Positions 1 to 64,000 of a stretch of DNA of 64,000 nucleotides are shown here, in pieces (position 1 is the stretch's first letter; each line of letters begins with the position of its first letter). Location: assembly GCA_006386115.1 (NCBI GenBank), contig VFIW01000125.1:56726-120725 (forward strand), in the 5' to 3' direction. The notes beneath the pieces were generated by a model. That model was not told where the DNA came from and made no database searches. It saw only the letters and a list, made by a program, of their open reading frames with translations. The position numbers and the translations under genes are program-made. Source of the DNA: Globisporangium splendens (Eukaryota > Oomycota > Peronosporomycetes > Pythiales > Pythiaceae).

Positions 1-1335
1 CGCTTGCAGAATTTCGGGACGTGCTGCGCGTGGTGAGGATGCTGGAGCATGCCGAGAAGGTCGTGGAATACCAGCACTTGGCCGCTCGTCTCTGGGCCAG
101 CACCGATGCCGATGGTTGGGATGCGCAGAAGCTCGGTGACCTGCTTGGCAACTGGGGACGGCACGCATTCTAACACAACCGCGAACGCACCCGCTTCTTG
201 GATAGCGAGTGCGTCCTCAATGATCTGTTCGGCTTGGGCAGCTGCAAACCAAATGCAAGACGACAACTATTAAAAAAGAGACATGCACTACTCGTGTGCA
301 AATCTCACGTACCCGTTCGTCCCTGCGCGCGAAAGCCACCGAGCACACTGATATGCTGCGGACGAAGCCCCACGTGACCAATGACCGCAATGCCTCCGTC
401 AACAATAAGTTTGACTACGCTCACAAACAATTGCATTCCAATCAGTCAGAAAGGTCAGAGCAGCAACGATATCGTACAACAATAGCGGAAACCTACTCGT
501 CTTTGCACGTTCACGTCCGCCTTCAATCTTCACGCAGTCGGCACCGCCCTCCTGCATTTGCCCAACAATTGACCATCAATACGTCACGTGAGACAGCTTT
601 ACTCAACCTCAGCGAAATCACTACCGCCAGTCTTCGGTCTCACCTTGAGCAGTCGCTGCGCGTTCTTCAGCGCTTCATACGGATCACCTTCGCAGGAGCC
701 AAACGGCATATCGGCAACAATAAGAGGTCGCCCGGCGCCACTGCAAGCATCATACAAGCATACATCGAAGAAACGAATGAGAACACAAATAAAAGAGTAC
801 GACAACAGTATCGGGTACCACACTGTACCGTTTCACAGCTCTGGTGTGGTGAATGATGTCATCCATCGTCACTGGAATCGTCGTGTCCATGCCCTACAGC
901 AATGTACACATAATACCACACCGCAACTACAACGTCAGCATACGAAGCACTATGCATGTGCCATACTCGTGCGTTAGCAACGCATGAAAGCAATTATAAC
1001 CACAAAGTACGCACCAATTCGACCATCCCGAGCGAATCGCCGACCAGCAGCATATCAAACCCCGCAAGGTCGACGTGCACAGCCGACGGGTAGTCGTACG
1101 CGGTCACCATCGTGATGGGCTTCTTCTTACGCTTGAGGATGCCGATGTCGAGCGTCGTGACCTTGCGGCGCTCCATGAGCTTCAGCGTGCGCGCCGCCAC
1201 CGCCGTGTTGTAGGACGAGCCACCGGCCGCGCTGCTGCTCATGGCACGGGCACCGAAGGGCAGCGTCGTCGTCTTCATGGTCGTGGTGCTTGAGCGCAGT
1301 CGGCGCGCGGCCGCGATGATGCGCAGCGCCGCCAT
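1..1335 (-). CDS. panB: 3-methyl-2-oxobutanoate hydroxymethyltransferase, 3' end outside window
   Basis: Ketopantoate hydroxymethyltransferase catalyses the first committed step of pantothenate (vitamin B5) synthesis. Six exons can be joined with GT-AG introns in consistent phase: 1015-1335, 829-893, 644-740, 497-551, 313-414 and 1-241. They give the family landmarks [18 protein letters not shown], a D-T-T-x-P-V-T stretch, [31 protein letters not shown] and [23 protein letters not shown] in that order. I chose the ATG at 1335 because it opens an Arg-rich, Ala-rich leader ([16 protein letters not shown]) typical of a mitochondrial presequence; the longer frame upstream begins only at a GTG. 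The last exon runs off the left edge, so the C-terminus is not seen. Family call is secure; mitochondrial location is inferred. Confidence 0.93.
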
Positions 1336-2043
1336 TCTTGTGCTGCCGCGTTCTGGTGCTGTGAGTGCGGCGGATGCGTGAGTGAATGAAAATGTGGACA
1401 GTGAAGACACGAGTGGACTTGAAGTGGCGGCAATTCAACAATGAATTGACGAGTGCAATTCAATGTCAAGTCAACGAACAACACTCATGGAGAGAAACTC
1501 ATCCAAGCAACGTGCTTGGACTTCTGTGTGGCTTGGAATCGATCGATTGTTGAAGTATGCACAGCACGAAGATTCCGTCATACTCTGCTGGATTTGCGCG
1601 AAATCACTTCTCTGCTTCGTCTTGTACTGTGCTTTGCATCCGTGTGAACGCATTCGCCTTTTAGGTGGGTTGAGTTCGCTCAATCTGCAAGCGTACCTTT
1701 CTCAATCGGTGCATTCTTTTTCTAATGCTTCAAGCGCCAATGTAGGGTGCACTATGATGCAAGTCCCTAATTTCTTCAACCTACAGCGCTCTCACTTGAT
1801 CCTAGCGGTTGTCGGGTGATCATCTCTCACCTCATCATCCATCATCATGCCTGCCGTTTGTTCCAGTCGCACTTGGACACATTCACTCTGCTTCAATTCA
1901 AAAATGAATCATTCGCAATTCATTTCCCTGCACCTCAGAGTGACGGTTCCGCCGGTTTGTGCATGTGTTGAAGAATCATCCCAGCATTCTCCCTCACGCT
2001 GCGCATTCCCCCTCCCGCCTCCATCTCCTCTTTATCTGTCGAC
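1336..2043. other. intergenic region, divergent promoters
   Basis: About 700 bp between the divergent panB and VOC genes. I see no convincing ORF, RNA gene or repeat here. It must hold the upstream regions of both genes. Confidence 0.5.
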
Positions 2044-2714
2044 ATGCTCCGCCGCGCGCTCTTCTCGCAATGTGCGCCTGCGCTGTGCCGCCGCGGCTTC
2101 GCGACGGGCATCCCGCCCTTCCACCTCGCCATCCCCGTGCGCGACCTTGATGAAGGTATCAAGCGCTCTCTGCATGCGGATGTGTAGAATGGATACGTCA
2201 TGGGTGTGCCAGGCTGACACACATGTTGTTACTTAGCGCGCGACTTTTACGGCGGCATCATGGGCTTCACGGAAGGACGGTCGTCGGCGCAATGGCAGGT
2301 ACGGACGTCTTCTTGTGTGCATTTACGTCGATGTGCAGTCCACCTGCCATTCGTATTGATCCGCATTATTATGTCATGAATGGATGCTTATAGGACTACA
2401 ACATGCTCGGACACCAGCTCGTAGTGCACGCTGTGGGGAAGGATTACAAGGCGGTTGACTTCCACAACCCCGTCGACGCCGACGATGTCCCCGTACCGCA
2501 CTTTGGCGCCGCGCTGACTGTGGACGAGTTCCACGCGCTCGCGGACCGCATCAAGAAGAGCGACATCAAGTTCATCATCGAACCGCACCTGCGCTTCCAG
2601 GGGCACAAGGGCGAGCAGTGGACGATGTTCTTCAAGGATCCGAGCGGCAACAACCTCGAGTTCAAGGCCATGACCACGCCCGAGAACCTCTTTGCGAAGT
2701 ACGTCGAGCACTAA
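2044..2714 (+). CDS. VOC (glyoxalase/bleomycin-resistance fold) family protein
   Basis: Three exons (2044-2155, 2237-2298, 2394-2714) encode about 164 residues. After a short basic, hydrophobic leader (MLRRALFSQCAPALCRRGFA), which looks like a mitochondrial presequence, comes a single VOC module: PFHLAIPVRDLDEARDFYGG at the start of the first beta-alpha-beta unit, a central HFGAALTVDEFHALADRI helix, and the C-terminal MFFKDPSGNNLEFKAM strand typical of small dioxygenase-like glyoxalase proteins. The metal-ligand positions look plausible (first-strand His, C-terminal Glu), but the substrate cannot be told from sequence. It is divergent from panB and convergent with the next gene. The start is the first ATG with the leader; both introns have clean GT-AG ends. 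Confidence 0.85.
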
Positions 2715-2870
2715 AAGGCAAAGCAGTGGCAAAGACATGAAAAGAAAAAGCACCGACCGACGGATACAAATACAGCATCTCTCATTTCTTGTTACTATTG
2801 TGCAGTGCGCGGTATGATGTCAATGACAAAGTTGGCTGGCATGCGTTCTATCTTCAGAAGGAACCAATAC

Positions 2871-4067
2871 TCAATCGTCACCGCCGTCGATATCATCAGG
2901 TTCGTAGTCGTCAAACTCGTCGCCGTCCACTTCGTCATCGCTGTTTGCTTCGTGTTCCTCGCGTTCGCGCTCCGCGAGCTCCTCCTTGAGCATCTCGACG
3001 GCCGTCTGGTACATGCCGAGGTACATTTCCTCGGACACGTCATTCTCTGTGGGAACTGGTTCGGCCAGTTCGGCCAGTTCCTTTTCGATCCACGCAAACG
3101 CGCCAACGGTGTCGAGCCACACGCCGATATTCTGCGAGCAGTACAGGAACGCTTCCTCGATCGAGCCGGGCTTGGGCTCCTTGATGTCGTCCACGTACTC
3201 GACGACCTGGAAGAACGTCTCGTGGGCCGCGATGAACACGGCGATGAACGGATTGAGCTTGAACGCCTTGAGGAAAGCCTCGCGCACGACCTCTTCGCTC
3301 GAGCCTTCCTCCTCCAGCACTTCCCACGACACGTACTCGAGGATGACCTGGCAGTACGCGAGCACGGCCGACGCCTCGCCGCGGAACTTGTCGATCAATT
3401 CCCGAGCTTCGGCGCCGCGACCTTCGTCCACGAGCACGCATGTGAGCCCTTCGCGAGACCGCATCGAGTCGTCTGTGTCCAGCTGCATGCACGTCTCGTA
3501 GTGCTTGATGCCGCGATCAGGCATGCCCGCATTGCAGCACGCTTCCGCCAACTGCTTCATGATTCTATACGACACACACATAACGAGAAAGAGTGCTCAA
3601 ATCAGCACAATTAACGGCGGCATACAGCCATACTGTCGCTCGTACACGCACCTTAGATATTCGCGCGTCTCGGCGTGAGTCGAAAAGTTGCCACCCTTCA
3701 GCGTGGCTTCGTACAGGTTGTACGTCTCAATGGGTTTCTTGAGCTCGTCGCCATGCTCATCCAGCTCACCGGCCGCAATGCGCGCCAGCAGTGCTGCGGG
3801 CCGTGCCGCACCCTTGAGCTTCCATTCAGAGGGCGGCGTAGGTCCCTTGCGCGGCGGCGGCTTCGGAGGCGCCGGGTACTTGGGGAATGCCTTGAGCTCC
3901 TTCTCCTTGCGGTCGAGCGCGCGCTGCAGCTGCACGACGCGCATGCGCTTGCGGTTCTGCTCGCGCTTGTCCTTGCTCGTCTGGATGCACTCGATCGAGC
4001 TCTGCGCGAACGCCTGTGCCTTGCCCGTCGCGCGCGGTCCCTTCTTCCGGTGCACCTTGACGCCCAT
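2871..4067 (-). CDS. TPR-like conserved protein with acidic C-terminus
   Basis: Two exons (3652-4067 and 2871-3564) join in phase to give 369 residues. The N-terminus (MGVKVHRKKGPRATGKAQAF) and the following 60 residues are strongly basic with a proline-rich segment (about 70-80). The middle has helix pairs resembling tetratricopeptide repeats, e.g. the runs around ACCNAGMPDRGIKHYETCMQ and the GREAREL-like segment with LNPFIAVFIAA. The last 35 residues are Glu/Asp-rich. TPR regions normally act as protein-binding scaffolds. I do not recognise the specific orthologue. The start is the first ATG; upstream there is no in-frame extension with coding character. Confidence 0.75.
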
Positions 4068-5186
4068 TTGTCGGATTGGCTTCCTGCAAATATGTGTGTG
4101 GCACTTGGCACTGGCAGCGAGCCACTCAACAGAAAGTTTAAGTGCGCGCGTGGCTTAATCTGTTAAGTTCGGTTTGTTGATGAGCGTCAAATTGAGAAGA
4201 TGGCTACACAACGGTGAACTGCGGAGTTTAAAGAGCGTGCTTCACATAGCGAGCTATTGCGTTCGGAGAGGAGAGTACTGGCTTTTGGGTTTGTGTCCGA
4301 AGGTCGTGTTGGAGGCTGCCTGGAAGGAGTACTCGGGGGCATCAACCACTGGTGCGTGTCGCGGTATTGGAAGCGCCAAGTGGATATGTGGACGGATTAC
4401 CGTGAACATACATCGATACAGATGCGAACAATTTGACACAGAGCTGAGAGTGGTGAAAGGAGAAGATTTCTGAGGACCCTGTTGACCCATTTTCTTTATT
4501 GCTGCAACCTCGATATCCAATCTGGCGTCAAACATCTCGCTTCTGGGTTCTACCGCAGAAACGAAAGCACAATCGCTGCGGACGTAAATTTTGTGTATTC
4601 TTTCGCATCTGCGCACATACTACATACTGCAGTTGCCTGCTTAGCCGCTTGTATGTCGTGGTATGGATGGATAACGGTGACTAAGATGCCGTACCAGCTT
4701 CAACTCCAAGAGAAAAGTGTGCGACGCCATTTCCATCATGCGCTCACAAACTGCACGCTACAGTGGCAACCAGTCTCGTCAACGAGAGCTAGACTACTGC
4801 AGTTAGGCTAAGGTTGCGTCGTACACTCGGGTCTTGATGCGCGTTCTGCGTAGGTCATGCAACGGCACTTGGATCCCTCGTCGCCATGCAATGTCCTTTG
4901 GAGATCCGCCAATCGGACGCCCTCTCGAAACAAACGCTATTTTCAACAAAATCACGCATGATCGCATTTATTTACCTTTCTTCTTTTCATTTACCTCTAT
5001 TTTACAATATATCTTCTATTTACATTATGGAGACCTTTATAAAGTGAATTATTGATTATTGCAATAACTGTGAAGGCGCATCATTTCTGCCAATCACACG
5101 CGCGATCTCTGCATTTCCCTAACGCGCACACTCGAGTGGAGGAGACTTGACCGCAGCGAGCAATAAGCACGACAAAGACCAGCAGT
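4068..5186. other. gene-free 1.1-kb interval
   Basis: Only short, non-conserved frames occur on both strands. I see no tRNA-like structure, tandem repeat or transposon end. It contains the upstream regions of the divergent TPR-like and mL54 genes. Confidence 0.5.
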
Positions 5187-5543
5187 ATGAGCATGTTGAC
5201 GCGACGAATCGTGCAGACGCTGAAGCACTCGGGTGCGCGCGGCTTCGCGGCGCCGGGCAAGGGCAAGGGCGGCGGCGGTGGCGCCAACGCCATCGTGGAG
5301 GAGGCTGTGGACCTCGCCAAGTTCGTGCCGACTAACATCTTCAAGGAGGGCTCGCACGCCGAGCTCAAGGACCCGGCCGAGTACCCAGAGTGGCTCTTCA
5401 AGCTGCTCGACGTGCAACCGACACTCGGCGAGCTCGAGCGCGCGGGCTTCGACAACTTGGAGCTTGAGCAGCAGCGCCGCATGCTCACGTTGGCCAACCG
5501 CCGGTTCGTCAAGAGCAACAACGCTGCCAAGTCCAAGAAGTAA
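5187..5543 (+). CDS. mitochondrial large-subunit ribosomal protein mL54 (MRPL37/L54 type)
   Basis: Single-exon gene, 118 residues. The first 20-25 residues (MSMLTRRIVQTLKHSGARGF) form a basic, hydroxylated presequence. The core NIFKEGSHAELKDPAEYPEW, LFKLLDVQPTLGELE and the C-terminal helix with LANRRFVKSNN match the mL54 family pattern of K-E-G-x-D/H, E-Y-P-x-W and a basic C-terminal helix that starts after a short proline-less linker. The protein would act in the mitochondrial large ribosomal subunit. A glycine-rich linker (GKGKGGGGGA, residues 24-33) separates leader and domain. The ATG two codons downstream is an alternative start. Confidence 0.82.
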   Translation: MSMLTRRIVQTLKHSGARGFAAPGKGKGGGGGANAIVEEAVDLAKFVPTNIFKEGSHAELKDPAEYPEWLFKLLDVQPTLGELERAGFDNLELEQQRRMLTLANRRFVKSNNAAKSKK

Positions 5544-5938
5544 GCACAAGCGGTTGATGACGAAGACTTGCACACAGACACAGAAACACATAGAAGGAGA
5601 CGAAGGGGAGAGCGACGCGAGCGGGTTGAAGACGACGATGCGGCTGCAGCAGAAGGAACGAGGTGTTTGTATATTGCAAACGATATTGTCCATGGGCTTT
5701 TTAGTCAAAAAGAGTGTGGCACAACCATAAAAAAAACACGACAAAAAGAGAGAATGGCAGTGCAAGCGGTGAGCATTTGGTTTTATCGCGTTTTGCATTG
5801 TTTTACGTTGAATTGGTTGTGTCGAATGCTTTGGTTGCTGTGTTCTACCTACGATTGGGGTCACATTGACACCGTCAAAATGGCGCCTTGGCGCTGATCA
5901 TTCTCATGGGGGAAACGTTCCCACTTGAGTAAATGAAG
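5544..5938. other. gene-free interval between convergent genes
   Basis: About 390 bp between the 3' ends of mL54 and LSm5. Nothing beyond A/T-rich 3'-flank-like sequence (for example the A-run near 5730) is evident. Confidence 0.5.
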
Positions 5939-6618
5939 CTATTCGGTCGTTGGGAATCCGCCTGGCACGAGCTACAAACACACACAACGCAACATATCCG
6001 CACATGAGTCCACACTGCGCAACATGCTGTTGCCAGCAGAGCCATTTGACACCATCCCGACGTACGAGGCAGATGTTGTTGCCGTTCAGTAGCACTTGGT
6101 CCAACTTGATCTCTCGCTTGCCTTCCGGGGTGATCTCACTGTATCATACAAAATCACAACAAAGAACGGAGAGATTAGATACACAAGCGCCGATCTATAG
6201 TCAGCCTAAAGGCAACACGAGCACGTACTATTCCGTCACGTCGTCCAACACCATGTCTGCATACACACAAAGCGCAATCGACAGAGAAATTAACACCACT
6301 GTAAGCCATTTATTCACTGAATAGAGACACACATGCATCACTCCCATAAAGGCACCATACAGAAAGCGCTGGCACGTACTCACGTAGTCGTCAAAGCCGC
6401 GCAGTGTGCCCAGGAACTCCTTGTCGCCCTTCATGATGATCCACAGGCGCGAGCCGATGCACTTGTCAATCAGTTCTGTCCACAACACACACGCATGCAT
6501 ATACACATGCGAACACACACAGTCAGTCAGTCGCTGTTACCACACATGCATTTACGCCGCCGTCATGGACGCGTGGCGCCCGCGACATACCGAGCGGAAG
6601 GAGGCGGCTTTGGGACAT
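5939..6618 (-). CDS. LSM5: U6 snRNA-associated Sm-like protein LSm5
   Basis: Five exons (6591-6618, 6380-6475, 6229-6256, 6066-6138, 5939-5971) give an 85-residue protein, the normal size for LSm5. The Sm1 motif is visible ([13 protein letters not shown], then [20 protein letters not shown]) and the Sm2 motif follows ([18 protein letters not shown]). LSm5 is part of the LSm1-7 (mRNA decay) and LSm2-8 (U6 snRNP) rings. Two exons are only 28 nt; the third uses a GTACGT donor downstream of a decoy GTGAGT, which is the choice that restores the V-N-M of the conserved core. The upstream ATG is 137 bp from the divergent methyltransferase gene. Confidence 0.92.
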
Positions 6619-6755
6619 GGTGCTGCTCAATATAGGCTTCTCTGTGTGCATTGGTGTCAAACGCAAAAAGGGAGGGATATGTGTATGCATGTGGTCCACA
6701 CCACGAGTCCTCCATACTTTATTTCAGTATATCTCCATTTTTGCATTCGGTCATA
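6619..6755. promoter_or_regulatory. 137-bp divergent promoter, LSm5 / carnosine methyltransferase
   Basis: The start codons of two divergently transcribed genes are separated by only 137 bp, so both promoters and 5' leaders must share this interval. I see no clear TATA box; the CGxTCATAATGG context precedes the plus-strand start. Confidence 0.6.
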
Positions 6756-8475
6756 ATGGAGGAGGGTGACGCAGAGGAGCAGGCGCACTACGCGTCCGTG
6801 CTGCTGTCGTTCCGCGAGTACGAGGCGTTCGTGATGCGCGAGATCTTCCGCCGCAAGAAGCACCTGCAGTCGCTTCCTGTCGACATGCAGCGCCGCCTGC
6901 CGCAGTCCTCCACCATGCGCAACCTCCACCACTTTGTCGTACGTGCGCTTTTGCCATCGATTCCATTGCCACATGAGCGCTAATGAATCGCTATTGCTGT
7001 CTATGATATGCACAGAACGCAGCGCACCACAACCAACTTTTCCTGGAGCGCATCGTGCAGGCGCAATTGGAGCACGGGCATGTGGAGCTCCCGCAAGTGA
7101 ACCCCAAGACGCCGCTGCAGAGCCCGCCGCGCCACTTGGCCAAGCTCAAGAGCACGCTGCACCAGTTCGTGCGCGATTGGTCGGAGGAGGTATGCAATGC
7201 ACGGACCTACTGTCGTGTGTAGTTATCATATGTGTACATGATTCATTAGTCGTGTATATGTGCACTGCCAACCTTTTAGGGCAAGAAGGAGCGCGAAATG
7301 TGCTACGCGCCGATTCTCAAGGAGCTCAAGCGCGTCCTCCCCGTCAAACCCGAGAACCAGTACGTCCTCCGCTTTGCGCTGTCGTTGCATATTGGTGTAT
7401 AACTACCTGCTGCCATACTAATTGATTGGCTTTTGCATTGTACGATAAAAGAAACACGCAGCGCGTGCTGATACCAGGCGCTGGTCTCGGGCGGCTCGCG
7501 CTGGAGATTGCGGCAAAAGGTGTGAGGCTGTCTTCGCATTCATATTTGTGCTAGCAGTACATGGGACTTAGCCCGTATGCTTACTGTTTTTATATATGTC
7601 TATTAGGATATGCGGCTCAGGGCAACGAATTCTCGTATCAAATGCTCTTTGCCAGCAATTTCATTCTCAACTGGTACCATTCCTTGCGCTTGATACCCCA
7701 CTCGGGCTTTTTGGATATGCGAACTGATACCGAATGCCGTACTTCTCATCCCTATATGGCTACAGGGCGACGCAACCGGGCGAGTTCGAGATCCACCCGT
7801 GGATCCACAATCCGTCGAACGCGCTCTCGATCACGGACCTGCTGCGGCCCGTGCAGATCCCCGATGTGAGCCCCACACAACTTCTGGGTCTCGACAAGGG
7901 CAACCGTCCGGATTTCTCCATGTGCGCTGGCGAGTTCCTCGAGGCTTACGCCAACGACAAAGGTGCGAACTAAAGCCATCAGGTAATTTATCTATGTGTG
8001 AATGCTGACATGGAATGTGGATTTCTCACCTGTTTGCAGAGTGCTGGGACTGCATCGTGACATGTTTCTTCATTGACACGGCGCCGAATGTGATCGAGTA
8101 CGTCGCGGCGTTCGAGCGCATGCTCAAGCCCGGCGGGTACTGGATCAACCTCGGACCGCTGTTGTACCACTGGCAGAGTAGCGGCGGTGACGACGACGAG
8201 CGCTACGCGCAGTCCGTGGAGCTCTCGTACGAGGAGATCAAGCACGTCATGGGCACCTACAACTTCAAAATCCTGGTACCTAGATGCATTCAGTCGGCGG
8301 CATTTAGTTGTTCATCCTGTTCTTATGCGCTGGTTGTGACTGTTCTGTTATTATGCATTTACAGAAAGAATCGCAGCGCGAGTGCGAGTACACGAGTAAC
8401 GTCAAGTCGATGATGAAGACCGTGTACAACTGCGCGTTCTTCACAGCCGTCAAGGATGTTCCTGCTTCGCAATAA
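6756..8475 (+). CDS. carnosine N-methyltransferase-like protein (N2227 family)
   Basis: Eight exons (6756-6938, 7016-7189, 7280-7359, 7452-7519, 7607-7673, 7766-7962, 8040-8275, 8365-8475) give 371 residues, typical of the family. The SAM-binding loop is VLIPGAGLGRLALEIA. It is followed by the family signatures YAAQGNEFSYQML, HPWIHNPSNA, the DFSMCAGEF stretch, WDCIVTCFFIDTAPNVIEY, and KPGGYWINLGPLLYHW. In animals and yeast this family methylates carnosine and related imidazole peptides; the natural substrate here is unknown. All junctions keep phase, which supports the model. Exon 5 could end slightly differently, since the donor there (TG|GTACCA) is weaker than the others. Confidence 0.9.
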
Positions 8476-8642
8476 ACGTCTTTTTCTATTGTGTTTCCAC
8501 CATTTGAATGGGTTAACTTGGCGTTTATCTTTTACCACTCACGCATACGCATGTTCATATATATTGCTGCATCACAAGCACATCCTTCACACCATGCGCT
8601 TCTCCACATCGATGCATTTTGGTTGGCTGTTTGTTACTGCGT

Positions 8643-8855
8643 TTACGCGAGATCCTCGTCGTCAAAGTCGTCGTCGACGTGCTTGAGCGCGTTGGTGTGC
8701 ACGGGCACCTCGTCACCCATGCGCTCCATCTCGGGGTTGCCGCCGGCCGCGCCTTCGACCTCCATCTCGTTCTCCATCTGCATCTTGAGGCGCGCGTGCA
8801 GCTGCTTCGGCGGCACCGCGGTGCTTCCTTTCTTCTCGCGCGGCGGGGTCTCCAT
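8643..8855 (-). CDS. small acidic hypothetical protein
   Basis: An ORF of 70 residues starting at an ATG at 8855; the open frame continues further upstream, so a 5' exon or a longer product is possible. It begins METPPREKKGSTAVPPKQLH, has a charged helical middle and ends in an Asp/Glu-rich tail (DDDFDDEDLA). I do not recognise a family. An acceptor-like TTTTCCCAG lies just upstream of the ATG, suggesting an intron in the 5' leader. It lies between convergent and divergent neighbours with little spare sequence, which favours a real gene. Confidence 0.45.
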   Translation of the reverse strand: METPPREKKGSTAVPPKQLHARLKMQMENEMEVEGAAGGNPEMERMGDEVPVHTNALKHVDDDFDDEDLA

Positions 8856-9218
8856 CGTCTTGTTGCTTTCTTTGCTGGGAAAATGGGTGTGTTGCTGTTT
8901 GATACCAGTTGCCAAAATCTTGATACCAGACGACTTCCACAATCTACAATCCGGTCTACTATTTATTAGTGTCCACTGAATACCGAGAAATTCTGATCAT
9001 TACCGGTATTCTGCACTATATCTTTGCAGCGGACTTCTATTCAGACCTTGCCATCCAGTAGCAAAACGCTACAGCACTGAAAAGAAAAAACCTCAAAGTG
9101 AAGAGGGGGAACGTGTTCCCAAATAACCTCGACACCTTTCGCGATCCTTTCAGAAGCTCCATAACGCAGAGGAAAGCGGCATAAAGAAGGCGAGAACGCA
9201 ACAACCAGAGGCGACGGA
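8856..9218. other. intergenic, divergent promoters
   Basis: About 360 bp between the small acidic ORF and RPN11. Contains no other ORF with coding character; it should hold both promoters. Confidence 0.45.
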
Positions 9219-10560
<1,342 letters not shown>

Positions 10561-10808
10561 GTGTGTGCGTGCCGGTCTGAAGAAGAAAGAAGAGACACTA
10601 TAGTTGATGCAAGTGCTCCGATACGACAGCCATATAACGAAGAAGAAGAAAAAAGGCAACTCAATGCAATCGTATCGCACTTGGATAACTTATGCACTGA
10701 CAGAGAATCGGATTGTGCGCACATATACAAGGATTCGTATCATACGCTGCATCTATTTTATTCTCTTTTTTCTAACGTTCTAGCAATTGTGTGGAAGGCG
10801 CAGGGGCT

Positions 10809-11275
10809 CTACTGCGGACGCACTTCGGCGATCTTCACGGGTCGGTTCTCGGCGAGCGACTTGTTGGCAGCCATGGCCAGCAGCAGCGCCTCGCGGCCGT
10901 CGTTGCCGCCAACGGGCACCGTCGCGCTCTTGTCGTTGCACACGCGGATGAATGTCTCCATCTCGGCCACGTACGCGTCCATGTAGCGCTCGAGGAAGAA
11001 GTGCAGCGGCACGTCGCGCTGCACGGCGTGCTTGGTGGACACGACGACCGTGTTGGCGTAGTTGTTGTCGCAGGACGCCGAGCCCTTGGAGCCGAGCACC
11101 TCGACGCGCTGGTCGTAGCCGTACGCAGCATCGCGGCTGTTCTCGACGTACGCGATCACGCCGTTCTGGAAGCGCAGCAGCACCACGGCCGTGTCGATGT
11201 CGCCCGCTGCCGCGATCTCCGGGTTCACGCTCTGCGCCATGGCGTACACCTCGTCTACCTCGGCACCCACGAGGA

Positions 11276-11309
<34 letters not shown>

Positions 11310-11989
11310 GCAGAACATGCCGCCCGACACCTTGATGTACGAAATAGGCGGCGCGCCCGGATCGCGGCTCGTGATGCGCACCATGTTGAGCTTGCCGACC
11401 TCGTCGCGCGCGATGGCGTCGCGCATGCGCTTGAAGTTGGCATCGAAGCGGCGGTTAAAGCCGACCATCATCTTCACACCCGCGTCCTCCACCTATAGAT
11501 GCATCGCAAAAACTACTTCAGCACGATATGCAAGCGAGAAAGAGGCGCATGCGCATACCGCTTTGATGGCGTGGTTGACGACGTCAATGGTCAAGTCGAT
11601 GGGCTTTTCGCAGAAGATGTGCTTCTTGTGCTTGGCGGCCTGCACGATCTGCTCGGCGTGCTTGTCCGTGGGTGAGCAGATGATCACGGCGTCGATCTCG
11701 GGGTCCTCGATGATCTCCGACGCGTCCACCGTCCACTTTGGGATGCCAAACTGCGCGGCTACTTCCTGCGCGACGCCCTCCACAGGGTCCGCAACCTAAA
11801 TATCAGCATATACACACATACGGCATTAGCGCACTTGCAAGCTGTATCCATGCATTAATCAAGCGAAGAGCTACGTACACAGAGGACGGATGCGCCGGCG
11901 CGCACGAGGCTCTGCGCGTGCACGCGGCCGATGCGGCCGCCGCCGAGGATGCCGACGCGCAGGCGCATGTTGCTGCTGGTGTTGTCCAT
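10809..11989 (-). CDS. Gfo/Idh/MocA oxidoreductase, inositol 2-dehydrogenase-like (copy 1)
   Basis: Three exons (11879-11989, 11559-11795, 10809-11492) give 343 residues. The NAD-binding Rossmann motif is VGILGGGRIGRVHAQSL near the start; CSPTDKHAEQIVQAAKHK and CEKPIDL (with the catalytic-site Lys) follow, then the C-terminal domain with GFNRRFD and DMTIHDFDMARF. The family oxidises myo-inositol or related cyclitols and sugars using NAD(P); inositol dehydrogenase is the closest annotation but the substrate is inferred. There is no leader before the Rossmann fold, so a cytosolic enzyme is likely. Much of exons 2-3 and the intron between them appears identical to the inverted copy at 22803-24050. 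Confidence 0.88.
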
Positions 11990-13058
11990 TGTACTGGGAG
12001 TGGCGTTCGTTTGGGTGCGCTGCGGTTGAGAAATGAGGCGCAGAGAGCGCGATTGATTGATTGTGTCGTCCGTCGCGCATTGCGTGCGTCAACGCCGCGC
12101 AGATCGCCATCATCGCCGTCCACTGCCACAAGAGTCTGAATGGGAGGCTCCGCCAATCAGATCGCACATTCAGATCCTAATGCACCAATCAGAACGTAGT
12201 GGTGCTGTTGGCTCCACTGCTTGAGTGTACGAAGGAGCGGACGCATCCACTCGTGTCCACTGTCTGAGCCTCTAATCAGCCTCTGCTGTGGCATGATGCG
12301 CTTTCATATGCTTCTTGATAGGTCATTGAAAGAATGTCCCATGTGACATGGCATCGAACTGCAGAGAAGCCTCGAGGCTTTTCTGAAGCTCAAACCGAGC
12401 TCATGCTGCACGTTCATGCGAACTGCCTCAGGACTGCGTTTAATCGGTAGTAACCTCAGATTTCCGCGAGCGGGTGCTGTATCGAATGAAGAAAGCGTCA
12501 TACAGTCCACAGGTGCGCTGCTGTTGTGCCGGATTGACGCAATGGCTCAGTTTGCAACTTCAACTGCCTCCGAGCTCGCCAAGAGGTGTTTACCTGGGCT
12601 TGTGTGAACAGCCACAAAGACTTTGGTGACCAGAGAGGAGACAGGATCCAATTCGCGCCACCAAGTGGCTTTGATGGCTTCATTTCTGCACCCATGAGTC
12701 GGAATCTTTCTGCTTGGGTTCTGGCGAACGGCTCGTGTGGAAGGAGAGTGCTCCGTCAGTAAGAAGGCATCCACTAACTCGAGGGAAGAGTCCGATATGG
12801 ACGCGATATCCCTCTCATTTGCACAACTTGTATAACGCTTGAATCATTCGCAATTATATACTCTATGCTCATCAACTTATCCGTAAAATATGCAATAATG
12901 AATGCCAAACAGAAATTTTCGTTCTTGGAACCCATGCAGTATCAATTCTCGAGTGTGTTTAGTGGCTGACTTCGTACTTTGCCGGAGAGCGTGTCACTTT
13001 TTGGCTTCTGCATGCATCCCAACTGTCGCCTCCAAGAGCATCCAGAAGTCGAAGCCGA
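11990..13058. other. gene-free 1.07-kb interval
   Basis: Lies between the divergent inositol-dehydrogenase copy 1 and TPS/TPP genes. Short frames only; no recognisable repeat, tRNA or transposon end. It becomes A/T-rich around 12830-12900, just upstream of the TPS/TPP gene. Confidence 0.45.
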
Positions 13059-16036
13059 ATGGCGTCTTCACTCGCGAAAGTGCCGCAGCCCCGCGACGCC
13101 TCCGTCTTCCCCACAGCCACGATGACCAACCTGCCGCCATCCGCAGTATCCGAGCCCAACGAGCCCACAGGTGCCGCGATGCCGTTCACGGCCGTGGAGC
13201 TGGGCGAGAGCGCGCTGCTCGACCAGCTGCACGACTTGCACCGCCGGCTCGCGGCCGTGCGCCAGGACTCGCAGCGCTACAACTCGGCGGCGCGCAACAT
13301 CGGGCCCATCCCGATGGCTAATGAGTCGAACAAGATCATCGTGTGCTCGCTGCAGCGCTGCGTGCGCATGGTCAAGACGAACCAGGACGACTCGTGGCAG
13401 TACATCCCGTCGGACACGGGCTTCAAGTCGGCCATCGAGTACCTGAGCGAGGGCAACAACGTGCAGTGGATCTCGTGGCCCGGCGCCGTCATAGACGACT
13501 CGAGCCAGGACGGTGTGCGCCGCAAGCTCGAGTCCGAGTACAACTGCCGCCCCGTGTTCCTCACCAACGAGATGCTCGACCTCTTCCACAACCAGGTATG
13601 GGCGGACGGTAGCTCTTCAATGTGCGTTTACGCTATGCTCTCCACGCATGCAGCCTTGACTAACTTGAAGCGATTGTTTGACTGTGTCGCTGCAGTTCTG
13701 CAATGAGATCTTGTGGTCGCTCTTCCACTCGCTGCCGCAGCGCTCGGACAGCCGCTTGCTCGAGAACTTTGCAGACAAGTACGAATCGTACGTCGGCGCC
13801 AACCAAAAGTTCCTTGATGTGCGTTCGTCAAAACGCTGCGTATGTGTGTTTCTCTCTCGTTGGCTTGATAATAACCTTGTGTGTCGTCTTCCGTCATCTT
13901 CTAGGCGGTCTCGGAGATTTACAAGGACGGCGACTTGGTGCTCGTGTGCGACTACCAGCTCATGAATCTGTCGGGGCTGCTGCGTCGTCGGTTCCCCGAT
14001 ATCACGTGCGGCTTCTACTTTCACTCGCCGTTCCCGTCTTCGGAATTCTTCCAGATGCTTCCAGCACGCGAAGCGCTGCTGCATGGCGTCCTCGGGGCAG
14101 ATCTCGTCGTGTTCAACCACTTCGACTACATTCGGCACTTTCTCAACGTGTGCACGCGCATGCTCGGATTGGAGTCGTCCCCCAGTCGCGTCGAGTACAA
14201 TGGCCGACTGATCTCGTTGGGTATTTGCCCCATGGGCATCGATCCGCTCAAGTACGAAGTCACGTCGAGCGTGCTCTCGCAGATCGAAGCGCTCAAGAAG
14301 CAACAACAGGACGTGAAGATCATCATTGGCGTGCACAAACTGGATTTCTGCAAGGGCATCCCGGAGATGCTCGAGGCCATGGACTACTTGTTGCAGCACT
14401 ATCCTGAGTACCGCGGCAAAGTCGTGCTCTTTGCAGTCGTGCGCGAAGCTGGCCGAACGGCATCGTCTCAGTACCAGATGCTGAATCGGCAGATCAATGA
14501 GCTCGTGGGCCGTGTGAACGGGAAATTCAGCACCGCCGAGTACACGCCTGTGCGGTACTTGCAGCGCTCGATTGACCACGACCAGCTCGTGGCGTTGTAC
14601 AATTCCGCCGACGTCGGGATCATCACGAGTATCAAGGAAGGCATCAACCTCCAGGCCATGGAGTTCATCGCGGCGCAGAAGGACACGTGTCGCGGTGTGC
14701 TCGTGTACAGCGAATTCGCAGGATGCGCGTCGTCTTTCCAAGGTGCGCTGCTGGTGAACCCGATGCACATTGAGCAAGTCGCGGCGAGTATCGACACGGC
14801 GCTCAAGATGAGCACGACGACCAAGCGCATCCGACATCAACAACTGTCGCGGTATGTGAACACGTACACGTCGACGCTATGGGCGCAGCGCATCATGTCG
14901 GCGCTGAACGAAGCTGCCGCGACGGCGCAAGAGTACAATCGACTGGAGAAACTCGACACGACCCATTTACTCGGGTACTATGAACGCAGCCAGCGGCGCC
15001 TGTTCCTACTGGATTACGACGGTACGCTCGTCAACTACCAGAGCATGGCCGAGCTCGCGGAGCCTTCGCCTGCGCTACTCGCAAGTCTCGAAGAGCTTTC
15101 TGCGGATCCGCACAACGCGGTGTACATCATCAGTGGACACAACAAGTCACGCTTGCAGGTACAATGTTGTCTTTCACCATTTTTGGGAGACTCGAAATTC
15201 GCTTGTTCTAACATCGAGTGATATGTTGTTGATGGTATCTTCTTCAGGAATGGTTTGGTCACTTGTCTCGCGTGGGTCTCGCCGCTGAACACGGGTACTG
15301 GTTCCGTCCAGCGGCAAAGCATCCTGCTGCAACATTTAAGGGCGAGGAGCATGACGACGCTCTCTCTGCCGAGCCAACTAAGGACGATGCGTACACTGCA
15401 ATCAACGGCAATCTCCAGACTAATGACGATGATACGCTGTTAGATGCAGATGGTTCGCCGGCCGCAGCGACCGCGGGGCTCGAAAGTGTGCCGTGGCAGT
15501 GCATGTTCAGCGACGTGGAGCTTGAGTGGCGCGACGAAGTCGAGAGTATCTTGGAGCATTTTACGGAACGCACACCCGGGTCTTTATTGGATATCAAGGA
15601 CTGCAGCTACACGTGGCACTTTCGCGATGCGGACCCAACGTTCGGTCTCAAGCAGGCCAAGGATCTGCAGTTGCACTTCGACCAGATGCTGCGCGATCGG
15701 CCCGTGGGCATCGTCATGTGCCGCATCAAAAAGTACGTCACGATTCGGCCGTGGCGCGTGAACAAGGGACGCGCCGTGAGCCGCATCCTCGAGTACGAGA
15801 GCGAGACGCCGTACTTCACGTCGCTCGACTTTGACTTCATCCTCGCTGTCGGCGACGAGCGCACGGACGAGGACATGTTCAACGTCGTGCAGGGAAGTAA
15901 CTGCTACACGTGCACGGTCGGCCACAAGGTCAGTCGCGCGCAGTACTACCTGGACGATCCGGACGATGTGCTGCGCGTGCTGACGGCCATGACGAGTCTG
16001 CAATCGCCGGTTGACAGACAAGCGCTCTCAGCTTAA
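13059..16036 (+). CDS. fused trehalose-6-phosphate synthase / trehalose-phosphatase
   Basis: Four exons (13059-13595, 13696-13818, 13905-15158, 15248-16036) give 900 residues. Residues about 90-560 form a GT20 glucosyltransferase domain: FYFHSPFPSSEFFQMLPARE, the CPMGIDPLKY segment, and the nucleotide-sugar end SADVGIITSIKEGINLQAME followed by VYSEFAGCASSF. The second domain, from about residue 588, is a HAD phosphatase with the nucleophile motif LFLLDYDGTLVNYQ and the C-terminal GDERTDEDMFN metal-binding motif, so both catalytic halves look complete. The protein would make trehalose-6-phosphate from UDP-glucose and glucose-6-phosphate and then dephosphorylate it. The N-terminal 50 residues are low-complexity. 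It is convergent with condensin, 181 bp away. Confidence 0.93.
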
Positions 16037-16217
16037 ATCTACGACGCATAGGACAAGCGTTTATTTGCAAGAGGGTTGTCTTTATCTATTTCACATCTGA
16101 GCGACAACGTGACAAGAAACAGAAAAGACAGATCATTAGGGTGTTTTTTTACTAAGCAAAAGGAAAACAACAGGAAATTACCAAACAGCATACCTATGCA
16201 TGCGCATGCCATGTGCC

Positions 16218-19200
16218 CTACTCGTCCTCGGATGACGACGCGCTGCTCTCGACTACCTGCGCTCTGGTTTTCCGCTTTGGTCGCGGGGTGCGCTTGGCCT
16301 TGGGCGACTCACGTTGCACCACTTTCTTGCTACCTCGTCTCGTTTTCCCCTTCGGCTTCGGCGTCGCAGGCTCGCGTGGTGCACCACTGCTGTTGCTCAC
16401 GCCACCGTCGACAGTGACCGCAGCGTCTTCATCTTCCTCTTCTCCATTCTCGGCGCGCTCCACCAGTTTGTCCAGTTGGTCGATCGCGTCCTTCATCTCG
16501 GCGGTCGTTGCAGAAGCGGTGTTTCCTCGTCGAGCTTTGTTCACGAGGTGCGCGAAATGCTTCGTCACCCCGGAATCTGTCAGTGCGTCACGAAGTAGCT
16601 TGCGGTTTTGTAACAAATAGCGCAACGATTTCTCGGTATGCGGGAGTTGAGCGAGACAAAACGCCAAATCCCGCTGATGCTTCACTTTGACTGCCGACGG
16701 GAACCGCTGGCAGAGCTTCTCTACGATACTTTCAATTTGCTTCTCCTTTGTCAAGAACTGGATCAGGAAACGACTAATCGATTCGAAGTTCTCATTCGAC
16801 ACAAGCTCACTAGATACGCACAAAACAACAAATGTTAGAAAAAAAAAAGCAAAGCAAAGCGAATCACCCAACTAATGCCATCGTACCTAGAGGACAGCTG
16901 GCCGATCGCATCGGGAAGCATGTTGTAGATCGGATTCGTCCCCTTCTTTGAGAGTTCGTGGAAGAACAGCTTTGTCATGTTACGAATACCTTCTTCCTCG
17001 TCCACCAACGAGATGGCGATTTCACTGATTTGCGCCTTCACCTTGATCATGTCGTTCAAGATCAAGTGCGAAAGCACGACGATCGTGTTCTTGCGCACAT
17101 TTAAGTCGACATCGCGAAGTCGATTGTACAAATGGGTCGTCCACGGCTCAATCAAGTTTGGATACCGGTATGAGAGATCTCCCAATGCGATGATCACATC
17201 ACCTCGCACTGACGGAAGCGGAGACTCCTGGAGGATCGTGAAAAGAAGCTGCAGGTGCTTTTCACAAAACTCGTCAGAGACCGCCATGAACTTGCTCAGC
17301 GCCACCACGGCGCATTCAATGAGCAGCTCGTCACCGCTGATCTCGTCGTTGCCACCTCGAAGCACGCGAATGATCAAAGGGCCGTACGTTCCGAGCAAAT
17401 TGCGGCACACAATCTCCTTTTGCGTCATGTTTTGAACATACATGTCTTCTTCAGCTTCCACTTCTGCGGCGACACCAAGTTCGTCTTCCATAGCCGACAC
17501 ATCTTCAGGATCATTGTTCGCTTGTCCCGACGCCTCGTCCATGCTTCCAGCACGTTTGTTCAACTTTTCTTCATGCCTCACACGCAGTTTTTTCACCGAA
17601 GTCGCAAGCTTTTCGATATGCACAGCGACCTTGACTGCAACGTGGCCGACAACGAACAGGAAATGCGCGAGCTCAAAGATCGAGATCGTGTCCTCATCTT
17701 CATCTTGGAAGAGATGTTGCGCCAAGTGTCTGACGACCTCACCACAAATTTCTTCGGGCTGCTCACAGATCGAGAAGATCGCTTCAATGGTTTGCTGCGC
17801 TGTATCAAACCACGCCGACTGAGAACTCACGACTTGCATTTGCCCCTTAGGCACAAAATCCAGCACCAAGAATCCTTGCAGACGAGCGACGATTTGCTCG
17901 ATCGTCTCGAGATTGACACGCTGAATGCGCTGGCGAATGCTCGCATTCTCTGCGGCTTTCGAGTCCAAGTGCAAGCACTGAATGAGACGACAGGCTGCAC
18001 TCAAGACGCGAGTGCTCGTGTTCGTTTTGCAGCTGACATCGCCAAATCCATTCGCGTAAATTTGACTAAGGCGATCATTCGACAAGAGCATCGCACGATC
18101 TACACTTGCGATCATACTGAGCATGGAAAGCGCGTTGCCCAGCACTGCCGCAGGAAACGAGGTCTCGTCCACGAAATCCCACAGCGCGTTGATCACTGAC
18201 ATCGGGATTAGACGCTTTTGATGCAGTTCCCCGACGATTTTCTCCAGGCATGTGTACTCGGCAACGGTGCATTCATCCAAGAACTTGACGAGATTTTCTG
18301 CAATCACCTCTGGTGACTGACGGTCGGCATCACCAGTGTTGATCTGGATAAACAGCGCCGCAAAAGTATTTAGGAGCTGATCATGCACTGATGGATCTGC
18401 GCGCCAGATCAGCGTCAGCATCTTCTTGATACCAGAGTAGGCGGCTTGCAAGTGGAACCGATACGCCTTTTCGAAAAACTGGATCGCTTCGAGGACATCA
18501 GACACCGATTTACTTCCCAGCAATTGCGTAATCAACGGCAACGCCTTCAGCTCAAACTCATCAATAAAGCTCATTGCGTCTTCGTAGAATTGAAGAAGAC
18601 GTGCCATCGTCTTCACTTCCTGCTCGACCATTGCCTTCTGTTGTTCATCTGACTCGCCATTGTTTTCTTCATCTGCATCGTCTTCCCCGATTTGAACATC
18701 GCCCATCGCCGCTTGCACCTCCTTCTCAGCGAGCGCGATCATCTCTTCGCGCTTCTTCTTCAGTTCCTCGAGTAGTTCATCACGCTTCACGCTGTACGAA
18801 TCGCGCTCAAGGTTCCCCATGAACGGGTTACTCTCCAGCAACAACGTAAGAAGATGCATACTGTGACGGCGCACGACTGCGGCCTTGTCCTGCAAACGCC
18901 CCACAGCAATCAACGTAACGCGCTTGAGCATGTGGATGGGCAGCGCGCCTTCTTCGCAGAGCAGGAACCACATTTTAAGGACGTGACTGCGCGCAAACGA
19001 GTTCACATCGTGCATGCGGTCTTCGAGCACATCCAGGAGCTGATCGCGGGTGGATCGCGACAAATCACGACGCGCAGAGCCTCGATCCGCGGCTGCAACA
19101 GGCGCTGCATCGTCGTGCTCGTCGTCGCTTTCTGTAGCCTCACTATCGTCATCGTCGTCATCACCACGATTCTTACGCGACCGCGTTTTCTTACGAGATT

Positions 19201-20613
19201 GCTTCTCTTTTTCAACTATTGTTTCGCGCTCTTGGTCGAGCTGGCTCCCCTTTTGACGGAAGTTCCATAGCAAGATCTGCGTGATGCACGTCACCGACGC
19301 GTTTCGCAACTGGTAGGACTCGGAATCCAGCAGCGCGAGCACGAAACTCAAGTTTTCCATAATCAGGTACGGCGTCAATGTCGATAGATTCGACAGGAAC
19401 GTCGAGATATTCTTCGTGCCGATCGTGTCCTTGGAGGCATCGCGCGACGACGTTTTCCCGATCTCGCTGATCAGATCGGCCGCAAACACCAGGTTCTCGT
19501 ACTTGAAATACAGGAGCTCGACCATGTCCGCAACCCAGCCACTGAGGTGCTCGTGCGCGTAAATTAACTCGACGAGCGACGTCACGACGGAAATGTGGAT
19601 CGACGGTACTTTCTGGAGACTCTTGCCGACAAGCTACGCAATCAAAGCACGCAGATATATGTTTATCAGTAAGCACCTAGCATCGCGCTCATAACCACAT
19701 AAGCAACGTACATGGTACATCATGGGCTTGAGCGTCTTGCTGCGGCAAAGCGCCGTGTTCTCAAGCAATTGGAACACCACTTTCGAGTACAAAACTGCAA
19801 ACTCCTACAGTAGGCATAACGATTCGTGAGCAAGCGTCAATACATATCTAGAATTTCGCGAGGCAAACGCGCAAGAAAGTACCTCTTCCGGGAGATTCAT
19901 CTTCCACAGTCCAAACGTTTCCGTCGCAATCGATTTCGTGAGCGCTTGGATCGCCGTCTCCACCACCCTGGACCAGTTCACGCGATTGATGGCTGACGCT
20001 TTCTTCTTCTGTTCATTGTAAAAGAGCACACAGCCACATTATTGTTATGATTATTTCCAGAATCGCAAAAAAGCAATCCCTACCTTTGCGACGATGTCCT
20101 TCTCCTGCTGCAGCAGCTGATGACTGAGCGCCGTGAGCGTCATGATCAGGAAGTACACCGACACCTTGAACGCGCTCCGGTACTGCGCGACCTCGTCCGG
20201 TTCGTTGCTGCGCTCGATGGTCGTCACGCCGTCCGTGACATTGCTCACAAACGCCGTGAGCACTTCGACGATGCGCAGCTGGATCGCCTCCGAGAACCCC
20301 GTCAGCTTCCTGTTTGTTCATAATATACACACATATGTTACGACGTCAGTACTGTCCAACCAAACGCTTGTTAGTGTTCCCTTTCACACGCAATGACCTA
20401 CTTGACGAGGCTGTAGCAGAAATCGAGGCACTCCTCCTGCAGCAGCTCGAGACCAGCGTCCGTCGTGGAGAGCACGTGCTGCTCCAGCTTGCGCAGGCGC
20501 GACGCGACCTCCTTGTCGTCCACGTCGTCGAACGCGTGCACGTTGCGCACGTGGTAGCGCTCGGCCTTGGGCAGCTCCAGGTCCGCCAGGTGCAGCGGCA
20601 CGAGGAACTCCAT
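16218..20613 (-). CDS. condensin complex subunit 1 (CAP-D2 / Ycs4)
   Basis: Six exons (20402-20613, 20084-20309, 19883-20008, 19712-19804, 16887-19633, 16218-16809) join to 1331 residues with conserved phase. The protein is built of HEAT-like helical repeats. The C-terminal Cnd1 domain (about residues 965-1140) is clear: RGDVIIALGDLSYRYPNLIE, LYNRLRDVDLNVRKNTIVVL, SHLILNDMIKVKAQ and the LVDEEEGIRNMTKLFFHELS segment. The last 90 residues are Lys/Arg/Pro-rich with phospho-acceptor-like Ser/Thr-Pro sites, as in other CAP-D2 tails. CAP-D2 is the non-SMC subunit that helps condensin compact mitotic chromosomes. A highly acidic Asp/Glu insert interrupts the middle (around 19090-19210). Confidence 0.92.
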
Positions 20614-20944
20614 CGCTGCTCTTGGTCCTTCTTGGCAGTGTGGGGAAAGCGCGCGAATGCAGCTGCGGTAGAGGAAAGACCCCTCCAAGTCGATCGTATG
20701 AACTGATCATACTATACAGGTTATCGGATAGTGGAAATATTAGTAATAGTGAATGTCTGCAAATCGATGGCGCGATAGGTGGTGTCACCGGTTTAGACAG
20801 GATGGCATGAGTTTTCAGTAGTTGGTTGCTTCTAAATGGGAAAAAATAACGGAGACTATGTAAACACCCAGGTTGGCGGAGCTCTATGCGTGCGAATGAA
20901 GGGGGCAACGGCGGCATCACGATACAAAAGACAAGACCTTCCCT
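20614..20944. other. intergenic, between SURF2-like 3' end and condensin 5' end
   Basis: About 330 bp with no ORF of coding character. It should contain the condensin promoter and the terminator of the SURF2-like gene, both on the minus strand. Confidence 0.45.
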
Positions 20945-22213
20945 CTACTGCTCCATGCGCGCGCGCTGGCGAGAAGGCTCGTCATCAGTGGCTTCTTGAG
21001 TGGTTGTCTTGTCGTTGTTGCCGCGGTGCTTGCGCTTTCGCGACTTGCTCTTCTTCGGCGGCGCTTCGTCCTCCGTCTTGGCAGCCAGCTGCTTCACTTT
21101 CTCTGCTCGTGCCTTGGCCTTAGCGGCCGCGCGCGCGGCGGCCACAGCCTCGGCTTTAACGCGCGCAGCTTCTGCCTCCTGCCATCTCGGCAGCTCCTTC
21201 TGGTAGCGTACCGCCTGGATGTGCGCTTCGATGCGCGCGATATCCCGCGGGTGCTCCGTCTCGGTCACGTGGCACCAGAGTAAATGCGCCTTCTTCTCGT
21301 CCGGGTGCGCCGTGAACATTGGCGCGTAGGACGCGAACGACTGCTTCTTGGCGCGTGCGCGCTGGTAGCTCTTGCCGCTGATGTACGCCGTGATGACGTC
21401 CTTGTCCGCCTTCATCTCGTGGCCCGTGGTCGTGCACCGCACTTTGCTGCCGTCGCTCGAGTACACCAAGTCGTCAATCGAGCTCACAAGTGAATCGACC
21501 GTCCCAGTGGTCGTCTTTCTGGCATTCGTCTTGCTTTTTACAACGTTGTTGTCTAGCGACGCGAGCGCTGGCCGCGATGCATGTTGCTTTGGACTCGCCT
21601 TCGCTGGTGATTTCTTCGATGGCACTACCTCCTTCGCTGGAGACTTCATGGTCGGTGTTGGTTCCTTCGCAGGTGATTTTTTCATTGGTGTGTGCTCCTT
21701 CGTTGGGGTTTTCTTCACTAGCGTCGGCTCCATCGCTGGTGATTTCTTCTGGACGACTGCAGGCGCGCTCTTTGGCAGCGTCTTTTTGGTCGCAGCTGCA
21801 GGTTTCGCCGTACTCTCTGCAGCACAAGTCTTCTTCTCGGGTGCTTTCGTCTTCTTCGGGCTTTCTTCCAGGACACCGGAAACAGCAGCACCCGCGACCA
21901 CAGAAGCAGCCACCGCAACAACAGCTGCCACAGCCTCATGGGTTCTTCCGGCAGATTTAGCATCCTCTGCTGCTGCCTTTAGCACCATTTCCGTGGCCGC
22001 TTGGACCTGTTTCATGGCGCTTTTCGCTGGCGCGTCGTCGGCGCTCAAGCCGAGCGTTTGGCGCACGCGCTGCTCGCCGTCCTTGGGGTTGGCGCGCACG
22101 AAGTCCTGCACATGCTGCAGGATCACGTCCGACTTGGCGTTGCCGCGGCAGAGCTGGAACTCCTTGGCGAGCGCCTGCAGGTCTTTGCGCGAGAGGATCG
22201 AGAGGTCCACCAT
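20945..22213 (-). CDS. SURF2-domain protein with N-terminal SAP-like helix and KSPAKE repeats
   Basis: Single exon of 422 residues from the ATG at 22213; the frame is open further upstream but starts only at TTG. Residues 1-40 (LSILSRKDLQALAKEFQLCR...) resemble a SAP-type helix-extended DNA-binding motif. Residues about 145-235 are a Lys/Pro-rich low-complexity region with degenerate octamer repeats of the KSPAKEPT kind, reminiscent of linker histones. Residues about 255-350 match the Surfeit locus 2 pattern: KVRCTTTGHEM, YISGKSYQRA, and the HLLWCHVTETEHPRDIARIE segment. The C-terminus is basic with KKSKSRKRKHRG, a likely nuclear/nucleolar signal. SURF2 function is poorly known in any species. 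The SAP call is tentative. Confidence 0.78.
   Translation of the reverse strand: MVDLSILSRKDLQALAKEFQLCRGNAKSDVILQHVQDFVRANPKDGEQRVRQTLGLSADDAPAKSAMKQVQAATEMVLKAAAEDAKSAGRTHEAVAAVVAVAASVVAGAAVSGVLEESPKKTKAPEKKTCAAESTAKPAAATKKTLPKSAPAVVQKKSPAMEPTLVKKTPTKEHTPMKKSPAKEPTPTMKSPAKEVVPSKKSPAKASPKQHASRPALASLDNNVVKSKTNARKTTTGTVDSLVSSIDDLVYSSDGSKVRCTTTGHEMKADKDVITAYISGKSYQRARAKKQSFASYAPMFTAHPDEKKAHLLWCHVTETEHPRDIARIEAHIQAVRYQKELPRWQEAEAARVKAEAVAAARAAAKAKARAEKVKQLAAKTEDEAPPKKSKSRKRKHRGNNDKTTTQEATDDEPSRQRARMEQ
21590..21760 (-). repeat. degenerate 24-nt coding repeat (KSPAKE-like)
   Basis: Five to six imperfect copies of an octapeptide unit (K-K-S-P-A-K-E-x) encoded in tandem inside the SURF2-domain gene. 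Copies differ at several codons, so the array is old rather than a recent expansion. Confidence 0.6.
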
Positions 22214-22802
22214 GGCGGCAATTGCGTGGCGCTTGTATGTACGGCAAATGCAGAGAGAGAGAGAGAGAGCGCGTGGATCCCCTCGCAAATGGCTTCGGGA
22301 GCTTTTCGCGAATGCGTTGTGTCCAATAACAGCCAACTGACTAGGAACACAACACCAGATTCAAAAATTCAAAAAAGGGGTTTTCTGGAAAAACGAGAAC
22401 GCACATGGGCTGAAGAAAAATGTCTATATATCGACATTTTTGAAAGGAGACAAATTATTGGCTAAAAATATGTATATAATGTCAGAGTGTACCGTAGCCT
22501 CTACAAATAACGAAACTTTCCAAAACTGATTAATAATGTCACTCTGATGCACAATTACCCATAGCAATTAATATTGTTGACTGTATCCATTTGTCCAGGC
22601 AGTTTTTCTGCATCTGATTGGCTGGAAATCCAAACCAGGTACGTTCTTATGCTTACGATTGGCTGAAAAGAACGTGATTGTGCAAAATAACGATCTTCAA
22701 GCAGTCTCTGTACTAAACGATAGGGAATGCACCAGCGAGAGGACCTCGCACCAAGCGCCATTCCGCATTCTGCGCCCACAGACACAAGAGAAGAGAAGGA
22801 AG
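22214..22802. other. divergent intergenic region with GA repeat
   Basis: 589 bp between two divergent genes. A short (GA)n run lies at about 22252-22269, just upstream of the SURF2-domain start. A/T-rich around 22340-22560. No ORF or RNA gene seen. Confidence 0.5.
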
Positions 22803-23552
22803 ATGCTGCGGTCCATTGCGCGCGCCTCCCGCCTGCGCGCCACCGGCACCCGAAGCTTCGCCAGCAGTTCAGCACCCGACGCGCGGCCGCTGAGGGTGGG
22901 CATCGTCGGCGCCGGACGCATCGGCCGCGTGCACACCAAGGGGCTGCAGCGGACCTCGGCCGTTCTGCACGCGGTGCGTTGCTCTCTACACACTGCCATA
23001 TGCATTGCAATCACGACAGCTGTGTATTAATTCATATGCCGGTTCTTTGTATGCGACTGTATGCAGATATCGGACCCTGTGGGAGGCAATGCCAAGGCAG
23101 TCGCCACGCAGTTTGGCATCCCAAAGTGGACGGTGGACGCGTCGGAGATCATCGAGGACCCCGAGATCGACGCCGTGATCATCTGCTCACCCACGGACAA
23201 GCACGCCGAGCAGATCGTGCAGGCCGCCAAGCACAAGAAGCACATCTTCTGCGAAAAGCCCATCGACTTGACCATTGACGTCGTCAACCACGCCATCAAA
23301 GCGGTATGCGCATGCGCCTCTTTCTCGCTTGCATATCGTGCTGAAGTAGTTTTTGCGATGCATCTATAGGTGGAGGACGCGGGTGTGAAGATGATGGTCG
23401 GCTTTAACCGCCGCTTCGATGCCAACTTCAAGCGCATGCGCGACGCCATCGCGCGCGACGAGGTCGGCAAGCTCAACATGGTGCGCATCACGAGCCGCGA
23501 TCCGGGCGCGCCGCCTATTTCGTACATCAAGGTGTCGGGCGGCATGTTCTGC

Positions 23553-23586
<34 letters not shown>

Positions 23587-24050
23587 TCCTCGTGGGTGCC
23601 GAGGTAGACGAGGTGTACGCCATGGCGCAGAGCGTGAACCCGGAGATCGCGGCAGCGGGCGACATCGACACGGCCGTGGTGCTGCTGCGCTTCCAGAACG
23701 GCGTGATCGCGTACGTCGAGAACAGCCGCGATGCTGCGTACGGCTACGACCAGCGCGTCGAGGTGCTCGGCTCCAAGGGCTCGGCGTCCTGCGACAACAA
23801 CTACGCCAACACGGTCGTCGTGTCCACCAAGCACGCCGTGCAGCGCGACGTGCCGCTGCACTTCTTCCTCGAGCGCTACATGGACGCGTACGTGGCCGAG
23901 ATGGAGACGTTCATCCGCGTGTGCAACGACAAGAGCGCGACGGTTCCTGTGGGCGGCAACGACGGCCGCGAGGCGCTGCTGCTGGCCATGGCTGCCAACA
24001 AGTCGCTCGCCGAGAACCGACCCGTGAAGATCGCCGAAGTGCGAAAGTAA
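22803..24050 (+). CDS. Gfo/Idh/MocA oxidoreductase, inositol 2-dehydrogenase-like (copy 2, leader-bearing)
   Basis: Three exons (22803-22973, 23067-23303, 23370-24050) give 362 residues. The first exon differs from copy 1: it begins with a basic leader (MLRSIARASRLRATGTRSFA) that looks like a mitochondrial presequence, followed by VGIVGAGRIGRVHTKGL. Exons 2-3 match copy 1 almost exactly, including CEKPIDL and DMTIHDFDMARF. The intron between exons 2 and 3 (66 nt) appears identical in both copies. The C-terminal ends differ (E-V-R-K here, E-V-R-P-Q in copy 1). Same chemistry as copy 1 is expected, probably in another compartment. Confidence 0.88.
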
Positions 24051-24102
24051 TGTGTCTATAGACCTTTGTGTGGAGTAGTCCTCACTCATCCAGTAGACTG
24101 TT

Positions 24103-27100
24103 TTACAGGAATTTTGACCACATCGAGCGAGGACTTTCAGGGATAACGTCTAATCCAGCTGGCGCCGAGCTCGACATGCGCCGCAGCGTTTTCTTCAAGT
24201 GCACGTAGTCGGCTCGCGTCGCAATGTTCGCTTCAATCTCGTTAAAGTCGATCTGCAGCGTGTCATCTGCAAGCGGGATCCGCGTGTTTCGAATCAGATC
24301 CTCGAGCTCCTTCGCGTCGTCCGCAGCGTGCTTCTCTCGTGTTTCCCTGTTGCCCCTGCGACGCGAAGTGTCCTCGTCGAGCATGCTTTCGACGTAGAGT
24401 TCGTTGGGAATCGAGCTACCGCCGCTGCCTTCAGGTAAGTGGTTGAACTGCACGCGGTACTCACGTTGCTCCAAGACGCTCGCTTTCTTCCGTTGGAGCG
24501 AAAACTTGTACTGGCCGCCGATGCGCACGACCGAGAGCAGCGCGGCAAACGTCTCGGCGATCTCCACCTCGCTCGCCTTTTCCAGGATCGACGTCTCTTC
24601 TTCGAGCGGCAGCAGCGCGATGGTCTCAAAAAGGTGGAAGTACACGACTCGAACCCGTTCGTCCTCGACGCCATGCATCTGGACCTGCACGATCGGCGGG
24701 TCCTTGGACACGCGAAGCACAAGCCTGAACGTGAGCCCGTGGCACTTGCACGTCATCTCGTGGTGCGGCGCGACGATCTGCATCTTGTACTGCATCGCCT
24801 GCGTCACGGCAAACTGCTTCTGGTGGTGCCGGTAGAGCAGCTCGACGTTCTTGCGCACCAAGTAGCCCCGGTACTGCGTCTTGATCTTGTCGACCGCGAT
24901 CTTCTTCTTGAGGAACGCTCGGCGGATGATGAATGTCTTGGACTTGCTCTAAATCACTTTGACTGCGGTGTCCTTGCTGAAGTTTTGTGATGGCGGTGCC
25001 TCGAGAGCTACTTCGAGGACGTGCGCTGGCACTAGATCGACCGGGATCTCGACAGCAGCAGTGACTGAGTCACTTTCGTTCGCTGCTTCATTCACGAGCG
25101 CGACTTCTGTCTTGGTATCTGCGGCGTCTTTAGAGTCAGCGTCGTCGTCGTGCTCTGTGATCGACTCTGCTTCACCATCCTGAGCATGTACGAGTGTTTC
25201 TAGCAGTGTGTCCACCTTGTCGTCGCTGGCACGTTCCTCTCCCTGCTCGACATCACCGTCAGACTTGTCGTCGTCGTGACTATCACTGCTGCTAGGACTC
25301 GAGCTGGAGTCGTCGTCTTCGTCGCTTCCCGACGCCTCTTTCAGCTCTCCACCGATCCTGTTGCCCGCGTCAAGTTTCTTCTTTTTCTTCCTCTCATGCC
25401 TCTTTTGCGCCTCTTTCATCGCGTCCAACTCGGCTTGCAACTTGAGCACTTCACTGAACAGATACTGCTCTTTCAAGTTGGTCGCATTGCCGTTGGGGGC
25501 GCCTACGAGCATCCCGTGGTGGCTTCGTCTCCTGGAATCCTTCAGCGTGTGGATCTCGTCCAGCGAGTGGACGACGATCTGTCGGTACTTTTCCACTTCG
25601 GCGCTCAGCACGATGCTCTGTCGTCTCAGGATCTCCTTTTCAGGATCGCTGCTGATCCGCATGGTGTCCGACACTGTGCTCAATGGATGCAGCGCCGTGT
25701 CGGTGCTCGATCCAACCTTTTGGCTAGTTCTCCGCTTCGACGGTGGCGTCTCTAGATTTTCGCGAGCGACATGGTGGTGAACACCATACGAACTCGATCA
25801 CGGATTCGCGTTGTCGTCCATCTCGGCACTCGTTTTCATGTGTGGAATGGAGACACCCACGGTTGGTACAGCAAGCGTGTCAGAGTGCAGCGACACTGAA
25901 AACCGATTCAAATGCGTCGAGTCGGTCGGATCCGATACCTTTGAAAGCGGCAACGCCGTCAGCGCCGCCATCGGCTGCAACGTGAGGTTCTCTAGCGCGA
26001 CGACTTCGCGCTCCTGCACGAGACGCGAGATCGTCGACTCCGACACCTTGATGATGTGTTCCTGGCGTTTCTGGTACTCCTTGGCATGATTCAAGAGCGC
26101 TTCGAGCTCCTTGATGCGGCTGTTGGCCTCGATGAACTCTGCTTCCGTTGTCGTATTCACTTCTTTGCTGCCCAAGACCGTCGCATTGCGCAGACTCAAC
26201 TCCACGGCCGACAAGTTGCGATCCCGTTGCAGCAGCCGCAACGACACTTCCAAGTCTTTGACTTTGTCGCGCAGCTTCTGCTTTTCCTCGTGGTGCCGTG
26301 CGATCTTCAGCTCGTACTCGGTCTTGAGGTTGTGCACGGCTTGGTCCCGCGCAGCCTTGAGCGTGCCTGCTTCGCCCTCTTTCCATCCCTTAAACTTGCG
26401 ACGCGTCTCGGCGATGCTGCACACGAGCTTCTCCTTTTCCTCCTTGGCGTGCTTGGTCTGCTCCTCCATGCGTTTCTGCTGCTGCACCAGGCGCACTTTG
26501 GTTTCCGTGAGTTGAGCACGCAGGAATTCAATCTCGACATGGTATTCTCGCAATGCGCGCTCGAGCTCGTTCGCGCACTGAAGATGGTGCCGCTTCGCGC
26601 TCTCCAGTCGCCGGAACAGCTCTACTTGGCGAGTCTTTTACTCGACGACCTGGTCGCGCATGCACTCGTACTCGTGCTGCCAGTACGCTTTCTCGTTATG
26701 CGTGTCGCGAAGCTTTTGCTCCCGTGACGAGATCAGTTTGTCATCCATAGCCTCATCCTTGTGGAACGCCTCAAGATCCTTTTCAGCCAAACCATGTCGC
26801 TGCATCGTCTTGTTTCGGATCCGTTGGCCAGCACTGCGATGCAGCATAGTCTGAAGCTCAGGTTGCGTGTTGGCATGGGCTGAGAATGTGGTCGTTGAGG
26901 CGTTTGCAGACGCGTTGCTTAGCCGGATCCGTAAAGGCGATTGGAGCAGCTTCGCCGGCACGTCCATCCGCTTGGGGTTTTTCATGAGTGCGGTCACATC
27001 AAGTCCCGGTCCAAAGTCGCTCAGCATTGCATGGTGCACCAGCGCATCACCGTTGTTATAAGCGAAGGAGCTACTCGCTTCGCAAATACCCGCTCGATTA

Positions 27101-27674
27101 CGCTCTTTCTCCAAATCCATGTGCAGCAACTGGACCGTGTTGTACATGTGCTCGAGGTACGCTAGCTGCTGAGTTTCGTGCTCGTTCACCTCGTTCATCC
27201 GCTGGGACTCGGCTCGCTCCGGCAGCAGTGTGCGCTGCTGCGCCTTTGCCGCTGCAACTCGTTTTCGCGGGCGATGGCTTCCAAAATCTCGACGGCGCTC
27301 TCCATCGGGATCACGTCCAATTCCGCAGTGATGGCGCCTGCAAACGACTGCGCTTGAACGGTCTTGATGGACGTCTCCGCGTATTCGTCCACATCGTCAA
27401 AGCCAGCACCATCCGCCGTCTCGTCCTCCTCATGTGCATCGTCATCTACTGGCACTGCCCCACTGGAAGCATCGGCGTTCGCACGCGGAGTTGTCCACCC
27501 CGTGCGCTTGGCAACATTTGGACTCGCGCTCCGGGAATATGGTGGCTGCGGGAGAACTGGGAGCGTGCATCTAGAGGACTCGTGCCCATTCGTTGTCGCC
27601 ACCGCACGTGTTGGGAGCCGTGGACTCGCGTTGATGCGCCTGGAATCCAGCCCCGCGAATGACGAATGGCGCAT
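24103..27674 (-). pseudogene. broken coiled-coil / IQ-motif protein gene
   Basis: A 3.5-kb minus-strand coding stretch is interrupted by three different in-frame stops (TAA at 26638-26640, TGA at 25798-25800, TAG at 24949-24951) and one frameshift near 27210-27240, where an Arg/Gln-rich coding frame changes phase. Coding character continues in the same frame directly across each stop. The product would have a low-complexity N-terminus, long heptad coiled coils (around 26000-26600 and 25400-25680), an acidic Asp/Ser-rich linker, a C-terminal IQ-like basic helix (KIKTQYRGYLVRKN) and a conserved-looking C-terminal domain. Coiled-coil plus IQ layouts are common in ciliary and centrosomal proteins, but I do not recognise the orthologue. 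The 5' end is uncertain; 27674 is the first ATG. Confidence 0.6.
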
Positions 27675-28299
27675 GCTGTGGCGCTCGTCTTGACTCCTAT
27701 TGACACCGTTTCTCACTCACCACAGTGTTGTCTTCATCAACAAGAATACAGAGCTATTCCTGGGAGTAGAGGCACAAGCATCGGAACAGAATGGTGACCA
27801 CAGTCACTTTCTGGTCACATTCAACTTTCGTCTCCGAGGTAGCCGGTAGGTTCTTCAACAAGAAATCCGGAAAAGGGTAGCGGATACCTTTGAGCAAATT
27901 TTCCGCGATGCTTTTGATCTGCACCTGTTCCTAATTTGATGCATCCAACTTGGAAAACGCAGGTCGAGTGGAGTTGATAGCGCCATCGAATCATATTGAT
28001 GCAGTGCGAACAGGCGACGAATGTATAATAAGCATATCGATTTCACTCTTTGCCACTTTCGATCCATGTGTCAATATGTATGGTCAACATGTGACTCTTG
28101 CATTGAAAAGTAATGTCTGTATTTATGTTTTTAGTGATTTTTTATATCACAGAATTTGTGTATAATGAGAGACGTAATAGCGGCAGCCACGTGACTGCCG
28201 CCTCCGAACTCCTGCGAGGGATCACTTTTCGAGACCACAAGGATCCCCCAGCCGAGCGCTCACACACACGTTTTCAATCCTCGCACGCGTGCCCCGTTT
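27675..28299. other. intergenic, transition from genes to transposons
   Basis: About 620 bp, A/T-rich from 28000. It contains a 7-bp inverted repeat GCGGCAG/CTGCCGC at 28180-28201 around a CACGTG core. No ORF of coding character. Confidence 0.45.
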
Positions 28300-28692
28300 T
28301 GTAACGGGATTGCCCGTTACATGACGTACACGTGCGTTGAGGAAGCGCAGGTGAGAGGAAGGGCATAGCGGTAACGCTGTGTCCAAAGAGAAGGAAGGGA
28401 GCTTTGCGCGATAACGTGCAAAAAGAGAAGTGAATTGAAATCTTAAGGTTTGAAATGCAAATCTGATGGGTTGTTCCTACGGCGTCTTCGATTGGTAGAT
28501 AGTCGGGTGTCCAATCCGACTATCATCCAATGAGATTAAACTTTAATGGAATGTTCTTATTGGCTAAAAATGCAAGTGGCTACATACAGTGTTGATGGGT
28601 TAACGGGTGGGTTTGTAGAGAGTGGTAGAACCCGTGTGGGTATGACCCACACTTTGTACCCAAGAACCCATGTAATGGGAAGCCCCATTACA
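28300..28692 (-). repeat. inverted, divergent LTR of the Gypsy A family (A0)
   Basis: Read on the minus strand this starts TGTAATGGGG and ends CCGTTACA, like the LTRs of Gypsy A, with the same order of motifs (ACCCACCC..., the pair GATGATAGTCGGA / CTACCAAT, CAAAGCTCCC, CCTCAACGCACGTGTACGTC). It has many substitutions and small indels relative to A. It is the 3' LTR of an older element (A0) lying in the opposite orientation. Confidence 0.82.
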
Positions 28693-29039
28693 TCATCCCC
28701 TGTAAAGCGATTGGTCACGTAGAAACGCGTGCGTGACCAATCCCTCTGGATTCTTCTCTGTTCTTTCGTGTTCTTCCGTGTTCGGAAGAACTGAGCGCAG
28801 GAGAGAACGCTCTGCGGGCTGGTTTGCCGAGGTGCTGCGTGCCTCAGCAGTAAAGAATTGTCCAACCGGTGGCGCGGTTCTAGTGGGGTAAACTTCTGAC
28901 CTCTACGCTGTTGATTGCGGATTCGAGTCCTGTACGGAGCGGGATATTCAACGTGCGGAAAATCGAAGTTCATCGGGCCAAATCAGGGGTCGGGGTAGGA
29001 CCCCATGGGGGCAATAAGACCCAGCCCTGTAATTCTGAC
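28693..29039 (-). mobile_element. A0 internal 3' remnant, left of Gypsy A
   Basis: Positions 28693-28800, read on the minus strand, match the segment just inside the 3' LTR of Gypsy A (ACGGAAGAACAC repeats, CGCGTTTCTACGTGACCAATCGCTTTA, G-rich tract, TGA before the LTR). From about 28800 to 29039 the match fades. A tRNA-like B-box (GATTCGAGTCC, about 28920-28930) is present in this unexplained part. Confidence 0.6.
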
Positions 29040-29044
29040 CTCTC

Positions 29045-29467
29045 TGTAATGGGGCCACCCATTACATGGGTTCCCGGGTCAGGAAAGTGTGGGTTTTCTC
29101 CCACATGGGTTTTACCACCTCTTCCGAACCCACCCACGACGTACAGTTGGAGACACATTAATATGTGTCACTCATGAACACTGTACGTAGCCATTTGCAT
29201 ATTAGCCAATAAGACTAAGCCGTTAAGATTTAATCCCATTGGATGATAGTCGGACTGGACATCCGATTATCTACCAATGAGAGACACCGTAGGTTTCAGT
29301 CACTACGATTGCATGTTAGCACTTTAACGTTTTAATGCACTTCTCAATTTGCACGGTAACGCGCAAAGCTCCCTCCCTTCTCCTTGGGCACAGTGTTATC
29401 ACTGTGCCCTTCCTTTCACCTGCGTTTCCTCAACGCACGTGTACGTCGTGTAACGAGTCCCGTTACA
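29045..29467 (+). repeat. Gypsy A 5' LTR
   Basis: Begins TGTAATGGG and ends CGTTACA. Both ends fold back on themselves: TGTAATGGG/CCCATTACA at the left end and TGTAACG/CGTTACA at the right end. It matches the 3' LTR at 36265-36687 almost base for base. Confidence 0.93.
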
Positions 29468-29469
29468 CC

Positions 29470-29480
29470 TGGTAGCACTT
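29470..29480 (+). other. Gypsy A primer-binding site
   Basis: TGGTAGCACTT lies two bases after the 5' LTR. It starts with TGG, the complement of a tRNA CCA end, and is the same sequence as in Gypsy C and (to 10 nt) F. The matching tRNA would end in AAGTGCTACCA; I cannot name it. Confidence 0.75.
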
Positions 29481-29517
29481 TGTGGTCCGTCCAACCACAG
29501 AGCGGGAGCCGTCAGTA

Positions 29518-30588
29518 ATGAGTACTGACGAAGAACCGATGATGAATCTCGAACCCGCGGAAACCGCGAGTGCGACGATCAACCGGGAGGATTGCCTCCA
29601 CTTGAGTGATCTCGAGTGGAGTGCCTTCCAACGGATGAGGACGATCATCGGCGAAAAGGCCGTGTTCGCCATCCTTGCCACCCTGTCGCAGGATCAACAT
29701 CGCCTCACGGCGATCGGGTTCCTGCAGAAGGAGGCAGAAGACCGTGGAAGAGAAGCAACCCGCGCAGCTCCTGCGCAGGTACAGTTCCCACGACAAAAGC
29801 CTGTGAGGCTTGAAGTCGCGAAGTATGGCGGAGGAGACAATGAGCCTCTCCTCCGATGGTTCGTCGAAATCGATGCCGCCATTCGCTCCGGACAAATCTA
29901 CGATCCGGAGCAACAGGTCGATTTCGCGATGTCCAAGCTCGCTGGGAGAGCCAAGAGCTGGGCATTTGGTCGCCGAATGGCCGACCATGGTTGTTTCTCC
30001 ACACTTTCGGAGTTTAAAGGCGACATCCGTGCCGCCTTTGAGCCACCAAAGTCGGAATTCCGTACTCGCACGGAATTTCTCGAAATCCGACAGGATAAAC
30101 GCGATCTCCACGCGTATATCCAGCATGCCCGATACTTGGTATCAAGTATCGTGTCTGAGCCAATCGACATGGCGACGCAAGTCGCCACGTTCATGAAAGG
30201 TTTGGTGGATGGTCCCGTCAAGACCTACCTGTTCCGGGAATACCCGGAAACGCTAGAGCAAGCAATCGCTCTGGCACTTCAGGAAGACTTTAGCGCGAAG
30301 CAAGCACGGCTTCACGCGTTCCCTTACCGCGCCGCGCAGTTCCGGCACGCGAGACCTCCTCCACGTTACAGTGGATCCGAACCAATGGATCTCTCGTTGG
30401 TTCAAGCTCCGGCGGCTCCGAAGAGACCCGTCGACAAGCGCAAGCTGCGGTGCCACCGCTGCCAGAAACTGGGGCACTTTCAATACGAGTGCCGAGCGGC
30501 GCAGCCCGCTCCCCGCGTCCGAGACACACATCGGACGACTTCTTCGCGTCCAACGCGCGAAGAATCAAAAAACGTCAACCACCAGTAG
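29518..30588 (+). CDS. gag: Gypsy A Gag
   Basis: 356 residues from the first ATG (MSTDEEPMMNLEP). The capsid-like retrotransposon Gag domain is visible as PLLRWFVEIDAAI, FAMSKLAGRAKSWA, SEFKGDIRAAFEPP, RTRTEFLEIRQ, and YLVSSIVSEPIDMATQVATF. A single zinc knuckle (CHRCQKLGHFQYEC) sits near residue 320. The stop (30586-30588) lies inside the hairpin of the frameshift signal. Gag forms the particle and binds the RNA genome. Confidence 0.93.
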   Translation: MSTDEEPMMNLEPAETASATINREDCLHLSDLEWSAFQRMRTIIGEKAVFAILATLSQDQHRLTAIGFLQKEAEDRGREATRAAPAQVQFPRQKPVRLEVAKYGGGDNEPLLRWFVEIDAAIRSGQIYDPEQQVDFAMSKLAGRAKSWAFGRRMADHGCFSTLSEFKGDIRAAFEPPKSEFRTRTEFLEIRQDKRDLHAYIQHARYLVSSIVSEPIDMATQVATFMKGLVDGPVKTYLFREYPETLEQAIALALQEDFSAKQARLHAFPYRAAQFRHARPPPRYSGSEPMDLSLVQAPAAPKRPVDKRKLRCHRCQKLGHFQYECRAAQPAPRVRDTHRTTSSRPTREESKNVNHQ

Positions 30589-30607
30589 ACGCGGGGCGCT
30601 CTACTGG
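30567..30607 (+). promoter_or_regulatory. -1 ribosomal frameshift signal, Gypsy A
   Basis: Slippery heptamer A AAA AAC at 30567-30573, in the gag phase required for a -1 slip. An 8-nt spacer is followed by a perfect 8-bp stem, CCAGTAGA (30582-30589) with TCTACTGG (30600-30607), and a 10-nt G-rich loop. Pol is open in exactly the -1 frame from here. Confidence 0.88.
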
Positions 30608-33600
30608 CGAATATGCGTCTGGTGTGATCGTGGTGCACGAGACGCAAGCCCCCAGCGTGCATGACACGCGCTGCTGGACTACCACGACTGCGGAGGAGCC
30701 GAGAGATCGGCTCATCCAACTTGAGATAACCGTAGAGGGATTTACGACCCCTCTGTGGGCACTGCTAGACACGGGTGCGTCGAACAACTTTGTTCGATCA
30801 CATGTCGCCCGTGCACTAGCGAGAGTAATTTCGGAGGAATCACGTTCCTCCGAGTCGAAGATCACCGTGCGGTTGGCAACAGGTGCCACCGTAGCGACAG
30901 AGACACACGTGACACGACTCCGCGTCACGCATGATGGACGCCAAATGGAAGGAGACTTCATTTGGCTGGATTTGGATGACAAGTTCGATGTCGTCCTTGG
31001 AATGCCATGGCTGAAGAAGTATCAGCCGATCATCGATTGGAATCGACAATCGATCAGTTACCCCGCTATGAAGCGGAACAAGGCTAACCGCCCGTCGGCG
31101 CGCAACGCGCTGTCGGTTAACGAACATGATGCAAGGGTGTGCGATGGCCCCCTTAGCACGATGCTCGATGGAGAAGCCGCCCGAAAGTCTAAAGGACAGA
31201 CTTCGGTTGCTCATCGCTCTGTACTGAAGAGCGATGACGAAGGAAAGGTACCGCCAATGGAGACCTCTGATCAAGGCTCCTCGTGCGAAGTCATCAGTGT
31301 CATGGTCACTGATGAAGATGGATCTCATATTCATGAGGTGGCGTTAGAAGACCCTCTGAAGGACGCTTCGGAAGTGGTGACGCTACCCGTCATGAGCCAG
31401 AAACGGTTCATGAAAGAACTGCATCGAGGCACCCTCGAGCAGATTTGTTACATCGCTCCTCGGGAAGCGAGCAATGCCGAGTCGGCAGTGCAGAGACACC
31501 CACTCGATGAATGTTTCCTTGCGTCGTCATCAGTGATGGACACTGATGTGCTCGACGAGCCAACGAAGAAGGAACGATTTCAGGCTCAGGGATGGGAATC
31601 CCTGAAGGACAGTCCATTCTACGGACTATTGAAGGAGTACGAAGACGTATTCCCAGAAGAAGTTCCCAGTCGTCTTCCGACAGACAAAGGAGTTCGGCAT
31701 GAGATTGATCTCAAGTCGGGAACAAAGTACTGCGTCACGAGGCAATGGCCACTGCCTCGAGAGCAAGTCAAGGTGATCGACGAGTTCTTTGAAGCTCGTC
31801 GTAAAGCGGGCCAAGTGTGCGAGTCGAATTCTCCGCACTGCAGCCCCACCTTCTGTGTGAAAAAGGCCACAGGAGGTTGGAGGATCGTGCATGCGTTCAA
31901 CAAGTTGAATGCGGCAACAATCCCGGCGCAAACGCCGATACCTCGCAAAGATGTCATCATTGACAGCATGCAAGGTAGTACTATCTTTAGTACGATCGAT
32001 TTGAGAGATGGGTTCTATCAAATCTTGATGCGTGAAAAGGATATCCCTTTCACAGCAGTCAGCACCCCGAGCGGGATGCTGTGGGAGTGGCTCGTAATGC
32101 CACAGGGACTAACAAATGCTCCCGCCACGTTCAATAGATGCGTCACGCAACTATTACGTCCAGTGCGAGACTTCGCACCAAGCTATTTTGACGACGTGTT
32201 CATACACAGTCGTGCATCGGATGCTGCATCCGATGTGGAAGTGCACAAAGAGCACCTCCGACAGCTATTAGACTTGATGCGGAAGTACAAGCTGTACGCC
32301 AACATACAAAAGTGTATGTTTGGTGTTGATGAGATCCCCGTTCTCGGTTGCTTTGTCGGCAAGAACCGAGTGCGTCCTGATCCCGAAAAGATCAAGGCGA
32401 TCAACGACTGGCCCGTCCCAACAAGCCAAAAGGATCTTCGCAAGTTCCTCGGTCTTGCGACGTATCTCCATGAGTACTCGCAGAACTATGCGGGTATCAT
32501 CCGACCTCTTTCATCATTACTGAAGAAAGACGTCGACTGGAAGTGGTCCAACGAATGTCAAGATGCATTCGTCAAGGTGAAACGCAGTCTCATGGAAGCT
32601 CCGGTTCTCGCGATCGCTGATCACGAGCGACCATTCTATGTGGTCTGTGATGCATCCGACTTTGCAATCGGATGCGCGCTCATGCAGCGCGACGATGCAG
32701 ATCGCGAACGCGTGATCTGCTATCAGTCGCGTCAGCTGAAGCCAGCTGAGCGCAATTATCCGGTTCATGACAAGGAGTTGCTTGCCATGAAGTACGCTCT
32801 TACGAAGTTCAGAGTGTATTTGCTCGGAAGTAAACGGTTCACCGTTTACACTGACCACGCTTCGCTGCGCACCGCAGTGAAGTCGCCACATCTGTCGCAA
32901 AGAATGGCCCGATGGCTTTCTTTCTTTGCGGAGTACGAGTTTGACGTCGAGTACAAACCCGGACGGTTCAACGTGATCGCGGATGCATTATCACGTCGCC
33001 CAGACTTTGAGTCGAAAGCAAACGACTCAAAGGAAGACCGTGTGATGGCAATCACACGGGAAAGCACGCCGACATCGTCGCTCCTCGACGATATCAAAAG
33101 AGCGTATGCGACAGATAGCGACATCAGTCGACTTGTTGCCCACTTGTCAGACCCGTCTGATAAGTCGCTCAAGGCGTTGGATCCGGCTCAACGCGCTCGT
33201 CTACATCGTTACGAGATGCGCAACGATGTTCTCTACTACCGTATAGATGACAGCGACGAGCCACGCGCTGTCGTTCCAAACAATAGTGACCTTCGCAATC
33301 GTGTGCTCTTTGAGTACCACGATGCGCCTTTCCGCGGCCATCCAGGACGCGAGAAAACGTATCTCGCGCTTTCCCGCGACTTCTATTGGTCACACCAATA
33401 CAAGTGGGTCCACAAATACGTACGCGCATGCGAGGTTTGCCAGCGCGTCAAGCCAGCACCGGTGACCAACGCACCGCTGCGATCTCTGCCAGTCCCGACG
33501 GACTGTTGGAAGTCAGTCTCGATGGACTTCATCTTCGGTCTTCCTGCTGACTCCAGCAAGAAGACTGGCATCCTCGTCATCGTGGATCGCTTCAGTAAGA

Positions 33601-34919
33601 TGGCCCATCTCAGTGCTGTCCCTGCTAGCGTCACCGCAAAGCAGACGGCGCAGATATTCCTGGATTCTGTGTTTAGGTTACACGGAATGCCCACTGAAAT
33701 CGTGTCGGACCGAGATCCACGATTCACAGCTGCCTTCTGGCAAGAGTTGTTCCGACTCTTGGGCACTCAGCTCAAGATGTCGACAGCTGACCATCCGCAG
33801 ACAGATGGTCAGACCGAGCGTGTGAATCGCACGCTCGAGGATATTCTGCGCAGCTATGCGCATTCATTCACTCACTGGAGTGAATGTCTCCCTCTCGCAG
33901 AGTTTGCAATCAACAACTCTGTGCATGTCTCAACCGGGCACACGCCATTCTACGTGAACGCCCTCAGGCACCCACGTGTTCCGTCCATCCTCGGTGGGAT
34001 GTCCCCTCCGTCGGTGATATCTCCCTTGAGTGGGGGAGGAGTCCGCGAAGCAGCTGCTTCGGAACAAGCGAAGAGCGCGGAGATCTCGCACCATCATTGG
34101 CAGGCAACTGCTCATGCGGCGATCGTCGACAAAGACATTGTTACAACAGTGTTGCAGCGGCAAGCTGTCATCCGCTTCGTCCGCGATTCAATCACCGACG
34201 CAGTGGATGGTCAGAAAGAACAAGCGGACAAGAGTGGCCGCAAAAACACGAACGAGTTTCAACGAAATTCGTTTGTTTTATTATCGACTGCTAACCTACC
34301 TAACAGAGTGGTGAGCAGTGGCAGCAACAAGTTGCTGCCAAGATACATTGGCCCTTTCAAGGTCCTTGAAAGGATTGGGGACGCATACACGTTGGAGCTT
34401 CCTCCGACCATGCGTCTACACCCGACGTTCTACGTCGGGCGTCTCAAAGCGTATCATCGCCACGATGACTCGTTGGTCTCTTCCTCTTCAGGAGACCGTG
34501 GTCGCGAAGGATCCCAAGCACAAGCTTGTGATCAGCCTCGAGCCTCGAAAGCCGTCCCTCGAGCCGCTCGTGCTTCGCGATCATCTCGCTTAGCTCGGCC
34601 CGAAGTCGGAGAACCTCGTTCTCCCGCTCAGCGTACTTCAGCCGATCAAGAAGACGCTGATCACTCTGAGGATGCGCCTCAGAGTCACGAGCAGATCTTC
34701 CCTCCTCCAGCTCCTCCGTTGCGAGACTCCGAGGGGAACCAACGCTGGATCGTGGAGAAGATACTTGCTCATCGCGATCGATCGTCGCGAGGGAAGAAGG
34801 AGCGCGTCTATCGCGTTCGTTGGCTTGGTTACCCGCCAGATCGAGATACCTGGGAACCGGCCGCGATGCTCCAAGCCGATGTTCCTGGCTTGGTGCAGCA
34901 GTACGAGAGTCGACGCTAA
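30567..34919 (+). CDS. pol: Gypsy A Pol: protease, RT, RNase H, integrase, chromodomain
   Basis: Open reading frame with no breaks, about 1450 residues from the slip site. In order: aspartic protease ALLDTGASNNFVR with LGMPWLKKYQP (30760-31040); reverse transcriptase with DLRDGFYQILM and YFDDVFIHS (about 31690-32400); RNase H with VVCDASDFAIGCAL and TVYTDHASLRT; zinc-binding integrase N-domain (H/H around 33310-33350, CEVC); DDE integrase core with SMDFIFGLP, VSDRDPRF and QTDGQTERVNR; and a C-terminal chromodomain (YRVRWLGYPPDRDTWEP) at about 34735-34919. This is the domain order of chromoviruses. All visible catalytic residues are present. Expression by -1 frameshifting from gag is strongly supported. 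Confidence 0.95.
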   Translation, partial: KKRQPPVDAGRSTGEYASGVIVVHETQAPSVHDTRCWTTTTAEEPRDRLIQLEITVEGFTTPLWALLDTGASNNFVRSHVARALARVISEESRSSESKITVRLATGATVATETHVTRLRVTHDGRQMEGDFIWLDLDDKFDVVLGMPWLKKYQPIIDWNRQSISYPAMKRNKANRPSARNALSVNEHDARVCDGPLSTMLDGEAARKSKGQTSVAHRSVLKSDDEGKVPPMETSDQGSSCEVISVMVTDEDGSHIHEVALEDPLKDASEVVTLPVMSQKRFMKELHRGTLEQICYIAPREASNAESAVQRHPLDECFLASSSVMDTDVLDEPTKKERFQAQGWESLKDSPFYGLLKEYEDVFPEEVPSRLPTDKGVRHEIDLKSGTKYCVTRQWPLPREQVKVIDEFFEARRKAGQVCESNSPHCSPTFCVKKATGGWRIVHAFNKLNAATIPAQTPIPRKDVIIDSMQGSTIFSTIDLRDGFYQILMREKDIPFTAVSTPSGMLWEWLVMPQGLTNAPATFNRCVTQLLRPVRDFAPSYFDDVFIHSRASDAASDVEVHKEHLRQLLDLMRKYKLYANIQKCMFGVDEIPVLGCFVGKNRVRPDPEKIKAINDWPVPTSQKDLRKFLGLATYLHEYSQNYAGIIRPLSSLLKKDVDWKWSNECQDAFVKVKRSLMEAPVLAIADHERPFYVVCDASDFAIGCALMQRDDADRERVICYQSRQLKPAERNYPVHDKELLAMKYALTKFRVYLLGSKRFTVYTDHASLRTAVKSPHLSQRMARWLSFFAEYEFDVEYKPGRFNVIADALSRRPDFESKANDSKEDRVMAITRESTPTSSLLDDIKRAYATDSDISRLVAHLSDPSDKSLKALDPAQRARLHRYEMRNDVLYYRIDDSDEPRAVVPNNSDLRNRVLFEYHDAPFRGHPGREKTYLALSRDFYWSHQYKWVHKYVRACEVCQRVKPAPVTNAPLRSLPVPTDCWKSVSMDFIFGLPADSSKKTGILVIVDRFSKMAHLSAVPASVTAKQTAQIFLDSVFRLHGMPTEIVSDRDPRFTAAFWQELFRLLGTQLKMSTADHPQTDGQTERVNRTLEDILRSYAHSFTHWSECLPLAEFAINNSVHVSTGHTPFYVNALRHPRVPSILGGMSPPSVISPLSGGGVREAAASEQAKSAEISHHHWQATAHAAIVDKDIVTTVLQRQAVIRFVRDSITDAVDGQKEQADKSGRKNTNEFQRNSFVLLSTANLPNRVVSSGSNKLLPRYIGPFKVLERIGDAYTLELPPTMRLHPTFYVGRLKAYHRHDDSLVSSSSGDRGREGSQAQACDQPRASKAVPRAARASRSSRLARPEVGEPRSPAQRTSADQEDADHSEDAPQSHEQIFPPPAPPLRDSEGNQRWIVEKILAHRDRSSRGKKERVYRVRWLGYPPDRDTWEPAAMLQADVPGLVQQYESRR

Positions 34920-36054
34920 TCGACTCTCGCTTCCACAACTCGCGGATTCGATCTTGCAATCCGCGAGGAAGCATCACGCCGTTGTAACCACGAAGGTGCT
35001 CCTCAGTCAACTGAGGATCATCGCTGGTGCAGATGCGGCAACCCCTCGGTGTGGTCTTGACTCCACACGGAACCCCAAGATCCACGCATTCCTCGTGGAT
35101 CGCCAACAACTTTCCAACGGCATTGTGCCGGAGGAACTTATCCCGATTATCTCGCAATCGAGAGATACACTTCGCAGCGTCTTCGTTGAAATTCACAACG
35201 AAGGCACCCCACGCTTGCGAAAGGAACAGCGCTTGTTTCTCAGCGCTGTGAGACTTCTTTGACTTCGATCGACCATCGAAGTACCGCATCGAATGGAAAA
35301 GGTCGATGTAAAACTCCTCGCGCGCCTTGGGATGGAAGTTCTGTCGAAGGACGAAGTCATCGTCCTTGATGGTACTAACATCGTACAGCGCGTGAATGCC
35401 CGCACGCTGGGTGCCACGATGTGTACGAACCCAATTGGGTTTGGGCGCCCATAAGTGACTCCAGCTAGAAGGGACGAAATCCATCCCTTCAGAAGGACCC
35501 GTCACCGGATCCTTCTCCTCCGCCGGAAAGGCAAGATGGCGTGGCAACTCGCTATTTCCCGATGACGCAGTAACCTGCGCATCAGATTCGGATTCCACAT
35601 CGAAGAGCAAGTCCTCGAGTGGATCGACAGCTTCCAGTTCACAATTGGACGCGTCCAGCGTGAGAAGGATATTTCTCGCTGCATTCACCAGGTCGGGATC
35701 AGCTGACGCTAATCCTTCCCGACCGAGATTTTCCATCGTGTTGGCAGATGTCACGCTTTCCGACGCTCCGACGTCGGAAATGGCAACCGCCACGGTGGAT
35801 CCGCTCGTTTCTCCGTGAGGAGATCCCTCCTCACGACGCTTCTTCCGCGTAGGCTCATTCAAGAGGGCCGCGGACGACGAACGTTTCGCTTCGTTTCGTT
35901 TGAGATTCGAACGGTCAACGGAAGAAGACTCGGCTTCTTCCTCCCGATCGTCACGCACGACATTCGTCGTGGTGCTACTCATTGGAGTGTTGCAAGGAGT
36001 CACCTCCTCGCTACTCGACTCGTAGTCAACAGCATCACTGTCGATCGAAGACAT
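34444..36054 (-). CDS. Gypsy A antisense ORF (aORF-A), unknown function
   Basis: 536 residues from the ATG at 36054 (MSSIDSDAVDYESSSEE), encoded opposite to pol; its last 476 nt overlap the 3' end of pol, including the chromodomain. The N-terminal third is Ser/acidic with a basic cluster (RKKRR, residues about 60) that could be a nuclear signal. The middle (DDDFVLRQNFHPKAREEFY, LFHSMRYFDG, QALFLSQAWGAFVVNF) looks like a folded helical domain with a Cys-rich part (CGVKTTPRGCRIC). The C-terminus is a Leu/Glu/Arg heptad coiled coil. I do not recognise a family. A frame this long, holding a coherent domain outside the pol overlap, is unlikely to be a shadow. Its promoter would be in or near the 3' LTR. 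Confidence 0.7.
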   Translation of the reverse strand: MSSIDSDAVDYESSSEEVTPCNTPMSSTTTNVVRDDREEEAESSSVDRSNLKRNEAKRSSSAALLNEPTRKKRREEGSPHGETSGSTVAVAISDVGASESVTSANTMENLGREGLASADPDLVNAARNILLTLDASNCELEAVDPLEDLLFDVESESDAQVTASSGNSELPRHLAFPAEEKDPVTGPSEGMDFVPSSWSHLWAPKPNWVRTHRGTQRAGIHALYDVSTIKDDDFVLRQNFHPKAREEFYIDLFHSMRYFDGRSKSKKSHSAEKQALFLSQAWGAFVVNFNEDAAKCISRLRDNRDKFLRHNAVGKLLAIHEECVDLGVPCGVKTTPRGCRICTSDDPQLTEEHLRGYNGVMLPRGLQDRIRELWKRESISVDSRTAAPSQEHRLGASRPVPRYLDLAGNQANERDRRAPSSLATIDRDEQVSSPRSSVGSPRSLATEELEEGRSARDSEAHPQSDQRLLDRLKYAERENEVLRLRAELSEMIAKHERLEGRLSRLEADHKLVLGILRDHGLLKRKRPTSHRGDDTL

Positions 36055-36252
36055 TTGTACGAGGTTCACCTCGCACAGCTTGCGGCGTCTGGAAAGCTCT
36101 CTGTTGGGCACGGCGCACACTGAGAACTGAGCCCGCAAGACTCAGTGCTCTACCTTCTGTGACCAGTTCCTCCGAACACGGAAGAACACCAAAGAACACA
36201 GAAGAACACAAGATGAATTGGTCGCGCGCGTTTCTACGTGACCAATCGCTTT

Positions 36253-36264
36253 ATGGGGGGATGA
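36253..36264 (+). other. Gypsy A polypurine tract
   Basis: A purine run (ATGGGGGGATGA) ends directly at the 3' LTR. The same G-rich run followed by TGA precedes the 3' LTRs of C, D and A0. Confidence 0.7.
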
Positions 36265-36687
36265 TGTAATGGGGCCACCCATTACATGGGTTCCCGGGTC
36301 AGGAAAGTGTGGGTTTTCTCCCACATGGGTTTTACCACCTCTTCCGAACCCACCCACGACGTACAGTTGGAGACACATTAATATGTGTCACTCATGAACA
36401 CTGTACGTAGCCATTTGCATATTAGCCAATAAGACTAAGCCGTTAAGATTTAATCCCATTGGATGATAGTCGGACTGGACATCCGATTATCTACCAATGA
36501 GAGACACCGTAGGTTTCAGTCACTACGATTGCATGTTAGCACTTTAACGTTTTAATGCACTTCTCAATTTGCACGGTAACACGCAAAGCTCCCTCCCTTC
36601 TCCTTGGGCACAGTGATAACACTGTGCCCTTCCTTTCACCTGCGCTTCCTCAACGCACATGTACGTCGTGTAACGAGTCCCGTTACA
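36265..36687 (+). repeat. Gypsy A 3' LTR
   Basis: 423 bp, same length as the 5' LTR; about five single-base differences seen by eye (for example in the GTGxTAxCACTG hairpin near 36615). Confidence 0.93.
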
Positions 36688-36692
36688 CTCTC

Positions 36693-36946
36693 AATATGGA
36701 TATTGTAGGTCACGACGATGAACCTAAATATACCTCAATAAATTTAAAAGAATTGTCCAAGCCCCGCAACTTGTACGAGGTGAGCCTCGCACAGATGTCT
36801 TCAATCGACAGCGACGCTGTCGATTACGACCAAGCATGGGGGAACTCACGCGCTGTGCGATGTGAGTACTGTCAAGGGCGATGACTTCGTCCTCCGACAG
36901 AACTTCCATCCAAAGGCGCGTGAGGAATTGTAAGGAGGCTTGTGTA
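36693..36946 (-). mobile_element. A0 remnant to the right of Gypsy A (internally deleted aORF)
   Basis: Read on the plus strand, 36770-36830 matches the start of aORF-A (QMSSIDSDAVDY), then jumps to a segment matching the middle (DVSTVKGDDFVLRQNFHPKAREE) before a stop. So this is part of a minus-oriented A-like element with an internal deletion. Together with the inverted LTR at 28300 it suggests that Gypsy A inserted into A0. Positions 36947-37121 are unassigned. Confidence 0.65.
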
Positions 36947-37524
36947 GTTGATGGCAAATTGAGAAGTGAGATTGAGAAATTGTTTAAGAAAAACTCAACT
37001 ACTTCGTTGCTAGTCCTTGGCCCCCTTGGGCTCTTCCTACTCTGTTTCTTTCTCTTGCGTGCTACTTGATATTTTACTGGATTTTTTACTGGATTTTCTC
37101 ATGTCTGATTTTTCTTCCTTTTGTAAGAGGGCGCTGTTCCAAACAGTCCCTCAAACACGGCACACACGCTTGTGCCAGAGGAAGCGATCTCCCGACTTGG
37201 AGGGAGGAAGAAGACTTGAGGGCTTGGAGGAAAATTTGCAACTGAATTAAATGTAGTTATGGTTCCTGTCGCTACTTACAAATGAACCCCAAGGGATCCT
37301 ACAGGTTTTATAACTAAAACCTAAACATGCATAATAAAACCTATGAATCTGATATATAAAACCTTGGGTACACTGAGGTTGAACCTGCGGGATCTTCTAG
37401 AAGCTTGAACTTCAAGTCTTGTATAAAATCCCTGCAAAGTGATTGGCTCGCGCCACTCACTCCAGGTGGCAGAGACACGTCGGTCTCGTCGCCAGTCCAG
37501 TTTCCCAAGCAGGAACCATCACTC

Positions 37525-37600
37525 AGTACTTGATTAGTACATGGATGTTATCACTCTGTACTGATTAGTACATGAGAACAACATTCTGCACTGATCAGCA
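37525..37600. promoter_or_regulatory. three spaced palindromes in Gypsy C LTR
   Basis: AGTACTTGATTAGTACA (37525-37541), TGTACTGATTAGTACA (37557-37572) and TGCACTGATCAGCA (37587-37600) are related palindromes about 31 nt apart. The same array is in the other LTR (around 44526-44602). Such spacing suggests a bound dimeric regulator; function is inferred. Confidence 0.45.
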
Positions 37601-37613
37601 CAGAGAACACTCG

Positions 37614-37634
37614 TGACGTCATCGAATGACGTCA
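37614..37634. promoter_or_regulatory. paired TGACGTCA (CRE/bZIP-type) sites, Gypsy C LTR
   Basis: Two perfect TGACGTCA octamers (37614-37621, 37627-37634) form a 23-nt palindrome. They are repeated in the other C LTR (44615-44622, 44628-44635) and in the diverged D LTR (57447-57454, 57460-57467). TGACGTCA is the classical ATF/CREB-type bZIP site. Confidence 0.6.
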
Positions 37635-37847
37635 CACGTGCATGTGGGGACTGTATTACCGTAATCCCTTTGTTATTTGTGTCTCCACAATGCACGCTGA
37701 AGGTGGTGTGTGACACACTAGATCTGGGAACAGATCCACCTTCATGTAATGGCTGGTTGTGGCCCATTACATCATCCCCTCCTTAAAGTCACAAGTACCT
37801 TGCGTACTTTTGCAGACCTTTCGGAGCAGTTCACTTTGCAATTGGCA

Positions 37848-38915
37848 ATGAAGCGACCAAGTGACCAAGTGAACCGTGAAGAACGTCCGTCGTCCAAGCG
37901 ACAGCGGACAGCTCCAGAACTCTTCGACATTTCTCCCATTCTGAAGAAGAAGGGGGAGCTCGAGTTCTACAAGGAGCGGTTCTTCAGTTGGCGTCGGATC
38001 AACGATCGCGATGATCCGAACCAACACATCGCAGCCCAGAGAGACTCATGGCGAACATTTGTTCGTCTTGAGAATGAGAACAAGATGGAGCGTCTTCTTC
38101 GTCGTGGCAATGCTCGTGCCCAAAGAAGAACTCCCGCTGACGACAGAGCGAATCCTAGCTCTGGTCGTCGTAGTGTCGCCCCTGGCGACGCTACAAGCAG
38201 TTCTCATAGCTGCGGACCACGTCGGGAACATCAGACTCCAATGTCTGACGAGGCTCCCACGTGTCCGAGCTCGGTGGATATCCACGCCACCGAACTCTGT
38301 AGAAGCGTTGATGGTTCAACTGCTTCTTTCCTCGACGATGAGTCGGTCGATCTTCATGATCAACAATCGACTCAACCACCCAGCGATGCTCTCCCTGAGA
38401 GTCTAACAACGGGGGTGGGGCTGAACGAGAAAACGATTGAGCGACTCTGGAAGTGGAAGAGTGCTCATCGTGGGCAAATCGAGGCTTTGCAGCAGCGTTG
38501 TTCGACACTTGAGGAACGCTGCGAGAGTCTCGAGAACCTTGTCGCCGATCATGAGTCGAAGATCGACGATCTGACAGAAGGTTCTGCCCAGTGTTCGGCT
38601 TTGGAGTCCCGTTTCGAGGAACGGTTCCAACAGGTTCAGGACGAACTTGTTCGACTCCAGAAGAACGAGAAGTCTCGTGAGTTGGCTCACGATCGCCTGT
38701 TGCGCTCTGTGGAAGAGGCAGGTTCGGCACTCGAGGTACTTCGTGGTGAGTACCATTCTCGTCTTCAAGCGTTGGAGGCAGTGAAGGACCAATCCTTCGA
38801 CGTCCTGCAACTCCTGTACGCCGAGAAGAATCTCCAGAGCGATGAGCTGTTTGCTCTTCGCAATCAAGTGGAGAAGCTTCACGATCAGCTCGATCGTTTG
38901 CGGAAGATCTCGTAG
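37848..38915 (+). CDS. Gypsy C antisense ORF (aORF-C), coiled coil, unknown function
   Basis: 355 residues from an ATG at 37848 (MKRPSDQVNREERPSSKRQR), just inside the 3' LTR, running opposite to pol. The N-terminal half has a basic cluster (SSKRQR), then a conserved patch (LFDISPILKKKGELEFYKER, SWRTFVRLENENKMERLL). The C-terminal half is a long coiled coil starting GLNEKTIERLWKWKSAHR. The last 725 nt overlap the pol 3' end. The whole protein aligns with aORF-D, including start and stop positions, despite clear divergence. Its promoter would lie in the LTR. No known family recognised. Confidence 0.78.
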   Translation: MKRPSDQVNREERPSSKRQRTAPELFDISPILKKKGELEFYKERFFSWRRINDRDDPNQHIAAQRDSWRTFVRLENENKMERLLRRGNARAQRRTPADDRANPSSGRRSVAPGDATSSSHSCGPRREHQTPMSDEAPTCPSSVDIHATELCRSVDGSTASFLDDESVDLHDQQSTQPPSDALPESLTTGVGLNEKTIERLWKWKSAHRGQIEALQQRCSTLEERCESLENLVADHESKIDDLTEGSAQCSALESRFEERFQQVQDELVRLQKNEKSRELAHDRLLRSVEEAGSALEVLRGEYHSRLQALEAVKDQSFDVLQLLYAEKNLQSDELFALRNQVEKLHDQLDRLRKIS

Positions 38916-41900
38916 GATCCGCAGATCCACTTGGAAGGTAAGGCTTCAGTCTACCCACATAAAATGTTGGGTGTAGACGCATGCGTGTAGGAATGTCTAG
39001 CGTGTAGGCATCACCATTGCATTTCACTACCTTGAACGGTCCAATGAACCTTGGCAGAAGCTTCGAGCTTCCCAAGTTGGACACTGCATGTTCAGGCAGG
39101 TTCGCCGTGCTAAGTAATACAAGATCATTGATCTTATATACTTGCTTGTTCTTCCTTCCGCTCTTGTCTGCTTGTTCCTTTTGCAGATCCTGAGCCTTCG
39201 CGATTGCGTCTCGAACAAACCTCACAACGGCTTGTCTCCTCACAATAAAGTCATCGACTTGCTGCCCTTCACGACTTGTTAGGTCGTCGAGGGGTTTCAT
39301 CGAGTCAAAATTGGCTTTCAACTCGGAAGCAGCACTCAGGTCATAAGACGACTTCGGCTTGTTACCATGAGCCGGAGTCCCTCCCCCACTTAAGGTAGAG
39401 ACCTCACCCATTATGGAAGCAGGCACTCGAGGGTGAATGCCATAGTTCACATAAAATGGAGAGTGACCTGTCGAGACATGCGTGGAGTTGTTCAACGCAA
39501 ACTCGGCAAGAGGGAGAAACTCACTCCACTCTTTGAAAGACGTTGCGTAGCTGCGCAACACGTCTTCCAGGACACGATTCACTCGCTCTGTTTGACCGTC
39601 CGTTTCAGGGTGTGCCGCTGTTGACATGGACAACTTGGTGTCCAGAAGTCCGAACAGTGCACGCCAGAACTTGGACGTGAAACGGGTGTCACGGTCAGAC
39701 ACGATCTCGACTGGTAGTCCGTGCAGACGGAATACGACGTCTACAAAGACCTTGGCAGTCTTTTCCGCTGAGATCTTGTCCGAAACAGGCGCAAGATGGA
39801 CCATCTTGCTGAATCGGTCCACAAACACAAGGATGCCATTGCGTCCATGTGTGTCTCTTGGAAGTCCGAATATGAAATCCATACTCACAGACTTCCAACT
39901 GTCCGATGGGACAGCCAATGAACGAAGTGGTGCCTGCGTGGAACCAGAAGGTTTCACTCGTTGGCAGACCTCGCAAGTCCTCACATACTTGCGCACCCAC
40001 TTGTACATGTGTGGCCAGTAGTAATCCCGGGAAAGACTGAGAAACGTTTTCTCACGTCCGAGATGGCCACCCGAAGGACTGTCATGGTACTCATACAAGA
40101 GTCGATGACGCAGACCTTCGTCGTTGGGAACAACAACCCTTGCTGTATCCCCTTGTTCAACCGCGTAGTACAACAACCCATTGTGTACTCGAAAGCGGTG
40201 AACTCGCGATCTTGTGCGCGACGGAAGACCTTGCAGCGCTTTGTCGGAAGGGTCCTTGAAGTACTTCAGCAAGTCCTGACATGTTTCGTCAGACTTGTAC
40301 CCTTCGACGATCTCTTCTCGCACTGTAGTCGCAGCTCGCACCGCGATCGCTTGAACATCTTCACAGAGTCGACACGCTCCGTCCGTGTCTTCACTCTTGG
40401 TCTTCGGATCGTAATCCGGACGTCTTGACAGCGCATCGGCTAAGATGTTCGTCTTGCCTGGCTTGTAGTGTACAACGAAGTTGTACTCTGCAAAGAAGGA
40501 GAACCATCTCGCCATTCTTTGCGACAAATGAGGAGTCTTCACTGCCGTACGCAGAGATGCGTGATCAGTGTAGATAGCAAAGCGCTCCTCGCCAAGCAGA
40601 TACACACGGAACTTGACCAAAGAATACTTCATCGCCAGAAGTTCCTTGTCGTGAACTGGGTAGTTCCGTTCTGCGGGTCGGAGTTGTCGTGACTGATACG
40701 ACACAACTCGCTCATGACCCTCATCATCATGTTGCATTAATGCGCAACCGATGGCATAGTCGCTCGCATCACAGACGACGTGGAACGGCTTGTCGTGGTT
40801 TGGCAGAGCCAACACAGGAGCTTCTCGAAGACTCCTCTTGACTTCTTCGAACGCCGTCTGATGGTCTTTCGACCACTTCCACTCAACGTCTTTCTTCAAG
40901 AGCTGTGTGAGGGGTTGCACCAACGCTGTATAATTGCGTGTGTACTTGTGCAAGTAGTTGGCTAAACCCAACCATTGTCGTAGCTGTTTGACGTTCTGAG
41001 GCACTGGCCAATCGTCAATAGCTTTGACCTTCTCCGGATCGACTCGAACACCGCTCTTGCCCACAAAACAACCGAGAACAGGGATCTCGGGGGAGAACAA
41101 CATGTACTTCTTCAAGTTAGCGTAGAGTTTGTTCTCACGCATGACCTGGAAGACTTGACGAAGATGATCGAGATGAACATCGACATCAGACTTCCCATTC
41201 GTAGCCATACTATGAACGAAAACGTCGTCAAAGTAACTTGGTGCAAATGTTCGCAGAGGACGAAGAACGTTCGTGACCATTCGATTGAAGGTCGCAGGAG
41301 CATTCTTCAGTCCCTGTGGCATCACTAACCATTCCCACAGCATACCACTCGGGGTACTCACTGCGGTTAGTGGAACATCGTCTTCGCGCATTCGAATCTG
41401 ATAGAACCCATCTTTCAGATCGATAGCACTAAAGACGGTGCTGCCAACCATTCCATCAAGGATCATGTCCTTGCGTGGAACCGGAGTCTGGGCTGGAATT
41501 GTCGCGTCGTTCAGCTTGTTGAAAGCGTGAACAATGCGCCAACCTCCAGTTGCCTTCTTCACACAGAAAGTGGGGCTGCAATGCGGAGACTTGCTCTCCC
41601 GCACATGACCAGCCTTAGCACGTTGTGCAAAGAACTCGTCGATTGCCTCGACTTGTTCCTTTGGCAACGGCCACTGTCTTGTGATGCAGTACTTCGTGCC
41701 AGGAAGTACATCAATCTCATGACGAATGCCTCTATCGAATGGCAATTCGTCCGGCACCTTGTCAGGGAAAATGTCTTCATATTCCCTGGCAAGCGCATAC
41801 ACGGGGTTCTTCTTGAGGGCGTCCCACGACTGCTCCTCGAACCTTTCCTTCCGTGTCTTTTCGTCCAACACATCTGCATCCGCACTCGATGCTGTGTTGA

Positions 41901-42976
41901 CGAAGCCTTCGTCGACCATTTCGACGATCACACACACCTGCGCAATGTCGCCTCTCGCTAGGCTGCGCTCCAGTGTCTTCTTGCTCATCGATGGCAAGGA
42001 AATCAACTCTTCGACTGAACTTGGAGGATTTTCAATCTTCACGTGACGGATTACATCCACGTCACCTTCTTCATTGTAGACCGCGACATTCACAAACTCG
42101 CTTGGAATGTCTTGTGCTTGGTCACTCCCTTCATCATCGCCACTTGCACCTTGATCAGGGGTACTCAAAACTCTTGACGAAACACTTCTCTTGCTGGTCT
42201 TCTTCTTCTTGGGAAGGGTGTCTGTTCCACTTCCATTCACTCTTGTCAACGCCATCGCGAACCTTGTCGTCGTCGATGGCAAAGGAGACAGTCTTTTTCT
42301 GGCGCCTGACTGCTCCACCTCCGTTCGTCGTCTTCAAAATGGGTACCACTTGTGAACATGGGGGGCCATCGCACACCGCAATATCACAAGGGACATCTGG
42401 GATCTCTTCCACAGATGTATACACCCATACTACTTCATCCGTTGTTGTGCAGCACAAGTCAACATCGCGTGACTTGTCAACGGAGATCTTCATATTCATC
42501 CAGTCAATGCTAGGTTGGTAACGCTTCAACCACGGCATTCCCAGGATGATGTCAAACTTGTCATCGAGGTCGAGTAAAATGAACTCGTCTTCACCTCGGA
42601 AATCTTCACACTTGATTGCCAAGCGCACCACGCGCTTCGGCATCTTCACAGTTGACCCATTTGCCAACCGGACAATCATTGTCTTCTCTTCATTCGCACC
42701 AGGCACGAAGACACCATGCCTGACGACCACTTCATTTCGAACAAAGTTGTTCGACGCACCAGTGTCAACCAAAGCTCGTAGAGGCGTTGCAATACCGTCT
42801 ACATGAACTTTGTGAACGATCAAACTTGACGTTTGACTGACACTCTTCTCACTCATAGTGGAAACTGCATGTGCTTGATGCACATAGGGGCCAGAGTCCT
42901 GTGTCTCCACAACGTCCACAGTCCTCTTTTCCGGGCCAGTAGGAGGCCCCACCCCTACTGTCCATTCCCGTTTTTT
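38191..42976 (-). pseudogene. pol: Gypsy C Pol with one frameshift
   Basis: The first part (42155-42976, -1 to gag) carries the protease (LVDTGASNNFVRNE, ILGMPWLKRYQP). The reading frame changes once in the non-conserved linker between about 42155 and 42318, and then stays open for 1375 codons: reverse transcriptase (DLKDGFYQIRM, YFDDVFVHS), RNase H (VVCDASDYAIGCAL), zinc-binding and DDE integrase (SMDFIFGLP, SDRDTRFT, ETDGQTERVNR) and a chromodomain at the end (YRVRWRGYPPSSDTWEP). All catalytic motifs are present, so this single break may be all that inactivates it. An artefact of sequencing at that site is possible. Confidence 0.88.
42937..42976 (-). promoter_or_regulatory. -1 ribosomal frameshift signal, Gypsy C
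   Basis: Heptamer A AAA AAC (42976 down to 42970) in the correct gag phase, 9-nt spacer, stem CAGTAGG (42960-42954) with CCTACTG (42943-42937), 10-nt G-rich loop. As in Gypsy A the gag stop lies inside the stem. Confidence 0.87.
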
Positions 42977-44004
42977 GGCCCAGGTGACCGCTCGAACCGA
43001 CGACCGTAAGAACGATCGCGGTTGTTCGAACGAGCACCCTGTGTCGTTTGCCGACCCGGCAAAGACACCTTGCAGTTCCGAGCAATGTGACCCGGCTTCC
43101 CGCAACGGAAACACTTCCCATCGTTGCGAGGACGCTCATTTCCAGGCGTGGAAATGTACGAGATGTCCATGGGCTCGGGACCATCATGCACGACATTTGA
43201 TTGCCGCATTGGTCTTGACGCAAACCCATGGAACTTCGCTTGCTTGATGCTGAACTCTTCTTGCATCGCGCGCTCAATGGCTTCGTCCAGCGTCTTGGGA
43301 TACTCGCGGAACAGTTGGTTCCGAATCGGACCATCGTTCAGACCCGTCATGAACGTCACGACTTGCGTTGGAACGTCAATCGGCTCGTCAACGATGCTCG
43401 ACACCAAGTAACGAGCACGTTGTGCATACGAGTGAAGGTCGAAACGGCCTTGACGAAGCTTGAGGAACTCGGCGCGCGCACGGAACTCACTCTGTGGAGG
43501 TTCAAACGCCTTCTTGAGTTCGGTCTTGAAGTGGTCGTAGCTGGGGAAGCAGTTTAGATCGGCTAAACGCTTGCCATACGCCCAGCTCTTCGCACGACCC
43601 GCAAGGTTGGACATCGCGAACAACACTTGCTGCGAAGGGTCTCGCAGTTGTCTTGCAGTGATCGCTGCATCCAACTCGACGAACCATCGTGAGAGGGGTT
43701 CGTTCTCTCCGCCACGGTACGGAGAGACGTCAAGCTTCAGTGACACCGTCCTGATTGAGGAAACAGGGGTTGCGACCTGCTTCCGGGAGGACATGATCTC
43801 GTGGTGCATGAAGCTGACCACCGCGCTCTTCTGGTCCTCCGGAGATGCCGATCGAAGCAGACTGACCACGGCAGCCTCTCCGATGACATCTCGCATGCGC
43901 TCAAGCGCCATCCACTCATGAGAAGACAGATGAGGGAAACCCTCAATAGTCAACTCGACAGTTTCCGGTACTGCTGGACCGAGTGGGGTTCCTGTAGCAT
44001 CCAT
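42955..44004 (-). CDS. gag: Gypsy C Gag
   Basis: 349 residues from the first ATG at 44004 (MDATGTPLGPAVPETVELTI). Same architecture as Gag A: PLSRWFVELDAAI, FAMSNLAGRAKSWA, LKKAFEPPQSEFRARAEFL, YLVSSIVDEPIDVPTQVVTF, then a zinc knuckle CFRCGKPGHIARNC. The gene is intact. The frame is open 26 codons further upstream from a GTG. Confidence 0.92.
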   Translation of the reverse strand: MDATGTPLGPAVPETVELTIEGFPHLSSHEWMALERMRDVIGEAAVVSLLRSASPEDQKSAVVSFMHHEIMSSRKQVATPVSSIRTVSLKLDVSPYRGGENEPLSRWFVELDAAITARQLRDPSQQVLFAMSNLAGRAKSWAYGKRLADLNCFPSYDHFKTELKKAFEPPQSEFRARAEFLKLRQGRFDLHSYAQRARYLVSSIVDEPIDVPTQVVTFMTGLNDGPIRNQLFREYPKTLDEAIERAMQEEFSIKQAKFHGFASRPMRQSNVVHDGPEPMDISYISTPGNERPRNDGKCFRCGKPGHIARNCKVSLPGRQTTQGARSNNRDRSYGRRFERSPGPKNGNGQ

Positions 44005-44110
44005 GTTCCAGACAAGGATGCTCGCAGGGTCTTGGACAGGAATGCGCGACGTGCTTAAAGCCGCGTCAACAAACCTCTTCACTTCACTGGGTCGTTGGAA
44101 GGACCGCTCG

Positions 44111-44121
44111 AAGTGCTACCA
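44111..44121 (-). other. Gypsy C primer-binding site
   Basis: TGGTAGCACTT on the minus strand, two bases inside the 5' LTR; identical to Gypsy A. Confidence 0.75.
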
Positions 44122-44123
44122 GG

Positions 44124-44772
44124 TGTAAGAGGGCGCTGTTCCAAACAGTCCCTCAAACACGGCACACACGCTTGTGCCAGAGGAAGCGATCTCCCGACTT
44201 GGAGGGAGGAAGAAGACTTGAGTATTTGGAGGAAAATTTGCAACTGAATTGAAAAGGTTATGGTTCCTGTCGCTACTTACAAATGAACCCCAAGGGATCC
44301 TACAGGTTTTATAACTAAAACCTAAACATGCACAATAAAACCTATGAATCTGATATATAAAACCTTGGGTACACTGAGGTTGAACCTACGGGATCTTCTA
44401 GAAGCTTGAACTTCAAGTCTTGTATAAAATCCCTGCAAAGTGATTGGCTCGCGCCACTCACTCCAGGTGGCAGACACACGTCGGTCTCGTCGCCAGTCCA
44501 GTTTCCCAAGCAGGAACCATCACTCAGTACTTGATTAGTACATGGATGTTATCACTCTGTACTGATTAGTACATGAGAACAACATTCTGCACTGATCAGC
44601 ACAGAGAACACTCATGACGTCATCGAATGACGTCACACGTGGATGTGGGGACTGTATTACCGTAATCCCTTTGTTATTTGTGTCTCCACAATGCACGCTG
44701 AAGGTGGTGTGTGACACACTAGATCTGTGGACAGATCCACCTTCATGTAATGGCTGGTTGTGGCCCTTTACA
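44124..44772 (-). repeat. Gypsy C 5' LTR
   Basis: 649 bp. Nearly identical to 37122-37771; differences seen include the outermost bases (CTTTACA here, CATTACA in the other copy). Confidence 0.92.
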
Positions 44773-45057
44773 CTAATGGTCTTTGAAGACAATCAGGGTG
44801 CGATCGCGTTGGCCAAGAACCTCGAGATCTACAAGAGCACCAAGCACATCGACATCCGCTACCACTTCGTGCGCGAGAAGGTCGAAGACGGCCAAGTGGT
44901 GCTGGAGTACTGTCCGACGCAGGATATGCTCGCGGACCTCATGGCGAAGCCAATCGCCGCCGCGCAGTTCGACGCTCTCCGCACCAAGTCGGGCATCCAA
45001 GTCGCCACCGAGTCGAGCGGGGGTGTTTGCAAGACGCCTCACGCTGCGACCGCCTGA
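44773..45057 (+). pseudogene. Copia RNase H fragment
   Basis: About 94 residues of the C-terminal end of a Ty1/Copia polyprotein: EDNQGAIALAKN, STKHIDIRYHFVREKVEDG and DMLADLMAKPI are the standard RNase H C-terminal blocks. The fragment begins abruptly at the border of Gypsy C, and is followed by a Copia LTR. It is the only RNase H piece among the Copia sequences in the window. Confidence 0.85.
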
Positions 45058-45355
45058 TACCGGTAACATCGGTGCCTGCCAGGGATACCGACCTTCACCC
45101 TTGGCATCACCGACATTCCAGAGTTTGCGGTAGTATGTTTACGGCAGGTACGACAGGTAGGACATGATTGTGGGTGTGGAATCAGATCGGTACCCACCAG
45201 CTGTTTATAGGGAAGGATCTTTGTGGATAGTACAGAGAAGAATCCTGCAAAGAATCCAGTAGGCTTAGAGGTAGCATGAGAGCATGTGAACTATGGACCT
45301 CTTTCAATCAATCACTTTTCATTTTGCATCCAACTACCCAAGTGTCTGCTCAGCA
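45058..45355 (+). repeat. Copia LTR region upstream of E1
   Basis: Lies between the RNase H fragment and the E1 primer site; the right end is ...CTCAGCA at 45355. Positions 45060-45232 are repeated almost exactly at 52388-52560 after E2. The left LTR border is not certain because no second full copy is present. Confidence 0.6.
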
Positions 45356-45367
45356 GGTTATGAGCCC
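45356..45367 (+). other. Copia E1 primer-binding site (initiator tRNA-Met anticodon region type)
   Basis: GGTTATGAGCCC directly follows the LTR end. It is complementary to the anticodon stem-loop of initiator tRNA-Met, the region used by Drosophila copia (half-tRNA priming). The same 12 nt is at 49164-49175 in E2. The ATG inside it is the gag start. Confidence 0.65.
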
Positions 45368-48300
45368 AAGCCCCGCAAACACTGCCTTCACCACCACCTC
45401 CTCCTACGTCGCCATGGACTCCACCTCCGCCCGCATCAACAAGTTCGACGGAACCAACTTCCACACGTGGAAGTTCAAGATGCAGATGGTGCTCGAAGAA
45501 CGCGAGCTCTGGGAAGTCGTCAGCGGTGAAACCAAGTTGGAGCACTGCCAGACCGAGGGTGACCAAGCGGTGTACCGGAAGAAGTCGCGCAAGGCGATGG
45601 CGATCATCTGCCTCGCGATGGAAGGCTCGCAACTGCCGTTGGTGCGCTCGTCGATTGGCGCGCACGATGCATGGTCGAAGCTCGAAAGTCACTTCGAGAA
45701 GAAGAGCCTCGCGAACAAGCTCTTTCTTCGTCGTCGTCTCTTCACGGCAGTGATGGAAGAAGGTGATAATGTGCTCGCGCACATTAACAAGCTCAAAACT
45801 CTGGCGGAGCAGCTCGACACGGTCGGTGCTCCGGTCAGCGAGGACGACTTGGTGATCACGCTTCTCGGAAGTCTGAGCGAGTCGTACCAGTTCCTCATCA
45901 CGGCGTTGGAATCGCGTTCCGACACGTTGACGTGGGAGCTCGTGACGTCTCGGCTCGTGCATGAAGACATGAAGCGCAAGGAGCAAGGCGGCGACGGAGC
46001 CGCGGTTGGTCAGGCGTTCATGACAGGCGACAAGAAGCGCAGTGTGCGGCCGGTGAAGAAGACCGGCGCGTGCAACTACTGCGGCAAGATGGGTCATTGG
46101 ATCGCGGAGTGTCCCTCACGGATCCATGACAACGCGGACCGGCAACGTCCGCAGCGCGCGAATGTGGCGCACAATCAAGATGAAGACTCGGGTGACTTCC
46201 TGTTTGCAGTCGGCAAGGGGAGCAAGGGGAGCGGCGACGGCGCCAAGAACCCGACATGGCTCATCGACTCGTGTGCGATGCAGCATATGTCGTACTCGAA
46301 GCGATTCATGACGAAGTACAAGACCATCGATCCAGTCGACGTGCACCTCGTAGATGACGGTGTCGTGCAAGCGATCGGCAGCGGCGACATCGTGATGATG
46401 ATGAAGATTCCGAGTGGCGCCAAGAAGGGTGTGCTCACGAACGTGTGGCATATCCCCAAGCTGACGCGCAACCTGTTCTCGGTCTGCCGATTCACGAAGG
46501 ACGTGGCGCCGGTGACATTCGACACCAGCATCTGCTATGCGAACCTCAGGGGAAAGAAGTGGAAGATCGGCGAGCGCGCAGGCAAGGGTCTGTTCAAGTT
46601 GTGCATGACGCCTGTGCAAGCGGAGAGTGCGAGCATCGCGAGTATGCCCGAAGCGCCGCGGATGAGCAAGTCATACTTGTGGCACCTGCGACTCGGCTAC
46701 ATCGGCCACGGCGGACTCGACGCGATTGTGAAACAGAAGCTCGGCGTCGGCATCGACATCGCGTCGGTGAACAAGTGGGAGCTCTGCGGCGGATGCGCGC
46801 TCGGCAAGCAAACGCGTGTGAGTTTCCAGTCGACTATGCCCGAGCGTGCCAAGAATGTGCTCGACGTCGTTCACAGCGATGTGTGTGGCCCGATGCAAAC
46901 GGCAACCTTCAACGACAAGCGCTACTTCGTGACGTTCATCGACGACAAGTCGCGGTTCTGCGTGGTGTTCCTCTTGCGCCGCAAGTCGGAAGTGCTGGAC
47001 AAGTTCGTGCAGTTCGTCAAGCTGGCCGAGACCCAGATCGGGAGGCGCGTGAAGATGCTCCGAAGCGACAACGGCAGCGAGTACGTGTCCAACAAATTCG
47101 CCGCGATCGAGGCATCGTACAGAAATTCACGCCGCCGTACACGCCGCAACTCAACGGTGTCGCCGAGCGTATGAATCGGACGTTGGTCGAGAGTGCGCGG
47201 TGCATGATCGAGCACGCGGGACTGTCCAAGTGCTACTGGGGTGAAGCAGTGGCGACTGCAGCGTTCCTGCGCAATCGGTGTCCAACACGAGCGACCGGCC
47301 ACGACAAGTCTCCGTATGAAGCGTGGACGCAGAAGAAGCCGTTGTTGAAGAACCTGAAGGTCTTCGGGTGCCACGCGTACGTGCACGTGCCAAGCGAGAA
47401 GCGGTCGAAGCTCGACGCGCGGTCGGTGTTATGCCGTTTCCTCGGCTACTCCGACCATGAGAAAGCGTATCGGTTTGAAGAGCTGTCGAGCGGTCGGATC
47501 GTCGTGAGTCGCGACGCTCAGTTCATGGAAGACACGCTCGACAGCGGCAAGTGCGGACAAGTCGGCAACAACGCAGTCGAATTTCGTGACGAGGATGAAG
47601 CGACGGATGGTGAAGACTACGCTGACCACGACAACGAGGGCAGCGACGAAGACATGAGCGACCAACCGGAAGAGCCAGTATCGACGCACGAGCGTCCGGC
47701 AGAACCAGCATCGACGCACGAGCGGCCGCAATGGCAGCAACAGCAACAACCGCGCCAGAAGCCACAGCGACAGCAGCAGCCGAAGCAGCCAAGTGCCGAG
47801 TACCCACCGGGGTCCAAACGCCATTCGCGAACGAATTCGCTCGAAGCTCTGTCGGAGCCGCCCGTGGAGAAGCGTTATGGACGCGTGAGTCGTACAAGCG
47901 GATCAAGTTCGACGCCAGCACCAGGTCCAAGGTCATCGCTCGATGACATGTCGGCGCTACTCGCATCGATTGAAGAAGAAGAAGAATGCACTCACGTCGT
48001 GTATTCAGTGGGAGATTTACCGACGTCGTTCGAGTCGGCGATGGAATCCAGCGACGCAAGCAAGTGGATGGAAGCGTGCGACTCCGAGTTCGAGTCGCTA
48101 TGCAAGAACGAGACGTGGGAGCTCGTGCCACTGCCACGTGGCCGCAAGGCTATCAGCAGCAAGTGGGTCTTCAAGGTGAAGGAGACCGTCGAGGGCCTCA
48201 TCGAGCGGTACAAGGCGCGTCTCGTGGCGAAGGTCTTCTTGCAGAAGTACGGCGTGGACTTCGAGGAGACGTTCGCGCCGGTGGCTAGGTTCGCGTCGAT

Positions 48301-48778
48301 CCGGATCATCTTGAGCATCGCAGCACAGTACAAGCTCGTGCTGCACCAGATGAATGTCAAGACGGCATTCCTCAACGGCTTGCTCGAGGAAGAGATCTAC
48401 ATGAAGCAGCCCGTGGGATTCGTCGACCCCAAGTATCCCGACCATGTGTGCAAGCTCAAGCGTGCGTTGTACGGTCTCGAGCAGTCGCCTCGCATGTGGA
48501 ACCAGACCATCGACGAGTTCATGCGCAAGATCGGCTTCACCAAGTGCGAGATGGACCACTGCATCTACGTCAAGCGTGATGGCTCGGCCATGATGTTCGT
48601 GGTGCTCTACGTCGACGATCTCATCCTCGCATGCAACGACATGGATCTGCTCGCGGCGACCAAGCATGCGTTGAGTGAGCGCTTCGAGATGTCCGACCTT
48701 GGTGAGCTCAAGTGCTGCCTCGGCATGGAAGTCGAGCGTGATGACAAGTCGGGCGACGTGTCGATGCGGCAGTATTGA
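45360..48778 (+). pseudogene. Copia E1 Gag-Pol, frameshifted and cut after RT
   Basis: One polyprotein frame from 45360: Gag with a zinc knuckle (CNYCGKMGHWIAEC), protease region WLIDSCAMQHMS in which the usual D-S-G triad reads D-S-C, GAG-pre-integrase ([13 protein letters not shown]), and integrase ([16 protein letters not shown]). A frameshift near 47110 ends this frame at 47174; the sequence continues in another frame with the integrase C-terminal part ([17 protein letters not shown]), and reverse transcriptase ([35 protein letters not shown]). The frame ends at a TGA at 48776-48778, just after RT, where unrelated sequence begins. RNase H and the 3' LTR are missing. The element cannot move on its own. 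Confidence 0.9.
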
Positions 48779-49163
48779 GATGTGCCGTGTTTGTGGTACG
48801 AACGATGCCAACCGCACGCCTCTTTCGTGGAACGTTCCCGCATGGGAAACTTGTTTACGCCAAGCGCAAACATTGGAGTTTCTTATAGAGCGTAAGCATT
48901 GTTCATGTCTCGTAGCATAATCATTGAATCTTGGGGGGTCTTTAGAGCGGCAGCGTAGGATTGGCATTGTGATCAGTTAGATCCTCTCCGTACATCTCAG
49001 GATCTTGTGGCTCACAGGAGCCTCAGTTTGTGTCCAACGCCGAGTGGACACGCTCAGTGTCGCACGGGTAGGAGACCAACCTTAAACAATCTTACTTTCC
49101 AATTTGCCATCTCAAGTTCAAGTTCGAATCATCCTTCTTCCTCTGCTCCCTCTACCTTTATCA
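48779..49163 (+). repeat. Copia E2 5' LTR and junction
   Basis: 385 bp between the cut end of E1 and the E2 primer site; the right end is ...TTTATCA. It differs from the E1 LTR and has no second copy in the window, so its left border cannot be fixed. A G-run (GGGGGG near 48935) lies inside. Confidence 0.45.
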
Positions 49164-49175
49164 GGTTATGAGCCC
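49164..49175 (+). other. Copia E2 primer-binding site
   Basis: GGTTATGAGCCC, identical to E1, again containing the gag start ATG (49168-49170). Confidence 0.65.
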
Positions 49176-52100
49176 AACTGCAAGTAACATGTCCAGCAAG
49201 ACTAAGACGATCACCGACAAGTTCAACGGCGACAACTACGCTACGTGGGCACGCTACATGCGTGGTGTGTTTCTGACCAAGTCTGTGTGGGACGTCGTCA
49301 ACCGCCAGGACACGCCAGTGTTCACGGACGCTCGCATCAAGGATGAGTACATTCGTACCAACGACGTTGCGTTTGGTTTGCTGCTCCTGCATATCGATGC
49401 GGAGTATCACCACGTCGTCGATGACTGCGAAGAAGCTTGGGTGGCATGGTGTCGTCTGCGCGGGTTGTACCAAGGTTCCCAGAAGACCGGACGCGTTTGT
49501 CTCAAGCGCCAGCTGTTTGGCATCGAGATGAAGGAAGGCGAAAATGTATTGCATCACTGCAATGAAGTCCTCAACATCCGCAACAAGCTTGTGAGTATCG
49601 GCGCGAAGATGGAAGACGAAGACGTCACGATTTGCTTGCTTCGAAGTTTGCCAAAGAGCTACGAAAATGTGGTTCTTCATATCGAAATGAGCAATGCGGA
49701 GTTGAAGACCCAAGAGGTGATCAAGGTGCTTACAAATGAGCATGTGAAGCGCCAGGGCGAAAAGAAGACTGTGAAGACTGAAGACCATGCGAAGGCATTC
49801 AATGCTGAGAATGAGCCTCGCGTCTGCTCGTTCTGCGGCAGAGTCGGTCACTCGGTTGACCGTTGCTGGAGCAAGAACAAGCGAGGCGGACGCAAACCGA
49901 TTCGCAATGGTGGCAAGCGTGCTGACTACGTCGAGCGTGACTGCTGCGGCGATGACGAAGCGCCACTTGTGTTTGCCGTGTCAATGGAATGTGGTGTTTC
50001 TTCCACGAGAGAAAGTTTGCGAGGAATGTGGGCGATCAACAGTGGGGCGACGCACCACATCTGCAACGACAAGTCCAAGTTTTGTGAATTGGATGAAGGT
50101 GACCATGGTGATTTGGTCGTCGCGAATGGCAACAAGTCCAAGATCCTCGGCGTCGGCACTGTGAATGAGCGCGTCGCCTTACCGAATGGTGAGATTCGTG
50201 ATCTGAAGGTTGTCAACGTGCTGTACGTGCCAAGTGTGGAGAAGAACTTGCTGTCGATTCCCCAGATAAACAAATCGAACAAGTTTCAAGTTGTGTTCGA
50301 TGGTCCGAGTATGAACGTCTTGACAAAGAACTCAAGCAAAGTGGTCGCGACTGCGGATTTTGCAGACGGTCTGTATTGGCTGCGAGTGGTGCCAAGTGAA
50401 GTGTCGAAGTCTGCGATGGTAGCTGTCCGTGCGAAATCCGTGTCGACTTTTCACGAGCGAATGGGCCATGCATCCCCCAATATGCTGCGCCAGTTGGTCG
50501 ATAAAGCGGTGGTGAAGGACGCTGAGTTTACCCCGACCACGCATGATTTGTCAACCTGGCGTGGATGTCAGCAAGGAAAAATGGTTCAAAAGCCATTCAA
50601 GTCGAATGAAGAAAAGCGCACCTACGGGACGTTTGAACTGATCCACTTTGACATCTGCGGCCCGATGGAAGTCGAAAGCATCGGCGGGAGCAAATACCTA
50701 CTGCTGATCGTGGACGAAGCCAGCGGATCAATGAAAGGATTCTGCATTCAAAACAAGTCCGACAGTGAAGCCCTGCTCAGGACGTTCATCGTGCAAGTCG
50801 ACAACCAGTTTGGAAAACAAGTCAAGTTTGTGCGCCACGACGGAGCGAAGGAGTTTGCAACCAGCTCGGTCAAGCAGTTTTATGCCGACCGTGGCATTGA
50901 ACAGCAAGTAACCGTGCCATATGCACACCAATCAAACGGCACTGCAGAGCGTGCAATTCGAAGTATTGTGACGATCGGTCGCAGCATGCTCCACCACGCT
51001 CGTCTGGACAAGTCATTCTGGACAGAAGCGGCAATGACGGCAATTTACATCAAGAAACGCCTTCCGTCACCCAGGTCTGACACCAAGACTCCGTACGAGA
51101 TCGTCTACAAAGCAAAGCCAAGTGTGAAGCAGATGCGTGTGTTCGGGTGCTTGGCGCACGTGCTGACCCCAAAGGAGAAGCGTCTCAAGTGGGATCCAAA
51201 GGCACGACCAGGTCTCTTCATGGGATACGAGGAAGCCTCCGAGGCTTATCGTGTGTATGACATCGAGGGGGGCAAAGTGATCATCAGTCGCGATGTCAAC
51301 TTCGATGAAACAGTCATTGGTGGAACCCTCTTGAACGACAGCCACGACATGACCGACATCCTGAGCCGACTGGAAGACATCGACATCGACGGCAGCCGCC
51401 CTCTATCAGCGTTCAAGTACACAGGCAAGCGCAGATCTGGTGCCTCCGAGTCCGCGGAATTCCCAAGCAACAGCGAGCACACCACCGATGCATCGTCCAC
51501 CGAAGACGACATTGACACAAATGAGCAAACTCGTCGATCGACTCGCCAACGCGCATCGCCCGTGGAGTGGTGGCGCGCATGTGCCAACATGGTCGAAGTT
51601 CGCGAGTTGTCTGAGCCAACGACATTCCAAGAAGCTGTGAACGGTCCCGACCAAGTCCATTGGCGAAACGCGATTCGTGCTGAGCTCAAGTCGATGCGAC
51701 TCCGCGATGTGTTCCGTGGTGCGAAGCTACCGAACGGCCAACGTGCGATTGGCACCAAGTGGGTGTTCAAGATCAAACGCAACGCGGATGGAACGATCGA
51801 CAAATACAAGGCTCGACTCGTCGCGAAAGGATTCAAGCAAAAATGCGGCATTGACTACACCGAGACTTTTGCGCCAGTGGTCAAGTACGTGACGCTACGA
51901 ATGGTGATCGGATTGGCAAAGTTGTTTGGATGGCCCGTCGATCAACTCGATGTGGTGACAGCCTTCTTATATGATGAAATGAAGGAGCTCGTGTACATCC
52001 TTATTCCGGAAGGCATGGAAATTGAAGCGAATTTTGACTGCTTGGAACTCCTCAAGTCGATCTATGGGTTGAAACAAGCTTCTCGTGTATGGAATGAAAC

Positions 52101-52386
52101 CTTCGACGAGTACGTCCGTTCAACAGGTTTTGAAGTGTCCAAGTTCGACCCGTGCCTCTCCATCAAGCGCACTGGTAACCATTGCGTCCTGCTCCTCGTG
52201 TACGTGGACGATGTTATCGTGACCGGAAGTTCGGCAGATCTGATTGCTGAAGCGAAGTCCCAACTCAAGAAACGGTTCGAGATGACAGACAGTGGCGCGT
52301 GCAAGTTTGTTCTCGGCATCGAGCTAGTGGATCATGAAGACAGTGTTGGCAATGCTGGCAAGGCGCCTCGCACTGCGACCGCCTGA
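49168..52386 (+). CDS. Copia E2 Gag-Pol, open but lacking RNase H
   Basis: A single open frame of 1072 codons. Order: Gag with zinc knuckle ([14 protein letters not shown]), protease region [11 protein letters not shown] where the catalytic Asp of D-S-G is Asn, GAG-pre-integrase ([13 protein letters not shown]), integrase ([30 protein letters not shown]), then reverse transcriptase ([34 protein letters not shown]). After RT ([12 protein letters not shown]) the frame passes straight into the same C-terminal stub that ends the RNase H fragment at 45057, so RNase H is deleted. E2 differs markedly from E1 in sequence and is a separate family. Although open, it should be non-functional because of the protease change and the missing RNase H. 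Confidence 0.9.
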
Positions 52387-52387
52387 T

Positions 52388-52560
52388 ACCGGTAACATCG
52401 GTGCCTGCCAGGGATACCGACCTTCACCCTTGGCATCACCGACATTCCAGAGTTTGCGGTAGTATGTTTACGGCAGGTACGACAGGTAGGACATGATTGT
52501 GGGTGTGGAATCCGATCGGTACCCATCAGCTGTTTATAAGGAAGGATCTTTGTGGATAGT
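52388..52560 (+). repeat. Copia tail repeat (copy of 45060-45232)
   Basis: 173 bp almost identical to the sequence after the RNase H fragment, beginning right after the shared stop codon. It is cut at 52560, where Gypsy D begins. Confidence 0.85.
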
Positions 52561-52565
52561 AAAGT

Positions 52566-55500
52566 GTGTTGCGTATGGCAATCGAATGTGATGATTTCCG
52601 AGGTGGAGACGAGTTTATAGCACTCGACCTCGATGGCAAGTTTGATTTGATTCTGGGAATGCCCTGGTTGAGAAGGTACCAACCGAGCATTGACTGGAAG
52701 AAGAAGAAGATCAGCGTCGACAAGCAAGTCGACGAAGACCTCGGTTGCCAAGCAGCAAGAGAGGTGATTTGGGCATATACATCTGTTGAAGATGTGTCTA
52801 ATGAGAGTCAGGCGTGCGATGGCCCCTCACACTCAAATGACAAGCCCGTGAAGACCACTGGAGGTGGAGTAGTCAGGCGCCAGAAAAAGACTACTCCTGT
52901 AGCCAAGAGCGATGTGGAGTTCCGCTCTGGCAGGGTTAAAGAAGACAAGAAGACCGACGAAGAAGAACGAAGATCTGCAAGCGTCCCTGATCAAGACACA
53001 AGAGAAGCAGAAGATGAAGTGAAGAAAGAAAAACAAGCCACTTCAAGCGAATATGTGAACGTCGCAGTCTACAATGAAGAAGGTGACAGCCAGATAGTGC
53101 GTCACGTACAAGTTGAAAATCCTCCAAGTCTGGCTCAAGAATTGATTTCCTTGCCGTTGATGAGCAAGAAGACGCTCAAGCGTAGCCTGGCGAAAGGCGA
53201 AATTTCGCAAATTTGTGCGATCGTCGATGAAGCTGCCGACGATGTCATCAACACTGCGGAAGTGTTAGATGAGAAGACACGGAAGGAAAGGTTTGACGAG
53301 CAGTCGTGGGACGCTCTAAAGACAAACCCCGTGTATGGACTTGTCAAGGAATATGCGGACATATTCCCAGACAAAGTGCCTGACGAATTGCCGCAAGACA
53401 GAGGCATTCGTCACGAGATAGATGTACTTCCGGGAACGAAGTACTGTATCACAAGGCAATGGCCGCTACCGAAGGAACAAGTCGATGCAATCGATGAGTT
53501 CTTCGCGCAGCGACAGAAGGCTGGTCATGTGCGCGAGAGCAAGTCTCCGCATTGTAGTCCCACCTTCTGTGTTAAGAAGGCCACAGGTGGTTGGCGTATT
53601 GTTCATGCATTCAACAAATTGAATGATGCGACCATACCTGCTCAGACCCCAGTTCCACGTAAGGATGTGATCCTTGATGGAATGGTTGGCAGCACTGTCT
53701 TTAGCGCGATCGATCTGAAAGATGGATTCTATCAGATTCGTATGCGTGAGAGCGATGCACCATTTACAGCAGTAAGCACCCCTAGTGGTATGCTGTGGGA
53801 GTGGATGGTAATGCCACAAGGTCTGAAGAACGCGCCAGCAACTTTCGACAGAATGGTCACGAATGTACTTCGTCCATTGAGAGAGTTTGCACCGAGCTAC
53901 TTTGACGATATCTCCGTCCACAGTAAGGCTTTGGGAAAGAAGAAGGATGTTGATGTTCATCTTGAACATCTCCGTCAAGTTTTTCAGGTTATGCGTGAAA
54001 ACAAATTATACGCTAACTTGAAGAAATGCATCTTCTTCGTCCCTGAGATCCCTGTACTCGGTTGCTTTGTTGGCAAGAATGGCGTTCGAGCTGATCCTGA
54101 GAAAGTCAAGGCTATTGACGATTGGCCTATTCCTCAGAATGTCAAACAACTACGCCAGTGGTTGGGTTTGGCGAACTACCTGCACAAATACACACGCAAT
54201 TACGCAGCATTAGTGCAACCTCTCACGAGTCCCCTGAAAAAGGACAATGAGTGGGAGTGGTCTGAGGAACATCAGGCAGTGTTTGCTGAAGTGAAGAAGA
54301 GCTTAAGAGAAGCTCCTGTCCTAGCTCTCGCAGATCATGAGAAGCCGTTCCATGTAGTCTGCGATGCGAGCGATTATGCCATCGGGTGTGCACTGATGCG
54401 ACACGATGACGAGGGCAAAGAAAGAGTTGTGTCGTATCAATCACGACAACTCAGGCCCGCAGAAAGGAACTATCCGGTCCATGACAAAGAACTTTTGGCC
54501 ATGAAGTATGCATTGGCAAAGTTCCGAGTCTATTTGTTTGGTGAGGAGCAGTTCGCTATTTACACTGATCACGCATCACTGCGGACAGCTGTAAAGACGC
54601 CTCACCTATCGCAAAGAATGGCAAGATGGTTTTCCTTCTTTGCTGAGTATAACTTTGTTGTACACTACAAGCCCGGCAAGTCCAACATACTTGCTGACGC
54701 TTTGTCAAGACGTCCGGGCTATGATCCGAAGAACAAGAGTGACGACACGAACGGAGCGTGCCGACTCTGTGAAGACGTCAACGCGATTGCTACGGGAGTG
54801 ACAAGCACAATCCAAGAAGAAATCACTGAGGGCTACAAGAGAGACGAAGCATGTCAAGACTTGATCAAGTATTTCAAGAATCCCTCAGATAAGGCACTCC
54901 AAAACCTCCCATCAAGAGCAAGATCGCGTGTTCACCGTTACAGCATGCACAATGAGCTGTTGTATTATGCGGTTGACGAAGGGGATCCAGCGAGGATCGT
55001 TGTCCCCAACGACGAAGGTCTGCGTCATCGACTCTTGTACGAGTGTCATGACGGTCCTTCGAGTGGCCATCTCGGACGTGAGAAAACGTTTCTCAACTTG
55101 TCTCGAGATTACTACTGACCTCACATGTACAAGTGGGTTCGCAAGTATGTGCGTACTTGCGAAGTGTGCCAAAGAGTTAAGCCATCTGGCTCTACTCAGG
55201 CTCCACTTCGTTCATTACCTGTCCCATCGGACAGTTGGAAGTCTGTGAGTATGGATTTCATATTCGGACTTCCAAGAGACACACATGGACGCAATGGCAT
55301 CCTTGTGTTTGTGGACCGATTCAGCAAGATGGTCCATCTTGCGCCTGTTTCGGACAAGATCTCAGCGGAAAAGACTGCCAAGGTCTTTGTAGACGTCGTA
55401 TTCCGTCTGCACGGACTACCAGTCGAGATCGTGTCTGACCGTGACACCCGTTTCACGTCCAAGTTCTGGCGTGCACTATTCGGACTTCTGGACACCAAGT

Positions 55501-56942
55501 TGTCCATGTCAACAGCGGCACACCCTGAAACGGACGGTCAAACAGAGCGAGTGAATCGCGTCCTCGAAGACGTGTTGCGCAGTTACGCAACGTCTTTCAA
55601 AGAGTGGAGTGAGTTTCTCCCTCTTGCCGAGTTTGCGTTGAACAACTCCACGCATGTCTCGGCGGGTCACTCTCCATTTTATGTGAACTATGGCATTCAT
55701 CCTCGAGTGCCTGCTTCCATAATGGGTGAGGTCTCTACCTTAAGTGGGGGAGGGACTCCGGCTCATGGTAACAAGCCGAAGTCGTCTTATGACCTGAATG
55801 CTGCTTCCGAGTTGAAAGCCAATTTTGACTCGATGAAACCCCTCGACGACCTAACAAGTCGTGAAGGGCAGCAAGTCGATGACTTTATTGTGAGGAGACA
55901 AGCCGTTGTGAGGTTTGTTCGAGACGCAATCGCGAAGGCTCAGGATCTGCAAAAGGAGCAAGCAGACAAGAGCGGAAGGAAGAACAAGCAAGTGTATAAG
56001 ATCAATGATCTTGTATTACTTAGCACGGCGAGCCTGTCTGAACATGCAGTGTCCAACTTGGGAAGCTCGAAGCTTCTGCCAAGGTTTATTGGACCGTTCA
56101 AGGTAGTTAAATGCAATGGTGATGCCTACACACTAGACATTCCTAAACGCATGCGACTACACCCTACGTTCTACGTAGGTCGACTAAAGCCTTACCTTCC
56201 AAGTGGGTCAGCGAACCCTATAGAGCCTTTGACGGATGATCAAGTTGATCCTGAAGTCGCTCCACCAGCTCGCGAAGAGTCTGTAACTCATCGTCATGGA
56301 GCTTCTTCTCGGCATAAAGGCGCTGAAGCACATCAAAGGACTCGTCCTTTATTGTCTCCAACGCGAGAAGGCGACCATGATACTCCTTCCGAAGTATCTC
56401 AAGAGAAACCCCTGCCTCTTCCACAGAGCGCAGTAGACGTTCGTGATACGCATCACGAGCTTTCTCAGCCTTCTGGAGTCGTTCAAGCTCGACTTGAATC
56501 TTCTCGAACCTCTGTTCGAAACGTGACTCCATTGCCGGACGCTGGACAAGACCATCGAACAGCAAGTCGATCTTCGACTCCTGCTCCTTCAACCGGTCTT
56601 CGAGGCTTTCGCACCGGTCTTCGAGTACCGCGTTGCGAACTTCAAGAGCCTCGATCTGAGCGCGGTGAGCACTCTTCCACTTCCAGAGTCGCTCAATCGT
56701 TTTCGCGTTCAACCCCACCTCCTCTGATCGATCATCAGGGAGAGCGCCGTTGGATCGTTGAGTCGATAGTCGATCATGAGGACCGATCGACTCGTTGTCG
56801 AGGAGAGAAGTCGTTAAACCGTCAACGCTTCTACAGAGTACGGTGGCTTGGCTATCCACCGGACTCAGACACGTGGGAACCTCGAGAGACTCTTCAGCCT
56901 GATGTTCCCGACGTGGTTCACAGCTATGAGCAGAGCTTGTAG
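52566..56942 (+). pseudogene. pol: Gypsy D Pol, truncated and with one stop
   Basis: Begins at the end of the protease (IALDLDGKFDLILGMPWLRR). Reverse transcriptase (DLKDGFYQIRM, YFDDISVHS), RNase H, integrase and chromodomain (YRVRWLGYPPDSDTWEP) follow in one frame. A TGA at 55116-55118 falls in the integrase zinc-binding domain, where Gypsy C has Trp. Open for 850 codons before and 600 after this stop. The residue after YFDD is Ile here, Val in C. Confidence 0.9.
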
Positions 56943-57243
56943 TGCTCGCAAGAGCACTAGAACGACGAGAGCCAAGCTCTTTATGGTCGTTCTCGAGCGT
57001 GCCTCCTAGGTTCCCTAGCAAACGCTCGACAAGATGCTCGTTCTCGAGTCGGACAAACGTCTTCCACGACTCGAGCTTCGCTGTGCTGCACTGGCTTGGA
57101 TCGCCGCTGCCAGACATCTTGCGCCAGAGGAAGAACAACTCCTTGTAGAATCGACGTTCTCCACGCTTCTTGCAAATAGCGGAGATGTCGTACAACCCGG
57201 GAGTCGTCCGCTGCCGCTTCGCTTGGTCGCTTGATCGCTTCAT
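56218..57243 (-). CDS. Gypsy D antisense ORF (aORF-D), homologue of aORF-C
   Basis: 341 residues from the ATG at 57243 (MKRSSDQAKRQRTTPGLYDI). Alignable with aORF-C from end to end: the N-terminal KRQRT and DIS patch, FYKE, SWKTFVRLENE, the KTIERLWKWKSAHRAQIEAL start of the coiled coil, RLLRSVEEAG, and SFDVLQRLYAEK. It overlaps pol by 725 nt (56218-56942), exactly as aORF-C does. It is uninterrupted although D pol contains a stop. Unknown function; basic cluster and coiled coil suggest a nuclear oligomer. Confidence 0.78.
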   Translation of the reverse strand: MKRSSDQAKRQRTTPGLYDISAICKKRGERRFYKELFFLWRKMSGSGDPSQCSTAKLESWKTFVRLENEHLVERLLGNLGGTLENDHKELGSRRSSALASTTSSAHSCEPRREHQAEESLEVPTCLSPVDSQATVLCRSVDGLTTSLLDNESIGPHDRLSTQRSNGALPDDRSEEVGLNAKTIERLWKWKSAHRAQIEALEVRNAVLEDRCESLEDRLKEQESKIDLLFDGLVQRPAMESRFEQRFEKIQVELERLQKAEKARDAYHERLLRSVEEAGVSLEILRKEYHGRLLALETIKDESFDVLQRLYAEKKLHDDELQTLRELVERLQDQLDHPSKAL

Positions 57244-57307
57244 GGTCAATTGGAAAGTGAGAGCGGGTACCTCTTCCGAAAGAAGTAAAGTCCGTGATGG
57301 AACTTTA

Positions 57308-57319
57308 AGGGAGGGATGA
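57308..57319 (+). other. Gypsy D polypurine tract
   Basis: AGGGAGGGATGA directly before the 3' LTR; same layout as in A and C. Confidence 0.65.
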
Positions 57320-57604
57320 TGTAATGGGCTCAGGCTGCCATTACATGCAAGGTGGCTCTTTGTGTGTCACACACCACCTTGTGGAAGTGCATTGTGGGTG
57401 CGAAGATATTGGGTGAAACACATAAAAGTGATCCCACATGCACAGGTGACGTCATCGTCTGACGTCAGAGCAATCTGTGTCTGAGTTGAGTGTTGGTCGC
57501 TCGCAATCATTGATGTTCGGTGTGATTACGCACAGCAGTACTCGAGACATGTGAATGATGGTTCCTACTGGGGAAACAACACTGGTGATGAGACGGACGT
57601 GTCT
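57320..57604 (+). repeat. Gypsy D 3' LTR, cut by Gypsy F
   Basis: Starts TGTAATGGGC and folds as TGTAATGG/CCATTACA. Matches the first part of the Gypsy C LTR (ACACACCACCTT, the TGACGTCA pair at 57447-57467, GATGGTTCCT, GACGTGTCT) and stops where Gypsy F begins. Confidence 0.82.
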
Positions 57605-58138
57605 TGTAACGGGGTTGCACTGTAACATGGTTACGCACCTGTGTTGTGCCACACAACCAAACCGAACCTTGCGGTACGTAGAGTACGCCCAACAAGTTTA
57701 AGACCGAACCATGAGGTTCGTCGTACTTGCTCGAACCTTCACGGTGGAGCTGGCAGCCAGTCTGAGTGACGGCGCCTCCGATTGGACATAATTGAACATG
57801 CATTTCATCCAATCACATAAGACAACTAGCGTTAGTCTTTCATAGCCACTCATTGCACCATGGGGAGTAATTACACTTGAGATTGCTATTGTTCATAGTT
57901 ACATAAAGATAATCCAGGTTGTCCTACAGAGGGCAACCTCCAACAAATAAACAGTTCCATTTTTACAGTTAACTGAGTCTTTGGTTATCGACGGTTACTC
58001 TATAGAGACCTATAGGTAACCGATTGTTGCACTGCAGGAAGCAGGCAACCGCTCTCGGAACAGGGTCCTTGAGAGAAGCGTTGCATACGCTTCCTCACAC
58101 ACATACCGTGCTGCGTAACTCGGGAGTGTCCGGTTACA
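57605..58138 (+). repeat. Gypsy F 5' LTR
   Basis: Starts TGTAACGGGG and ends CGGTTACA. The start border is inferred from the junction with D and the TG...CA rule; the second LTR is outside the window. Small inverted repeats (GTAAC/GTTAC) are at both ends. Confidence 0.72.
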
Positions 58139-58140
58139 AC

Positions 58141-58150
58141 TGGTAGCACT
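58141..58150 (+). other. Gypsy F primer-binding site
   Basis: TGGTAGCACT two bases after the LTR; same ten bases as in A and C. Confidence 0.72.
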
Positions 58151-58210
58151 AGTAGTCAATCTACGACCCGGCAGAGGTGACTGCCTGAATCGCTTCCTCA
58201 AGGATTCATC

Positions 58211-59404
58211 ATGGCGTCAGTTGACCCTGCGCAGTTCCCGCACCTCTCGGCTGAACACCGGAGTGTGCTGACCCGAATGGCACAAGCTCTAGGCGACCAA
58301 GTCGCTCTAGACGTGCTCTCGGCGTCGCCGGAACAGCAAATCTTTCGACTCGAGCAGTTCGAGAACTTCTCGAACGCTCAGCGCCTCGAAGGAGAGCGAA
58401 GTGCGCAAGCACAAATGCAAGCCGCCGCAAGCTTGACCGCAGAGATGCTGCGCTCAGCTGCTGAGTCGCGCGAAGCGCTCGAGCGAGTGGTATCTGTGGT
58501 TGCTGGTGCAGCCACGTCTTTGTCGAGTGCGGCTTCTGCGCCTCAGACACCCGCGTCCCAAACTCCCCGCCCGAGAGCTGTCAAGATCGACGCTCCGAAA
58601 TTCGATGGTGTGGATGGCGACAAGCTCATCCACTGGCTACTCGCCGTGGAGCGTTGCGCCAAGGCTCAGCTCATCGATAGCAACGAGCAGATGGTGTCTT
58701 ACGCCATCTCGAACCTGCGCGGTCGAGCGTCGGAATGGGCATTCTCGACGCTGCTCGCCGATGAGTGTGCATTCGACACGTGGGATATTTTCCGTGCGAG
58801 AATCACCGCCATGTATCAGCCTCCGAACAACGAAGTGCTGTTGCAAGGTCGTTTCTTCTCCTTGAAACAAGGGAAGCTCTCGCTGGAACGATACATCCAG
58901 GAGATGAGAAGCCTGTGCGCGGCGATCACGACCAGCCCTTTGCCTGAGTCTGTGAAAGTGCCTGCGTTTCTCAACGGCCTCAACAGTGGACCAGCGCGTC
59001 AGGAGTTGTACCGACGCTTGCCGGCCACGATGGAAGATGCGATCCGCATTGCGCTCGTTGAGCAGCAATCGTTCCGAGTCAGCCGACCTGATTGGAACGC
59101 TGGCCGCCACAACGGTGCGCATCACAGCCACCGAGCAGTCACGAATGAGCGGCGCTTCCATGGTCCGACACCAATGGATCTCAGCAGCGCCGAAGTGACC
59201 TGCTTTAACTGTGGCAAGCGAGGACACTATCAGTCGAAGTGTCCCGCTCCAAGGCAGCCCGCTCCTCGCACTGGAAATCAGGCGAGGGACTACCAAACGC
59301 CGCGCGGCAACCACGCTCACCGAGGTGGCAGATCCGCTGTGGCAAGAAAGGGAAACGGAATGTCTCAGCAGAAGCGGGACGCTCTACTGAGACAGACTCT
59401 ATAG
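58211..59404 (+). CDS. gag: Gypsy F Gag
   Basis: 397 residues from the ATG at 58211 (MASVDPAQFPHLSAEHRSVL). A helical N-terminal region with an Ala/Glu-rich coiled segment precedes the Gag domain (KIDAPKFDGVDGDKLIHWLL, YAISNLRGRASEWAF, FFSLKQGKLSLERYIQEMR). Zinc knuckle: CFNCGKRGHYQSKC. Intact. It is clearly diverged from Gag A and C, so F is another family. Confidence 0.92.
   Translation: MASVDPAQFPHLSAEHRSVLTRMAQALGDQVALDVLSASPEQQIFRLEQFENFSNAQRLEGERSAQAQMQAAASLTAEMLRSAAESREALERVVSVVAGAATSLSSAASAPQTPASQTPRPRAVKIDAPKFDGVDGDKLIHWLLAVERCAKAQLIDSNEQMVSYAISNLRGRASEWAFSTLLADECAFDTWDIFRARITAMYQPPNNEVLLQGRFFSLKQGKLSLERYIQEMRSLCAAITTSPLPESVKVPAFLNGLNSGPARQELYRRLPATMEDAIRIALVEQQSFRVSRPDWNAGRHNGAHHSHRAVTNERRFHGPTPMDLSSAEVTCFNCGKRGHYQSKCPAPRQPAPRTGNQARDYQTPRGNHAHRGGRSAVARKGNGMSQQKRDALLRQTL
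59350..59394 (+). promoter_or_regulatory. -1 ribosomal frameshift signal, Gypsy F
   Basis: Heptamer G GGA AAC (59350-59356) in the correct gag phase; the same heptamer is known from lentiviral gag-pol. A 4-nt spacer is followed by a perfect 8-bp stem, TGTCTCAG (59361-59368) with CTGAGACA (59387-59394). Pol is open in the -1 frame from here. Confidence 0.8.
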
Positions 59405-59907
59405 CTTCGGCGTCGCCGACTACTAGAGTCGTGCAGATGGGAAGCTTAGTCCCAGGAGCTCTTGGCAACAAGGCTCCGAGTGAGATGTTGGTATATAGCG
59501 CCGATGTGAAGGGCTATGGGAAGAAAATGACGGTTCTTGTTGACTGCGGTGCGTCACAGAACTTCGTCTCGAAGGCAGCTCTGAAACAGAGTCTGCAAGC
59601 GTATGAGCGACTTGTCCACAGTGGCAAGCGCGAGAAGATGATCGTACGTCTGGCCGATGGGTCGACAGTACACACTGAAGGGGTTCAAGTCGAACTCTCT
59701 TTCAGTTTTTGCGACATTGTCTGCAAAGAAACGTTCGTGGTACTAGCGATGGGGTCGAAGTACGACCTCATCCTAGGGATGCCTTGGCTGGCGAAACATC
59801 AGCCTTGAATCGATTGGCGAGCACGCACAATCGGAAGCTCCACCCCTTCCTCTGATGAAGAGCGAAGGTTGCGGGAAAATTTCCACGCAATGGATGCGAG
59901 CTTTGAA

Positions 59908-60055
59908 CACGCTGTGGCAGGGAGCCCAGCAGGAAGACATGCGGCGGCAGCGAGCCCCGCTCAAAACACTCACGCTGTGGCAGGGAGCCCAGCTAGAAGA
60001 TGCGCTGAGGCAGGGAGCCCAGCTAGAAGATGCGCTGAGGCAGGTAGCCCAGTTT
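59908..60055 (+). repeat. 30-bp tandem repeat in Gypsy F pol linker
   Basis: Unit GCTGAGGCAGGGAGCCCAGC plus ten bases, with copies at 59974-60003, 60004-60033 and a partial copy from 60034; a further diverged copy lies near 59909. Encodes Ala-Glu/Val-Ala-Gly-Ser-Pro-Ala-Arg-Arg-Cys repeats. The unit length is a multiple of three. Confidence 0.8.
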
Positions 60056-63000
60056 GTGCGGAAGCGCCAGAAAGTCCAGACGTGGACACTGGTGCGCAAG
60101 TGTGCGGCCCCAGAGCACCCGAGCCAGCCCCCGCAAGTGACAGCGACAGTACAGGTGTACACGCGTCAGCCAGCTCGTACCACCCTGACGGTGCAGTACT
60201 GGCGCTCAGAACCGCGAGGTCGCGTGTTCGCATCAACCGACGAGGGCGACGCAAGTTGTCAGCTCGCGAGAGAGACAGTGCATTGGCATCTGTTGCTGAG
60301 GAAACGGCCGCCTCGCACACGATTGCCCCATCTCTCAATGCAGCTGCAACTTCGCTGCGCGCCTTCGACAGGACCTCGGATCCGTCGATAGATCGCGCTC
60401 ACGTTGACGTGGCGCTCAGACGCGCGAAGCGCAGTCCGGAAGCAAACGCATCAGACGAAGTGTTCTTCGCTGAATTTGCGACGCTCCATGAGCTGCCGAG
60501 TACCGCTGAGGCGATTGTATCCCTCGAAGAAATGAGCTATGAGCTCTTTCTTACGGATCTAGAGCGTGATCAGATCCGCGAGATCGTCGTTCCGACTGCG
60601 TTCACGCGTAGCGAACTATGCACCTCGCCCACTGCGGATGAGAGTGTTTTGGAGCCAGACAAACAGAAACGGTTTGCTGCTCAGGATTGGGACGCCGTGA
60701 AAGGCAGTCCATATTTTGACTTGTTGTGGGAGTTCAAAGATGTGTTTCCCGACAAAGTGCCAAGTGCCCTGCCCGTTGACCGTGGCGTACGGCACGAGAT
60801 TGACCTCGAGCCCGGGAGCAAATATTGCGTGACCAGACAATGGCCGCTGCCCCGCGAGCAGGTTGAGGCTATCGACGAGTTCTTCGCGAAACGAGCCCTC
60901 GCCGGTCATGTGAGAGAAAGCAAGTCTCCACATAGCTCACCCACGTTTTGTGTGCGGAAAGCGACTGGTGGCTGGCGCATTGTTCACGCTTTCAACAAGC
61001 TGAACGCCGCCACCATTCCGGCACAAACGCCGATCCCAAGGAAGGATGTCTTGATCGACTCCATGGGCGGCTCGACAGTGTTCTCCGCACTGGATCTGAT
61101 GGATGGGTTCTATCAGATCCTCATGTGAGAGAGTGACGTTCCCTTGACGGCAGTAAGCACACCCAGCGGGATGCTGTGGGAGTGGCTCGTTATGCCGCAA
61201 GGTTTGAAGAATGCACCAGCGACGTTCAACCGTCTGGTAATGCATCTTCTGCGTCCTCATCGTGCGTATGCACCGAGCTATTTCGATGACATCTTCGTGC
61301 ACAGTCGTGCCGAAGGAGGTCTCAGTGTCGTTGACGTGCACAAGAGACATTTGCGCTCAGTGTTGCAGTGCTTACGAGACAACAGTCTGTATTGCAACCT
61401 GAAGAAATGCATCTTTGGCGCCTCAGAGATACCGATCCTGGGCTGCTATGTTGGCAAAGCTGGCGTCCGCGCGGACCCAGAGAAGATCAAGGCGATCGCC
61501 GACTGGCCGATCCCAAAGAACGTCAAGGACTTGCGCAAGTGGCTTGGCTTGGCAAATTACTTGCACAAGTACAGCCACAACTATGCGGCAAGAGTCCGTC
61601 CACTCACGCATCTATTGAAAAAGGATGTGGAGTGGGACTGGACGAATGATGTCATGAATGCATTCATTGACGTGAAGGAGTCGCTAGTTCGCGCTCCTGT
61701 CCTGGCGTTGCCGGACCACACGAAAGCCTTCAGTGTCGTGTGCGATGCCAGCGATTTTGCAATCGGCTGTGCGCTGATGCAGAAGGATGATGACGGCCAT
61801 GAGCGCGTCGTATCATACCAAAGCAGACTGCTTAAAGCAGCTGAAAAGAATTATCCTGTGCACGACAAGGAGCTGCTTGCGATCAAGTACGCCCTCTTGA
61901 AGTTCAGGGTCCACCTTTTGGGTGCAACACCGTTCGTTGTGTACACGGATCACGCGTCCTTGCGGACCGCGATTAATTCCCCCCATTTATCGCAGCGAAT
62001 GGCGCGATGGCTTGCATTCTTCTCCGAGTTCAACTTTCGGGTCGAATACAAGCCGGGAAAGGAAAATGTTCTGGCGGACGCGCTCTCGCGCCGTCCAGAT
62101 TACGAGTCGAGCGTCGACGACAGCTCTGACGCCCTGTGTTTGGAGCGCACTCCTGATCTCATGCATCTGAGCATCAGTCGAGTGCAAACAAAGCTCAAGG
62201 ACAATATTCAGTCGCTTTATGCAAAGGACGATGAGTGTCGCTTGTTGATTGCTCACTTTGACGGCTCGTCCAAAGAGTCATTGCCTGCCAAACTCGAGTC
62301 AAAGCTTGCTCGGTTTAGTTACCACGATGGGTTGTTGTGGCATCGACTGTCCAACTTTGATTACCCGCGTGTGTATGTACCGCATGACCAGGATCTGAAA
62401 CTTTCGATCCTGCATGAGTTTCACGATGCACCAGCGAGTGGGCATCTCAGACGTGAAAAGACCTTCTTGCAAGTGTCTAATGTGTTTTGGTGGCCACACC
62501 AATACAAATGGGTGGCCAATTGTGTACGCTCATGCGAGCAGTGCCAGCGCGTGAAGCCTGCGGGCAAGAACAAAGCGCCGCTGCATCCGCTGCCGATTCC
62601 GCAAGATTGCTGGAAGTCGGTCGGCATGGATTTCGTCTTCGGTTTCCCGGAAGACAAGGCGCGCAACACAGGCGTCGTCGTGTTCGTCGATCGACTGAGC
62701 AAAATGGTGCACGTTGCACCTGTGCGCAAGCATGTCACTGCGCAAGAGACGGTGTGCCTATTTTTAGAGCACGTGTTCCGCTATCACGGCTTGCCCGAGT
62801 CTATTGTATCAGACCGGGACCCGCGTTTTACCGCTGCTTTTTGGCGCGAACTCTTTCGCCTGCTCGGCACAGATCTGGCGTTGTCCACTGCCGATCACCC
62901 CGAGACAGACGGGCAAACCGAGCGCGTGAACCGTGTCGTCGAGGATATTCTTCGCAGCATCACTGTCGATCATCCCCGCGACTGGAGCCGCTGGCTGCCG

Positions 63001-63860
63001 TACGCCGAGTTTGCTATAAATAGCAGCGAGCACGCCTCTACGGCAGTGACTCCGTTCTATTTTAACTCGCTGCGGCACCCGCGCGTACCCGCCACTCTGT
63101 TCGAGGGCGTCGAACGTTCTGCGGTGGGAGGGCAACTCGCTGCGCTCGATGCGAGCGCGCGACCTCCGTCACCAGACGTAGCGTTAGCTGCTCATGTGGA
63201 CGCGCGCGATGCGCCGCCTGTGCGATCGCGTTCCGAATCTGTCACGGTCTTACCGGACAGCACGCAGAGTATTGACATGTCGGGCACGGTACCGAGTTAC
63301 GTTACTCGTGTGTCTATAGATGGATCACCCACGGTACTGAATTACGTTACTCGTGCTAAAAATAGCCAGTCTCAGGCGGAATCAGGCGACTGCTCGTGTG
63401 AGCGTCAGCCACGAATGGAAGGACGCGCGGTGTCACCCACCGGCGCAGAAATAGATCTCTCTGCAGCACGCGCTGCGAGAGCAACGAAAAAGCAAGACAA
63501 AGCCGTCGCGGCAGCGCGGCAATTTGTTGATGAGCGCGCAGCATTGTTGCGTCGCGTACGCGACCAACTAGCTGCTGCGCAAGACAAGCAAAAGCTCTAC
63601 GCCGATAAATCGGGTAGAAAGAACAAACAAACGTTTTGTGTGGGTGATAAAGTGCTTTGAAGCATTAAAAACCTACCAAACGATGCAGTCACAACGCTCC
63701 CCAGCGGGAGTAAGTTGTTGCCACGATTCATCGGGCCATACACTGTTGTGGAGAAGATTGGAGACGTGAATTACAAGCTCGATCTCCCAACGAGAATGGC
63801 AACGCACCCCGTGTTCTACGTGGGTTTGCTTAAGCGCTACCATGACGCTACTGTGGATTT

Positions 63861-64000
63861 TTATCCCAGTCCGGGAGCACGTCGGTCTCATCAGGGGGCT
63901 CAGACGCCGCCCATCGAGACACGAGCGCGTTGTGCCTCTCCCAAAGCGTCTTCACTCGCGGAGCGTACCTCGCGTGGAAGTTCTTTCCGCGGACATGGTA
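63861..64000 (-). CDS. possible start of a Gypsy F antisense ORF (C-terminal end)
   Basis: A minus-strand frame enters from the right edge and ends with TAA at 63861-63863. The 46 visible codons read as plausible protein (VKTLWERHNALVSRWAASEP). Its position opposite the 3' end of pol matches aORF-A, -C and -D. Too short to be sure. Confidence 0.35.

Follow-up and report, generated by a model that had tools for sequence, protein, structure and literature searches.

A selected antisense gene overlapping pol in chromodomain-bearing Ty3/Gypsy elements of the oomycete Globisporangium splendens

In this work, we focused on a question raised by a Ty3/Gypsy element of Globisporangium splendens, here called element C: is the long reading frame that runs antisense to the end of its pol (aORF-C) a genuine gene and, if so, what may its product do? 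The window, i.e. the whole 64,000-nt stretch of DNA analysed, is the end of its contig and holds several Ty3/Gypsy elements. Element C lies on the minus strand between LTRs of 650 nt (5' LTR, 44124-44772; 3' LTR, 37122-37771), which were delimited by repeat comparison and are 97.7 % identical. It contains gag-C (42955-44082, minus strand, Pfam scan) and pol-C (38191-42318, minus strand, ORF list and Pfam), the latter encoding RT, RNase H, integrase, an SH3-like domain and a C-terminal chromodomain. aORF-C (37848-38915, plus strand, 355 aa), studied through its translation, an AlphaFold2 model and selection tests, starts at an ATG (37848) located 76 nt internal to the 3' LTR and, by ORF coordinates, shares 725 nt with pol-C on opposite strands (38191-38915). 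This overlap includes the pol-C chromodomain (Pfam PF00385, 38203-38382, minus strand) and the linker, i.e. the pol-C stretch between integrase/SH3 and chromodomain (38407-38915), which faces the predicted coiled coil of aORF-C.

The same layout recurs in the neighbouring elements. On the plus strand, pol-D (52566-56942) is read as two ORFs (52566-55118 and 55125-56942) and faces aORF-D (56218-57243, minus strand, 341 aa), which was recognised as a homologue of aORF-C by translation and alignment. The similarity of pol-D to pol-C starts directly after a Copia LTR; the stretch 45029-52564, which is enclosed by a pair of LTR-like repeats (45029-45235 and 52358-52564, 96.6 % identical), holds two Copia-type polyprotein ORFs, as judged from their translations, and its right end adjoins the truncated pol-D. 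Element B, with LTRs at 29045-29468 and 36265-36688, has a pol with a chromodomain (30450-34919, plus strand, Pfam scan) and an antisense gene of 536 aa, aORF-B (34444-36054, minus strand), which overlaps pol-B by 476 nt. An inverted relic resembling the LTR region of this element was also seen at 28300-28793 (77 % identity to 36164-36687 and 75 % to 29045-29467). Of aORF-E, the window holds the C-terminal end (last 50 residues; 63848-64000, minus strand), the rest being beyond the contig end, and its full length was read in the copies L075 and L079-L081. In the Pfam scan, the chromodomain (PF00385) follows the integrase with E-values of 2.6e-11 in pol-C and 2.2e-13 in pol-B. The antisense gene lies between pol and the 3' LTR in C, D and B within the window and in other copies of E, whose 3' LTR is unmapped, and all four genes also enter pol.

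The original prediction held that aORF-C and aORF-D are homologous, with a common MKRxSDQ start and N-terminal patches outside pol, and the full-length alignment bears this out. Neither frame has an internal stop at the coordinates given above, both proteins can be aligned over their whole length with 61 % identity, and MKRxSDQ, KRQRT, FYKExFFxWR and SWxTFVRLENE, all outside pol, are common to the two. It was also right that both frames overlap pol by 725 nt (38191-38915 and 56218-56942) and that aORF-D is open while pol-D is broken by a stop (55116-55118). The two overlaps align to each other without a gap, so that their equal length reflects inheritance and is no independent evidence; since it follows from ungapped homology, we dropped it as an argument for a gene.

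A protein family search retrieved 82 proteins, 65 of which carry NCBI names from G. splendens, reaching 98 % identity across the full query; the other 17 come from the sources jgi, ena and lgn, on contigs shorter than 4 kb, with identities down to 43 %. A scan of viral contigs yielded no relative. We aligned P0001 and P0002 with 32 of the 82 family proteins (34 members, the most distant 43 % identical to P0001): the M-K-R start, FY...FF.WR, SW.TFVRLENE and many positions of the coil are either invariant or conserved at 90 % or more. Some antisense proteins, such as P0041 and P0046, resembled C/D chimeras in the alignment. In the genome, at least 114 C-like matches were scored, 91 of these 114 without an in-frame stop, and the D query gave at least 118 scored matches, 77 with at least 76 % identity and 41 with 61-64 %; these counts are lower bounds, only the best candidates having been scored, and they were obtained with the antisense gene itself as query, gene-less element copies being outside them. 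The same protein is therefore present in other copies (114 or more C-like matches, 77 or more D-like ones), and B and E carry antisense genes too; the 'two independent copies' of the original prediction are indeed accompanied by many others, and are better described as two subfamilies with many copies each. Along pol, the identity between C (38191-41878) and D (53255-56942) is patchy: the overlap itself differs at 187 of 725 sites, the 725 nt of pol adjoining the aORF stop at 27, and the next blocks at 97, 135 and 135, from which pieces have probably been exchanged between elements.

An open frame as such proved a weak argument. When pol was recoded synonymously 20,000 times, an overlap no less open than the real one arose in 0.9 % of trials for C, 0.35 % for D and 33 % for B; an open frame is thus only mildly improbable, and we rejected openness as proof of a gene. 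Substitutions were more telling. Outside pol, C and D differ at 33/30/51 sites at aORF codon positions 1/2/3 over 101 codons (dN 0.36, dS 1.79), so that the outcome that would have spoken against a gene, equally common substitutions at all codon positions of the aORF, is not what is seen. Among seven C/D-family pairs, dN/dS of this N-terminal part was 0.17-0.31 in four of the five with a usable dS, two more being saturated; the constraint was weaker in the close pair L031-L041 (dN/dS 0.56 on 12 differences).

Inside the overlap, aORF position 2 lies opposite pol position 3, and aORF position 3 opposite pol position 2. Where the DNA encodes pol alone, the differences between C and D at pol positions 1/2/3 number 77/45/280, out of 988/987/988 sites. 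In the linker, the differences at aORF positions 1/2/3 amount to 45/32/69, i.e. variation is highest at the aORF wobble, which is pol position 2, and lowest at the pol wobble, and in the chromodomain the order is that of pol again (14/19/8). Every change was further classed by its effect on both frames, as NN/NS for the aORF and NN/SN for pol, with codon-bootstrap intervals. Between C and D, the linker gave 0.46 [0.34-0.62] for the aORF and 1.18 [0.85-1.71] for pol, and the chromodomain 1.25 [0.55-4.46] and 0.40 [0.20-0.81], respectively. In all six C/D-family pairs, the linker interval lay below 1 for the aORF and included 1 for pol, and in all six the chromodomain interval included 1 for the aORF and lay below 1 for pol; the pairs share history and are hence not mutually independent, and recombination between copies is evident.

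As controls, pol-only blocks were analysed with a made-up aORF frame. The usable ones gave 0.63 [0.27-1.50] and 0.87 [0.69-1.12] for the pair C-L041 and, in the more distant of the two C-D blocks, 1.80 [0.84-5.66]; the nearer C-D block gave 0.44, from three NN and three NS changes and with an undefined upper limit; the remaining control blocks were wide or undefined, the pairs having short flanks, too few changes or no sequence. When changes present in at least four sequences of a 70-sequence alignment were counted by aORF position 1/2/3, we obtained 40/33/63 outside pol, 12/24/13 in the chromodomain and 49/38/86 in the linker, and 17/83/11 and 43/135/17 in pol-only regions. A third-position test on singletons was left aside, as singletons mix decay with single representatives of diverged subfamilies. 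Judged by these comparisons, constraint is shown to alternate along the C/D overlap, apparently acting on the aORF protein in the linker, where the pol frame is not detectably constrained, and on the pol protein in the chromodomain, where the aORF frame is not.

The antisense gene of element B, with 81 genome matches, repeats part of this pattern. Outside pol, aORF-B is constrained in four of four comparisons (dN/dS 0.34-0.36; 0.14-0.40 in the domain shared with C/D). On the coil side of the overlap, its NN/NS ratio is 0.06-0.19 in four of four pairs, with upper limits of 0.33-0.41; on the chromodomain side the aORF is unconstrained in three of four pairs (0.77-1.12), and the closest pair, with few changes, counts against the split (0.11 [0.00-0.55]). 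pol is constrained in the chromodomain (0.03-0.24), and on the coil side in two of the four pairs as well (0.09 [0.00-0.49] and 0.24 [0.04-0.75]), the other two giving 0.42 [0.10-1.28] and 0.56 [0.08-2.38]. The aORF half of the split is thus repeated in B, and the pol half for the chromodomain only. A domain of aORF-B (LYDVS...FYIDLFHSMR...SW.AFV) resembles that of C/D. Pairwise BLASTP of aORF-B gave only weak matches, with E 0.011 to C and E 0.028 to D, and a whole-profile hhalign comparison (probability 90, E 1.7e-6) was rejected as a sign of homology, its alignment covering the stretch opposite the homologous chromodomain. With the N-terminal domains alone, hhalign gave a score of 27.3 (E 5e-4, probability 31), and 200 of 200 column shuffles scored lower (maximum 23.2). 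On this profile resemblance, aORF-B appears to carry a domain distantly related to that of C/D.

For element E, aORF-E in L075 has 514 residues and shares 575 nt with pol, in the phase seen in the other elements; a second E subfamily has a full-length gene at about 62-64 % identity, and the gene has 84 genome matches. When L075 was compared with other copies over the part outside pol, we counted 94/70/142 differing sites against L078 (261 codons, dN/dS 0.28), 117/90/177 against L081 (dN/dS about 0.29), 129/104/183 against L079 (dN/dS about 0.37) and 36/46/66 against L080 (dN/dS about 0.60), this last pair showing the weakest constraint in E. On the coil side, the fetched copies are too similar for the overlap test. 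A profile comparison including two E sequences detected no homology of the E protein to that of C/D or B. In L076 and L077, the gene is broken by a stop or frame change, and its C-terminal part is still about 96-98 % identical to that of L075.

It is this substitution pattern, not openness, that settles the aORF as more than chance, and we hold it practically certain that the aORF is a real, selected gene. The original prediction had reached the same conclusion from two copies and an equal overlap, which is weaker evidence; the conclusion itself stood up to the codon-level test outside pol and to the frame-specific constraint in the linker. Could the frame nevertheless be a by-product of pol, kept open by pol codon usage, with a protein likeness that is merely inherited nucleotide likeness? 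pol alone does have other long antisense open runs, of 196 codons in C and 167 in B, and the B overlap stays as open as observed in a third of the shuffles. This reading is already contradicted by the third-position bias in the part of the gene that lies outside pol, which measures 343 nt in C, 1135 nt in B and 970 nt in E, and by a pol wobble that is least variable in the linker, so that hardly any credence can be given to it. It could also be that the antisense RNA and not the protein matters, convergent transcription yielding dsRNA that limits the element. The geometry is convergent here, and the accessible text of PMC7264820 mentions antisense transcripts and siRNA as proposed for plant elements. 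An RNA function leaves unexplained both the constraint by codon frame and the protein motifs kept down to 43 % identity, and is in our view very improbable.

What kind of protein is encoded? The AlphaFold2 model of aORF-C predicts an N-terminal helical domain at about residues 29-93 (pLDDT 70-88 for residues 31-90), a disordered middle (94-183) and a long helix or coiled coil (186-354, pLDDT mostly above 90). The long coiled coil proposed from the letters is thereby supported by the predicted helix and by a hydrophobic period of 3.50, a heptad, in aORF-C and aORF-D. The heptad signal is weak in B and E (83 and 37 of 2000 shuffles were equally strong), and the model of aORF-B is poor (mean pLDDT 34.8) except for a C-terminal helix (463-519). 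From the model, the aORF-C/D protein is very probably a coiled-coil oligomer. Basic residues occur near the N-terminus in the C/D alignment; the strict basic-cluster pattern has no match in P0047 and P0052 and matches elsewhere in P0079. PDB sequence and fold searches returned for the most part coiled coils or other helical proteins of little evident meaning, and no fold match assigned a function to the N-terminal domain of aORF-C. In P0001, P0002, aORF-B (P0085), P0103, P0104 and P0080, Pfam gave no match to TRP28 (PF04195) at E<=1 and none to bZIP above the cut-off, P0080 having a weak bZIP match (E 0.13). TRP28 was also not among the 25 of 109 Pfam families listed for the remaining alignment members; a search for TRP28 in the elements' own genome gave no match, and the control likewise gave none.

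Upstream of the gene, a putative antisense core promoter (Inr plus FPR-like) was found 17 nt before the aORF-C ATG (37831-37846, plus strand), and a similar motif precedes the aORF-D ATG (57245-57260, minus strand). The accessible sections of PMC3599244 report that two motifs of P. infestans core promoters, Inr (YCAYTYY) and FPR (MWTTTNC), can join near the start codon, that the joint motif is well conserved in only about 13 % of P. infestans genes, and that both motifs were detected in Pythium ultimum too. Among the 68 C/D-family copies examined, an Inr-type match lies at -16/-17 from the ATG in 62 of the 64 with a located start. In the window, the Inr plus FPR-like pattern, relaxed at one FPR position after the sequences had been inspected, occurs four times against 0.54 expected; two of these are the sites at the aORF-C and aORF-D starts, which are homologous and hence count as one event. 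The other two matches lie at 36954-36969 (minus strand) and 45312-45327 (plus strand). No such motif was found before the B and E antisense genes, and the promoter motif is therefore suggestive for C/D only. On these motifs, it seems somewhat more probable than not that the gene has its own antisense promoter.

For the aORF as a true accessory gene, encoding a protein of these Ty3/Gypsy elements with a chromodomain, we propose, with a probability of roughly 0.55, the following mode of action. It would be transcribed from its own promoter beside the 3' LTR, convergently with gag-pol; its protein would oligomerise via the coiled coil, enter the nucleus via the basic N-terminus and target the DNA, RNA or integration complex of its own element. 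Most likely, it would regulate in trans or assist as a nuclear cofactor, a role that has been suggested for the products of plant antisense ORFs and reported for HTLV HBZ; we consider the odds of such a nuclear role about even. The pol chromodomain would lie opposite the disordered part of the aORF protein and the aORF coiled coil opposite the pol spacer, in which C/D have no detectable pol-frame constraint, and the overlap may be tolerated because both proteins are modular.

The main rival to a regulator is a structural role, in which the coiled coil would bind Gag or integrase and aid particle assembly or transport, as part of the virion or otherwise. A long coiled coil would suit a scaffold, and genes of such layout occur in many copies and in three lineages, but a separate antisense promoter motif fits a regulatory product better; we regard this role as possible though unlikely. 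More doubtful still is a self-limiting protein for copy-number control, of the kind represented by Ty1 p22, which even copies with a dead pol, such as D, would supply in trans. An open aORF-D beside a stopped pol-D agrees with it, as do the many copies that could provide the protein; however, a single broken pol is a single event, and the high numbers of matches (no fewer than 114 for C, 77 for D) speak against strong self-restriction. A bolder extension of the regulator reading, which we put forward only tentatively, is that a two-gene antisense lock is standard in oomycete chromodomain Ty3 elements: the coil of a trans-acting regulator would be written in the integrase-chromodomain spacer of pol, a stretch kept more for the opposite-strand protein than for pol, sense and antisense expression would be mutually exclusive in each copy, and copies with a dead pol would be suppliers of the regulator. 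If this were true, the differing N-terminal domains (C/D/B type and E type) would mean that the layout was reached or refilled more than once.

Was such a gene already known? The original prediction spoke of an undescribed accessory component. For oomycetes this agrees with our searches of the open-licence PubMed Central literature, which turned up no description of an antisense accessory gene in a retroelement, and the word antisense is absent from the main text of a paper on oomycete chromodomain elements (PMC5348765); the kind itself is known from plants. For plant Tat/Retand elements (Grande gene23, RIRE2, Retand ORF4 and PvRetro13 ORF2, some with Smc-type matches), the accessible parts of PMC7264820 and PMC11963269 describe additional ORFs that lie antisense between pol and the 3' LTR. 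GENE23 localises to the nucleus, its gene being transcribed from an upstream promoter, and a regulatory role was proposed for the plant antisense ORFs, according to the same passages of PMC7264820; those of PMC11963269 state that 97 % of Retand clusters encode the TRP28 domain, thought to be DNA-binding. In the latter source, Retand elements are not chromoviruses, and 2.9-6.6 kb separate their pol from the 3' LTR, whereas the genes described here enter pol by 476-725 nt and face a chromodomain. The antisense proteins of Retand and Grande are also different from ours, TRP28 being without a match in the six proteins scanned. The oomycete genes thus differ from the plant systems in host group, protein families, chromodomain pol, deep pol overlap and alternating constraint.

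Among retroviruses, HTLV-1 HBZ has a leucine zipper, and HIV-1 ASP overlaps env, not pol. The present genes resemble HBZ, as outlined in the available passages of PMC7264820 and PMC11963269, in being antisense genes next to the 3' LTR, the product of HBZ being nuclear, and differ from it in giving no bZIP match above the cut-off in the six aORF-type proteins, that of P0080 being weak. They share with HIV-1 ASP an antisense ORF using the same DNA as a sense gene of a retroelement (PMC8781085, accessible part), and differ in their overlap with pol and predicted coiled coil. Closest in host is Chronos, an oomycete Ty3/Gypsy element with a chromodomain after the integrase and, unlike the elements studied here, an additional RNase H (PMC5348765, sections available); in the Pfam tables (E<=1), pol-C and pol-B have the RT-linked RNase H only.

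With these genes, oomycetes join plants and retroviruses in having an opposite-strand accessory protein in a retroelement, and the selection tests show that the protein itself is selected. The function of the plant antisense genes is called an open question in the accessible text of PMC7264820; as many near-identical copies and three lineages occur in one genome, function should be testable here. The C/D overlap is, moreover, an uncommonly clear example from nature of a single DNA stretch encoding two proteins, with constraint alternating between them.
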